Part shown: positions 1 to 64,000 of the stretch, in pieces
Layout of the letters: the number at the start of each line of letters is the position of its first letter
Numbering within the stretch: the stretch's first letter is position 1
Origin: Cloeon dipterum
Taxonomy: Eukaryota > Arthropoda > Insecta > Ephemeroptera > Baetidae
Length of the DNA stretch: 64,000 nt
Reading direction: 5' to 3'
Assembly: GCF_949628265.1 (NCBI RefSeq)
Contig: NC_088788.1
Location: 1,364,001-1,428,000 of the forward strand
The notes under the pieces: generated by a model
What the model was told of the DNA's origin: nothing
The model's database searches: none
The model's input: the letters and a program-made list of their open reading frames with translations, nothing else
Translations under genes and position numbers: made by a program

Positions 1-1130
1 TTTTTTAACTATTTTCGTTTTTTGGACCACCAAATCTCAGGTTCTAACCATCATAATTGCAAAAACTACCCCCCGTTAGACTTGTATTATTTTTTTCTAA
101 GTAGCTAAAGTGTTAAAAGGGTGTATACACCCATCCCCTTTCATCCCCGTTGCTTCAATTTTGATGAAAAGCGATCACCGTCCTTGGCACCGCGCTCTAT
201 TATTTATAACTTTCAAGCTGTGAGACAATTTAGGGGTGGAGATCAAACACCCTTAAACCCTTCAGCTGGTCAGAAAAAATGGAGACAAGTTAAACGGTGG
301 GTATTTTTTGCAATTTTGATGCTTAGAACTCGAGATTTTAAGGTGCAAAAAAACGAAAAAACGCGAAAATATAGAAATTATTCAAATTGCGTAATTTTTG
401 CAACTCTTAATCTCGGATTGTAACCATCAGAATTGCAAAAACTACCCCTCGCTAGACTTGTCACAACCTCCACTAAACAGCCATAGTGTTAAGGGGGTGC
501 TAACCCTCATCCCTTTTCAACCCCTTGGTAATTTTTTTTTAAAAAATGTACTTCAAATTATTTAACCGATTTTGGATGGAAGGTAATTAAATCACCCTTA
601 AACCCTTCAGCTGGACAGGGGAGGTCGAGACGAGTCCAATGGTGGGTAGTTTTTTAATTTCTGATGATTTGGAGTTGCAAAAATAAGGAAAGTAGCAAAC
701 AAAATGTTATTTCTAATATATTGATTTAATTAATTTTGCGGGAGTGGTTTTTTATTTTAAAAAATATGGTTAAGGTTGATGTATCGCACAATGTTTTTTC
801 TTTTCAGCGACTCGCACAACATCTGGTGTGGCCGTCCGGGCACCTTTTCCTCCCCCGCTTACGAGAGAGAGTGCGACAGTTACGAGAGAGTTACGAGAGG
901 GTGCGTCTCGTAATAAATTATTATTTGTTCGGATATTGCCCTCGGAAACCCTGGTTTCTACCTGTCTCTTTAGCATGCCTCATTTTGGGCGAATTGATTA
1001 ATAATTGAAAATGTTTTTTTTTAATTTTTCGCTTAAAAATTTTCAAATATTAATTTAATCCCGGATTTGAGCCGTCGGAATTACAAAAACTATGTACACC
1101 TCCGCTAGATAAACACAATTTGCTTATTTA
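1..1130. repeat. Dispersed AT-rich repeat family A (several units)
   Basis: This stretch consists of inverted and direct units of one family. Its recurring phrases are a 'ttctaaccatcagaattgc' motif, 'aaaaactacccnccgttnga', 'ctagatagccaaagggtt' and 'ggggtgntcaaccctcatcccc'. The same phrases recur near 15.3-15.9, 19.2-20.1, 44.15-44.27, 55.7-56.5 and 59.2-60.1 kb. The short open frames here are low-complexity and resemble no protein. I see no gene. The superfamily is unknown. Confidence 0.6.
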
Positions 1131-3025
1131 CATTTTTATAATTATCCTGAAACTTTCTGTAAAAGGTAGAATTTGTGGTTATTTATATAGATTTTTTGTC
1201 ATGATTGGAAGAAATTTTTCAATGATTATTATTATTAATTTTGTTTATTCTCACCATAAAAAATGTACATAAATGTTAAAAAACAGTTTGTAAAAACAAA
1301 AAAAAATCCCGCAGTGAGAAAAGACGCAATTCTGGCAAACATCTCGCTAAATAAGCTCTACCCCGGTTGGCAGTTTCAAGTAGGGATGGTCCCCTGACCA
1401 TCCCCACTTGAAAGAGAATCAAGCTGCACCAATAGAAAAATACACTCGTACAATAATAGTTTCCTTCAATTTTACGAACGAAGCTGATGGATGCATCACC
1501 AGCATTTGCCAAGGGAATCCAAGGTCGAGTTCACGCTTGAAATTGTCAGCAAAGTGCTTTGAATTATAAGCAAGAGGAGATTTTTGTGCGACGAACAATT
1601 AAAACTTTAATATTATATATCTATTATTGCAGCCCCTATTCAACAAGAAACCAGTATGCGGCCGCACCAACAGTGGAAAAAATGAATTTGTTCTGCTCTG
1701 ATGTCCCAGCAGAAAGAAAATTTAATTTCCTTTATATGCGACGAGTTTTTGGCCAAAATGATTATTTTTAGACTCTGTTTCCTTCGCGTTTGTCATATAT
1801 AATATTTCCCACAAAATTCATGTTTTACTTATTGTTTATATTGCATTTTCAGATCGAATTTACAGATAAATTTAGACTGACGATCAATTGAAAAGGATAA
1901 TCATGCACAGGTAGTTTTTAGTTCAATCGAGCGTTTTCTTTAAATAATAAAAATCGATTTGGACCGGATTTTAAAAGGCATTGAACGTTGTGGAAGTTAA
2001 GGGATGATCCTTCAATACTCAGGTTTATTTCCCATAAGAACTTTAATATTTAAATTGAGATTACCTAAATCTGAACAAGATATTATAAGATATGAACAGT
2101 TTTTAATGTGTTCTCTTTATAATCTTAAAAGAGCAGTTGTTGCCGCCATTCCAATCCTCCAATCCTCGTGGGCGATGTTTCACTTTGATTTCGCGGGGGG
2201 AAACAAACAGAATTTGGTTTAATTCCACGCTGATTTTTTGTCCGTCACCGGTAGGAGTATTGACATTGACCGACTCTATAGTTGAGCCAGAAACTGACTG
2301 CTGGCAATCGTTTGATTTTCATTTAGCGAGCACAATCAATTAAAAAAAAATATCGCTTCCTCACAGTCGCAGAACGGGAAGCCTCTCTTGCCCCTTTTTG
2401 CGTTTGGGCATCACAAGGGCTGTGAATTTTATGTACGTTTGTTTACTCTCACAATTAGTCGGTAAATTCTTGTTATCGCACAGGTCAGTTTTAGGAAAAA
2501 AGCCTAAATATGTGTGAAAGACATTTTCTGAAAATAAGTTGCTAAGACTGTTCGGGGAACAAAGGTGACAGGTGTTTAATTTTTAAATAGAGGAAAATAT
2601 GTTATTATATTATGTTTTCTGCTAAAATTCGCCTATAACACAATGGCAGGTAACCTTGCTTCCTTTTCGTTTTATTTTGGCTTGGGTTACTAAATTTAAC
2701 AAAAAACCGTTGTCCGATTTTAAGAATTATGGGACAATAAATACGTTGCTCTAACAATCGAGCATCCAAGCATCCGCGATATTGTTCTTTTCTCAGGTAC
2801 ATTTATGCACTTCATCATCTTTGTGTCATAACTATAATATAATAGAGCGCTGTTAATATTTTGGCCAAAATATTCGACTATTTTTATACTGTTTCTAGGT
2901 AAGAGAAAATTTATACCGATAATTCATTGAAAAGGATAATCACTGGTAGTTTTAAGTTGAATCGAGCAGTTTCATTAGAAAATATTCATCGATTTGGACG
3001 GGATTTTAAGACATTGAAATTTTTA
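1131..3025. repeat. Intergenic stretch with two copies of repeat family E
   Basis: No gene is supported here. Two similar segments at about 1850-1995 and 2895-3025 share phrases such as 'ttgaaaaggataatca', 'atcgatttggac' and 'ggattttaa'. A third copy lies in inverted orientation at about 30080-30290. Short open frames in between have no protein-like composition. Confidence 0.5.
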
Positions 3026-3450
3026 GTTGATTTTTTTCATATCCTGAAAAGGTTGTAGGTCAAAAGCCGAGATCATATTTTGCGACCCTTTCCGAGAATT
3101 CGATTTTTCATGCTTTAATTTTTTTAGGCTTACATTCAAATTGGAGCTCGTAGAATTCTGTGCAAATAAAACAAGTTTTCTGAATGGCAGTTTCGTGGCA
3201 ATCAAAGTTTAAAGTTTTGAAATTGCTTCGAATCCGTTCTCCCGAGCATTTAATTTAATTCGAAAATGTGCCCGTCATTTTAAAATAATCGATTTTCCGT
3301 GTTCTGTTTACTTTAACGATCGATATTGAACCTCCGAAGGTTGATTCCGAGCCTCAGGCGTTTACCCTGAGGGTCAGATTGCGAAAAAATGCCCAAAATT
3401 GTCAAGTTTGGTGTCGTTTCACTGGGTTCACAGTTTAAATTTTGTTATAT
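2990..3450 (+). repeat. Dispersed repeat family C, long copy
   Basis: The segment runs from 'tgaaaaggttgtaggtcaa' to 'tcaagtttggtgtcgtttca'. The complementary sequence is found at about 28205-28620. Partial copies occur at about 20905-20990 and 40900-41250, and a weaker relative near 58980-59170. The motif 'ccctgagggtcagattgc' is well conserved. It has no coding content and no clear terminal repeats. Confidence 0.55.
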
Positions 3451-4084
3451 TATTTTTTTTTTTAAATTTTGCAATTCAAATGAACGAATTATCGTGCATT
3501 AAAATCTTCCTTATTTGCTGAAACAGGTTGTTAAACTCTTTCATCGGAGCTGTCGTTGACTCGAATAATAACTATCGGTTGATGACTTTAGATTATACTA
3601 TTTAAAAGCATAAACAAACGGAATCAAAGCTAACAAATCCGCAACAAGTTTATTCAAAGCTTTTCAAACAGTATAAGATAAAAGGTGCAAATACAAACAC
3701 TGCGCAGCTTTGTTTACACTTCAATGTTTGTTCTACATATAATCGCATCAGTGACGACACAATACGTATAATGAATGATTGAACCCGCTATTTGCTTGTT
3801 GATTACTGAATTGCTCGACCGACCAATGGGCTTTACACTCGAATTAAAGACACACGAGCTGTGGAGCGACGACCTTTTTTGACTACGCGCGCGAGACCAA
3901 CGCATCGACCGATTACGCATGTAATCTGCGGGGTTGATGACCCTTTATCACACACTCAGCCGTGCTCCAAAGTCGAAACAATAACCTCCTATTAACAGCC
4001 TGCACGCGTATAAAATGCGAATTGAAATAGTGTAAAACGAACGCCCACTGCCGAATTCTAAAAATTGAGTATTTGAGCACCAAG
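3451..4084. other. Intergenic stretch, no feature recognised
   Basis: AT-rich sequence. The short frame at 3714-3920 on the minus strand is arginine- and serine-rich with no family resemblance. I see nothing I can support. Confidence 0.4.
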
Positions 4085-4410
4085 TTGCAATTAGTTTTGG
4101 TTCTTTCTGGTCAGAAAGTCAATATGGCGTCGAAAATTATAGTTATTCGCCAATTTTGAAGCTGCGCGGTAATTTTTTGCGCATCTTAAGCATGCGCAGT
4201 ATGTTCAAATCGCTTCTTAATCTCACAGGGAGGCTGAAACGCATCACTGCGCATGCGTGACCAAAATTAAAACCTTCTGCGCAGTCGCAATTCCCACCGG
4301 GGTCCGGATTGCGATCTATGTTGGTTCCCGTCGGTCAGAATTTAATGAAATAATGGAGGCCAATCAGAAGCGTCGAAAAAGAGGCGTGCCGACCTAATAA
4401 TTTAATTCCC
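4085..4410 (-). repeat. Dispersed repeat family D (inverted relative to copy in carrier intron 2)
   Basis: About 320 bp match, in reverse complement, the segment at 32935-33215 inside intron 2 of the phosphate carrier gene. Shared landmarks are 'tgcgcatgcttaagatgcg', 'tggtcacgcatgcgcag', 'cctccattat' and 'ttgacgcttctgattggc'. It is GC-richer than its surroundings and holds several NRF1-like palindromes (GCGCATGCGC type). It is probably a non-autonomous element. Confidence 0.6.
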
Positions 4411-5834
4411 GCGCATTTTGTTGCATTTCCTTTAGCCTGATGTGTCATATTAACGGTCGATTCGCCAATTTCCGGGCTAATCAGCAGTTTGTAAAAAAAT
4501 ATTCATTGTGCTGATAAATTTTCATGATTTTCCCGCCGTATTTTACCAAAATCTATCTCTCAACTGTTATTGACGTATTGTAATTTCCATAATGTCTGTA
4601 AAATGGACCTAAATTATATTTTTAAAAGAGTCACATTAAATGTGGTTTAAAAGAACGTTTTTTTTCTCGGTGCTCAAAACATATTTTTAAAGAGAAGTCC
4701 TTTTTTCCGGTATAAAAAAGACCTATTTGTGGCTAGGGAATAACCTATTATCCTTTTGAGACGCCCAAGGGATCACCGCCACAGCCTGCGTGGTGCCAAA
4801 ATAACCTGCCGCGCGGTAAGTTTATTATTAATGATCGCGCTCCCCCCGTGAAACTTTCTTTCTTCTCTTGTCTTCCCTTCGCACTTTTGTTCAAAAAGGT
4901 GCAAAAGCGGCAGTTTATAATCATAAAAAAGAGCGCGAACTCGGAGCCTGGTCCGAGATGACAGGTTTTTTTATGGCGACTCGCGAGAGTAAGTGCTAAT
5001 ATAATATATAAAAAGGTCGTTTTGTTTGTGTTCGGGGAGCAAGTGCTGCGAGAGGGCCAAGACGCAGGCACATTATATGTGTACGCCTTTCGCTCGCTCT
5101 CGCTCGCGCACACGGTCGTCGACCTGCATATATGCCTCCACTTTTCGGAGAGAGAGAGAGATAATAAACGCTTCGAAAACTGCCAAAATCGCTTCGAATT
5201 AGCTAGTAGACGAAATTAAAAGCCACGCCATTTCTTTCATGGCTGCGCGCGTTTTTTCAGTTTCCTTTTCATGCAGCGCACATATGGATTTAATTGGCGA
5301 CAATGTATATTTTATGAAACAATAAAATAAGTTCCGCCGATGTCAGCTGATGAATGCCACTCCATTTAAAGCGAGCGTGCATTGCACAAAGCGCGTTCAT
5401 TCATGAGAAGCCGAGTTATCACTTCTTTTCTCAGGCGGCATTGACGAGTGACCCTGACTTTGGATTATTATTATTATTGTCCATTTTTCAATAACTATAC
5501 AATTTCTAAGGAGCGCTTTTAGCAGGTGATTTTCGGACAATTCTATTTTAACTGACTTGCCGGAACACCTTTGACAGTACATCGACGTGTGTGGCCGTCA
5601 AGTAATGCGCTTTTTTCGTCAGACGCGAAAACAAGTTTTCGAGAATTTGATATATTAAAAAATGCTCAAACTTCTTAACGTCTAATGTGTTTGCAAGTGT
5701 GCATAGTTAAAGTTATATTCTACACATTACAAAAAAATACAGAAAATACGTAGAATTTTACGGTGAGTCTGAAAAAGTTTAGTTTTTAACTGTACGACCC
5801 ATAGAAGCCGAGTTATTAATTTTTGAAGAGTAAA
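4411..5834. other. Intergenic stretch, no gene recognised
   Basis: Mixed AT-rich and CpG-containing sequence with a short GA microsatellite near 5150-5162. Frames such as 4748-5113 (minus) and 5022-5219 (plus) overlap each other and look non-coding. No structural RNA was recognised. Confidence 0.4.
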
Positions 5835-6600
5835 CAATGCGATTTGTGACATTTCAAACTTTTGTTTTCGAGGCCTAGGCGGGTCCCAATGGGCCAGATG
5901 GAGCTAATTTGGGTACCAATCGATGCCCCTTGGTAAAGCACGTCAGTCCGAGTGGGGTTTTTAAAAATCGGATCATTATTCGAATTTTTATGAATTTTTT
6001 TCGACCGATTTTCCGAAAAAGTCTAAAAAATTGGTTTTATTTTATTTAAATTCGGCCGTTTGTCTGATTATTCACCACGAACCCTCATTGGACAGGTGTT
6101 TGATTGGGCTATTACCAGGAATACCCTAGCGACCTTTTTCAGGGTACCCCGACCTAAGATCCGCTCCCAGGCCGGTTTTTTTATGCTTTTCAGAACTTTT
6201 TCGAGCACATTTAGCGATGAATACCCTTACCTGTCACTGATTTTGGTACAAATCGATGCCCCTTGGTGTGGTGCGTCCGCCCGTGTTCGAATTTTAAAAA
6301 TCGGACCATTTTTCGAATTTTTACGAATTTTTTGGCACATTTTTTTAAAATTTTCCAAAAAAATGGTTTTATTTTTATTTAAATTCGGCCGTTTGTCCGA
6401 TTGTCGACCACGACCCCTCATTGGACAGGTCGTAGATTGGACCATTACTCTAATGACCTTTTTCAGGGAACCCCGACCTGAGATCCGCTCCCAGGTCGTT
6501 TTTTAATGCTTTTTCCGTTCTTCCGAGCACATTTCGCGATACTCATTGACAATTTTTCGTCCTTGCCTGTCACCGACCTTTCTCAGGTCAGCGGCGGGGG
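5835..6600 (+). repeat. Dispersed repeat family B, two tandem partial units
   Basis: Two head-to-tail copies (about 5915-6230 and 6235-6560) share, in order, 'accaatcgatgccccttgg', a 'cggaccatttttcgaattt' segment, 'aaattcggccgtttgtc', 'cgacccctcattggacagg', 'cgacctttttcagggta' and 'cgacctgagatccgctccc'. Other copies lie at 8576-8935, 36738-37545, 42535-43065 (minus), 57420-57985 (minus) and 61080-61500. The 148-codon frame 6060-6506 is repeat sequence and should not be treated as a gene. Confidence 0.65.
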
Positions 6601-7405
6601 TGGACAGGTGAGGAAAATCTGCCTCAAACACTCAAAAATTTAAGTTTTCCCATTAATTTTATTTATTTTTAACTAACTATTAAATTTTAAGGGTGCAAAG
6701 GGGTGAAAAAGGATATTTCAAACCATTATCAGGTTCTTGACATTGCGAAAATCCGCAAACGCGTGCAAGTAATAACGAATCCAATCAAATGTGGAATTGA
6801 ATTTCCGATTGAATATCTGGCTAATAATCACGCGGCGGCAATTTGTTCTCGCGCGCTCGGCGCAGCATTGAACTTGAACTCGTGTGTGTGTGTGCTAAAG
6901 TGGCAGGCGTGAATGAGACTTGGCTGCAGCCAGCACACGTAAAGAGAAGAAGCCTGCTGCTCACTAGGTTAAAGGGCGATGCCCTTGCTCAGGTTCTCTC
7001 GCGCGCCTGTTCCCACCTCCGCCCAACGTGAGGCTGCTGCACGGCTCACGGCTGAGAGCTCGTCGCTCGCTCGTTTTCTGCCACACCGAAATTCGGATCC
7101 TTTTTTGCCCCCACTACGCTCGAGAATTTAGGTCAGGGGTCGATAAACCTCGCGCGAAAAATGGTGGTGGCCCGGCAAGACCAGAAAAGTGTGTGCGGAT
7201 CGTCTTTTTCCTACTTCATTTTTGCTCGCGCGGCAGCAACACCGAATAAAATGCTTATCACCACTTGACGCAACAACAATATTCCTCAAGATGTCAAATT
7301 AATTATTGAAACATCAAATTGTCGGATTGAGGATTAAAAATGTGTTTTATTTCGTGGAGCAATCATATTTTTATTTTATTTTTTTTTAAAAAGGGGGATT
7401 ATGAT
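6601..7405. other. Intergenic stretch, no gene recognised
   Basis: CpG-containing sequence at 6820-7240 has several overlapping short frames but no recognisable domain or paired splice signals. It could be regulatory; nothing more specific can be supported. Confidence 0.35.
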
Positions 7406-8216
7406 GTTTATAATAGAGCGTATTCAAGAAAGGTTTTTCTGTTCCTGTCCTGACCTGTTCCGGGAAAAAAATTTCCTGTCCTGTCCTGTTCCTGTTCAAA
7501 AATTGGATTTCCGGTCCTGTCCTGTTCCTGTTTTTTCCTGTTTTTATTTTCTCAAATTTAATTCCAATTTACAAAATGGTCTTCTAATTCTTCCATATTA
7601 ATATGTATACCTGTTTTTTGTTTGCTTTTAATTATTTGAAACTTACATTTGACAGATTTTCTAAGTGTTTAAATTTTGATCGAGTATATAATTTCTAATT
7701 CATCTAATTCCCCTTTATGAACAAAACGGAAAAAATAATATGCACCCCGCACAGAATTTAGTATCCAACAAAAATTATCACAAAAAGTGCTTAAAATGAA
7801 AAAGAATTGCAGAAAACCCCTAAAAAATGTTATTTTTGATACAGTTGATAGTTTCCCTAAAACGCTTGTTTTTCAAACACCGCTGACTGTAATTAAAGAG
7901 TTGTGCATTTTAATTAAAGCTTTAGAGCAAAATTGTAAACGTCGTGGATAATTTTTAGGTTTTTTTGGAAAAATATTTATAGTTACATGAAAGAAAGTAA
8001 ACATTGTAAGGCAGTATCAAAATGAAAAGTAATGCTGTCTGTAAATGAGGTATATTTGATTTAAAATAGACCAAGAATGGAATTGTTTTGAAACAAAATT
8101 CTTGTCTTGTCCTGTTCCTGAAAAATATTTTCCTGTCCTGCCGGAATTCCAGGAAAAAGCAGGAATTCTTGTTTCCTGTTTCAATTTCCTGTCTTGGAAT
8201 ACGCTCTAGTTTATAA
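7406..8216. mobile_element. Non-autonomous hAT-like DNA transposon with 8-bp target duplication
   Basis: A 795-bp element at 7414-8208 is bounded by inverted ends (TAGAGCGTATTC at the left; GAATACGCTCTA at the right). It is flanked by a perfect 8-bp direct duplication GTTTATAA (7406-7413 and 8209-8216). The sub-terminal regions are rich in 'ttcctgtcctgttcctg' repeats on both sides in opposite orientation. An 8-bp duplication and ends of the YARNG type are typical of the hAT superfamily. There is no transposase frame, so the element is a non-autonomous derivative. A diverged relative of its right end lies at about 47770-47908. Confidence 0.85.
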
Positions 8217-8575
8217 ACATACAAATTTCAAGAAATGTTGAAATAAATAGTTGCATAATTGTTTTTACTTTTTATAAATTGGGTAATTGCTAAAAAGCTT
8301 TTAATTTGTGAGGAGGAGGGTATGTTCAGTTTAAAAAATATATTGCGTTCACGATAAACATAATCTCCCCAGAATTGATTAGTCTCGCGACCAGAGGGAA
8401 TAAAATAAAAATTTTCCGGTATTTTACTGTTCGTCTCGCGCTCTTGATTTGATTTATGCATTGGAGAGTTATCAAATAATGCTGCATAATAAACATTTCC
8501 CTGCAACAATCGATTAAAGATTAATAAAATAGCAGAAAACCGTGTTCAATTATTTATAAAAAAAAAACTGCATTT
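8217..8575. other. Short intergenic stretch, nothing recognised
   Basis: AT-rich sequence between the hAT-like element and a family B repeat. A 93-codon minus-strand frame (8228-8509) lacks any recognisable feature. Confidence 0.4.
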
Positions 8576-8935
8576 TGGTATGAGTTTTTGGGGTCCAGTC
8601 GGAGATATATGGGCCGGAGGGCGCCGATTTTGTCACCAATCGACGCCCCTTGGTGAGGCGCGTTTGCCCGTGTGCGGTTTTTCAAAATCAGACCATTTTT
8701 AGAATTTTTACGAATTTTTTTCGTCATATTTTTCAAAATTTCCCAAATAAAAAATGGTTTTATTTTTATTTAAATTCGGCCGTTTGTCCCATCATTGACC
8801 ACGACCCCTCATTAGACAGGTCTTTAATCGGGATTTTTACCTGTAGTACCCTAACGACCTTTTTCAGGGTTCCCCTACCTGAGATCTGCGCCCAAGCCGG
8901 CTTTTAATGATTTTTTAGTACTTTCTAGCGCGTAA
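8576..8935 (+). repeat. Dispersed repeat family B copy
   Basis: A single copy in plus orientation, with the 'accaatcgacgccccttgg' start, the 'aaattcggccgtttgtc' middle and the 'cgacctttttcaggg' end phrases of the family. Terminal inverted repeats are not obvious. Confidence 0.65.
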
Positions 8936-11284
8936 GATGAATAAAAAAGCAGAAATTGTAGTCAATTATTAAATTAATGAGCCTACTGCGCTTATATTTC
9001 TGCAATCATGGGGAGAAATTTGATTGTGAAGAAAAATCCCCAATCACAAAATTAAAGGATGTCGTAAAAATCCCAAAATTTGAATTTTGATGCCAATTAA
9101 TTATTTATCACATTATCATTGAACCCTCCTCGTTCAGAGTTAACAAAAAAATTTATATCACCTTCATAATTAAATTTGTATATCCCCAAAAGAGTAATTG
9201 AAGTGTTAAACAGGAATAAAACCCTTAAATAGAATTTCGATCTGATCTTCGCGTTCGTTGTGACCATGAAGATCAGGTTAGCAACAGCCCAGCAAGAAAT
9301 TCGAATATTATCCACCCTATAATGAGATCGGGCTGTATACAGAAGCATGTAATATCATCCGGATAAAAGGACACCCTTCTTGCTGGGTGGCCAAACAAAT
9401 TTTGGTTAAGTACCGCGCAGCATCAAATTTGATAGCAGAGCGTGAAAACAAGCACAAAAGTAACCATTTAAAAATCATCCTTGTCCTTCTTAAGTGCAAG
9501 AGAGCTTTTGCAGTGCTTGGGTCGTATTCATATACCCGCGGTTTCTCCCTATAGCACGAATCTCGATCATTCACCTGAGTTCATCACCCACAAAGACCCG
9601 AAGACCCGAATTAATTCGTCATGCAGCTTTTCCATCCCGACCGTCAATCACTCCTTGGAGGGCTCTTATCATCCCTGGCTACTTTGTCGCTAATGGCAAA
9701 GCCAATAAGGGATCAGTTTCACCCCCCTTTTCCCTTGGCTTAATATATAATATAATATAATGGTTTATTAAATTAAAATTATTTGACAGAAGATAAATTG
9801 GACACTTTGATTCTTAAATTCAACTATAGGGATGCAAAAATTATTTTTCCCCAAAAGTAATGAGGTGCAATTTGCAATCGGCGGTGCGATTCACGCAAAC
9901 TGACGAATTGATATAGAGAAGCTACGTCGTGTTTTTTCATCTCAACACGTCAAAAGCAAAGAGAACACCAAAATTCAACATATTAATTTTTTATAAAATT
10001 TTAACAGACAACATTAAAAACAAAAACAATTAGTTTAAAAAAATTAAAGACCGCTTTAAAATGTTTCTCTCGTGTAAATTAGGCTGGTGGAGATTTTTAA
10101 AGAACAAAAAATCCACGTTTATTCAAAAACAAGTAAAATCCCAGAGTTATGAAACGCTGTCTTTCAAGTTAAATGCATGATTAATAAATATTAGAGGGGC
10201 CAGACAGATAAAGGTCCATCATCAGGTGATAACGTAGCAGTCTATTATCTAAACGTCTATAGTGTTACGTAATTAATTTGTTAAACATATTTAAATTAAA
10301 TTTTAAAAGGGAACGAAAAAAGATTATTTCTTTTTGCTACAATTCTTTAGAGTTTGATGAGAGCTTATGATGAAATCTGTAGCGGTACAACAACGCGGTA
10401 CTGCTTTTTGTTAAGAAGCCAACAATTGTCGGCGGGTGTTTGCATTATTGTTTAACAGCAGAAAGATGATTTTAAAATAATGATTTAGTTTTCGTCCGTC
10501 AGCCACACGGTGCTGACGTGGTTCGTTTAAAGTGGAATGATACTGGGCAACAATTGAAAATGATTTAAATTGTTGGATGCCTTAAACAATTGACTGATAA
10601 ACAATTTGTTCAACAATTTGCAATAATAAAAAATGACCATACAATAAAAATTCAAATTTTGCCAATTTTCTCCAAAATTTTGAGTGCTTGAACATATTTT
10701 CTTGACACATTTTGATTCGTCTCGTCGAGGTCTGTCCAACGGTGTGTGCCACTTATTGGGGAAGCTCTTGGTTTTGAAATTAAATCGGATTTCAAGTAAG
10801 GAGACAGCCATTACCATTTGAAAACCACGCTAACTTTCCAGCCGATTTTCTTAAAAAATTACAGTGCTGCTTAGGTCAATTTAGGCTTTAACTGAATCCT
10901 AAGGGATGAGTTTATGCATTGGCAACAAGCATTTTCCAGGATTTTCCAGTATCATTCCTCTTTAAACAAAAGAATTTGTAACTCATTATTGTAAACCATT
11001 TCAGTTCTAGTATTTGATTAAGTATCCGATCGGATTTCCAATTATTTACACGTGTTATTGGTAATTACATATTATACGATTGTGGAACAATCGGCGCGAA
11101 TTCATCTGAAATTTATTTCTGCCACGAGCACGAGGCTGCATAAATTTGCTCCACGCCGCGCGCACCATTGCAACCATAATAGTAAATTAAAACCCATTCT
11201 GCAGAGCGAAGCGAACCTTTATCTTGAATTTATTCCAGAGCGCGATAGAGATATAGGTGTGAGGAGTTATAATGCGCGGGTGGT
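8936..11284. other. Intergenic stretch, no gene recognised
   Basis: AT-rich sequence with short simple repeats such as the 'taatataatataa' tract near 9740-9762. Frames at 9317-9760 on both strands overlap and have no protein-like conservation that I can see. No RNA gene was recognised. Confidence 0.35.
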
Positions 11285-12640
11285 TCTTCTCTCTTCTCGC
11301 CAAGACCAAGGCTAAACTTGCACGAGCTCGTACACGCGTCACGTGGCGCAAATTCAATTTCAAATCGATTCAACTTTCAGCTTTTTACAACGTCAAGAGC
11401 CAGAGAAAAATTGAGGACTGAAGGAAGAATCCAGAGCGTCATTTTCATGCACGTATTTTGTGAATTTTAAATTAGTATAATATTTAAATATTGTTGCAAC
11501 GCATTTTTAATTAGTTTAAGAAATTCTGAAAAGGTTATTGCAAGAGGAATCGGGAAAATGTGGTCAAGCGCTGGAAATTTAGGAAAAAAGGTCCTTTTTA
11601 TTATTGCATCCAACAAATTAAATAATTTTCCACGGTTTTCAACTTCATTAAATTTTTTAACTGCTATATTTACACCCCCCGCCTCACTACCTTCCAAACA
11701 AAACGATTTTTTTTTAATTTTAATCCAGTGAATTAATATTTAAATTGTTGCAACGCATTTTTAATTAGTTTAAGAAATTCTGAAAAGGTTAATGCCACAA
11801 AATTTTAGAAAAATGGCGAGAGGACTTGAAAATGCTGTTTTATTTCCCTTAAAAAGAGTTTCCCTAAGGTCTGAAGGACCAGAGGAATCGTGAAGATTAG
11901 CACAAGAGATGGAATTTTTGGAAAAAAAATAATTTTTTATTGCATCCAAAAAATCCGATTTTCAACTTGATTAAAATTATTTATTTGACACCGCCAGCCG
12001 CACTTCAAACTTTTTTGAATTAAAGAATTTTCACGCTTTTTAAATTTCTTAAAAACATAACAATTAATTTCTTTGACAACTTGCTCATTTTCGTTTTCTT
12101 CTCGCCAAGACCTAGGCTGAAATTGCACAAGCTCGTACATGTGTCTCGTCTGAGGGAGAAGAATCGAGAGCGTCACATTCATGCACGTAGATAGGCAACC
12201 TTCCACACCTCAAACGTCAAAGCAGTATGCCTATTTTCCAAACAAATCGTCTTTTAAAATTTTGTGAAATTTAATTCAGTAAATTAAAATTTAAACTGTT
12301 GCAACGCATTTTTAATTGAGTAAAAAATTCTGAAAAGGTAAACGCAACAAATTTTTAGAAAAATGGCGAGAGAATTAGAAATCCTGTGTTTATTTCCCTT
12401 TAAAAGAGTTTCCCTAAGGTTACAAGGACCAGAGGAATCGTGAAGATGAGCTCAAGAGATGGAATTTTTTGAAAAAATCATTTTTTTATTGCATCCAACA
12501 AATCAAATAATTTTCAACTTGATTAAATTAATTAACTGATAATTACAACTCCAGCCGCATTAAAAATGATTTCAAATTCAAGAAATTTCACCCCGTTTTT
12601 AAATTTATCTAAAATAAAACGATTTTTGTGACAACTGGCT
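11285..12640 (+). repeat. Tandemly triplicated block upstream of the tal-type gene
   Basis: The phrase 'ttgttgcaacgcattttta' followed by 'ttctgaaaaggt' starts at about 11485, 11745 and 12297. The second and third copies also share a 'tttccctaaggt...gaccagaggaatcgtgaaga' segment and a 'ttttattgcatcca' tail. A linked phrase 'cttctcgccaagacc' with 'agctcgtac' occurs at about 11290 and 12100. This points to stepwise local tandem duplication just upstream of the small-peptide gene. No coding content is seen. Confidence 0.6.
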
Positions 12641-12865
12641 CATTTTCTTGGATATTTTTTTTTGCTGCTCACTCTTCCTGCTGTGATCCCCCCGCTCCTC
12701 TCTCATCCCATGTCCAGCAATATTATTTTTCTCTCTATTCACATGGTATATGTATGTGTTATCCCTAGAGAAAAAGGAGGAAGACACCAAACGAAGCGAT
12801 ATTCAACAAATTCTAAGGTGAGCATTAAAGGCCTCCCCTCCCCTTTCCCCCCCTTTGCCCGCGGA

Positions 12866-12906
12866 GAGAGCATAAAACCATCACGCACTCGGCTACAGCA
12901 CACTAT
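12866..12906 (+). promoter_or_regulatory. Candidate core promoter of the tal-type gene
   Basis: An ATAAAA box lies at 12872-12877, about 100 bp upstream of the first small ORF. Transcription could start some 25-30 bp further on, around 12900 ('gctacagcacact'). There is no ATG between this point and the first ORF. The TATA-like box and spacing are visible; the start site itself is inferred. Confidence 0.4.
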
Positions 12907-12979
12907 CTACTCGAGCTCGCTTTGGACCTGAAGTCGCCTCTGCAGCTCTGCTCTCCACTCACACTCGTACTTTCGCGAC

Positions 12980-13033
12980 ATGAATATTGATCCTGTCACC
13001 TTTCTGGACCCCACCGGACTTTACATCCATTAA
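12980..13033 (+). CDS. tal: tal/mlpt small ORF 1: 17-aa LDPTGLY peptide
   Basis: An ATG in good context (ACATGA, with purines nearby) opens a 17-codon frame reading MNIDPVTFLDPTGLYIH and ending in TAA. The heptapeptide LDPTGLY (residues 9-15) is the hallmark of tarsal-less/mille-pattes/polished-rice peptides. In flies these short cytoplasmic peptides trigger proteasome-dependent processing of the transcription factor Shavenbaby; in beetles they are needed for segmentation. This is the first ATG of the inferred transcript. It is followed after 59 nt by the next small ORF, and no ATG lies between them. The tiny length is normal for the family. Recognition rests on the motif and the polycistronic arrangement together. 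Confidence 0.9.
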   Translation: MNIDPVTFLDPTGLYIH

Positions 13034-13092
13034 GTCCTTCGCCAGAAGCTGCTTTTTTCTCCTCTCGCCGCAAAAAAATAATAATCTACAAG

Positions 13093-13194
13093 ATGGACTA
13101 TATTCGCGGAGACGCAACTGGTGCCTGCAACAAAGATCTCAAGGACACCCGCGAAGCAACCGGGCAACCTTTGGACCCAACTGGCAAGTACTAA
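13093..13194 (+). CDS. tal: tal/mlpt small ORF 2: 33-aa peptide ending LDPTGKY
   Basis: This 33-codon frame starts in a strong context (AAGATGG) and ends PLDPTGKY followed by TAA, so the hallmark heptapeptide LDPTGKY sits at the extreme C terminus (residues 27-33). Two shorter echoes of the core, DATG at residues 7-10 and EATG at residues 21-24, precede it and could be relics of ancestral repeated motifs. Type-A tal ORFs with one or two heptapeptides are known in other insects. Translation presumably follows re-initiation or leaky scanning after ORF 1. A 43-nt spacer without ATG separates it from ORF 3. Confidence 0.9.
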   Translation: MDYIRGDATGACNKDLKDTREATGQPLDPTGKY

Positions 13195-13237
13195 CTTGCC
13201 ACCCGTCCTCAGCCAGAAAAGAAAAAAAATCAACAAG

Positions 13238-13414
13238 ATGGACCTTTCCTTGGACGAACTGGCGTCATTTAGACTCGCCACTCGTCCTAGGCGCGTCCTC
13301 AGCCTCAAAAGATTCATGGACTCAGACGGCCCTGCCGAAAAGCCGCCACCGCCTCCAAGTCTGCCTCCGGAACGCAGAAATGGGGCGTGCTGCTGCCGGT
13401 TACAACCCTCCTAG
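13238..13414 (+). CDS. tal: tal/mlpt small ORF 3: 58-aa putative type-B peptide
   Basis: A 58-codon frame starts in a strong context (AAGATGG) as the third successive ATG on the transcript. It begins MDLSLDELASFR, has a basic stretch (RLATRPRR, LSLKR), a proline run (residues 36-40) and ends with a CCC cluster (residues 51-53). It lacks LDPTG. tal loci of other insects carry a longer, unrelated 'type B' ORF after the LDPTG peptides, and position and length fit that class; I cannot confirm homology by alignment. The N-terminal DLSLDEL resembles the UAP56-binding motif of mRNA-export factors, which may be chance. No ATG follows before the exon's apparent splice donor at 13452. Confidence 0.65.
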   Translation: MDLSLDELASFRLATRPRRVLSLKRFMDSDGPAEKPPPPPSLPPERRNGACCCRLQPS

Positions 13415-13451
13415 AAGCCACACCTCGTGCCATACCACCACCTCCGCAAAG

Positions 13452-16400
13452 GTAAATATATTTATTTATTTTTTGCCCCTTTAAAATTTATATCCCAGAG
13501 GTTATTCACCCAAATTTAATTTCTCTGCGCCCGAGAGAGTATTTGACCTTTGATTGAGACGAGGGAACACAATTCGACGCTCAGCTGGTAAAATTGGCGT
13601 GCGAAACGAGAGGGGAAACGAGAGTGAAAGGTGGAGCACTCTTGAGAATTGCAATATATGCGCTGGGAACTCGCGGCTATCGAGACTCGGCGGGCGCTGG
13701 GGCCATTGCCTTTTCGCGAGTTTATATATACACGTATATTATATAGAGAGAGAGCCACGCCGGCTCCTGACGCGCGAGCGCGCGCTCTCGCTCGCCGTCT
13801 TTGTAAAATTAATTAAAAAATAATAAATTTTCGGTTTTGTTTATCAGATAATTACTTTTTCCATAATTCCCGGAGTCAATGCCACGCCGGCGAAAATCAG
13901 CACGGATTTATTTTTTCGCGATTAGATTTCGCACTGCACTCACGCGATCGAGTGCACCGAGTCACGGGTGGCTGGGTTCAGCTGGCTGTGTGTGCACGGA
14001 AACCTTGGCTTTCGCGCTGCGGCGAACCACGTGGGGAGAGAGAGAGAGAGTAAGAGAGATCCCAGCTGATTCGGTTGACGGCCACGGAACGACCGAGTGC
14101 GCTCCGTAATCGGCTTTAAATAATAGGCAGCCAGCACTAACCACGTACACAACGCGCACGCATTCGAGGAGCTCCTTAAGCGGCGGCCGCCGCCGCCGCC
14201 GCTGCCGCCGCGGCAAAATGCCACGCACAAACTCACCGGAGCGAACGACAATTTCATCTCTGCACGCGAGACAATCAAATCAGACCGCGTGCAGAGTTTA
14301 TTTTAATCTTTAAATATTTTTTTAGCACCTCAAAATGATGCAAAAAATTAAAATTTCTAGAAATATCGAATTTAAAATTTTTAAAAATCACAAATTTGAA
14401 TTTTTAGATTAATTTGTCCTATTTTCTCCTTTTGAAAACCCTAAAAAATTAATACAAATCCGTAATTAATTAATTAATCCGTTTCGCCCGAGGTGATATT
14501 GATGATATTTCACAAAAATTCGTATTCGCGGTTGCCGAGCGCTTTATTTCTGTACGTGTTGTTCTCGCGAATAAATAAACGCGATCGACGTACGCGGCGC
14601 TGAATAAAACACACACACACGACCATTGAACCCGTCGTGTATGTTAGCTCGCTCTTCTCGTCATCTCGACCGACAAGCAACGTGATCGGCGCGCTGCTCC
14701 CTATTATTTCATTCCTTCCATTCGCTGATTTGTCCTTTCGCAAGCGGGCGGCCACCGAGCGGCCACAGGCGGCCACCCGGAGGTTGTTAAACTCGCGGCA
14801 ACGTGCTCGCCGCCGCTGTTGCCGCATTCCGAGATGTAATTACGGCCGCTTGATTGTTTTACGACGCTTCATTCATAAAAATGTAACCAAGTGCGAAAAG
14901 GAATTACGCGGAGAGAGCCACGCCCGCATTGACGACACGAAAATTATTATTTTTTGCTCCGGTTGCATCGCATTAACTGGGTCATTACAAACTGCTGGAC
15001 CCTCAAAGGCGCTCACTTTCACGCCGCACCATCAGATATTTGAGCTCGATTTGCATCGCTGTATTAATATTCGCTTGCGGCACCGACCTTGCCAACCTTT
15101 TTCCACTCGCGGCAAGCTTTAATAGACTCAATTTTCTTAACAATGCGCAGAATCCATTCTTTCAAAAATTTAATTCAACATTTTAATCGGTTTAAAGGGT
15201 AAATGGGGATGTTTGGGGTGTATTTATGTTAATTTATGAGGGTTTTAATATGGTAAAATTTTTTGCTGAAAGTGATTTTTTTCGTTTTTGAAATGCATAG
15301 GGTGGAAGGGGATGAGGGTTGGTCACCCCCAAAACCTTTTGGTTGTCTAGGTGACGTTAAGACAAGATGAACGGTGGGTAATTTTTAATATTCTGACAAT
15401 TAGAACCCAACATTTGGCGATTACAATGTTGGCAAAAAATTAAAAAATTGAAAAAAATTCATTTTTTGGTAATATTGCGAACGCTTAATCTCAGGTTTTA
15501 ATAGTTAGAATTTTAAAAACTACCCACTATTCGACTCGCCTTAACCTCCCCTAGATAGCCAAAGGGTTTTGGGGGTGTTCAACCCTCATCCCCTTCCACC
15601 CCATGCATTACAAAAACGATAAAAATCACTTTCATCAAAAACATTTTAATCACAACTCTCTTAAATTATTAAAAATGCACCCCCAAACTACCCCTTTTAA
15701 CCCTTTAAAAATAATAAATGGTTAAAAATAAATAACTAGTAATTTTATCACATTTTCACTACTGTCAATTTTCGCCGCGGAAGGAAATAAAAGGCTAATT
15801 GAGATTTTAGCAGCTAACCAGATCATCTCCTAAACCCATTGGCTATCAAGGGGAGGTTAAGACGAGTCGAATGGTGTGCCGTCCGTACAATACTGACGAC
15901 TCAATCCCAAGATTTGACGTTTACAATGTTGACAAATGACCCTAACAAATGAGAAGCATTTTCATTGTCCCCTAAAGTGTTGCCATCATCTCTACACAAT
16001 TCACGACAACTTATTTTAGAAAAAAGGTGAACAAATATATTTTGTGACACGCTGCTAACCGGCTGTATATTTTTTTCCCTTTTGAGCGTTGTTGCGGGTG
16101 GTCTTTGTGAGCTTTTGACAGCGCTAATAGAGCTAACTCTCGCGCCGCTGATTGTGAGCTTGTCTGGCGAGCAGGAAGACGCTTCTGATTTTCAATCTCG
16201 GCAGAGATTTCGATTGCCGGAAGCCAGCTTTTGTCATTTTTCGCATTCACCGTCCGTTTTGTGTTTTGTCATTGCGAAATTTGTGCGAAGGATGTGCCTG
16301 CAATTGTTATTCGCGAGCAATTATTACTGAATAAATATTACGGAAAGGGAAAACGGATACGCTTTTGAATGAAAATCACGCGTCGAAATCTCCCGGCTGC

Positions 16401-16845
16401 GCCGAGGCCGGGAGAAAGCGCGTAATTGTGGTAAAATATCTAGGCCGCGTGCGCGCCGCACACGAAAATCAGATACGCGAGGTCGAGAAGCAAAAGGGGA
16501 TTCTCGCACAAAAACTCAAAAGGCGGCACGGCACGCCCCGCGGCGCTTTTATCGCGACAGGTGTGTGTTTGTTTGGTGAGGAGCAAGAGCCGAAAAGTAA
16601 AGGCTAGACACACCATGATCGTTTTCGCGGTTTGTTGAACCCGCGGCGCGAGCGCGCACAAAATAACTATATCTTAACTGACCTACATTAACGTCAGCGC
16701 CCACCGAAAAAGAGCATAAAGGGAATTCCTTCTCAGGGGAGCTCATTTTATGGATAAAAAATGTTAAAATTTCGGATTTATTTGGTAAAATTCATTTTAA
16801 TTCTTTTTAAAACAGTTTTCCTGATTTTAAAATATTTCCCATCAA
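13452..16845. other. CpG-rich flank or intron of the tal-type gene, with family A repeats
   Basis: GC- and CpG-rich stretches at 13.55-14.28, 14.5-15.1 and 16.05-16.65 kb contrast with the AT-rich surroundings and contain many CACGTG-like and CG-rich motifs, an AG microsatellite (about 14035-14052) and a GCC-rich tract (14180-14215). Frames on both strands (for example the 161-codon plus frame 14637-15122) are typical of GC-rich non-coding DNA. Family A repeat units occupy about 15290-15900. I suspect cis-regulatory DNA but cannot assign elements. Confidence 0.35.
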
Positions 16846-16848
16846 TTC

Positions 16849-17228
16849 CGTGAAGTTTCTGAGCCCACCAATCGATCCCTCAGGGTCGAATTAGGTATAA
16901 GGGATGTTTTTTCCGGCCAAAAAGTCCAGCGCGACGTGCGAATTTTTTTCCCGCCAAAACGATATTAACGTATTAGCGAGGTCTGCGCATGCGTCAGAGC
17001 TGGCTGGATGTGACAAAGAATTAATTCGCACAGGCAGTCTCTCTGCAAGTGCTCAAACCAGCTCTGACGCATGCGCAATTCTCGCAAATCCGTTAACATC
17101 GTTTTGGCGGGAAAAAAAGTTCGCAAGTCGCTCTGGACGTTTTTCTCGGAAAAAACATCCTCTATACCTAATTCGACCCTGAGGAATCGATTGGTGGGCT
17201 CAGAAACTTTGTCCAAGACCGTCTTTAA
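16849..17228. mobile_element. Foldback MITE family F, copy 1
   Basis: Outer inverted ends ('gaagtttctgagcccacca' and 'tggtgggctcagaaacttt') enclose a second, inner pair of inverted arms. Those arms contain 'ttcccgccaaaac' / 'gttttggcgggaa' and 'tgcgcatgcgtcagagctgg' / its complement. The right end continues to 'gaccgtctttaa'. There is no coding capacity. The whole element can fold into one long hairpin. Confidence 0.8.
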
Positions 17229-19235
17229 ATAAAAAAAGCAGCGGAAATGCATTTATTTTGCGTGTCTGCGGCGAAGTGGGTCAAGCGCGTCGGCCTTGCG
17301 TATTTTTCTGGGTCAAAAAGGCGCCAAAACGATGCGCGAATCGTGCTAGCTGCAGCTGCACGTGTGTGTTAATTGATACGCGATCTCGGCGGCGCGGCTT
17401 ACGGAGTGCAAGGATGCACTTTTCGCGCATAATAATTAGCGGCTCGGCACGTGCAGCGGGCTCGAAATTTTGTACCGCGACGATGAATAGTCACAATTTC
17501 CCTTTACATGCGATGAGTAATCATGTTTGCACGCCGCTTTCACCTCCTGAATGAATGGGATTTCCGAGTGCAGTTTATAAATGAAAGCCGGAAGTCGTCG
17601 GTGATATAGTTTACAAATTGCTGGAATTATTCGAATTATTGCGTTTTGTTTCATTTCGATTCATGCTCGATTATCTGACTCGGCCTCCGCGCCTTTACTT
17701 ATTTAATTGTGCAGCACATACGCTCGGCAAGGTCGAATTCCACACACACTCTCACACTTTTACACGCCTACTTCCATTTCGTATATTTATATACCCTGAC
17801 CGCCTGACTAATCCGATTTTTTCCTTTTGTTGCAGAATTGACTCATTTTCGATTCGGAAGAACAACTTCAGGAGAGAGTCAACGATGTCCGGAGACGTAT
17901 TCATTTAGCTCTTAGCAGCGGGGGAGAAATTCGTGCGACGTGCAACACAAAAAGCTCTGGACGCTCGTCTGGAAATTAAAACGAGAGCTTTTTGTTTCGC
18001 ACATTCAGACGCCATCTTTGTTGTGCGCAGTGCGAACCAATTTTATCCTGCATATCTTGACCCCGCTGGTTTTAAGTTAACGTTACCACCATCTTGGCAC
18101 CGCAACAAGCAGCATCTACAATGTAGTATTAGATATATATTTATAAGGTAAAGGCGGTAACAAATTGCTTTTGTTTACTTACATCAAGGTGCTTAGCAGT
18201 TTACTCGTAATTAAATTCATGAAAATTGTAGGATCGCATCATCTGGTTATTTCTTAAGTTGTAATGTTAGACCCTGTGCATGTGTAATGTAGCACGCATA
18301 CATAAGTGCCAAAAATATTTACTACAATTAACGACAGTAATAACAACCTGGTGCAGTTTTACGTTTTGCTATCAATCAGAAACATGAATTAATTATGTAT
18401 TGCGTCCTTTTAGATTTAAGGAATCACAATGATTTTCATCGTCCATCACTATTTATTACTAAATAAAAAATAATAAAAATAAATTGGCTTTCGTTTTATT
18501 CCTACCACCAAATTCCTGTGAATATGAAATGAAAAATATTAAAAAATTTAATGCGGGGCACTGCTTTATTTGCCCATGAATAAAAAAGAGAGGAGAAAAT
18601 ACTTATCATTCTACAATAATTCATTTTGATTAACAAGACTTTTTATCGTCAAACGACACAGCCAGTAATTGCCGGCGTGTTCTTTTCAGTGTCGTACAAC
18701 AATAATTGTCTCACGACTCGCTTGCTGCTCGACCTGCTCTCTTTCTCTCTCTCAGCGCTTCCTCTCTTTTTGTTTCGTGGCACCGGAAGCCTGCTGCTTA
18801 TGCAACCCGCGGCTTCGAAAGGCGCCGAAGAATGCATAACCAGCGTGCGCGCCGACATAATATGCAAATAATATTCATATTTTTTTTCTCACGACGTTGA
18901 GTCGCGCAGCCGGTTACGTGTTTCCCCGAGAAAAGTAAAATGCAAACATACCTCGCATGTCTGCTGCATGAAATCGGTCGGTGGACGTGTGAAGCGCGGC
19001 GTATACACAATCAATGCTCGAAACAATGTGCGAATTATTTCTCGAAAACTCTCTGAATACCAATGTCGATTTGTATTTTGTACTCAGATCCGGTTATCGC
19101 CTCATAAAATTAAGGAAAGTAATTACTTGCAGAATTGTAGTGAGTTGGGGGTTTAATATTTGATTTTCTGGGCTTCAAACTATCATTTGCAATTTTAAAC
19201 CAAATTTTTCGTCTTTTCTTGGATTTTTCAAAATT
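17229..19235. other. Stretch with a candidate tal 3' exon, otherwise unassigned
   Basis: CpG-rich sequence to about 17.55 kb, then the candidate 3' exon at 17836-18480 described with the tal unit. Another CpG-containing patch lies at 18.7-19.0 kb. No other exon, RNA gene or repeat was recognised. Confidence 0.35.
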
Positions 19236-19239
19236 TGCT

Positions 19240-20110
19240 CAATTTTTGCCAATTTTGTAACCTCTGAATCTCGGATTCTAACTCTCAGAATTGCATAAAA
19301 TGCACACCGTTCAACTCGTCTTAATCTCTTCTAGATAACTAAAGGGTTTTGGGGGTGATCAACCCTCATCCCTCTCCACCCCATGCATTGAAATAACGGT
19401 AAAAATCACTATCATCAAAATTTTTATTCTTGTCATAGCTCTCTTAAATTAATAAATATACACCAAAAACTACCCCCTTTTACCCTTCAAACAGAGAAAA
19501 AAGGTTAAAAATTAGGAACTAGTAATTTTTATCAAATTTTCGTTATTGTCAATTTTTTTTGCGGAATTATAATGACGGATAATTGGGGTTGGAGGGTAAT
19601 CAAATCATCCCCTTAACCCATTGGCTGTCTAGGGGAGGTTGATACGAGTCGAATGGTGTGCAGTTTTTACAATTCTGATGGCTTAAACTCGAGTTTTCGC
19701 GATACAATGTTGACAAAAATTGTAAAATTTCATTTTTTGGTAATATTTCGAAGGCCTAATCTCGAGTTCTAAAAGTCAGAATTGTAAAAACTACCCACCG
19801 TTCATCTCGTCTCAACCTCTTCTAGATAGCCAAAGGGTTTTGAGGGTGATCATCCCTCATCCCCCTTCCACCCCGTGCTTTGAAATAACAATAAAATCGT
19901 TTTCAGCAAATTTATTCACAAATCAAAACTCTCTAAATTCAATAAAATCCATCCCAAATTCAATTGGCTATCTAGGGGAGGTTAAGGCGAGTCGAACGGT
20001 GTGTATTTTTCCCAATTCTGATGGCTCAAACCCGAGATTTAATGACTTAAATGTATAGGCAAAAATTAAAAAACATATTTTTCGCTAATATTTCCAAAGG
20101 CCTATAATCA
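19240..20110. repeat. Dispersed repeat family A, several units
   Basis: Multiple direct and inverted units carry the family phrases ('ctagataactaaagggttt', 'ggtgatcaaccctcatccc', 'ggctatctaggggaggtt'). They are arranged in near-tandem inverted order like the copies at 15.3-15.9 kb. There is no coding content. Confidence 0.6.
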
Positions 20111-22640
20111 TTTAGCTTGATTAGTCGGTTCGTAAATCATATTTATTTTACTAAGCAGTCAGTAACTTTTTATAAAATTACAAAAAAAAAATGTAATAAT
20201 AAAAAATCACTGCTGTTTTTTCGTGTTTAAATTAAAAAAATAACACGTTTGATGCAATAAATAAATAAAATTGACTCTCACGTGCAAAAAATAGCGCGGA
20301 AGTGCAATGAACTGATCGCCACGTGCGCGCGAGAGAGGTGCATTCTTTTTTTATCTCTTGTTTGGGTCATTTGAATTTCAATGAAGGGCGTATTTGGTGT
20401 ATTTTTTGTTCTGTTCCAACACCAAACATCTTGTACGAGGCTGAGAGCGCGAGTGGTTTTTTGTGTGTGTGTGTTGCTACGGCTTGGAGAGGAGAGAAAG
20501 AGATGATGCGGACGAAAATAAAAGGAGGAAATGAGATGCACCATCCAAATTTAATTGCCCCTTTGCCTCAAAGTTCGTTCAACTTTGTCCTAAACGCCAT
20601 TGAACTCGCGCTGCTCCGCGTCCAGAAAGAACACACACGTGCATGCACTTCAAATATCACACTGGATGCAGCATTTTTTTTATTCACTTTCGTCGCTGCA
20701 AGTAAACAAAATAAACATTCGGGCAGATGGAATGCACCACGCAGGTAATTGAGGAAGAGGAGAATAAGATTTTGAAAAATTATCACAAAGATTTTAAATA
20801 AAAATTGGAGGGATTTTTATTTTTAAATTAATTAATTGCGTAATTCATTTATTTTTGTATTTTTCAGGGTGTTATTTTTTGGTAAACAAATTTTCAGAAT
20901 GCAGTAGTGACATGGCCCTGAGGGTCAGATTGCAAAAAATGGCCAAAATTGTCAAGTTTGGTGTCGTTTCACTCGCTTTTGACCCATAAACTTTTTTTAT
21001 GAATATTTTTCATAGCAAAAAAATGGTTTTTGGAAAATTTTGCTTGCCAAAATTTACTTTTTAGACGATTTTAGATCTTAAATCTTAGAAAAAATAGTCA
21101 ATCGTCTAAAATTCACAGCCATAGACATAATAAATAATTTAAAATATTTATATTCCGCATAATATTTATTAAATTCTTTGTATTTTTCCCATCCAACCAT
21201 TTTTCCCACCACTTTTACATTTCGTGCAGACAGAAATTGTTGAGACGCAAGACATTCAGGCCACTTTTTACCCTTTGGTTTTTTTCTTCTTTCTTTTTTT
21301 AATTTGAACCCTTTGCGGGCAACAGGTGGTTGCATGAGAGAAGATATAGGGATGGGATAGATTGCCCCGTTTGCCGCGATGGGGTGTCAAATAAATAATA
21401 CGGTGTGTTAAGATAAAAATCTTATACTTTCGTTCCCAAGCGCGGCGCAACCCTTTATTTCGTGGCAGGAAATCGAATCAAGCATTGTTATCAACGCATC
21501 AAGCTGTTCGAGTTTCGCTGCGGCATTTTAATCGCCTGACGAGGGTTGCAAAGAAGGGTTATCAGGTGACGCAACAAACAAGGAAGAGAGTTTTCCCTCG
21601 GCTCATCAGACGCGCCTCCAGGAAGCGTCGGGAGAGCCGGGGAGCTGCGCCAGGTCGACGAACCAATCAGGAAAAATCGAGTAATTAAATTTATTTGAAT
21701 GAACGTGTGATTCCTGATGGCTTCCAAATGGTCTAATTGAACAAATTCTGGCAGCTTGGCGCATTTTTATATGAAGCCTGTCGTCAGGCGCCGGTAAAGT
21801 GGCTGCACACGCGAAAATAAATCAAATCTGTTATCATTTCAGGGCTGGCCTGACGTTTGGGTTCGATTTATTATAGTTATTACCTGTTCTGATGGTTTTG
21901 TCTGACCTCAGAAGTGACCCCCGCTGTGTTCCAACCGATCGAGCAATTGTTATTTCCTCAATTTTTGCTCAAAACTATGAAAAATCACCCGTTTTTAGAC
22001 ATTTGAGTCTGTTTGTCTCTCGAAAAATACAACTTTTGCTTCCCTGGATATTTCTAGCACACTCAGGTAAACATTAAGCTGTCAATTTTGTTATATTATT
22101 ATTAAATGGGAATCTTTTGTATGTAAGCTCTGACGTGACAGGATTATTTTCCCAGCTTGTATTCCTATTTCCTGACTATAATTGGTTATTTCGACAACTC
22201 TCTTTTACAAAATATACCTAAAAAATCAAAATAATGCTCAGAAAAAAATTGAAACATTGCAGACCATCAGAAATTAAATTTTAATTAATTTTTCAAATAG
22301 GTAATTTTAAAAATGCATTGTGATTTCTTCTGCAGCCTTACTTCATTTAACAGGATGCGATTGAAGTGGTTCGCAATACCTGATGACACATCGCAGCTGT
22401 TCTTTGATAAATTATAATGTTATACAGAAGTGGAGTCACCGCAGAGATCCAGATTTCCCTTTAGTTGCAGAAGAAAATGTCCTAAAAGGGTCATAAGGAA
22501 GCTAATTAATTGAATTAGTGGTGGATTTTCAGGGTAGAACCTGTGAAAATTTCTAAAAATATTTTTACATCGCTAAAAGCTGTGGAATTCTTTGTAAATT
22601 TGAAATTAAATCTTAAAAAATGAGTTAAAATGTTTTTTTC
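20111..22640. other. Intergenic stretch with a partial family C repeat
   Basis: A partial family C copy is at about 20905-20990 ('ccctgagggtcagattgc', 'tcaagtttggtgtcgtttca'). Frames at 20278-20786 on both strands overlap and look non-coding. Nothing else is supported. Confidence 0.4.
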
Positions 22641-22644
22641 TACT

Positions 22645-22985
22645 AAAAGACAGTCTTTGACGAAGCTTTTTAGCCCACCAATCGATTCCTGAGGGTCGAA
22701 TTAGGTTAAGAGAATGTTTTTTCCGTTAAAAAAGTGCAGCGCAACGCGCGAACTTTTTTCCCACCAAAACAATTTGAAATTCGAGAATTGCGCATGCGTG
22801 AGAGCTGGCTGGATGTGACAAAGAAGTCATTGGTGCAAGCGGTCTCTCTGCAAGTTCTCATTGAGGCTCTCACGCATGCGCACTTCTCGCATTTCAAATT
22901 GTTTTGGCGGGAAAAAAGATTCTTTGGTAACATATCCTATCCACTTCGACCCTCATGAGTGGAAGCTTCGTCAAAAACGTTTATT
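22645..22985. mobile_element. Foldback MITE family F, copy 2
   Basis: Left end 'aaaagacagtctttgacga', right end 'gaagcttcgtcaaaaacg'. Inner arms carry the paired 'cccgccaaaac' / 'gttttggcggg' and 'gcgcatgcgtgagagctgg' motifs. The right arm is slightly shortened compared with the 63.5-kb copy. Confidence 0.8.
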
Positions 22986-25900
22986 ATTGATTATTATCAA
23001 AAAGGGATTACTTAAAATTACGAAATTCTTACACTGATGGCATGTATTTTATTACTATGACATGTTAAATGAAAATAACGACGATAAAATTATTCGAATG
23101 TTCGAACAATCGAAAGCAACATCTTTTACAAAATTCTTATCAAACCAACAAATAAATAAAGATATTAAAAACAAATCGTAAACTGCATTAATTTTTTCCC
23201 CTAAACTCGCCTCTGCGGCTTTGGATGTGGACAGCTAGTAGGTGACGTAACACATTCAATATAATATAAGACTATGCGCCGCATTAGAATGGGCGACGGG
23301 TGTTTTGGTCGTGTGTCTCTTCACTTTTTTTGTTATTTATTCCATTTCTGAATCGCGACTCGTCGCTCATTAGAATGACCGGCAGGGCGTCGCGTGCGAG
23401 CAACATGCGCCGCGTCGACGAAAAAAAAGTGAAAACGCACGCAAATCAGCCAAGAAGCAATTTGCTGGGGAAGAATAAAACAATGCACAAAAGATGGAAA
23501 CGCGTGATGATTTATGCAGACAGTGTACTCATCATATTATACAAAACGTCATTCTCGTGCCAATTGAGACGTGTGGCCGGCGACCATTTTCAGCACTAAA
23601 AAATAAAAAATTCGGAATTTTGCAGGCTTTTCATCAGGGCGTTTTATCTTAGGTGAATGACCGAAATAACAGATAAGAAGCAGAAAAAGGTATATGCACA
23701 TTAATCAAGAAAAATCGTGAAAATAAATGTCCTAGAGAGAAGAGATCAGGAGATGATAAATGACGCTCCTCGCACTGATCGTGCGTGTTAAACACCAAAA
23801 GTGAATTCCGTTGTGCAATGTGCAAGAATGTTTTCTTCAATATAATTCAAGAAGATTATTTGCACTTTAACCTGCGAAATCGGCGAATTCATTTCATGCG
23901 AGAGGGTCGCTGACGGCCAGTTTTTCAGCAGCACAAAATAATCCATCATGAAATTGATTAAAGCAAGGAAATTTGAGTTTGTTTGTAAACTTGTAGAGCT
24001 GTGAGCGATTTCAACACGGTTTGTTTTGATTTAAAAAGTGAGAGTGAACGTCACCTCACCGCCCGTTCTTACAATTATTAGTTCTTATTGCTTGCCATGG
24101 AATAAATTCTGTTTAATTTTCTTTTTTGGTTTTGACATTTTGTTTAAGTGCAAATAATATTCAGCGATGAATTTGAAGGTCCAAGCCCAATTCCACTTTA
24201 TAAATCACAAAGAAGTTGAATTCCAAAAGCCTCATTCCTCAGAACTCGTTGAAAGCTGACAGCAGTATTCGTTAGGAATTAAGGAAAACACACGATTACG
24301 AGATAATATAATGCAACACACTCCGTTGCTTTTGCGTAAAAATATAAAGTGTTTTTTAGGAAATATATAAAAGGTGGCAACGCAATTTGTTTTGGGATTA
24401 ATAGAAAATAATTAATTTTATTTATACCGAATATGTTATTGGAAATACTGTCATAACCTGTCTCAACCCCAGTAGATTAAAAATTATTAAATCTTCTATT
24501 ATGTGAAATTATTTATTATTTATTAAAAAATGCCCTGAGATTTATTGCGCTGAGAGACCCAATTTTACGCGTGAAATAGTTCGGACATCTATCGATTCGT
24601 AAAATTGGATCACAAAATGTACTCATGAGATGAGCAGCACAATGCTTCAACTTGAGAGATGGTCACACAAATATATTCACTCATTACTTTCCAACAATGT
24701 GTCGATTAAATCTTCTTGTACGCACCCAAGCAGGTTACTTTTTAAACTCCAAATCCCTTTTCAATGATTTCAATTCTGAAATGCACCGAGCTGGACAATA
24801 AATCGTCTCAAAATACTCGAAGGATGTGCACGTTGGGTCGTTGAGCCGGCAGATCATCAGCATTAGGCACGGATATTCAGGTACCAGCCCGTACCAGCCG
24901 GCAAGCAGGCTATATAGGGGTTGATTTTTTTCTTTTTTTTGTGGCCCATTATTTATTGCGTCGGGGCATTATTATTATTTCAATGCCAGGGTGTGTTCTT
25001 TGGGAGGGGCGGCTAGCGAGGGATGCGCACTGCTTTTTGGCCTGTATACTCGACAGCAGCAGGTGCCTGAGAAGATTCGTCTCCCTTTTAAAGCTGAATC
25101 ACGAGGAGGGTTGATTCTTATTCCCATTGTGCAATCGGATCAAATTCCTCCCTTTTGCTTGGGTTTTTTTTTATCGGCGGGCGGGCGGGCAGGTGAATAA
25201 CGAATGGGAAAAAAACGCGGCCTGGAATGAGGAAGAAGATGCCTGTTGCTAAGGTATCACGGCGGCGGCGGTGGCTACCTTTTTTTACAACACTGGGCCA
25301 GAGAGAGAAGGAAGCCCCGCAGCGAGAGTTCAGAGCAGACGGGGCGGCATCATCGTTACCAAATTGTTTATTTTATGCGACCAAAATTGAGTGTTTATTT
25401 ATGGAGAGCGGTAGGAATAGATGATGATAATTAATAAAAAATAAGCAAATTTCCGTAATTTGGGTTTCGTGTAATTTCCACGTTCAATATTAACAAATTT
25501 CCGTTGACGGCAATGCAAAATAACTCGTAAAAAATTAATATTAAACCCTAACAAACCAATTTTTCGAATTTTACCGGTTACGCCCCCTTTTTTGGGCAAA
25601 GGAATTGCTTCCGGGGTGTGAAAAATTATGTAAATTTAACAGTGAGAAGATAAAAATAGTTATTTTGCGTCTTGAAAGTTATTTTTTATTTTTGCAAAAA
25701 TTGCAGATTTTCGAAAGGGGTGTGTGTTTGGCCTGATTAAAATTCAGCAGTTGAAATTAGCGTCAAAAACTGCCTAAATTCAGAAAGCTGATTAAATTTC
25801 CAGTTTTTTTCCTACTGAGCAAAATTTTCTCAAATTTACCATTTTCGCACAAAATCCGTCTGAAAATTTTAGCTGGCCGTTAAAGAACTTTTTAAAATAT

Positions 25901-27205
25901 TTTTGAAAAAAACCAAAATTCTCAAAATAATTTAATTTATTCAAGTATCATCTCAGAAAAATTATTTGATTTGATTTTAATAATTTCTATGATTTTCAGA
26001 GGCAAACTCAGACCTTTATTTCGGACCTATGCATTAAAGGATTTTGCGGGGAAATGCAGAATCACATTCGTCTGAAAATTTTGTGCCGTGTGCGGCATGC
26101 GAGCTGATGGAAGAGGAAAACAAAGGAATACTTTAGCAGCTATATATTGCCGTCAACTGGGGCCGAGGAAAAAAATGGCAAGGGTGGTCGTCGTTTTGTT
26201 TAGTTTTGGAAACTTGTAGCCTTTGTCTCGCCGCTGGTGGAAAGCTGCCTGAGCAGTTGAGCGCCCTGGCACGTGGCTGCCGACTTGGAGCCGCGGGCAC
26301 GCGCGCCTCAATCTGTAATTTCTGGCCCACTGAAACACATCTTTTTGGTCAAGCTCAGATAATGTCCAAGCCGATAGAGTACAATGTCAATTTAATTTAA
26401 AATAAAGGACGAGGGAATGTTTTTTTTTTTTAAATTATTATCAGATAAGTGGTGCGGGCGTTGAGATTCAGGGTTTATTTTTCAAAAGGGGAATAATATT
26501 TTTGTTAAAGCATCCAGTTACGAAAGTATATTTTGAAACACAATTTTATTGGAGCATGCAATTAATTGTTGAAAGGTTTTGTTTGGTTGAAACTCCCATT
26601 AAATGATAATAATTTATGTCACTATAAATTTCTATTGCAACCATCGTTTACCTTTCACTTAAAATCGAAAGAATTTTCGAGATTGCTCAAAGGATTGCAT
26701 TTTTTACAATGCATGTCAGTTGAAATCTAGATAAACTTCGGGGTAATTGTTTTATTATATTTCTAAACAGCGGGATTAGGATTGCTTTTGTGTAGTAAAG
26801 AGTTTCGGAAAAGGTTAAAAGATTTACTGCTCGGTGTGGCAAGAGATAATTTAAAATAATCTTTTTTTTTTAAATTTTTATTCACTCTGCTTGCCATTTC
26901 TTGCTTTATTTTTCATTTGATTTGTCAATATTTGTTCTCGTGCAGGTCAAACGAATAATTTTGTACAATGACCTAAATAAGAAGATGACAACAGGGATAA
27001 TAGAAACGCTATTGATTTTTTGTTTAATTTTTCTTTATCTCATCCAGGTCATCATTAAATCGTGCTATGACCTAGATTAAAATATTGATAACTGTGAATT
27101 CCTCAATTTAGTTATGTATCAATTAAATTTCTGGAAATAGAAAAGAATAAATGGATTTTTTAAGAGTTTTTAACAAGACAAAACTTTAATAAAGTACAAT
27201 TTGGC
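22986..27205. other. Long intergenic stretch, no gene recognised
   Basis: About 4.2 kb of mostly AT-rich DNA with small GC-rich patches at 23.3-23.6, 25.0-25.4 and 26.1-26.35 kb. Frames in the patches overlap on opposite strands and carry no recognisable domains. No repeat family already listed was seen here. Confidence 0.35.
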
Positions 27206-27208
27206 TTA

Positions 27209-27562
27209 AAGTGCGTCTTTGACGGAGATTCTGAGCACACCAATCGATTCCTGAGGGTTGAATTAGGTAAAAAGGATGTTTTTTCCGTTAAAAAAGTCCA
27301 GCGAGCGTGACGTGCGAACTTTTTTTCCCGATATGGGGGCGGGGTTCTTGGGAAAATTTAAATTGGAGGCTTAGCATGCGTTGGAAAGTGCAGAAAATCC
27401 GTGAAATTGTTCATTTTAAAAAAAATCGTCGGAGCTTTGAAGTGAAAGCGTGTTTCCCAGGAACTTTAATGAGGGCAAGTGTTGCAAAGCGCCAGAAAAT
27501 CATAAAATTGTCATTTTTACAGCTTTATTACCTCAGGAATCGGTTAGTGGGCTCAGACATGC
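27209..27562. mobile_element. Foldback MITE family F, copy 3 (rearranged core)
   Basis: The left third is typical ('gtctttgacggagattctg', 'caatcgattcctgagggtt', 'ttttttccgttaaaaaagt'), and a right-end remnant 'cctcaggaatcggttagtgg' lies at about 27531. The interior lacks the usual inverted arms and has been replaced or has diverged. Confidence 0.6.
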
Positions 27563-28204
27563 CGCCAAAGAAGCCAGAAAAGGAGCAAACAATACCTTGT
27601 TCTCACTTTTTATGACCTCAGGATTATTTAGGGGTGAAAAGAAAACTTCCTTGTGTGAAATATAGGGTTGTAAATAAATACAAGAAGCGACGATACGTGT
27701 ATTTTCACTTTTTTGCCTTTTTCCGCCGCCGACGCTTGGGTAGCACGCTTCTCTCGGTTCGTGCGTGTGTCGGTTTCGCGTGTTTTTGTGGTCGCTTGTC
27801 TCCCAGGAAGGCAAAGGCAGGTTCCTTTGTTTCGCTCTCGCCACGCATATACTTATATAGACAAAATCAAAACACGGCTTAATCACTTTCGCCTTCCTTT
27901 AATGGCCGAATTCGCTTTTTGTCTCCTCCCGCTGCTCTATTTGCTCCTTTTTGCACTTTCGCGGCGGCCGCGCGCCGCATTCTGCGCGCTCTCCAACTCG
28001 AAAGAGAGCCAAATGAAAACAAACACGACCAATTTATGTACACTCAACGACGCTGACTTTGTCCATGTATGGTCTTCATTGTCAAATCTTTCATAAAGGG
28101 ATTTCTATTATATAGCTGGGAATTTTAGACAGTTGACTATTTTTTCTAAGCTCCAGGCATGCGAAATTTTCAAAAATATAATTTTCTTATGCCGTGAAAA
28201 ATAT
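27563..28204. other. Intergenic stretch, no gene recognised
   Basis: It contains a CpG-rich patch (27.7-28.0 kb) with overlapping frames on both strands, none recognisable. Confidence 0.35.
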
Positions 28205-28620
28205 TTATAACAAAATTTGGACTGTGATGGGTCAAAAGCCAGTAAAACGACACCAAACCTGACAATTTTGGCCATTTTTTCGCAATCTGATCGTCAGGGT
28301 AAGAGCCTGAGAATCGGAAACAACCTTTGGTGGTTCAATTTCAATCCTGACAGTGCGTTGAAGTAAAAAGGACACGGGAAAATTGATTTTTTAAATGACG
28401 GACACATTTTCTAATTAAATTTCATGCTCTGGAGAACGAATTCGAACTAATTTCAAAATTTCAAACTTTGATTGCCGCGAAACTGCCATTCTGAAAATTT
28501 CTTTTATTTGCACACAATTTCACGGGCTACAATTTGACTGTTTGGATAAGAAATTAAAGCCTGAAAAATCGATTTCTCGGAAAAGGTTGCAAAATGCGAT
28601 CTTAAACGGTTCAAATGGGC
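28205..28620 (-). repeat. Dispersed repeat family C copy (minus orientation)
   Basis: Reverse complement of the unit at 2990-3450, including 'gccagtaaaacgacaccaa', 'ttgattgccgcgaaactgc' and 'ggaaaaggttgcaaaatgc'. There is no coding content. Confidence 0.6.
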
Positions 28621-28712
28621 CCCTATACGCAGAATCTGGTTCGGTTCTTCGCGCTCGCTCGCCGTAGTCGTAAATTGTGCGTACTCACGTCGTGTTGTCA
28701 CCTTCTGGTTCT

Positions 28713-29621
28713 TCAAGCGATATAGCTCTCTTTTTCTTTCGACTTTCTCGCCTTTCCGTGGTCTTCCGCGCAGGGTTCGCCAATTTTGCAATGCGCAAAA
28801 ATGCACCACTGGTTTTTTGCGCAAAAAGCCGGCTGGAAAAACCCACCAGTCTTGGGTTTTTCCGCATTTTTCCGAATTTAACCCGAAAATGGTTCATTTT
28901 CGCATGAAAAGAGTCTGAAATTTCAGAAAATTATGCAGATAGTTAAAACCAGTGGCTCTAACACTGATTTTGGTGTTTTTGAAAAATCCCTATTTTTGGT
29001 CATTCGTCATGAGAATTTTTTATTTTCCTTAGGAATGCATGTGTTTCGGAAAAATGTGCAAAATTGCAGAAAAACCCGCAAAAAAACAGTTTTTTGCAAT
29101 GCAGTGGGTTTTCCCCGGAAAAATGCGGGTTTTTGCGAACCCTGCTTCCGCGGCGGCGCGAAGTTGGCGTTTCTTCTGCGCTGCTGGGAGCAGGACCAGG
29201 ACACCAGGAGCCTCATCCTCGTCCTGCTCCCGGGCTAATTCAGCGCCGGGGGCGATCGTTTCTTCTGCAATGTCAGTTGGCTGTGTTTCGCTGCTCGTAC
29301 CGTCAGCAAGCGTAGCGGGCGCCAATTTCTCCAGGGACAGTTTTTCGTACCCTGGCAGGCTGACAATGTGGTCGCATACGCCTCGCCTGAGAGGTGTCCA
29401 GTTGCTCTTCGGGATAATGGGATGGATATGGCGCCACACTGCGAATAAAGTCGTACGTCGACGGTCGTTTCATGGTCTTCGCGCGTGAGCACGTGAGCTT
29501 GGATCGTCGGCGCCGGAGCCGCAAGCTACGCGCCCGCTGCCGGCGACGGCGGCGACGCTGCAGTCATCGCGGCGAGCTGGGGAGTCTCAACCCCTGCTTC
29601 ATCGTTCTGTTCTTGATCCAT
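28713..29621 (-). pseudogene. Decayed reading frame interrupted by a MITE
   Basis: On the minus strand from 29621 the translation looks protein-like but is broken. It opens MDQEQNDEAGVETPQLAAMT and soon stops. A second frame then holds MKRPSTYDFIRSV, and after a frame change comes WRHIHPIIPKSNWTPLRRG with the acidic run EQDEDEAPG. At 29145-29152 the frame meets a MITE. Beyond it the same frame continues for about 17 codons (starting DHGKARKSK) to a stop at 28713-28715, while another frame reads RRRGRPRKGEKV, which resembles an AT-hook. I do not recognise the family. A retrocopy or old gene relic is more likely than a working gene, but an intron-containing gene cannot be excluded. Confidence 0.35.
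28763..29152. mobile_element. hAT-type MITE with perfect 8-bp target duplication
   Basis: A 374-bp element (28771-29144) begins CAGGGTTCGC and ends GCGAACCCTG, a perfect 10-bp inverted pair. It is flanked by the 8-bp duplication CTTCCGCG (28763-28770 and 29145-29152). The interior is partly palindromic, with 'gggtttttccgcatttttcc' type segments on both sides. End sequence (CAGGG) and duplication length fit the hAT superfamily. It has no coding capacity. It lies inside the decayed reading frame, and the flanking sequence joins in frame when the insert and one duplication are ignored. Confidence 0.85.
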
Positions 29622-31900
29622 TTTCTTCGTAAAATTGGCGAAGGGGCCCCCAAAATAGTGAAATCTCAAGCCTGGCTCAAAATTTGCAACTTATTTAGAA
29701 AATTTCGATTTTTAGAGAAAAAAAAACAGATTTCTCCATCAATTCCGGAGAATTAATTTAAATTTGAGCCAACTTGCTAGCTAAAGGTATACTTAACATT
29801 AGCAGGTCTGCAAAGATAAAAGGTTGCTGGTCCGGCGTCCCGAAAGCAGCAAAGCAGCGAACGAGAGGTCGTTGGATAAATAGGAATTTATCCACCGCCA
29901 CTTCTGGACACCAAAATCTGTGGTGGTGCAGAAAGGTTTACCACAGACCTACTACGTTTTCAGGGCAGGGAAAATTGTTCATGGTGAAAAACTAGATCGG
30001 GTAGTGAAAGGTTCTAAGAATTTAATATTTCTATATTTTTAGAATTATTAAAAAATCTGGAATTTTCCCATTTCCGAACAAGTACTTGCATAAAACCACT
30101 TCAAATATTCAATGTGTTAAAATCCGGTCCAAATCGATTATTATTTTCTAATGAATCTGCTAGATTTAATTATAAATTACCAATGATTATCCTTTTTTCA
30201 ATTAATTGTCAATCTAAATTCATCTGTAAGTTGGCCCTTAGAATAAATAACAGTCTAAAAATAGTCGACTAATTTGGTAAAAGAAACACAGCCCTAGAGT
30301 AAAGCTCCAAGACGCAAACAAATTGTAAAATCGTGTCTGTTGACATTGAGGAAAGGGATAATTTTGTTCCATGAGGTGAGCTGATTGTGCAACTTGTGTA
30401 AATGTCAAACGATTTCCGGAAATTCTTGATAATATCTTGGTGTGAGGTCTGCTGCTCTATACCGCCGACTGAGATCGAATTGGCGCCTAATGAAGTTATA
30501 ATAAAAGATTATGTTCGCGTCTTGTTTACTTCTACCCCGGCGAAATACATGCCAAACATAGGTTCCCGATGATTCTTAGCTGCCACATATTTACCACAAA
30601 AATATGTTTTTGTATTTAATGGTTTATTCTCCTACAAATTTATCATTTTTACGAAAAAAATATTATTCTGCTCGTTCTGCTGCAAGTGAAATAAATGACG
30701 AATTGATTTGTTCTAACAATTGTGGTCACCATAAAATGATAAAACGAATGCCGGCAATATGTAATAAAAGTTTTACGCCAGATTTTCTGCCTTGGAAGTG
30801 CGGCAGATGATACAGCGATTGACGTTCTGTCAATGATCATAACACAAAAGATTACAAGTATAACACCCGCGGCGCGCAACCTGTCATCCACAATGTACGA
30901 TTTAAAGTCAGAAAAGGAAAAAAGAAGCGCTGCAGGATTATAGATGTCAACTTTACACCTCTATTGTTACAGAGCATCTTTGTGTCTAATGAATACATTT
31001 TTCATTCTTTCATTTTGAATAGCTACATGATTTTGTAGAACATTCCATAGAAAAGAGGAATTCCTTTTAAATTCACCTGTGCGCGTCTCCGATTTTTCAT
31101 TATTTTGTTGTTCGGATGAACGAGTAGGGTGCGGGTTTCCTTCAAGTACATATATGTACGCACACTGGAAAAGTCTTGTAATCAATTTAAAAATCAATTT
31201 GTTGATATTTGGAACATACACAAATCGATTGGTGTTTTTTTTATTTAAAAACCATTAAAATTATTAATGAGGATTTCTTAAACAACAAGATTTTTAATTA
31301 AGGATATTCTTCCTCTCGCTTTTGAAGGGTGCCCATCCCCTTCGAACCCTTTACCACCCCCTGGTAAGCATAACCTTAAAAAATCAAATTGTGATTATTG
31401 AAGATTAGTAAAATTTATTTAATTTTTTATTAGCGTTTTTGTTCAAGCTAAATGGAAATATTTCAGTGACAATTTTCTAAAAATTACGTGTTTGAACAGA
31501 AATTACGCAGGATTCTCCTCACAACTGCTTGATATACACCTGTGTGACGAAATAAAGGCGAGCGATTATGCAGCCCGCGCGTTGTATAAGCGTCGCACGT
31601 TGATGATATTTAAGGCGTCCTCGTGCTCCCTAAAAATAGTCCAACATTTTTAGCCCCACGCGGCAGTGACACCACATTATAAACGCCTCAAATTCCTCCA
31701 AGTGAGTTTTTTATTCACAAAAAATCATTTCATAATATAAACATTCTCACTTAAATTAAAATAATAATTATTAAATTAAAATATTCACAATAATTAATGG
31801 TCAAAAATTTCCTCTCAAGGATCCAAAGAGGCTTCGAGTGACGTCAGACGACCCAGTTGAGCGCGAGAGGAGTGTCGGGGAGGGCGCAGTGGGTCGGCGC
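29622..31900. other. Intergenic stretch with an inverted family E repeat
   Basis: About 30080-30290 is a minus-oriented copy of repeat family E ('cggtccaaatcgattatta', 'aatgattatcctttttt'). A short family A-like phrase is at about 31325-31370. No gene is seen. Sequence becomes GC-rich from about 31.85 kb, leading into the carrier promoter. Confidence 0.4.
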
Positions 31901-32014
31901 CCCGAATTAGCCTCCGTTCGGCCGTCGGTCCGTCCGTCCGTCTGACTCTTTCTCTCTCTTTCGCATTCGATCTGAACGAACGGCCGGCGCGTGACCTCAG
32001 AGCTGACCGACAAC
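31850..32014 (+). promoter_or_regulatory. GC-rich 5' region and 5' UTR of the phosphate carrier gene
   Basis: A CpG-rich segment precedes the start codon. A pyrimidine tract 'tgactctttctctctcttt' at about 31942-31960 is a plausible transcription start region of the polypyrimidine type. There is no TATA box. No ATG is visible between that tract and the start codon at 32015. The start site is inferred. Confidence 0.35.
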
Positions 32015-34538
32015 ATGTGGAACACCTTCCTCGAGGTCTCCAAAAACAACCCTTTCGCGTCGCCAGTGCACACGGCGCGATGCGAAAACCAGCAGGAGAT
32101 GAAACCCCTCGTGTCTGGAAGGACCATCGCCGCAGCTGCTGTCCCAGGTAATTCAAATTCAAATTGACGTGTCAAAACCTTAAACAGAACCTTCCCCGCC
32201 GTCAACTTCAGATTTTTAAAGTTTAAAAGGGTTTAATAAATTAAAAAAGTGCATATTAATGAATATAAGAACAAATTTATTAATTAAATTAAATTATTTA
32301 TTAATTTTTAAGGTTATAACAAACCTTGACATAACATTATTTGATTAATTAATTTAATTTTTAAATTCTCCTGTCCACCAGAAATGATTCTAAAACTATT
32401 TCGCGTGACCTTCCTCCTTCCTGCCGCCGTCCATTTTTTTCTTGGCACTTGGCCCGCAAAAAGTGACGTGTGTGTGTGGCTTTGTTGCCTCTGATGTAAC
32501 ATATGCTATGCACAACTCAATTAAAAATAGTGCGGCCCCAATTATCAAAGTAACGCAATAACCTTTCCAGAGGGTGACAGCTGCGAGTTCGGTTCCGCGA
32601 AATACTTCGCGCTGTGCGGCCTGGGAGGAATCCTGTCGTGCGGCATCACCCACACCGGCATCGTGCCGCTCGACTTGGTTAAGTGCCGCATCCAGGTCGA
32701 CCCTGCCAAGTACAAGTCCGTCGTCAACGGATTCAAGGCGAGATTTTTCCCTTTTTCTGTGTGCACCAGGGGCCGGATTCACGCGATGCGCAAATATGGC
32801 GTCTTGTAGAGTCAGAACAATGAATATTTTTGTTTTTATTTCTTTACGAACAGCTGATTAACCCGGTAATTGACAAATAGACCGTTAGATGGCACATCAG
32901 GCTAATGTGAATGTTTTAAAATACGCGGGAATGAGGTTATTAGGTCGGCACGCGTCTTTTTTGACGCTTCTGATTGGCCGTCTGGATTAGCCTCCATTAT
33001 TTCGACGCCATATTGAATTCTGACCAGCGGGAACCTACACAGTTTGCAATCCGGACCCCCGCTGGGAATTACGACTGCGCAGAAGGTTTGGATTTTGGTC
33101 ACGCATGCGCAGTGATGAGTTTCAGCCTTCCTGTGAGATTAAAAAGCAATCTAAACATACTGCGCATGCTTAAGATGCGCACAAAATTACTGCGCAGCTT
33201 CAACACCTGGCCCCTTGGTGTTTCTGTGTGAATAATCCATCCAGTTCTCAGTTTTAACCTTTCCGCAGGTCACCCTCGCCGAGGATGGCGTTCGAGGACT
33301 GGGCAAGGGCTGGGCGCCGACCTTCTTCGGCTACTCCGCTCAGGGTCTGTGCAAATTCGGCCTGTACGAGGTCTTCAAGGTGTTCTACTCGGGCATCATC
33401 GGCGAGGAGAACTCGTACCTGTACCGCACGTGGCTGTACCTGGCCGCGTCCGCCAGCGCAGAGTTCTTCGCCGACATCGGCCTGAGCCCGATGGAGGCCG
33501 CCAAGGTCAAGATCCAGACCACCCCCGGCTTCGTGGGCACCCTTCGCGAGGCGCTGCCCCTGATGTACAAGAACGAGGGCATGTCCGCCTTCTACAAGGG
33601 CCTGGTGCCCCTGTGGATGCGTCAGATCCCCTACACCATGATGAAGTTCGCCTGCTTCGAACGCACGGTCGAGCTCCTCTACGCGTAGGTTCCTACCCCT
33701 TCCTGCCAGGGTCGGTTATAACCTGAGTTTGTTTGCAGCAACGTCGTGCCCAAGCCCAGGGCGGAATGCACCAAGGGAGAGCAGCTGATCGTCACATTCG
33801 CCGCCGGCTACATCGCTGGTGTCTTCTGCGCCATCGTTTCCCACCCTGCCGACACCGTCGTGTCCAAACTGAACCAGGAGAAGGGTTCGACCGCCATGGA
33901 CGTTGCCAAGAAGCTTGGATTCATGGGTGAGTTGTCACGTGACTGCTACACAACTGCGAGTTAAGCGTAGATGTCTCTACAGTCGCCTGCTCCAGCTGTA
34001 GCAGTTCAAGTAGTCACGTGACTCAACACTCCGCAATCTCATTGGCCAAGAGCAGGCACGCGCAAAGCCTTGAGGCTTCTCCCTCCACTCCCTCTTAGCC
34101 AATGAGATGGCAAGATTGAGTCACGTGACTGCTAGGAGCTTCTCTGATCTCGCTAGTTACACGCAGATGTCTCTAGTGTCGCCTGCTTCAGCTGTAGCTT
34201 TCTTCCCAGACACTTTAAAACGCGAATATCTCGGTTGTTTTAATTCCCGCGGTCATGATTTCGACATATATTGTAGATCAACTCGTGCGCTTTCGTTTGA
34301 CACCAATTGAGACTCATTTAACATTTTCTCCTGCCCTTTTTAATTTTTGACACATCCGGGTAATTTTCCAGGATTGTGGAAGGGTCTGGCTCCGAGGATT
34401 GTGATGATCGGTACCCTGACGGCCGCGCAATGGTTCATCTACGACGCCGTGAAGGTGTGGCTGCGCATGCCGCGTCCTCCGCCACCAGAGATGCCCGAGT
34501 CCCTGAAGAGGAAGCTGGCCGCCGCTCAAGCCTCTTAA
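32015..34538 (+). CDS. SLC25A3: Mitochondrial phosphate carrier protein (SLC25A3 type)
   Basis: This is a complete five-exon gene encoding 356 aa, the usual length for the family. It imports phosphate with a proton across the inner mitochondrial membrane for ATP synthesis. Coding exons: 32015-32147, 32571-32737, 33269-33684, 33739-33926, 34372-34538; phases match at every junction. Family signatures are clear: three repeats with PxD/ExxK-type motifs (PLDLVKCRIQVD, LSPMEAAKVKIQT, SHPADTVVSKLN), the segments KGWAPTFFGYSAQGLCKFG and GTLTAAQWFIYD, and the C-terminal PRPPPPEMPESLKRKL. The first about 60 residues (start MWNTFLEVS) are the variable N-terminal part. Intron 2 starts with GC. Intron 2 holds a family D repeat and intron 4 a block with three GTCACGTGAC palindromes. 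Confidence 0.96.
32935..33215 (+). repeat. Dispersed repeat family D inside carrier intron 2
   Basis: Reverse complement of the copy at 4085-4410. Landmarks are 'ttgacgcttctgattggcc', 'ggtcacgcatgcgcagtga' and 'actgcgcatgcttaagatg'. It lies wholly within the intron 32738-33268. Confidence 0.6.
33934..34197. repeat. Composite repeat with three GTCACGTGAC palindromes in carrier intron 4
   Basis: The perfect palindrome GTCACGTGAC occurs at 33934-33943, 34013-34022 and 34120-34129. Around it, a segment with 'agatgtctct' and 'cgcctgctccagctgtag' is directly repeated (about 33944-34003 and 34130-34197), and 'caatctcattggc' is inverted as 'gccaatgagat'. The arrangement suggests a small foldback element. 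The palindrome equals the E-box form recognised by bHLH-ZIP factors such as MITF/TFEB and USF. Confidence 0.65.
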
Positions 34539-34652
34539 TAGACTCGCTATTATTTGAGGGAGAACAAAAAAAATAATACGCCGCAGGTCGGGGTGCAAGC
34601 AACCCCTCGCTAGTCAGTCACGAAATGCTCAGACTCGAATCATGTTAGGTCG

Positions 34653-34658
34653 AATAAA
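34653..34658 (+). terminator. Polyadenylation signal of the phosphate carrier gene
   Basis: AATAAA lies 115 bp after the carrier stop codon and 34 bp short of the stop codon of the convergent lectin gene, so the 3' UTRs of the two genes probably abut or overlap. Confidence 0.6.
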
Positions 34659-34691
34659 TGTCTCTAATTGTTAAACACTAAATATTGATTT

Positions 34692-36095
34692 TCACTCGCA
34701 AATGAAAAGGTTGTTGTAGCTGCACGTCGTGTCCAAAATTCCGCTGTAGCCTCGCTGCGTCGGCGTGTCCACGTTCAGGGCGACGGCCACGCAGTTCTCG
34801 GGTGGCAGGTACTTGTCCGGCTGTCCAGTGGACCAGGCGGTGTCTCCGAAACGACTGTTGGTGCCGCACCAAAAGTATTTGTTCGGGCAGTTCTCGTCCG
34901 TGCCAGACGTCCAGTAGATTTGACTCGACTTCAAATTGGCGTCCACTATTTAAAATATGAATTAAAGTAATTTCACGGGGGTTTGTCATTTTTGCACACC
35001 TTTATTCAGGTCGGACAGACAGGTCAGCTCCGCGTTTGTCTCTATGCTGACGAGTTTCGTGCCGAGAACGCAGCAAATCAGTGCAGCGTCGTTTTTCGAT
35101 CGCTGTATTAATTAATTTTAAATTGGAATTATTTGATTTTGTTTTGAAATTTATACAGATATGGTGCTGAAGAAGTATCGGCGTCCGCAAGCGTACTTCA
35201 CGTAGCCAATAGAGCTTGGAATTGCTGATTATTTGAATTTTTAAAAATTATTTTAATTAGGAATTAAAAAAATTACGTTTGAAGCTTCCATCTGGATTGA
35301 CGTAGTTACTCTGCAAACAAAATACAAAATTCAATTGAATGAGAAAGTCTAGGATTGTAAAAATTTCGTCTTTAAATTAAAACAAATTCTAAGGCAAGTC
35401 CTAAGGTAAAAAAATTATTTTTTCAGTTAGAGTAAAGATAAATTGATAAATGAGGTGTCTAAAATTATCTACATTAAATTTTCTACAACTTTGCCACGCT
35501 GACAAACGTCCTAGGTCAAAGGTTTAAGATTTAAAGAAATTCCTGCATATCGAAGGAAACAAAAATTTAATTTTTGAGATAGCCAAAGTGTGGATAATTT
35601 AATAAGAAAAAATGTGGTAGCTTACATTTTCCAAACGTTTGAGAAATTTTAATTTAAATTTTGAAAGACGTGTTTTTTTGCCCCAAAATTTAACTGTTAA
35701 TTAGAATTACAATATTTCCACGAAATTTTCAATCATTTTTGGATCCTTTCTTAATATTTATGAATTATTCAGGGGGTCGAAATCAACCCTCATCTCCAGG
35801 GAGATGATATTTTGTTAATTTTAATTAAATTTCGCTAAATTTGCCCGTCATTGGAGTCGTTCCTAAAGTTTCCCGCCCCCAAATCTACGTTTTTCATTGA
35901 GATTTTAGTTTTTTCCCTTTAAAATTTAATCAAAACTGCTAAAAAATAAATTCTTACATCAATGCTGCAGCTAGGATTTGAGCAAAGCGGACTCTGACAG
36001 GGCGTAGTAGTCGTGGGAAGGGTAGTGGTCGTCGTCGTGGTTGTTGTCGTCGTGGTGGTGGTCATCGCGGAGCTTTGCAGCAACGCAGGATCTCC
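34692..36095 (-). CDS. Linker plus CTLD 15 and C terminus
   Basis: Linker 36095-35958 (GDPALLQSSAM, a run of 14 Thr, CQSPLCSNPSC), short exon 35310-35277 (SNYVNPDGSFK), CTLD exons 35224-35157 (KYACGRRYFFSTI), 35102-35000 (LICCVLGTKLVSIET) and 34945-34692 (IYWTSGTDENC ... TGQPDKYLPPENCVAV ... ILDTTC ... LFICE followed directly by TGA). It is the most divergent unit, with a QPD motif and a changed spacing before the last cysteines. The stop immediately after ICE leaves no room for a membrane anchor or tail. Confidence 0.85.
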
Positions 36096-39000
36096 CTTGA
36101 AACAAAATTAATTCTGTAATTAATTTTAATAAATTTCTTTGCTATTTACTTCACAAATATAGTAATAGTAGGAATTGCAAGGGGCGTCGGCGAACGTGCT
36201 GGCGGACCACTGTCCCGTGTTTAAATTCCACTGCACGCAGTCGTCGATGCCGAACTGGTTGTCTGGCTGTCCAGCCGCCCAGTTAATGGAAGTGTTGGTG
36301 AACGCCTGCTTCGTGCCGGTGCACCACTGAAACCTGAACGGACAGCCGACGTCCACGCCGGACGTCCAGAAAGCGCGGTTGTTAAAACGAAGCTCGTCTG
36401 TCCAAAGGAAATTAAATAAAATAATCCTTTCTAATTCATTTAATTGTTGCTCTGACTATTGTTGGTGTCTGTAATGCAAGAGTGCTCGACGATGCTTTCG
36501 ACACTGATCAAGTCCATTGACGCGTCGCAACAAGCGGCCAGCGCGTTTGTGTATGTTGTCTGATTATAGCCTAATTAGCATTTCGCCACGCATTGACACA
36601 TTTGAACTCACCTGCGTGGTGCTGAACAAGTACAGTCGGCCGCATATTACCCTCATAAAGCCAACGGAGATTGGAACTGCAATAGTATTTATTTTTAAAT
36701 TCGAAAAAAATAGTGATTTGTGATTGTGACACTTGATATTTTTGGTTTTCGGGGTCCACCCGGGGCCCTATGGGCCGGACGGTGGTTATTTTAGTACCAA
36801 TCGATTCCCCTTGATAAGGGGCGTCTGCCCGTGTGTGGTTTTTCAAAATCAGACCATTTTTAAGTTTTTTATAAATTTTTTTCCTGCAGAATTTTTGAAA
36901 ATGTCATAATTTTTAAGAACTTCTGGTCATCATATCTCGTGTTTGAGTGAAAACTTCAAAAAAATCCCACAATAAATCAATGCAAAATATATTTGGAAAC
37001 ATTTTGAGACCAAATACGAGCTGATCCGATCAAAATCCTAGGACTAGATAGATTTTGAAGTTTGAAAAACGTGATTTTTGCACTTTTCCCATAAGGATTA
37101 CACGAGAAATTGAAAAGTCACCATTTTTTCTTAACGGGGACCTATAATGGGTTTCCACCTGTTTCATCGCACGCGTAGGTCCAACCTCGATCTGGAAACC
37201 GATTTTCAGATTTTTCCCGCCCATAGAAAAATTAAAATTAATTTTTTTCCGAAAAAAGTGCAAAGAGGAAAATGGTTATATTTTTGTTTAAATTCAGCCG
37301 TTCATCCGATCGTTGACCACGACCCCTCATCAAACAGGTCTTAGACGGGGCTTTAACCTGCAGTACCCTAACGACCTGATTTCAGGGTACCCCGACCTGA
37401 GATCCGCTCCCAAGCTGGTTTTTAATGCTTTTTCACTAATTTCGAGCACATTTGGCGATGATTTGTCATCCCAACCTGTCACCTGTCACCGACCTTCCTC
37501 AGGTTGGGCGATTGGGGGATATTTTTTCTAAGGGGCGCACTATAGCCACTTGTTACTATCATAAAGCCGACAGAATTTCATAAACACTTGATTACACACC
37601 GTTGAGATATCTTCCGTCTGAGGTAAACAACGAAGGCTACAAAACAAACAAATAAACAAAAACAAACTTTAGAGGAGATTTAATCGTTACATCCTTCTCG
37701 CAAACAAAGCCCGGACAGTTCGGAGAAGTACACCCTCGAGTTGTAGTCGGGGGATTTGTCGTGGTTGTTGTCACAGTGCCTGCGTTCCACAGCAATGATT
37801 GATCGCCCTTCCGATAAAAATCAAAATTATCAATTTATATTGTTGGTTATTATTTGAAGAGAGCACCTCGCAAATGTAATAAGCGGCGAAGGAGCAGACT
37901 TCGTCGTTGTAAACGCTGTTGGTGGAGACGCCGGCGTTTAGCGTCAGCTGAACGCACTCTTGCAGGCCTCTCGCATTGTTCGGTTGGCCACTGGCCCAAT
38001 TGATGGACGTGTTGCCGAAAAATCCGCTGCTCGAGCACCACCGGAAATTGAACGGACAGCCCCTTTGGTTGCCGGAGGTCCAGAAAATTCGGTTTGAGTA
38101 CCGCATGCTCGCGTCACCTAAATTAATGTCAAAGCGATGCTAAAATTTTAAAAATAAATTAATTTACGCACCGTTATTTAGGTCGGAAAGGCATTGGTGC
38201 TCGGCTTGCGATTCTACGCTGAGAAGGGTCATTCCGTAGTCGCAGCAGTATGACAGTGTGTCATTGTAAATTTCCTGGTTGTATTTATTATTTTTAAAAT
38301 TGATTTAAAGAAGATTCTGAGCTCACCAATCAATTCCTCAGGGTCGAATTAGGTAAAATTGATATTTTTCCGTTAAAAAAGTGCAGGCGCGACGTGCGAA
38401 CTTTTTTTTCCCGCCAAAACAAATGAATACGAGAAGTGCGCATGCGTCAGAGCTTGACAAAGAAGTCATTCGTACAGCTGCGGTCTCTCTGCAAGTGCTC
38501 AAACAAGCTCTCACGCATGCGTACTTCTCGCATTCATTTTGTTTAGCCGGGAAAAAACGTTTTTCGTCGCGCTGCACTTTTTTAACGGAAAAAACATCAA
38601 ATTTACCTAATTAAACCCTCAGGAATCGATTGGTGTGCTCTGATACTTAATTAAAGTGTACCTGCGTGATTCCTATAAAATACAGCCGGCCGCAAGCTTG
38701 ACGAACAAACCCGTACTCCGCTGGAACTAAAAAAAAATAGAAATAATATACAAAAAATTTAATTTAAACCTACTGCTAAGAGATTTTCCATCTGGAGTGA
38801 AGAATGACGGCTATAAAAATAAATAAAAATTCAAATTATCATATTTTAATTTTGTTCTTTCAATCCTCACGTCTCTTTCGCAAAAATAGCCTGGACACGA
38901 GGGTGTACACGTGGTCGTGGGAGCCGCCGTAGTTGTTGTGGTCGGCGCTGTCGTCGCTGTTGGGTTGTTGCTCTGCAGGAGCAGGCGGTCGCCCTGAAAA

Positions 39001-42000
39001 TATAATTTATAAATAATCTAGATCTTCTAATTGATTTTATATCTGACCTCGCAAATGAAGTAGTAGAAGTAGGTGCACGGCTGGTCGTCGTAGGCGCTGG
39101 CCGTCCACGCGCCTGTCGTCAGCAGAAAGTGCACGCAGCTCTGAATGCCAAACGCGTTGTTCGGCTGGCCGGCCATCCAGTTTATGCTCGTGTTGGTGAA
39201 AAACGCGTTGGACGTGCACCAACGAAAGTTGAAGGAGCAGTTCAGTTGACTCCCGGAAGTCCAGAAATATCGGCCGGTGTATTTCATATCCACTGAATTT
39301 AAATAATAATGAAAATATTGAATAAAGATGGTCTTTGACGAAGTTTCTGAGCCCACCAATCGATTCCTGAGGGTCGAATTAGGTGAAGTGGAGGTTTTTT
39401 CCGTTAAAAAAGTGCAGCGCGACGTTGCGAACTTTTTTTCCCGCCAAAACAATATGAATGGGAGAAGTATGCGCATGCGTGAGAGCTGGTTTGAGCCCTT
39501 TGTAGTATGAATGACGTCTTTGTCAGATCCAGCCATCTTTAACGCATGCGCAGTTCCGCATTCAAATTGTTTTGGCGGGAAATAAAGTTCGCAGGTCGCG
39601 CTGGATGTTTTTGGTCGGTAAAAACGTCCACATTACCTAATTCGACCCTCAGAAATCGATTGGTGGGCTCAGAAACTTCATTAATTAAATTGTTTTTACG
39701 ATTATTGAGGTCAGTCAAGCACTGGTGCTCGTACTGCGACTCGATGCTGACCAGGGACATTCCCAAATCACAACAAGCTGCGGCCCCGTTCGTGAAAGAG
39801 TCCTGATAAATTAAATTACACATGAAATTTATTTAAAATATATAAATTTTGGCTGTAACAGACCTGAACTTTAGAGAAGAAATAGATTTTTCCGCAGGTT
39901 TCTTTAATGACACCATATTCGGGTGGAACTGTAAAAAATAATTAATAAAATAATTTTCAAATCATTAATATTTTATTTAAATCAATAACCATTTAAATAT
40001 CTTCCGTCTGATGTAAACAAAGATGGCTGCAAATTTAAATATAAGCAACAAATATTTATTTAAAATGTACTTTTATACATCTCGTTCGCATGAAAAACTC
40101 GGACACCTCGGTTGGCAAGTCGTGGTCGTGGTCGGGGGCGGCGTCGTGGTGGTCGGCACGTTTTGCCAGTTGCTTTGCAGCAGCATCCGATCGCCCTGAT
40201 TCAATTTCAAATTAAAAAAACACCAAAACCCAAAATATTCTTCCCGCACTTCGCAAATGTAAAAACTGACGAAATTACAAGGCTGGTCGTCGTAGGTGCT
40301 GGCCGTCCAGGAGCCCGTCGTCAGGCGCAACTGGACGCAGTCCTGCTGGTTGAAGGCGTTGTTCGGCTGTCCAGCCAGCCAGTTGATGCTCGAGTTGTAA
40401 AAGAAAGAGGCGCTGGGCGCGGTGCACCACTGGAAATTAAACGGACAGCTCTGGTCGCTGCCCGAGGTCCAAAAGCTGCGGTCGCTCCACCGCATGTCAC
40501 CTGAAAGCATTAATTGTATTACGTGATATGCAACCTGCGTGGCGTGGAAGCCGCGCGGATTGTCTCATTCGCTCCGCAGGCGTTCGGAAAAGAGGAAAAT
40601 TAGATACCGTTGTTCAAGTCGGTCAGGCACTGATGCTCCGAAGAAGTTTCCACGCTCAACAGAGACATTCCTAAATCGCAACAGATCGTGGCCGCAGACA
40701 CGTAGGCTAACTGTTAAAATAGGTTTTAATTAAATTAAATAATGGATTATTTATTATTTGGTTTGATTGACCTGGGAACTTCCAAAAAAGTATAATTTCC
40801 CGCACGTCTCTTTCAAGATGCCGATCGATGGTTGAGCTGATGGAGACGATTATTTATATTAATCGATTGGACAGGATTGTGACTTCCCGCAGGTTTGAGG
40901 CTCGGAAAAGGGGGCGTTCCATATTTTTCAGTATCAAAAATCCCCGAAAATCGAATTCTAAAAACCGTAACTCTTGACTGGCTTGAGATATCACCTTGAA
41001 ATTTTTGCTTCCCAACCTAGTTTTCAATCCTGAACAACTTTTTAATTTAGAAAAAATTCGCAGGTTGAAGGTCAAGGTCACCTTTCGCGACCTTTTTCCG
41101 AAAATTCAAAATTAAAGGATGATAGCCCCCTCCGATTTTTTCAGGCTTTACGGATAAAATGTAGCTCATGAAATTCTGCACAAGTACACCAAGTTTCAAA
41201 GGTGCAACCCTGATAGTTTTGCTGCAATTCGAATTGGAAATTTAAAAACCAGCTCAAGGAGGCTCATCCACGCATACGCAGTTCGCCTCTCGCTCGTTTT
41301 TACATTTCATTTGCTTAGAAACACCAACATGGCCTAGGGTGGACCTAGGAAGGTCGAATTAAACCTTCAAGATATGTCCCTGACGTGACCCTGAGATATG
41401 AAATTACGAAAATTTCCAATTCCATCGAATTTGGTGTCTTTTTTAATGTTTTTGCCGCAGTAAAACAAAAATCCCGTCTAACCAACCTGAAAATTTGTGT
41501 TTTCATACCATTTAAAAACTGTCCATCCCTCGTAAAATATGAAGGCTTAAATCAAATTTAAAATTATTCATAGGTTAATTTTATTTTTAAATTAAATTTA
41601 CGTCTCTGTCGCAGTTAAAAGCCGGACACCGTGGAAGACAAGCTGTGGTGGGCGGTGCCGTGGTCGTGGTTGTGGTGGACAATGTAGAGGTGACAATATT
41701 GTTTGACTGCAGCAAAAGTCGACTTCCCTAAATAAATTCCAAGCTCAGCATTTTATTTTATTTTTTAATTGTAAAATCCAACCTCGCAAATGAAATAGTT
41801 GACGAATGTGCAGGGTTGGTCGTCGTAGGTGCTGGCCGTGACCATTCCCGTGTTCAGGGTCAGTTGCACGCAGTCCTGAGCGTTGAACGCGTTGTTCGGC
41901 TGGCCCGTCTGCCAGTTGATGCTCGAGTTGTAGAAAAACGAGTTGTTTGGCGACGTGCACCAACGGAAGTTGAAAGGGCAGCTCCGGTCGCTGCCGGAGG

Positions 42001-45000
42001 TCCAGAAGGCTCGGCTCGAGAACTTCATGTCGGCTGCGAAATTCGGCGAAATAAAAAATTAAATTGTAAAAATGACACAACCAGTAAACAGGAGAGTTTA
42101 AAAAGGAGCTCGATAATTATAAAAGATCGTCTTTGGCGAAGTTTCTGAGCCCACCAATCGATTCCTGAAGGTCGAATTAGGTAAAATGGACATTTTTCCG
42201 GCCGCGAAAAACTGGCGGCTGCGCTGCTGGCTCAACATTGGAGCAAAAAATAAAATCCACTCGCAGACCTCACATTCAGGATTTCTGACATATTTTACAA
42301 TGGACCATTGAAGAATTTTCACCCCTTCGCCTCTATTGTGTCTGTATAAAGGCGCGCGTGTCGGGAGTTCAGGTTGCGTTTTCAACACCGCACCTGCTCG
42401 TCAGGACGCGTGCCATGAGTCCATTTATCAAAAACATGACAATAAAATGAAAAAAATCGTGCATTTATTTCATCTCACGTGAATTTTTGATTGAGCATAT
42501 GAAAAAGAATCCCTATTTTTGATGATTTGTTCCATTAAAATAACAAGTATAAAAACACGATCTCAGGTTGGGGAACCCTGAACAAGGTGGTCAGGGTAGC
42601 ACCCTTCAAAGCCGAAGTAAATCCCTATCTGGTGAGGGGTCGTGGTCGAGAGTAGCACGAGCGGTCGAATTATGAGAAAAATAAAATCAATACATGTTTT
42701 CGACGCACGGCTGAAAACTCGAAAAAAAATCAATTTTAATTTTTCTATGGGTTCCGCAAATCTAAAAATCGGTATACAGACCCGCGTTGGTCCTGCGCGT
42801 TGTGTGAAATTGGTGGAAACCCATTACGGGTTCGCAATTAAAAAAAAAAACCACCAATTTTCCAACTTTGACTTTTTTGGAATATTTCACAGAAAAAAAT
42901 TCACTGTATTTCGAAAAACGGTCCGATTTGGCAAAACCACACACGGGCAAACGCGCCCCATTTAGGCGCATCGACTGGCGCTAAAATCACCATCCGTCGG
43001 CCCTCAGGGCCCTGGTCAGGTCCCAAAAACAAAAAATTATGAAATGTCACAAACGCGTTTTTCATCTTTAAAAATTCATAGCTCGGCTCCAATGGGTTTC
43101 ACAGTCAAAACCTAATGCTCATTGGACTTGGGGTAAAATTCTGCATATGATGGGCTCATTTCCACCCCCACACGCCCCCGCTGCCCATTTATGAGGATGA
43201 GGGAAGATCTGATATACACACTGTTTGTGGCCTTGCAAAAGAATGTGTTTATTTTTATCCATTGTTATTAAGAATTAGGATTCAAAGAAAATAAAGCAAA
43301 GCCCTTTGATCCGAATATCTAGCCGAAATAATTGTGTTTTCGATTGCGTCGTTTAAGAGTAGGAATAGTGTTGTATACGACTTTATCTCGCACTAAGTGG
43401 AACCTTTCAAACCTTTTCGGTGAGCAAACCGAGCAAGTGCTTTGGTACGTGCCGTGATCAGACGGCGTGTAATAGGGGTTGAATGGGATTCCAGAGATTT
43501 TGTACTCACTAAGCATTTAATCGCATCCATCTCGACAAGAAAAACTTTGTGAATGTGTTTTTCTGGTACTGCTAATTCCCCTCCTGATCTTTTCTTTTCG
43601 GCTCTGCCCTCCCGGGTAGCGAGTTTCAGAGAGATGTTTTACAGAGATATAGTTCTTTTTAGGCTTTTTATGTTCTTGACAAATTATGTTGTTAACATAT
43701 TTTGGAGGATAAACAAACATTAAATACATAGAAAAGGAATAATTGAACCATCAACATGGAAAGAAACCAAATAAATGTTATCAAATCCCTTTACAGGTGC
43801 GTGCATTTTTCAAACAGATCTATATAATAGGCTTCGTTCAACAATAATACCACGTTTAAAAGATCTCCTTTGGCGTTTGGTCACGCGCGCACATTAAACG
43901 AAAAGCATCGTCGCTCTTTTTCTGACAGCTCAATCGCTATTATGTACCCGAGACCGGGTTGAGTATGAGTAGTCGGACAGACGCATGTTGTGACATACAC
44001 ACGCAGCACTTGCTGATCGTCAAATCTCAACAATGTACTATTGTTGTGTACCACCTAGTCAGTCACGCGTGTATAAAGCGCTATTGTACAAACTGAAGCA
44101 GCCATTTTCGACCGATTTCATGTCGCGTGCTCAGCACGTTTCACATTTCGTTAGTTTGTAACCTCCAAATCTCGGGTTCTAAGCATCCAAATTGCAAAAA
44201 CTAACCGCCATTGGATTTATCTAAACTTTCTCTGAGTAGCTAAAGGGTTTGGGGGTGTTTTTCCTATTTACTTGTTTCTCAAATTTACTATTTTCGCACA
44301 AAATTCGTCGCCGTTAGAGAACCTTAATTTTTTTTCGGAAAATTAAAATGCCCAAAATTGAGTTAATTTATTCGAGAATCTTCTCAGAAAAATAATTTTG
44401 GCCCTTTAGATTCATATTGGTTACCACGTGCCATAAATTCAAATTTTTATGATAATGGAAACGTAATTAAAATAATCATTAAGTGAAATTTGGCAGGTTT
44501 TTACCAGTTTTCTCCGGGATTTCCACGTTTTCTCACATGATCGAAATCTATCTGACAGCGTGAGTCTTTCCTTGGGGAAATGCAGAAATTCAGTAAAATC
44601 GCGGCCGCAAAATTCCTTTAAGTATTTCCTCCATTTAAACAAATGCTAATTTTTGAGCTCCAAAATTTCCAGCGCTATTTATATATTTTTAACTTAAAAT
44701 CATCCATAAAACCTAATCTGTAATGTGTGTTTAACGATTTTGCGGGAAAATTCGATATTCATGAAATCAGGAATTCGTTGCAGAGCGGAAAAAACTGCGT
44801 GCCATGCACGCTAAATTTCTCCATCATAGTTGCAGTTGACGCGAAATTCGAACACAACGATTGCCGAACTCAGCGGGCGGCGAGACGGCCATTGCAGCTG
44901 CAGGGGTAATTTCGCTCGCCATACGGGGTGAAGCGTGGGACGTCGCGTCGTATTTATCAGGTAGCACAAACACCACTTGCCAGCGAGACATCACCTTTTG

Positions 45001-48000
45001 ACATTTTTGTTGGGCTCCCACATATTTTCTCATTGGTTCTCTTGGTCGAGGGAGGCTCCGCTCCGCTGGATTGCCATTGACTTTAGGGAAAGAAAGGTGA
45101 TTCGTTTTTCCTGCAGTCAAAGCTTTTTATTTTGTAATCACGATGATGAAAGATTACCCAATTTTGGAGTTAAAATATTCATCATTGCCACAAGATTTAG
45201 TCAATCTCTTTTTTAACGACACGTTGAATTTACTGGGCGGCCCAGAATTTAATTTAATTTGCACCGCGCAAGCATAAATCGACAAAACAAACTCGAGGAA
45301 GCGAGAAAATCTTGAGTTTTCTCTATACGCGTGTTGTCTCGCTGAATCGGCTTGGCAGGGGTTTTATGCGTTGAGGGATTCGATTGTTGAAATTGAGGGA
45401 AGATGTTTTGCCATTTCCGAATGATTTTACAGATTTTACAAGAAAAGGAACATTTTATAAAGGTGCAAGCAAATAAGCAGAACGTGCGGGGGGAAATTTC
45501 GAGATAGGAATAAATAGTAAACCACCCACGACGGTTTCACTTAGGAACTCTCAGCAAAACTTGTTCTATATTTTTGTTCTTGCCTATTTTGGGGTGGATA
45601 AACGCAGCTAAACCAATAATTTGATCCTAAAATAACTCATTTCGTTTAGCTCGCATTGTTAAGGCACTCTCAGGATTGCCAAAGCAATAAAAGGGAGGTA
45701 TATTTGATCAGTTGACACATCTAATACTGGCTGCCAATGCGTGGTTACTTTATTGACTCGAGTAAATGTCAAATTGCTCAACTGGCTGAGAGGCGCATCG
45801 GCGCCGACTCGCTACTTTTGCTGCTTTGCACCTGTCCAGTATTTTTGTCATTTGGCTTCAAGGACGAATGTCTTGCGTTTCAAAATAAAGTCCATGGTGC
45901 GGAGACAAGTGGTCCTTGAGCGGCCTTGTGCGCCCATAATATCCGGTCGCGGTGTTATTCAGCATTCGTGCCAGCAGTGCGCGCCCTTCCCGCTCCGAGG
46001 ACACGGATCAAAAGAGCAAAAAAAATAAATTTATAATATATATATCAATCAATGCATTGACCTTTTCGGCGGCCATTCGTGTGTGTGGCAGGATAAAAAC
46101 CATTTCCGGGCACAGTTTGAAATTAAATAAAAAATTGGTAAGGCTTGGTAATAATCTTTTTTTATAAAGGAGTGAAACAAATTGGAGACATTTTCCGCGT
46201 AAAAAATTTGAGTACAGTTGTTTCTATAGCAATAAAAATAAATCCCATTTCATTTGGCTGATTATTTTTGTGCGCGTACGTTCTCAGGGATAAATAAAAG
46301 GGTGTCACTTATTTATTTGACACTTGGCTTTTATCAAAAGCAAAAATCTAATAAATTACTTCTGGACCGACCTGTCACATAATACTGCTTGTTGTTTTCT
46401 ACACAAGTAAGCATTTTAGGAAGGTTGAAGGGAACACAAAATATTTGTTTTTCCAGCAGAAAGGGACACACGACCTTCATTTATTTGTTTGCACTGCGAC
46501 GGTAATTGATGTTTTTTCAGAAGGTAAAGACGCACATCAATTTATTATGTTTGGTCATTGTTGACAGATTTGTCGAGCGTCTAAATTTTTCATTTCACAG
46601 CGCGTCGCTTAATAAATTTGTTTTTGTTTGGTTTGCTCGCAAATATCAGACAAATCGACTCAGATCTTTTATTTTTAATTATATTTTATTTTAGATGGCC
46701 TTTTTTGCTCAAATTTTTAGCCAGCCTGCCGGATATAATTTTAAAAACTGCGACTAGATAGTCTATTAGGATGAAACTAAAATTATGCACCAGCCATAAT
46801 TAGAAATTACAAAGACTTTGTTACAGAAAAATTACAGTTTCCGCTGAGTTACACTTATGAGAATAATGCCACTTAATAAGAAGTGTGGGTGGCGAGAAGT
46901 GTAATTTTTCCATAATTATTTATTTATTTTCTCTATATATAAAATGTAAAGAAAGGAGATAGCTAATCAGATATGGGAGATTATTCACATTTACACTTTA
47001 ATTTTATTCATCTTAGCAAAGTTAAACTGATTGAAGCCTCTTTTTGCTGCGGTCATGCGTTAACGAGGCCAAAACACAGTAAAAATGTTCATTTAGCGAC
47101 TTAAGAAAGTGCTTGCCCTAAATTCCTCGTCCTACTCTCGAGAATATCAATAAAAAAACCGCCGAGTGTGTAAAATCATGAGGTCTAATCCAAAATTAAT
47201 TATAAAATGATCAAAGATAACTGAAACCCTGATCTGCGATGTCTGTGAGTCCTTAAATGAGATGTGCGCTCACAGAGAGACTTGAAAAAGCGAGCGAGCA
47301 TTTTAGTCTTCATCACAGTTGAGCTTCAAAAGTATGGTTGGCCGCTTTTTCTCCTATACTCACTGTGGGTGGAGCCAAAATGCTCGGCGCTCGCTTAAGT
47401 GTCAACTAAGAATAAGAACGCTGAGTGTTTTGATCTCACAATGTTACACCTCTGGATCTTTAAATTAATTTGCATTTAATAAAAAAAATATTTTTGGTAC
47501 GAGGTGTTAATTTAGAATTGTTTTTAGGATAAAATATTTAAAGCCCAGAGAAGAAGCAAGATAAAATTATTGTTATTATCAAAATTGTAGCAATGGGGTT
47601 GAAAGGGGATGCGGGTAAGCAATTCCTCAATACTTGAGCTGGTTAGTGGAGGTGCAAGTAACACAAAAAATCGAAAACGTCATTTTTTGTTCTTGAAAAT
47701 TAATAATAAAACCACTATGTAATTTTTATCCTGCTTTTTTGCTCCTTCGAAAATTGTGATTATTATAAATAAATTGAAAAGTAAAAACCAAAATTTTTTG
47801 GTTTCCCGTTCAGTCCCGGTTAAAATATTTCTGGTTCCGTGTGAATAACAGGAAAAGGACCGGATTCCGGTTTCCATTTTCGGTTTCCTGTCTTGAGTCA
47901 CGCTCTTGTTGTCTGACAGGAAAGGCACAAAAAAGTTAATTAATTTGTGAAGCCAAACTGTTACCATCTTAAATAATAATTTTGTTTGAAAAACGTGATT

Positions 48001-51000
48001 TTTGAGAGCGACTTGAGCCGCGCTGCGATCCTGCAGCCGACAAAAATTAGACCTCTAGCGACAATTGATATTTTAGAATAAACGTTTTATATATTGGTGG
48101 CGTTGCGAAATAGATTTTGGGGTATTTTCCTCTAAAAATATCATTCCAAACAATATTGTGCCACCTGACAACTGAGACAACTCATTGTGCACGTTCACAG
48201 TGAAAAATCGAGAAAAGGGTCGCAAATTTGACATGTCATGATGTCACTCTTCTCAAAACAAATAAAAATAAGTGAATATAAAGCACTTAAAATGCATGAC
48301 TGGTCACTGTCACATAATCTTTGTTATCTGCTCATACCTAAATTTTTAAAAGTTTGAGGAGAAAAAGGACCACGACCTTTGTTTACGTGTCTGCTGCGAT
48401 TAATGGTGTTTTTCAGGATAAAGACATACACGCCAAATTCATAGGAGGGGGAGCTACAATTTTAACAGATTTGATTCGCCCCTACCATTGTTGAGATCGG
48501 TGATGCACTGGTGTTCCGCCTGCGATTCGACGCTCAGCAGCGACATTCCCAGATCGCAGCATTCGGCTGCGGCACTTACGTACGATATCTTTTATTCCAC
48601 AAAAACAAATTCAAATTTTATTTAAAAAAATTTTCATTTCTTAATTTACTTGGCTGCTGCCGAAAAAGTAGATTTTGCCGCAAATCTCTTTCACAATCCC
48701 CATCGAAGTAGGAGCTGATAACAAAAGGTTATAAAAATAATCCATAATTTATTGACAACATCAATTCCGTACCAACTAAGAACTGTCCATCAGCAGTAAA
48801 GAGGGAAGGCTAGACAAAAAAATGAAAATAAAATTGGAAAACCATCTTTGACGATGTTTCTGAGCGCACCAATCCATTCCTGAGGGTCGAATAAGGTAAA
48901 ATGGCCGTTTTTTCCTCTACAAAAAGTGCAGCGAGACGTGCGAACTTTTTTCCCGCCAAAACAAAATGAATGCGATATGTGCGCATGCGTCAGAGCTGGT
49001 TTGAGCACTTAGAGAGACCGCCTCCACGAATGACTTCTTTGTCACTTCCAGCCAGATCTGACGCTTGCGCACTTCTTGCATTTCAAATTGTTTTGGCGGG
49101 AAAAAAGTTCGCACGTCGCGCTGCACTTTTTGTAACGGAAAAAACGGCCATTTTACCTAATTCAACCCTCAGGAATCGATTGGTGGGCTCATAAACTTCA
49201 TCAAAGACAATCTTAACAAAAAAATACGTCTCTGTCGCAGGTAAAGGACGGGCAAGAAGGTAAACAGCTGGTGACAAAGGCCGGATTGATTGTGGTTGTG
49301 GTGGCCGGGGCCGCGGTGGTGGTGGCGGCGTTGCTCTGCAGCACGGAGCGGTCAGCCTCGCAAATGAAGTAATTGGCGTAGGAGCACGCCTCGTCGATGA
49401 ACGAACTGGCCGTCCAGACGCCGGTCGTCAGCAGGAACTGCACGCAGTCCTGAATGCCGTTCAGGTTGTTCGGCTGCCCGGCCAGCCAGTTGATGCTCGT
49501 GTTGGAAAAGGTGTTGTTCGACGGACACCACCGGAAGTTGAAAGGACAGCTGTTCTGGTTGCCAGACGTCCAGTGCATTCTGCTCGTGTAACGCATATCG
49601 ACTGCAGGAATTTTTATTTAGATTTGTGGATTTGTAAGGGTTGGAATAATAATCCACCATTGTTCAGCTGGGTCAAACATTCGTGCTCCGCTAGAGTTTC
49701 AATCGAGACTAGTCTCATTCCTGCCTCGCAACAAATTGCAGCAGCGTCGCTTTGGGTTTCCTTAAATTTTTTATTATTTAAAGACAGTCTTTAATGAAGT
49801 TTCTGAGCCCACCAATCGATTCCTGAGGGTCGAATTAGGTATATTTGACATTTTTTCCGGCCAAATGTGACGGAAGAACATTTTTCCCGCCAAAACAATA
49901 TGAATGCAAGAAGTGCGGATGCGTGAGAGCTTGACAAAGAAGTCATTCGTACAGGCAGTCTCTCTGCAAGTGCTAAAACCAGCTCTCACGCATGCGCACT
50001 TCTCGAATTCATGTTGTTTTGGCGGGAAAAAAAGTTCGCACGTCGCGCTGGACTTTTTTAATGGAAAAAACATCCACTTTCCCTAATTCGACCCTCAGTA
50101 ATCGATTGGTGGGCTCAAAAACTTCATCAAACACGGCCTTGAAAGAAAATGATTTAAAAATTAAGAAAATTACTTGTATATTAGAAAACAAATAAACTTT
50201 TCCGCACGCGTCCCTCACAGTTCCGATTGGAGATGGAACTAAAAATATTCTAGTGAATTAAGGAAATGAAATTGAATTGTTTTTGACAAATACCTGCTAG
50301 ATATTTTCCATCTGGCGTGTATAAAGTGGGCTAGATAAAGAAATTAAGTTAAAATCAAATGAATTTTTTATTTTATTCTAAAATTACGTCTTTGTCGCAA
50401 ACGACATTCGGGCACCGCGGCGTGCAGTTTGGCGTCCATGGCGAAGGGGTAGTGGACTGAACAAGTTGCGAATTTCTCTCCAACATTGTAAGATCACCCT
50501 ATTTTCTCAAAATTAAAACAATCTCGTGGAAAAATATCTCCTATATTTACCTCGCACAAATAGTAATACGAGTACGAGCAGGGATCATCATTAAAAGCTG
50601 CCAGAGGGTTTGTTCCCGGGGAAAGGGTCATTTGGATGCAATCCTGAATTCCATTCAGATTGTTTGGCTGGCCTTGGAGCCAGTTGATGGACCTCGATCC
50701 GAATGTGATGTTGGAAGAGCACCATTTGAAGTAAAGATTGCAACCCAGTTGACTTCCTGAGGTCCAGTAAAATCGACTTGGCAGCCCCGTGGAAGCTATT
50801 TTTTAAAATTTTAAATATTTTACGCGTTCATTCTGGACCAAACCGTAGCTTCGTGAGAGACACTGGTTCTCCTCGCTGGTTTCCACAGCCACGGAGGACA
50901 TCCCCAAGGAACAACAGTAGTAATTTGCGTCACTTGCGCTGACCTGACGAGACCATTTTAATATAAATACATCATGATCGACCGCAATATTAAAATTACC

Positions 51001-54000
51001 ATTCTGTTCCCGAAAAAATATAATCTCCCGCAACTCTCAGCCACAACTCCAGCAGATGACAGTGCAGCTTCTAAATTTCGCATTATATATTTAATTTGAA
51101 AAATTTATAATTTTAATTACCGTCTAGATATTTTCCATCGGCAGAGAACATTTTATACTAAACGCACGTGAGAATCTTTAAACGGCGCTAATTAATTTTT
51201 ATTAAATAATTACGTCTCTGTCGCAGAGTACTTGAGGACAGCTCGCCACGCAAGGAGCAGGCGTGGTTGACGTGGAAATGGTGCTGCCTCTTTGAATTAA
51301 CGATGCAGGACCCTTAAATTTAAATCAGAGTTTGTAATCACACTGGTACTTCGTAAAAACCGTCTTTTATGAAGTTTCTGTGCCCACCAATCGATTCCTG
51401 AAGGTCTAATAAGGTAAGATGGCCATTTTTTCCGACCAAAATGTCACAACACGACGTAAGAACTATTTTTCCCGCCAAAACAATATGAATTCGAGAACTG
51501 CGCATGCGTGAGAGCTGGTTTGAGCACTTGCAGAGAGTCCGCCTGTACGAATGACTTCTGTGTCACATCCAGCCAGCTCTCACGCATGCGCACTTCTTGC
51601 ATTCATATTGTTTTGGCGGGAAAAAAAGTCCACATATCGCGCTGGGCGTTTCTCTTGGAAAAAACATCCAATTTACCTAATTCGACCCTCAGGAATCGAT
51701 TGGTGAGTTCAGAAACTTCGACAAAGATGGTCTTTGGGCTGAATTAGACGGATTGACTTCGTGATCGAGACAGCAGCGCCACAGCGACAGCCAGCGGAGG
51801 TGCCAGCAGGCAACCCTGTCGCTGTGGCGCTGCTGTCTCGATCTGCGACCTAATTCAACCCTCAGGAATTTAATGAAAACTCTAAATTCTGTTTTACCTC
51901 GCACACGAAATAGTAGGAAAACGAGCAAGGGTCGTCGTTGAACGTAGCAGAGACGGAACTGCTCTGCGACAGCGACATTTGCACACATTCCTGCACGCCG
52001 TACAAGTTGTTGGGCTGTCCGGCCAGCCAGTTTATTGAAGTTGGCCCGAAAGTGATGTTCGAAGAGCACCATTTAAAGGACAGGTTGCATCCTCTCTGGC
52101 TGCCAGAGGTCCAGTAAATTCTGGTCGGCAGACCGAGCGAGCCGTAAATCTCGGCGATGCACTTGTTTTCGTCTAGGCTCTCCACGCCAACCGACCACAT
52201 TCCCATCGAGCAACAAATTGTCCTTGCTTCCGTCGCCGACACCATTTTGTTGCCAAAAAAGTAAAGCCTACCGCACGTCTCGGCCAAAACTCCCAGGGTA
52301 TTTGAGACTGTTATGTAATCTGAAAGGATTTTGTTTTTAATTAAAATACCCAAACAATTTGTATTAAACCAACCGCTTAAAAATTTTCCATCCGCGGTGA
52401 ACATTTTCGTCTGAAACGAAACATTTATATAGCATTAATAACCTTAGGATTTTTGAAATTCACATCTTTGTCGCAAGTAGTTTGCGGACAGATTGCATTG
52501 CAGATCGGAGTGGTTGTGGTTGGCGCCAGTGTTGTCGAGGTTGATGTTGTCGTAGTTGTCCGCCACAATAAACTGCTGTCACTCTTTTAACTCCATAGTT
52601 TAAAAAATCCATAAATCACAAAATAAATCTTACTTCGCAGATAAAGTGGTTGGCATAGAGACACGGCTCGTCATTGTATCCGTTGTTGGTCAAATTGACG
52701 GCATTCAGAGTCAGCTGAACGCAATCTTGGACGTCGTTCAGGTTATTAGGCTGTCCCGGTTGCCAGGCGATCGACGTTGAAGTGAACGCGATATTGTTAG
52801 TTGCTGTGCACCATCGGAAATTAAAAGGACAACTCCTCTGGCTGCCAGAAGTCCAGAAAATTTTATCCACGTAACGCATGTCAACTGAGAAATAGACGTC
52901 AGTTGCGGAAATTTTCGGTTTATTTAAATGTGAAACTCACGTTGGTTTAGATTTGTCAGACACTGGTGCTCGTTGGAGGTCTCTACCGAGAGCAAATTCA
53001 TTCCCATGTCGCAGCAAGTGGACGCTGCATTTGTGTACGAGTCCTTTTTGCGGATATTTTACAATTTTAGAATAAAATTAATATTAAAAATAAACCTACT
53101 TGCTCGACACTGAAATAATACATTTTGCCACATGCTTCACGCATTATACCATTTACTTTGGAAACTATTTAAAGAAATAATTATATTTTAATTATTATTT
53201 TATGCGTTTAAATATTCACGGTTCAAAAAGCGGCCATCAGTGGTGAATAAAAAGGGCTGTAATTAATTTATCAAATAAGTAATTGGTATTTTTAGATATT
53301 AAATATACATCTCGCTCGCAAGAAAATGGTGGACAGACGGGATCGCAATCGGACGGTCTGTTGAGCGGCGTTGTTGGCCTCACTGTTGTGGTAGACGTAG
53401 TTGTTGTACTTGTTGTTGTGTAGAAGGAGCTGCCCCTGTACAAAGAACGATCACCCTAAAAAAAAACACAAAACGTAATCTGGAAGCTCCAAAAATAAGA
53501 AATTATCTCACCTCGCAGATGAAGGAGTAGGTGAAGCTGCAAGGATCGTCATTGTAAGTGCTCTGGGCCCAGGTTCCCTTTGTCAGGGTAAGCTGGACGC
53601 AGTCCTGCACTCCGTAAGCATTGTTCGGCTGGCCGGGCAACCAGTTGACGGAAGTGTTGGAGAACCACGTGTTACTAGCGCACCATTTGAATTTAAATGG
53701 GCAGCCCAAGTCGCTGCCAGACGTCCAGAATACTTTGTTCGTGTACATGGTGTCAACTGAATTTTTTATAATTGAATTTTTAGCTGTTGGGAGAAAATAG
53801 AGACCTAAAAAAAGTCGCCGAACGCCTTTTTCCTTTTAAGGACCCCATTTTAAATGCCTCAACTGATTTTTTTAGTTCCTACTCGCAGTTAAAAAGAGTT
53901 GATCTCTCGTTTTATTGTCACAGAATTACATTAAAAGTTGATTTAAACCGATTTAATTGAGAATGGAAACACGCAAATCGGAGGAAGCAGCAAGAATTCT

Positions 54001-57000
54001 TTGCTTTTAAAATCCTCGACGCTGATTGGCTGCACGCTGTCGTGGTTGCATCATGTGTTGTAAATTGTATGGCCTGCACGGTAACTGCTGACGTGCGGGT
54101 TGCGTGCATCCAAACAGCGTTGAGAGTTGAGAATTCTTCCAGCAAAGAATTCTTGCTGCTTTTCTCCTATTTACGCGTGTTTTCAATTGTTTTTAAATTA
54201 ACTTTCAGTGCTTTTCTTCCATTATAAATCAATAGTAAACTCTTTAGAGACAAAGCAATCGGCATTTCGCTCATATTTGCATTGGGCGACTTTTTTAAGG
54301 AGAAAACAAAGTATTAAAAGTGCACCATTGTTGAGATCGACAAGGCATTGGTGCTTGAACTGGTCCTCGACGCTCAGCAAGCGCATTCCTAAGTCGCAAC
54401 ACGCGGCATACGCATCATTGTATGTCATCTGTGCAGGTATAACACTTAAAAATAATATCCGCGAGAAGAATAATCATTTACCTGGATATAGCTAAAGAGA
54501 TAAAGTCTGCCGCAAGACTCTTTAAATGTTCCTGCTGCTGTAGACTCTGTAATATTGACGCATTTTTAGGAAAAGGTTTTATTATTTATATTAATTAACA
54601 GACCATTAATAAATCTTCCATCCCTGGTGTAATTCAGAGGCTACAATAATTTTTTATTTATGAAATAAAGCAACTCAAATTATTTATATTTAATTTTACA
54701 TTTCTCTCGCAAACTTGAGTTGGACACAAAGGCGCACAGTTCAGAGGATCTTGCGTCGATGGAGGAGTCGTGGTCGTGTACCAAGGCAACAGAAGAGGAG
54801 TTCCCTATTTTTTAAAATCAATTAAAATTTTTAACAAAATAATGGAATTAAAATTTCCAACTCACCTCGCACGCGGGGTAGGCCAGCGAGTTGCAATTTT
54901 CGTCGGTGAGTACGTTTTGGGAGCTCACATTGAGCGTAATTTGCACGCAGTCGTAAATGCCCTCGTCCTGAGGTTGGCCAGGTCGCCAAAAACTGTCGTT
55001 CACGGCTACGATGGCCGTTTGGTCCTCCAAGCACCAACGATAAACCCGTGGACAGTTGCTGGTCGTTGCCGAAGTCCAGAATTTGCGGCCAAGCCAACGC
55101 GTGTTGTCTGTCGCAAAATGCAAAAAAATTGGCCGTCAAATTAAAACCGTTATTTTACCTTTATTTGCATCTGCAAGGCAGTTGAATTTGTCGAGCGTTT
55201 CAGCGCTTAAGAGTCGAAGTCCTGCTTGGCAGCAGAACCTTTGCGCGTCAATGAATGTTTTCTAGATAATAACGATTATTTTATTTTAAATGTCAACAAA
55301 GGAAATAGTTTTCAATTTACTAGGTCGTTTCCAAAAATGACTGCGCTGCCACACATTTCCCTTAGCAATCCAACTTGGGTATTAACTAATACAAAAATTA
55401 TTTACTGGAAATTCTGGAAAAAAATATGGTTCAAAACCTGAGAGATATTTTCCATTGCTGGTGTAAAAAGTGGGCTAATAAGAAGGCGATTAAATTAGAA
55501 ATATTCAAATATTGTAATAAATGAAACGCACGTTCTTCTCGCAAGTCATTTGCAGGCAAGTAGCATTGCACGTTGGAGCAGGACTGGGCGTGGTTTGAGT
55601 CGCATTTGCTCCTAAAAGGGATGCAGGACCCTATGAAAATGTAAATTGATCAATCAATAAAAAGTGTGTTGATTAGAGGTTAAAATTAAGAATTAAACGT
55701 AAAAAATCTTAAAATTATGGCCCATTGTTCATGATTCCCACATAATATCTAGCAGTTTTTTGTTATTTTTAGGTTTATTTTTCCATTTTTTTAATTAAAA
55801 AAATGTTACATAATTTTTTGGTTTTTTTCTGGGTTTGCCCGCCCAAATCTCAGCTTCTAATGATCAGATTTTCAAAAACCAAACACCAATAGACTAGTCT
55901 CAACCTCCTCTAGAGATTCAAAGTAGTTTAAGGGTATCATCCCTTCAACCCTTTTTTTGCACCCAAAAAAACGGATATTTTTACAATTATTTTGTTGTTT
56001 GCACAACAGAATTTAGTATTTATCACCCTGAAACTATCTCAGTGCATCATAGAACACGAATACGAGTCGAACGGTATGAAATTTTCGCAAATGCGACTCT
56101 TGGAAACTGAGATTTAGTTGTCATACTTTATTTATTTAAGCCAGTCTCTGAAAGAAAACGCGTTTTTCACGAAATCTCGGCTTCTAAGCGTCCGATTTAC
56201 AAAAACCGCACATCATTCGACTCTTCATGATCTCCCCTAGATAGCTAAAGTAGTTTAAGGGTGTCAACCCCATGAAAATTAACCCCAGTGAGGTGGAAAG
56301 AACAAAAAATTGAAAAAAATACGTTTTTAGGGTGCAAAAAAGGGGTTGAAGGGTTGACACCCCTAGACTACTTTGGCTATCTAGGGGAGGTTGAGACTAG
56401 TCTATTGGTGTTTGGTTTTGGAAAATCTGATCATTAGAAGCTGAGATTTGGGCGTGCAAACATTTTTGAAAATCAGAAAAACCCGAAAAAGCACAAAATT
56501 TGTAGTTTTTCCATCAGCTAACTGCATTTTAATTTTTGTTTACTAATAAAATCAAATATAATGGAATAAAGGTACATACCTCACAAATAAAATTGAAGGG
56601 TGTATAGCAAGACTCGTCATTAAGAACCGTATTGGTGGTTGCTCCGGGGTTGACGGTCAGCTGGATGCAGTCCTGCACGCCGTTTGCGTGGTTCGGCTGT
56701 CCGGGCGCCCACTGCAGCGCACTCGGCGTCAGCACCTCGTTCGTGGCGCACCATTTAAAGGCCCGCAACGGACAGCCCCGCTGGCTGCCCGACGTCCAGA
56801 AGGCTCGGGTCGAGTATCTCATGTCCGCTGATTCTTTTTTAATTAAATTGTAATAATTATTGATACTTTTTTTAGTTAACTTGCCCATATTGAGGCTGTG
56901 CAAGCAATCCTGCTCGGCTTGGTTGTCAATCGAGAGCAAACTCATGCCCAGCTCGCAGCACGCCACACTCGCCTCCACTTGCGACACCTGCGAAAATCGT

Positions 57001-60000
57001 GCTGAATTTTTTAAATTTAAATAATGGCCATGTGACTCACGCTAGCCCTGCTGAACATGTATGCCTTGCCGCACGCTGATTTCACGAATCCAAAACTCGA
57101 AGGAACTATATTGATTAAAATAATAAATTTTAATAAGAAAACTCTGCAGGAAAATTCACCTGTTAAAATCGCGTCGTTCAACGTGAAATAATTGGCCTGA
57201 AATTCCGTGGTTATAAATTAACCAATAATACGCCGTTTTCAGTTTTGTTACGTTTCTGTTGCACTGGAAGGTTGGACAGATAACAGGACACGACGGTGGT
57301 GTCGTCGTGAACGGCACGTTCGTCGACGGCCAGTTTTGCACTTGGTTAATGCTTTGGAGCAGAGACACGTCGCCCTGGGGGAATAAAAATCCTTTAGAAA
57401 TTGCAAAAAAGGTCACGTGAAACCTGAGGAAGGTCGTTGATGACAGGCAATCGCCAAAAAATGCTCGAAATTACTGAAAAAGAATACAAAAACTGGCCTT
57501 GGAACGGATCTCAGGTCGGGGTACCCTGAAAAAGGTCGTTAGGGTACTGCAAATCAGAGCCCCGTTCGAGATCTTTCCGATGAGGGGTCGTGGTCGATGA
57601 TCGGATGAACGGCTGAATTTTAACAAAAATAAAACCATTTTCACCCAGCGCGTCGTGAAGCAAAAAAACCGAAAAAAATGTATTAAAATTTTTCTATGGG
57701 CGCTAAAAATCTGAAAATTGGTTTCCAGACCGTTAGTGATTCTACACGTGCGATGGAGTCAACAAAACCCGCTAATTTTTCTCCGTTAAGAAAAAAACAG
57801 TAATTTTCGTATTCCATGTAATCCTTATGGAGTAAGTGCAAAAATCACGTTTTTAAAATCTCAAAATCCATCTCCTCCTAGGATTTTGATTGGATTGCCT
57901 CGTATTTGGTCTCAAAATGCTCCTAGATAAATTTCGCATTGACCGAGAGGCCATTATTTTCGAATTTTTGCTCTGGACCGGAGATATAGCCCGTAAAAAT
58001 CATTAAAAATTTCGCCTTTTTGAAAATTCGGCCAAAAAAATCAAAAAAATATTTTTTAGGCTAAAAAAACTAACCTCGCATATGTAGTTATTGACATTGG
58101 TGCAGGTATCGGTGTTGTAGAGCGAAACACCCTTTCCGAGCATCAAACGCAGGCAGTCCTGCGCGGGAGGCGTCGGCTGCGGCTTGGGGTAGCTGGCCAT
58201 CCAGGCGATGTTGGCCACGTCAGTGTTGGTCGTGCACCAGCGCAGCGTGCAGAACACCGTCGCCCCCGACGTCCAGAACTGTCGGGCCACCCCGAAGTCT
58301 GGGTCAACTATGTACAATTGAACGCATTTAAAATTTAAATTAAATTGAAATTAAGGCCAAATCGCGTACAGTTCGAAAGCTCATTGACGCAGTTTTGCCT
58401 GGCAGGGTCGGCGAACGTGGCCAGCGTCATGCTCATCGCGCAGCACGTGGAAATCGAGTCTGGCAGACTTTTCTGTTAAAAAATAAATAAATAAAAACAC
58501 TTCTTGTACTAAATGACCGCGTCTTTTTAAATTATTTCGTACCACATTAGTTGAAAACAGGTAAAGGCGCCCGCAAGCCACCTTAAACTGCCCGTTTGGA
58601 GAGGGAACTATTTTAAAAAAATAATAAATGCAAGTTTTATCAGATTAAAAACCAAAAAACCTGTCAAAAACTGGCCCGCATTATTCACAAAGACCGAGCT
58701 CTACAAAAAAGAGGCAAATTGTTAAATTAAAACGAAGCAAAAAGGCCACGTTCAAACATTCATGTCTCTTCTGCACATGCCCTCCGGACACTTTTGTGTG
58801 ACGCAAGGGGCGACGGTGGTGGTCGTCGCTGTGGTTGTTGTTGCAGGAGCCGGTGTCGTCGGCCAAACGGACACCAAGTCCTGATTCTGGATCAGCGCGA
58901 CGTCACCCTAAATTTTGGCACATTTTTAAATAAGTTTTTACAATAGGTTGATGTAATTTAAAAGTTAAGGTGTTTTTTGAACTCCTCTCGTCAAGCCCCA
59001 TCGAATGAATACCAATTTTGAGGTCATTGGTCAAGGTCAAAGGTTATTAAGGGTTATTTTTGAAAATTTCAGGATGTTTTTTTATTTCGAAATTTCTAAA
59101 AATCTGAAACGCCCTTAAAAATGTTTTCCAGGGTACGTGTGATCTTGTGTGAAAATTTCAATATAGTTTTTTCGAGAAAGTCCATTTTGAATTTCGAAAA
59201 ACACGAATTTTTTAATTTTTGCAAATGTTTAGATCACCAAATCACGGATTCTAACCATCAGAATTGCAAAAAATTCTCATCGTTGAGCTCGTATTGACCT
59301 TGCCCAGCCAGCTAAAGGGTTTTTGGGGTGCTTCATCCCGCCCTATAATTGTTAAAATATTTTAAAACATCTCCAAAGAAAAAGCTTTAAAGTTCATTTT
59401 GCTGCGATATTTTTTCCACAGGGGTTGAGAGGGGTGGAGGGTTATCACCCCTTAAACCTTTTAGCTTTTTAGGGTAAGTTAAGTTTCGTCTAATGTTGTT
59501 TAGTTTTTGTAATTCTGATGGTTAGAACCCGAGATTTGGAGGTGCAAAAAACTCAAAAAACACGAAAAATATAAATTATTCAAATTTCATAATTTTTGCA
59601 ACTCCAAATCTCGGATTCTAACCCCCAGGATTGCAAAAACTGACCACCGTTAGACTTGTCTCAACCTCCACTAAACAGCCAAAGTGTTTAGGGGGTACTA
59701 ATTCTAATCCCTCTTCAACCCCTTGGTAATTTTGCTGTAGTAAAAATGTACTCAATAGCATTTTCCTCAGTTTTAAAAATATTTTAGCGACCGGGGCAGG
59801 AAAGTAAGCACCCCCAAAACCCTTCAGCTGGTCAGAAGAGGTTGAGACGAGTCAAACGATGGGTAGTTTTTGCAATTCTGATTCTTAGAACTCGAGATTT
59901 GGAGTTTGCAAAATACGAAAAAGTGGAAAAAATCGTGATATTTGTTATTTCAAATGTTTGAATCGCCAAATCTCGAGTTCTAAACATCAGAAATGCAAAA

Positions 60001-62029
60001 ACTACCCACCATTCGATTTGGCCTGACTTCCCCTGGCGATTTGTATAGTTTTTGGGGTGCTCACCCCCCAACCCCTATTAACCCCCAGAGTCAAAAAGTG
60101 ATTTTTTTTAATCATCACGATTTTTTGTATTTTTTTCCTTTTACCTGACAAATGTAGTAATTAAGTGAGGAGCAGTAGTCCGTATTTAGAGCAAGCGTGG
60201 ATCTGTCGAAGAGCAAACGCACGCAGTCCTGCTCTGGCGCGGCAGCAAACGCAGACCTGGGAAAGTTGGACATCCACTGGGCGCCGGGCGAAATCGTTTC
60301 GTTCGACGGACACCACGAGTAGTTGCAGTTCATCGACGAGCCGGATGTCCAGAAGAGTCGCGTTTGCTGGTAGAAAAACGGGTCGACTGCGTGGTTTTAG
60401 GGGTTAGATTATTGATTTATAAAGGAAAAATGCGGCGGAACTCACAGCTTGCCATTTCGGACAGACATTTTTGGTCCGTGGAATTGGCGGCGAGACTCAG
60501 CAGCCGCATGCTCATCGCGCAACAAGTCTTCCCAGCGTCTGTGTAGTTTTTCTGTAATTTTAAAAATAATAATTAATTTTTTGGGATGAATTTTCTCTTA
60601 CCAAATTCGTGGAGAAGAGATACAGTTTGCCACATGCGATTTTCAATGGTCCGTTTGGAGACGGTGCTTGAAATAATTAAATCAGGGCTGTTTTTAATTT
60701 TTTTTATTAAGGGATTTTTACCTGCTAAAAACTGAGTGCCGTTGTTGCTGTAGAGCGGAGGAATGGACTTTCCGTCGTCTTTGTTGCAAACATGGCTTGG
60801 ACACGTGAGTTCGGCGCACGGGCCGAGGGATTCCGTCGTCGTTTCTTCTGTCACGGTGGTTTCTTCCACAGTAGTAGTCTCCTCAGTAGTAGTCGCCTCA
60901 GTTGTTGTTCTAGTCGTCGTTTTCTTCTTTGGTTTTTTCGTAGTTCTTCTTGTCTAGAAAAATTATAGAAATTCCAATTATCAAATGAGCATAATAAAGT
61001 GTTTTTTATATATTAAAAAAATCAAATATCTAGTAAATAGATCAAAACCAGCTCATTTCAAGTCCAAAAAACGTAAAATGTGACATTTTAAACGTTTGTT
61101 TTTGGGGCCCCGGCGGGGCCCTATGGGCCGGACGGCGCCAATTCAATCTCAAATCGACGCCCCTTGGTAAGATGCGTTTGTCCGTGTGCGGTTTTTGAAA
61201 ATCGGACCATTTTTCGAATTTTTACGATTTTTTTCTCCCAATTTTTCAAAAAATCCAAATTTAAAAAAGGTTTTATTTTTATTAAATTCAGCCGTTTGTC
61301 CGGTCGTTGTGCACGACCCCTTATCGGACAGGTATTTGATTGCACTTTTACTTAGGATACCCTGACAACCTTTTTCAGGGTTCCCCGACCTGAAATCCGT
61401 TCCCAGGCTGGTTTTTAACGCTTTTTTCAATCTTTCGAGCACATTCGGCGATTTTTCACCGTTCCCTTTCACTGACGTTCCTCAGGTCGCTTTACCCGAG
61501 GACTATTTTACTGTGGTTTCGCTTATATTTGGGTCTTTTGGTCAATTTAGCAGCTGGCCCGAGGGGGGCAAGAAGTAAAAATATTACCGTGAAGACGACG
61601 GTTGTTATTGGAATGAAAATGCCGGCCGTGGTTGGAATGAACACGGTCGGCGTGAAGGTGCGCGTGAAGAAGACGGGCGGCGTCATGGTGACGAAGAGCG
61701 TCGAGCCCCACGGAGTCCATTGGGGGGCACCCGCGACTCTCTGTGCCAGCGCTTTGTTGGCGTCGCACGAAAATCCACTGCAGCATTGGTCAATGTACAA
61801 ACGCCGCGAGCGGTTGAAGGTGCTCACAACTACCAAATTCGAGAATTAAAACAAAAAATAGCTAAAAATGATCTAAACTTACTGGTTTGTTGATCAAAAT
61901 TTTGACCTTGTCCAAACTAATTATGTAATTAATAAATTAATTACCAAAATTATATTGAAATTTACTCACTTGCGTTATAAACGCCACCGCGATTAAACAC
62001 GGAATTGGAAAATAAGTAATTATCATCAT
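34692..62029 (-). CDS. Giant secreted protein with 15 C-type-lectin-like domains (74-exon model)
   Basis: I join 74 coding exons on the minus strand into one frame of 9,024 nt (about 3,007 aa). A 20-residue hydrophobic signal peptide is followed by an N-terminal region and then 15 CTLDs separated by Thr-rich linkers; the frame ends right after the last CTLD with no membrane segment. Each unit has the exon series linker (phase 0-0), 'PSLFTSDGRYLN' exon (0-1), 'CGRLYLFS' exon (1-0), 'CC-LGMSLLSVES' exon (0-1) and 'FWTSGS..GQPNN..DCVQL..YFICE' exon (1-0), so phases close at every junction. A typical unit has 12 cysteines. The CTLD core matches the long-form C-type lectin fold, with QPN/QPD and ND/DD-type calcium-site residues in most copies. 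Vertebrate mannose receptors have fewer CTLDs and a membrane anchor. The main alternative, several shorter tandem genes, is weakened by the single signal peptide and single terminal stop. Confidence 0.8.
36150..37807 (-). CDS. Linker plus CTLD 14 (QPD-type motif)
   Basis: Linker 37807-37691 (GDQSLLWNAGTVTT ... CTSPNCPGFVC), short exon 37636-37600 (PSLFTSDGRYLNG), CTLD exons 36676-36612 (RVICGRLYLFSTT), 36559-36457 (AACCDASMDLISVES) and 36397-36150 (AFWTSGVDVGCPFRFQWC ... AGQPDNQFGIDDCVQW ... FADAPC ... YYICE). The loop has QPD, the motif associated in classical CTLDs with galactose-type ligands, instead of QPN. The intron before the CTLD carries a long family B repeat and a partial copy of the first CTLD exon. 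Confidence 0.82.
36738..37545 (+). repeat. Dispersed repeat family B, long copy
   Basis: It carries the family start ('accaatcgattccccttga') and end ('cgacctgagatccgctccc') with an extra inner segment of about 400 bp. The inner segment is also seen in the copies at 42.6-42.9 and 57.6-57.9 kb ('aaaattaaaattaattttttt', 'ggaaaccgattttcagattt'). It lies in a lectin-gene intron. Confidence 0.65.
37540..37575 (-). pseudogene. Partial duplicate of the CTLD 14 'CGRLY' exon
   Basis: On the minus strand, 'ggctttatgatagtaacaag' aligns with 'ggctttatgagggtaatatg' of the functional exon at 36612-36676. The resemblance covers only about 35 bp and ends at the family B repeat. It may be a degraded exon copy or part of a large duplication flanking the repeat insertion. 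Confidence 0.35.
37867..38993 (-). CDS. Linker plus CTLD 13
   Basis: Linker 38993-38871 (GDRLLLQSNNPTATT ... CTPSCPGYFC), short exon 38810-38774 (PSFFTPDGKSLS), CTLD exons 38726-38662 (RQACGRLYFIGIT), 38274-38172 (SYCCDYGMTLLSVES) and 38117-37867 (IFWTSGNQRGCPFNFRWC ... SGQPNNARGLQECVQL ... YNDEVC ... YYICE). QPN and YND are present. A foldback MITE lies in the intron between the first two CTLD exons. Confidence 0.83.
38305..38645. mobile_element. Foldback MITE family F, copy 4 (intron between CTLD 13 exons)
   Basis: Inverted outer ends 'ctgagctcaccaatcaattc' and 'gaatcgattggtgtgctc', with inner arms carrying 'ttcccgccaaaacaaatga' and the 'gcgcatgcgtcagagct' pair. The right E2F-like site is changed to 'tttagccgggaaaa'. 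Confidence 0.8.
39048..40195 (-). CDS. Linker plus CTLD 12
   Basis: Linker 40195-40079 (GDRMLLQSNWQN ... CQPRCPSFSCERD), short exon 40026-39990 (PSLFTSDGRYLNG), CTLD exons 39928-39864 (KETCGKIYFFSKV), 39802-39700 (AACCDLGMSLVSIES) and 39292-39048 (YFWTSGSQLNCSFNFRWC ... AGQPNNAFGIQSCVHF ... YDDQPC ... YFICE). DCVQL has become SCVHF, but the cysteine is kept. A foldback MITE occupies the intron before the last exon. Confidence 0.83.
39325..39690. mobile_element. Foldback MITE family F, copy 5 (intron between CTLD 12 exons)
   Basis: Ends 'gtctttgacgaagtttctga' and 'ggtgggctcagaaacttca'. Inner arms contain paired 'cccgccaaaac' / 'gttttggcggg' motifs. The outermost right end is missing. Confidence 0.8.
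40250..41727 (-). CDS. Linker plus CTLD 11
   Basis: Linker 41727-41602 (GSRLLLQSNNIVTS ... CLPRCPAFNC), short exon 41545-41509 (PSYFTRDGQFLNG), CTLD exons 40836-40772 (KETCGKLYFFGSS), 40710-40608 (TICCDLGMSLLSVET) and 40500-40250 (SFWTSGSDQSCPFNFQWC ... AGQPNNAFNQQDCVQL ... YDDQPC ... FYICE). It is very close to CTLD 10, including the SFFYNSSINW segment, which indicates recent duplication. The intron 40837-41508 contains repeat family C-like sequence. Confidence 0.83.
41783..48809 (-). CDS. CTLD 10, split by a 6.4-kb intron
   Basis: Short exon 48809-48773 (PSLFTADGQFLVG), CTLD exons 48714-48650 (KEICGKIYFFGSS), 48588-48486 (AECCDLGMSLLSVES) and, after an intron of about 6.45 kb, 42033-41783 (AFWTSGSDRSCPFNFRWC ... 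TGQPNNAFNAQDCVQL ... YDDQPC ... YFICE). The phases on either side of the long intron match (1 and 1), as in every other unit, which supports continuity of the gene across the gap. The intron holds repeats and a possible nested reading frame (43319-43729). Confidence 0.75.
42123..42195. mobile_element. Foldback MITE family F, left-end fragment
   Basis: Only the left end is present ('gtctttggcgaagtttctga' to 'aaaatggacatttttccgg'). The sequence then becomes unrelated GC-rich DNA. Confidence 0.65.
42535..43065 (-). repeat. Dispersed repeat family B copy in the 6.4-kb intron
   Basis: Reverse orientation, with family phrases 'ggttggggaaccctgaaca', 'gaggggtcgtggtcgag' and 'aaaccacacacgggcaaac'. 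There is no coding content. Confidence 0.6.
43319..43729 (-). CDS. Possible nested gene or relic in the 6.4-kb intron: two in-frame ORFs
   Basis: On the lectin gene's own strand, a 70-codon frame (43729-43517; MYLMFVYPPKYVNN..., ending SFSCRDGCD) is followed, in the same frame and directly after its TAA, by a 65-codon frame (43516-43319; MLSEYKISGIPFNPYYTPSD..., ending KHNYFG). The second part has a balanced, protein-like composition (FNPYYTPSDHGTYQSTCSVC). I do not recognise a family. It could be an intronic gene with a read-through stop, two exons whose splice sites I misjudge, or a decaying copy. Confidence 0.3.
43730..48480. other. Remainder of the 6.4-kb lectin-gene intron
   Basis: It holds a family A unit at about 44150-44270 and a hAT-end relative at about 47770-47908. 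Two similar segments lie at about 46370-46550 and 48310-48450 ('cacataat', 'acgaccttcatttatttgttt' against 'acgacctttgtttacgtgtct'). A weak hairpin is formed by 47287-47306 and 47377-47396 ('aagcgagcgagcatttt' / 'aaaatgctcggcgctcgctt'). Nothing coding is recognised. Confidence 0.4.
48838..49212. mobile_element. Foldback MITE family F, copy 7 (intron after CTLD 9)
   Basis: Ends 'catctttgacgatgtttctg' and 'gctcataaacttcatcaaag', with paired inner arms and both 'cccgccaaaac' / 'gttttggcggg' sites. Confidence 0.8.
49228..50498 (-). CDS. Linker plus CTLD 9 (last exon fused to the next linker)
   Basis: Linker 50498-50388 (GDLTMLERNSQ ... CTPRCPNVVC), short exon 50330-50294 (PTLYTPDGKYLAG), CTLD exons 50238-50174 (RDACGKVYLFS), 49760-49658 (AICCEAGMRLVSIET) and 49601-49228. 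The last exon continues from HWTSGNQNSCPFNFRWC ... AGQPNNLNGIQDCVQF ... FIDEAC ... YFICE straight into the linker of CTLD 10 (ADRSVLQSNAATTT ... CLPSCPSFTC), so the usual intron is missing. A foldback MITE lies between the first two CTLD exons. Confidence 0.83.
49782..50145. mobile_element. Foldback MITE family F, copy 8 (intron inside CTLD 9)
   Basis: Ends 'gtctttaatgaagtttctga' and 'gggctcaaaaacttcatcaa', with paired inner arms. It shares the 'gcatgcgcacttctcg' and 'gttttggcgggaaaa' motifs. Confidence 0.8.
50551..51312 (-). CDS. Linker plus CTLD 8
   Basis: Linker 51312-51214 (GPASLIQRGSTIS ... CVASCPQVLC), short exon 51157-51121 (YKMFSADGKYLDG), CTLD exons 51070-51000 (ESCGRLYFFGNRM), 50943-50844 (YYCCSLGMSSVAVET) and 50795-50551 (FYWTSGSQLGC ... 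QGQPNNLNGIQDCIQM ... FNDDPC ... YYLCE). The last exon has no internal methionine at its start and is easily missed in ORF scans. Shared wording with CTLD 7 suggests a recent duplication. Confidence 0.82.
51357..51737. mobile_element. Foldback MITE family F, copy 9 (intron after CTLD 7)
   Basis: Ends 'ccgtcttttatgaagtttct' and 'cagaaacttcgacaaagatg'. It has the full inner arms with both E2F-like and both GCGCATGCG motifs. A MITE-end fragment ('cctaattcaaccctcagg') recurs at about 51848-51865. Confidence 0.8.
51764..51842. repeat. Perfect 27-bp inverted repeat (hairpin) in a lectin-gene intron
   Basis: Positions 51764-51790 and 51816-51842 are exact reverse complements (27 bp, no mismatch) around a 25-nt loop. 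The stem contains 'cagcagcgccacagcgaca'. The structure lies between a complete MITE and a MITE-end fragment. It could be a recent foldback insertion or a transcribed hairpin. Confidence 0.8.
51898..52583 (-). CDS. Linker plus CTLD 7 (single-exon CTLD)
   Basis: Linker 52583-52464 (SDSSLLWRTTTT ... CNAICPQTTC) and short exon 52410-52374 (TKMFTADGKFLSG). The whole CTLD then lies in one 422-bp exon, 52319-51898 (ETCGRLYFFGNKM ... TICCSMGMWSVGVES ... YWTSGSQRGC ... AGQPNNLYGVQECVQM ... FNDDPC ... FVCE). Both introns that split other CTLDs are absent here. The sequence runs through both sites in frame, so this is intron loss rather than retention. It is closest to CTLD 8 (shared NLSFKWCSSNITFG-like segment). 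Confidence 0.85.
52634..53455 (-). CDS. Linker plus CTLD 6
   Basis: Linker 53455-53309 (GDRSLYRGSS, long Thr/Ser run, CDPVCPPFSCERD), short exon 53256-53220 (PFLFTTDGRFLN), CTLD exons 53164-53100 (REACGKMYYFS), 53043-52941 (STCCDMGMNLLSVET) and 52884-52634 (IFWTSGSQRSCPFNFRWC ... PGQPNNLNDVQDCVQL ... YNDEPC ... HFICE). All expected motifs for a calcium-binding CTLD loop are present. Confidence 0.83.
53512..54804 (-). CDS. Linker plus CTLD 5
   Basis: Linker 54804-54700 (GTPLLLPWYTTTT ... CAPLCPTQVC), short exon 54640-54604 (PLNYTRDGRFING), CTLD exons 54546-54482 (ESCGRLYLFS), 54428-54326 (AACCDLGMRLLSVED) and 53756-53512 (VFWTSGSDLGC ... PGQPNNAYGVQDCVQL ... YNDDPC ... SFICE). QPN and the YND equivalent of the WND motif are present. 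The intron between the last two exons contains a foldback repeat at about 53945-54195. Confidence 0.82.
53945..54195. repeat. Foldback repeat in the intron between CTLD 5 exons
   Basis: The left arm ('aagcagcaagaattctttgc') and right arm ('gcaaagaattcttgctgct') are near-perfect reverse complements. They extend outward through 'gaaaacacgcaaat'-like sequence to 'cgtgttttcaatt'. The loop region is GC-richer. No target duplication was identified. Confidence 0.6.
54866..55630 (-). CDS. Linker plus CTLD 4
   Basis: Linker 55630-55532 (GPASLLGANATQ ... CNATCLQMTC), short exon 55474-55438 (PTFYTSNGKYLSG), CTLD exons 55385-55321 (REMCGSAVIFGNDL, less like the usual CGRLYLFS), 55261-55159 (RFCCQAGLRLLSAET) and 55107-54866 (FWTSATTSNC ... 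PGQPQDEGIYDCVQI ... LTDENC ... PACE). The sugar motif is altered to QPQ. It ends ACE rather than ICE. Confidence 0.78.
55690..56490. repeat. Dispersed repeat family A units in the intron between CTLD 3 and CTLD 4
   Basis: Inverted units face each other ('gactagtctcaacctcct' near 55890 and 'gaggttgagactagtctat' near 56390), so the block forms a large imperfect palindrome. It shows the same wording as the blocks at 15.3, 19.2 and 59.2 kb. Confidence 0.6.
56580..57374 (-). CDS. Linker plus CTLD 3 (with a GC-AG intron)
   Basis: Linker 57374-57252 (GDVSLLQSINQ ... CPVICPTFQC), short exon 57196-57160, CTLD exons 57105-57041 (SACGKAYMFS), 56987-56885 (VACCELGMSLLSIDN) and 56827-56580 (AFWTSGSQRGC ... 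PGQPNHANGVQDCIQL ... LNDESC ... NFICE). The loop motif is QPNH with ND before the next cysteine, so metal binding is plausible. The intron after the CC exon begins with GC in the sequence ATGG|GCAAGT. Only this choice keeps the phase-1 boundary shared by all other units. Confidence 0.82.
57420..57985 (-). repeat. Dispersed repeat family B, long copy
   Basis: Reverse orientation, with 'ctcaggtcggggtaccctga', 'atgaggggtcgtggtcgatg' and the long inner segment. It sits in the intron between CTLD 2 and the next linker. Confidence 0.65.
58075..58907 (-). CDS. Linker plus CTLD 2
   Basis: Linker exon 58907-58758 (GDVALIQNQD, a Thr/Ala/Pro run, CVTQKCPEGMCRRD) and short exon 58700-58661, then CTLD exons 58607-58543 (VACGRLYLFSTN), 58472-58370 (STCCAMSMTLATFA) and 58307-58075 (FWTSGATVFC ... 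AQDCLRLM ... NNYICE). As in CTLD 1, the loop (SYPKPQPTPPAQDC) lacks QPN, and the YNDEPC-type segment is replaced by NTDTC. CTLDs 1 and 2 therefore form a divergent N-terminal pair. Confidence 0.8.
59215..60110. repeat. Dispersed repeat family A units in the intron between CTLD 1 and CTLD 2
   Basis: At least four alternating direct and inverted units, with phrases 'ttctaaccatcagaattgc', 'ccagccagctaaagggttt' and 'ggtcagaagaggttgagac'. There is no coding content. Confidence 0.6.
60145..60666 (-). CDS. CTLD 1
   Basis: Exons 60666-60602 (APSPNGPLKIACGKLYLFS), 60551-60446 (KTCCAMSMRLLSLAA) and 60386-60145 (LFWTSGSSMNC ... APEQDCVRLL ... YYICQ). The core cysteines are kept. The long loop reads NFPRSAFAAAPEQDC instead of GQPNN, so the QPN/EPN calcium and sugar motif is missing and the domain probably does not bind sugar in the canonical way. 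It ends ICQ rather than ICE. Confidence 0.8.
60722..62029 (-). CDS. CTLD giant gene: signal peptide and N-terminal region (exons 1-4)
   Basis: Exons 62029-61970, 61916-61883, 61829-61588 and 60953-60722. Exon 1 reads MMIITYFPIPCLIAVAFITQ, a typical signal peptide. Exons 2-3 give a short Gln-rich piece (FGQGQNFDQQ), a cysteine pair (DQCCSGFSC) and a hydrophobic V/F/T/P-rich tail (for example PTVFIPTTAGIFIPITT). Exon 4 is a Lys/Thr/Glu-rich mucin-like stretch ending in the linker cysteines (CAELTCPSHVC), fused to the short 'NNGTQFLAG' segment that elsewhere is a separate exon. Phases are 0-0, 0-1, 1-0 and 0-1. Two start ATGs lie in tandem; I took the upstream one. Family B repeat sequence sits in the intron after exon 3. 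Confidence 0.7.
61080..61500 (+). repeat. Dispersed repeat family B copy
   Basis: Plus orientation, in the intron between exons 3 and 4 of the lectin gene. Phrases 'atcgacgccccttggtaag' and 'cgacctgaaatccgttccc'. Confidence 0.65.
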
Positions 62030-62040
62030 TTTCTCGGCGG

Positions 62041-62070
62041 CTAAAGCGTAAAGGCTGGTTCCTCGTGCAT
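62041..62070 (-). CDS. Upstream mini-ORF in the 5' leader of the CTLD gene
   Basis: A nine-codon frame (MHEEPAFTL, then TAG) ends 11 bp before the start codon of the lectin gene. If the leader includes this segment it could reduce translation of the main frame. A possible splice acceptor lies just upstream ('tccatatttcag'), which suggests a 5' UTR intron. Confidence 0.3.
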   Translation of the reverse strand: MHEEPAFTL

Positions 62071-62391
62071 TTTAGCGACTGCTTTCCACGGCTCGAAAGC
62101 TGAAATATGGAAATATTGAGGCCGTGCGCGCAGCGTTTGGCCGGATGGAACTTCCGCCTTTTCCGCTTTTGCGTCAAACCATATCAGAGTTATGCTGGGA
62201 CCTGATTTTTCGATTTCACCGCTGCGAAAATCTATAATATAATATGACAGTTGTATTTGAACGAATTTTAAGAAAATTTACGTGGTAAATTGCAATAAAA
62301 TAGATGTGAAAATTTAATTTCAGGTCAGCATTCAAAAAATTCGGCAAGATCTTTCAATTAAATTAAAGTTGAAGCCAAAATTAACCTTAAA

Positions 62392-62655
62392 GACCGTCTT
62401 TTATGAAGATTCTGACCACACCAATCGATTCCTGAGGGTCGAATTAGGTATACTGGATGTTTTTCCGTTAAAAAAGTCCAGCGCGATGTGAGAACTTATT
62501 TTTCCCGCCAAAACAATATGAATGCGAGATTTGCGCATGCGTCAGGGCTGGTTTGAGCACTTGCAGAGAGACCGCCTGTACGATCAAATCCAGCCAGCTC
62601 TGACGCATGCGCATTTCTCACATTTGTATTGTTTTGGCGGGAAATAATTTCGCAA
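62392..62655. mobile_element. Foldback MITE family F, truncated copy between divergent genes
   Basis: The left end and both inner arms are present ('gaccgtcttttatgaagatt'; 'tttcccgccaaaac' and 'gttttggcgggaaat'), but the right outer end is gone. It lies in the shared upstream region of the lectin and ELMO-like genes, so its motifs are close to both promoters. Confidence 0.75.
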
Positions 62656-62798
62656 AAATTCCATATTTTGTTTCCGCTAAAAGTGAAGAAAAAAACACAG
62701 CTATATCTGAGTTTGGCAAAGGAGTCACTCCCGTGAGTTGTCTCATGCTATACAGAGATAACGAAAGCTTATCTTTCAGAGCGCACACAAACACACAC

Positions 62799-62942
62799 AT
62801 GACGAACGGGGAGCAGTCGCGAGAGGATGGACGAGTCGTCGGCGGTTCGGACGGTGGACGTGGTGTCGGTGGGCATCGAGATCAACAATGTCACGCACCT
62901 GCACAAAATCAACCAACGAGAGACGTTGCAGGAGGTCATTGA
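62799..62942 (+). CDS. Overlapping out-of-frame upstream ORF of the ELMO-like gene
   Basis: An ATG at 62799, 28 bp before the chosen start, opens a 47-codon frame (MTNGEQSREDG...) that overlaps the beginning of the ELMO-like coding region in another frame. If transcription starts upstream of it, it may limit translation of the main ORF. It is not likely to be a functional protein. Confidence 0.3.
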   Translation: MTNGEQSREDGRVVGGSDGGRGVGGHRDQQCHAPAQNQPTRDVAGGH

Positions 62943-64000
62943 CCAGCTGAAATTCAACCTCGGCCTTCCGAAGGGCCAAATGTACGCGTTGCAGTTTGAC
63001 AAACGCAACTGCTACGTTAACGAGAGCAACAGGTGAACAAAATTATTTAAAAAAAAAAATATTAATTTTTATTTTTGGGAAAAGACATCTTATTAAGGAT
63101 GGAGACGTTTGCCACCTGGTTTACTCGCCCGAGGTGCTGGTTTCCACGATTCTGGGCCGCCTGAACGAGCGCTGGGCCATGGCAAAACTGCTCGACTTCG
63201 TGGGCGACGCCTCTCTGGTCCAGCAGCTTGAGCTGCAGGACGGCATCTCCAAACTGGTCACCATCCTGCAGGACGATGATCTTCTACCGGAGGTCAAAGA
63301 GCTCGCTTTTCAAGTGAGGTGGAAATTTCAAATATAAAATAATAAAGTTTTATGTTTTTTTTAATCTCTATTTGAAGGTGGTAGCCGAATTGTTCAAACA
63401 AGATAAGGTTCCTGTAGAATGGATGAAAGGCCGTCTTCTCAATAGGGTATAAAATCAATTTTTCTATTAAAAGACCGTCTTTGACGAACTTTCTGAGCCC
63501 ACCAATCGATTCCTGAGGGTCGAATTAGGTTAAATGGATGTTTTTTCCGTTAAAAAAGTGCAGCGCGACGTGCGAATTTTTTTCCCGCCAAAACAATTTG
63601 AATGCGAGATGTGCGCATGCGTCAGAGCTGATTTGAGCACTTGCAGAGAGACCGCCTGTACGAATGACTTCTTTGTCAAGCTCTGACGCATGCGCACTTC
63701 TCGCATTTACATTGTTTTGGCGGGAAAAAAGTTCGCACGTTGCGCTGCACGTTTTGTTCGGAAAAAACATCCTTTTTACCTAATTCGACCCTCAGGAATC
63801 GTTTGGTGGGCTCAGAAACTTCGTTAAAGACCTTCTTTAACGACTTTTATTATCATTCAGGTAAGAATCCAAGTTTCGGGCGAGTTCAAATCATCAGACA
63901 AGACGCTGGCCGCGTGTCTGCGAATTTCGCTCGCACTTCTGGACGAGACGGGACGCCAGGCGGACGGAGAACAACAAGTCATCCTGGACAAGATCGTGTC
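62827..64000 (+). CDS. ELMO: ELMO/Ced-12-like engulfment and cell motility protein (5' part)
   Basis: The first four coding exons run 62827-63032, 63085-63313, 63378-63446 and 63861 to the window end, with matching phases. ELMO proteins pair with DOCK-family exchange factors to activate Rac in engulfment, migration and myoblast fusion. The start ATG is preceded in frame by a TGA. Residues 1-90 look like the ubiquitin-like N-terminal domain of ELMO (VVSVGIEINNVTHLHKINQR; YALQFDKRNCYVNESNR; LIKDGDVCHLVYSP), and the armadillo-like region follows (LQDGISKLVTILQDD; KELAFQVVAELFKQD; LRISLALLDETG). The match is by recalled pattern and is divergent in places. Later exons lie outside the window. Intron 3 carries a complete foldback MITE. 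Confidence 0.68.
63465..63840. mobile_element. Foldback MITE family F, best-preserved copy
   Basis: Left end 'aaagaccgtctttgacgaac' and right end 'ttcgttaaagaccttcttt', flanked by TTAA-like sequence on both sides. Inner arms: TTTCCCGCCAAAA at 63581-63593 with TTTTGGCGGGAAA at 63715-63727, and TGCGCATGCG at 63612-63621 with CGCATGCGCA at 63687-63696. It sits in intron 3 of the ELMO-like gene and has no coding capacity. Confidence 0.85.

Follow-up and report, generated by a model that had tools for sequence, protein, structure and literature searches.

Layout of the small-ORF array

In the 64-kb window of the Cloeon dipterum genome analysed here (the whole stretch of DNA that begins above), three consecutive small open reading frames (ORFs) of 17, 33, and 58 codons were confirmed on the forward strand at positions 12980-13414, as the initial annotation had proposed (Table 1). 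Translation bore out its further statement that ORF1 contains LDPTGLY and ORF2 contains LDPTGKY; these ORFs and motifs are read directly from the DNA, and ORF3 has no LDPTG motif. The start coordinate given earlier for the gene, 12866, lies near a TATA-like box, and no ORF begins there. Comparison of the two motifs shows four base differences in the L, D, P, T, G, and Y codons, all of them synonymous; this pattern suggests selection, with the reservation that the same motif had served as the search criterion. The start context of ORF2 is CTACAAG-ATG-G, and the contexts of ORF2 and ORF3 are nearly identical (AATCTACAAG and AATCAACAAG, respectively, each before ATGG).

The spacers between the ORFs measure 59 and 43 nt and are free of ATGs, in agreement with the initial annotation, but this freedom from ATGs is not statistically unusual, because shuffled sequences were often equally low. 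Two ATGs occur in 12878-13237 versus means of 3.2 in Markov shuffles and 4.0 in base shuffles, and counts as low appeared in 1854/5000 and 1052/5000 versions, respectively. ATG scarcity, considered as a sign of designed spacers, was rejected as not significant.

Table 1. Features of the small-ORF array and its flanks (positions in the window)
Feature	Position	Strand	Basis
TATA-like box CATAAAA, candidate core promoter	12871-12877	+	consensus match only
ORF1, 17 aa, MNIDPVTFLDPTGLYIH	12980-13033	+	open reading frame
ORF1 canonical motif LDPTGLY	13004-13024	+	in frame with ATG
ORF2 cassette (leader, ORF2, trailer), one tandem-duplication member	13067-13222	+	repeat finder, alignment
ORF2, 33 aa, C-terminal end LDPTGKY	13093-13194	+	open reading frame
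Degenerate motif repeat DATG(A) inside ORF2	13111-13122	+	read from translation
Degenerate motif repeat EATG(Q) inside ORF2	13153-13164	+	read from translation
ORF2 canonical motif LDPTGKY	13171-13191	+	in frame with ATG
ORF3 cassette, shortened and diverged tandem copy of ORF2 cassette	13212-13312	+	collinear alignment
ORF3, 58 aa, N-terminus MDLSLDELASF	13238-13414	+	open reading frame
Splice-donor-like AGGTAAATA, possible intron start	13450-13458	+	consensus match only
ATTAAA	13812		consensus match only
AATAAA, candidate poly(A) signal	13822-13827	+	consensus match only

Transcript signals and surroundings

The TATA-like box reported earlier at about 100 bp upstream was found 103-109 nt before the first ATG, as a short consensus match. 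At the other end of the array, the donor-like sequence begins 36 nt past the end of the ORF3 stop codon. Another donor-like site, the strong AAG-GTGAGC, lies ahead of the TATA-like box, at 12815. Within ORF3, but in a different frame, an ATG at 13380 opens a reading frame that spans 13380-13484 and crosses the donor-like site at 13450. Either the 12815 site or the 13380 frame could be a sign of a more complex transcript, and an additional exon may lie upstream or downstream of the array. Sites resembling an ecdysone-response element (consensus with at most one mismatch) numbered two in the window versus 1.2 expected; this is the level of chance, at least two such sites having been present in 34/100 shuffles. 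A scan for bacterial promoters, which is uninformative for insect DNA, found nothing, and an Rfam search gave no match at the gathering score.

The gene seems to stand alone within 1-12800 and 13900-33300, an impression that comes from two upstream ORFs (121-420 and 6060-6503), neither of which matched a Pfam family. Downstream of the gene, four inverted repeats were found, including those at 15255-15646 (189-nt arms, 81%) and 16853-17209 (107-nt arms, 87%), which are perhaps small transposon remnants. Farther along, a mitochondrial carrier exon is present at 33380-33685 on the forward strand (Pfam Mito_carr, E-value 7e-17), and a series of C-type-lectin-like ORFs with a common FWTSG...FNFRWC...INW..GQPNN-like pattern, apparently a tandem array, occupies 37771-58317 on the reverse strand. 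When four of these ORFs were tested, all four matched Pfam Lectin_C, three of them over the cut-off.

Uniqueness of the motif pair in the genome

The genome searched comprises 190 Mb in 10 contigs, of which five contigs of 33-43 Mb sum to 187 Mb. The genome-wide DNA pattern was [L/F]DPTGxY, so that F was also allowed at the first position; it occurred at seven sites in the 190 Mb, and the reversed control pattern occurred at none. By direct observation, the motifs of ORF1 and ORF2 form the only close pair among these seven sites. The frames at the other five sites have 56 codons (L002, which looks like a WD-repeat exon), 203 codons (L007), and 45, 46, and 80 codons. In a search of the genome with the 587-bp region, in which very common words were skipped, the region matched once; a transposon or repeat family, considered as a candidate for this region, was rejected on the basis of this search. 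ORF2 was also single-copy in a protein search of the genome, and ORF3 had one weak second match (E-value 0.4).

The initial annotation held that two LDPTG(x)Y motifs are unlikely to arise by chance, and the simulations agree with it. The reading that the two motifs are chance occurrences in non-coding DNA can appeal to the tiny size of each ORF and to the five single pattern sites elsewhere in the genome, but 300 first-order Markov simulations of the 64-kb window contained no site encoding LDPTGxY on either strand, seven random sites would be expected to give only 2.8e-5 same-strand pairs within 250 nt, and an in-frame ATG precedes the motif within the open frame in ORF1 and ORF2 and at 0/5 of the other sites. 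We therefore regard chance as an explanation with next to no probability. That the array is instead a dead or secondary copy, with a working tal gene elsewhere in the genome, is suggested by the decayed or displaced motifs in ORF2 and ORF3 described below. Against this stand the absence of any other LDPTGxY small ORF among the seven pattern sites, a search that a copy with an altered motif or in an assembly gap would escape, and the single-copy state of the DNA and of ORF2, with just the weak match of ORF3 besides; a dead copy is accordingly quite improbable.

Assignment to the tal/pri/mlpt family

At least two successive small ORFs with LDPTGxY lie on one strand, namely ORF1 and ORF2. For either motif peptide, the sole Pfam family listed at E-values up to 10 was PF22856 (Tal-1A_2A), with scores of 13.2 and 12.5 bits versus a cut-off of 27 for a model of 11 positions; the ORF1 query was extended by five upstream codons to meet the length limit. 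A profile search of the genome with PF22856 gave no match anywhere, the controls included. A PDB sequence search with ORF2 likewise gave nothing at E-values up to 10. An ungapped six-frame BLOSUM scan of the window found no convincing C-terminal GREETSSCRRRR peptide: the best listed in-frame score inside ORF3 was 11, and the best in the window was 31, with the top three near 29 kb in frames rich in charged residues. Near the array, the best match was an arginine-rich frame at 14164 on the forward strand (score 25, tied fourth in the window), which is situated in a GC-repeat stretch and whose open frame contains no ATG ahead of the match. A C-terminal peptide may instead be encoded by a spliced last exon.

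An arthropod host is indicated by the Pfam 7tm_6 odorant-receptor family, with five exon-level matches over the cut-off, two of them with internal stops; we take this family to be insect-specific. A search for COX1, as a guide to the species, gave a single fragment that contained stops and scored under the family cut-off. The genome also directly presents genes of the Ovo and UBR types. An Ovo-type zinc-finger exon at C2:18108929 ranked first among 186 zinc-finger matches, with 76% identity to an OVOL1-type query, and another at C2:18111391 had 64% identity. Six zf-UBR matches were present, and the strongest, at C5:28964187, reads CGLVW, a form that we take to be the UBR-box signature of Ubr3 and on which the label Ubr3 for this match depends; among the solved-structure matches, PRT6 stands nearest, followed by UBR1/UBR2, and no chain is named UBR3. 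Two neighbouring zf-UBR matches (L017 and L019) look like UBR1/2. Therefore, from the Ovo-type exons and the UBR boxes, the Shavenbaby/Ovo and Ubr3 partners appear to be present, and we infer their interaction. A pattern for the N-terminal stretch of Shavenbaby had no site genome-wide, and the stretch was absent from the ovo regions examined; an intron could split it. A further set of Ovo/Shavenbaby exons, more diverged and with altered zinc-finger residues, was observed at C2:6110569 and 6111929 (6110569-6112078; L014, L027, and L028), and this second copy may represent a duplicate of the Pri target that is decaying or has diverged.

Because the array holds the sole pair of LDPTGxY small ORFs among the seven sites, in an insect host that has Ovo and Ubr3-like genes, we consider it very probable that this locus is the insect's tal/pri/mlpt gene. 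The identity proposed in the initial annotation thus stands on the motif pair, its uniqueness in the genome, the host, and the partners, but its inclusion of ORF3 as an ORF of the family does not, since ORF3 is without the motif and is probably a diverged copy. A tal/pri/mlpt gene is a textbook case of a missed gene because its ORFs are tiny.

Decayed motifs and a probable cassette duplication

In ORF2, the intact LDPTGKY is preceded by two decayed motif-like units, DATGA and EATGQ; these had been overlooked in the initial annotation, as had the similarity between the ORF2 and ORF3 cassettes. Two [DE][AP]TG units within the first 26 residues of ORF2 were obtained in 5/100000 permutations, for a pattern that was chosen after the repeats had been seen. 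The repeat finder detected two repeats: one of 32 nt (81% identity) covers the starts of both ORF2 and ORF3, and one of 19 nt (89% identity) links the sequence that follows ORF2 to a segment inside ORF3. A collinear alignment of 13060-13225 with 13212-13315, using gap settings that were also chosen after the repeats had been seen, scored 73.2, a value reached by 0/3000 shuffles, versus 60.0 for the best alternative placement in the window (4874, both strands); a stricter alignment without the shared bases scored 61.0, with 2/3000 shuffles as high. At ordinary gap costs, 3/2000 shuffles were as high for the ORF2-ORF3 cassettes. The corresponding numbers were 40/2000 for ORF1-ORF2 and 419/2000 for ORF1-ORF3, so that a shared origin of the ORF1 cassette is not well shown.

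ORF3 starts inside the cassette copy, and the motif-derived stretch there falls in another frame. The alignment and the repeats therefore suggest that a copied ORF2 cassette is the probable origin of the first 25 codons of ORF3, with the reading frame shifted over the former motif. No source of the last 33 codons was detected. A local tandem duplication of one leader-ORF-trailer cassette would thus have enlarged the ORF2-ORF3 part of the array, after which ORF2 would have kept one intact and two decayed motifs, and the motif of the ORF3 cassette would have slipped out of frame.

Within the tal/pri/mlpt reading of the locus, we lean toward the view that ORF1 and ORF2 alone are functional, ORF3 being a remnant of the duplicated cassette that is either untranslated or neutrally translated. 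The divergence of the copy and the displacement of its motif are consistent with a remnant, as are the results of the searches with ORF3, in which no Pfam family was found at E-values up to 1, and about 5.8 billion proteins yielded one candidate with shared words and no match at E-values up to 1. The lack of a detected relative in that protein search also speaks against the converse view that ORF3 is a new translated peptide with its own role, derived from the duplication and change of frame of an LDPTG cassette. This second view, which we consider possible but doubtful, draws on the strong start context AATCAACAAG-ATG-G, almost identical to that of ORF2, on the 58 codons that stay open, and on the position of ORF3 in the array, where other insects have a longer last peptide (in the species described in PMC6124123); the first two of these points speak against a remnant. 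The same is true of the lineage-specific extra smORF described in this gene under the name smHemiptera (PMC7606980), and because this order-specific smORF is known in Hemiptera, ORF3 as an extra peptide has a precedent. The fuller proposal, that a frame change in a duplicated LDPTG cassette produced a new translated peptide of 58 aa that took the place of the ancestral last peptide in this lineage, is in our judgment unlikely; if it were true, the tal polycistron would be a birthplace of new microproteins from copies of old ones.

Proposed mechanism and significance

In Drosophila, the peptides are described as binding and activating the ligase Ubr3; Shavenbaby is consequently trimmed to a limited extent by the proteasome and changes from a repressor to an activator (PMC6428570 and PMC10857433). 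By transfer from Drosophila and Tribolium, a single putative mRNA starting near 12.9 kb would carry at least two translated small ORFs that share LDPTGxY, and their peptides would bind the E3 ligase Ubr3, letting it bind and ubiquitinate Shavenbaby/Ovo. Limited trimming by the proteasome would then convert Shavenbaby/Ovo from a repressor to an activator, with ecdysone as the presumed timer. We infer the transcription, translation, Ubr3 binding, and developmental role of the locus by analogy; that role would comprise epidermal differentiation, leg formation, and probably posterior segmentation.

As a further member of its family, the locus is mildly novel in the duplication of a cassette and the change of frame that can be seen behind ORF3. 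With two intact motif peptides only, the array helps to indicate how small a set of peptides may suffice for the Ubr3-Shavenbaby switch, and the visible duplication and decay of its cassettes help to show how a polycistronic message could gain new small ORFs.

Comparison with known tal/pri/mlpt genes

A search of the literature joining mille-pattes and mayfly found no paper, and we do not claim that the locus is unpublished in this species. The LDPTGxY motif has been reported from insects and crustaceans (PMC11475943). In Clogmia and other insects, including Tribolium, a variable number of N-terminal LDPTGXY peptides is followed by a longer last peptide (as described in PMC6124123), an arrangement like that of the present array. 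The last peptide in those insects has the consensus GREETSSCRRRR, to which ORF3 shows no convincing match, and the spacers described for Clogmia measure 111-348 nt, compared with 59 and 43 nt here (PMC6124123). The hemipteran mlpt gene is also alike in having a lineage-restricted extra ORF without the motif, smHemiptera, of about 80 aa (in the accounts of PMC7606980 and PMC11475943); ORF3, which is set beside it by description only, has 58 aa and is apparently derived from a motif cassette.

The tarsal-less/polished rice gene of Drosophila melanogaster, like this locus, holds several tiny LDPTGxY ORFs in one gene. Its RNA, described as an intron-less 1.5-kb mRNA set apart from neighbouring genes (PMC8435736), differs from the array reported here, in which a donor-like site follows the last ORF. 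The Drosophila gene is described as encoding four motif peptides of 11-32 aa (PMC3136413 and PMC11475943), compared with two, of 17 and 33 aa, in the present array. Among the former, Pep4 has 32 aa and carries the motif twice (PMC3136413); ORF2, with 33 aa, resembles it, although the extra motifs in ORF2 have decayed, unlike those in Drosophila.
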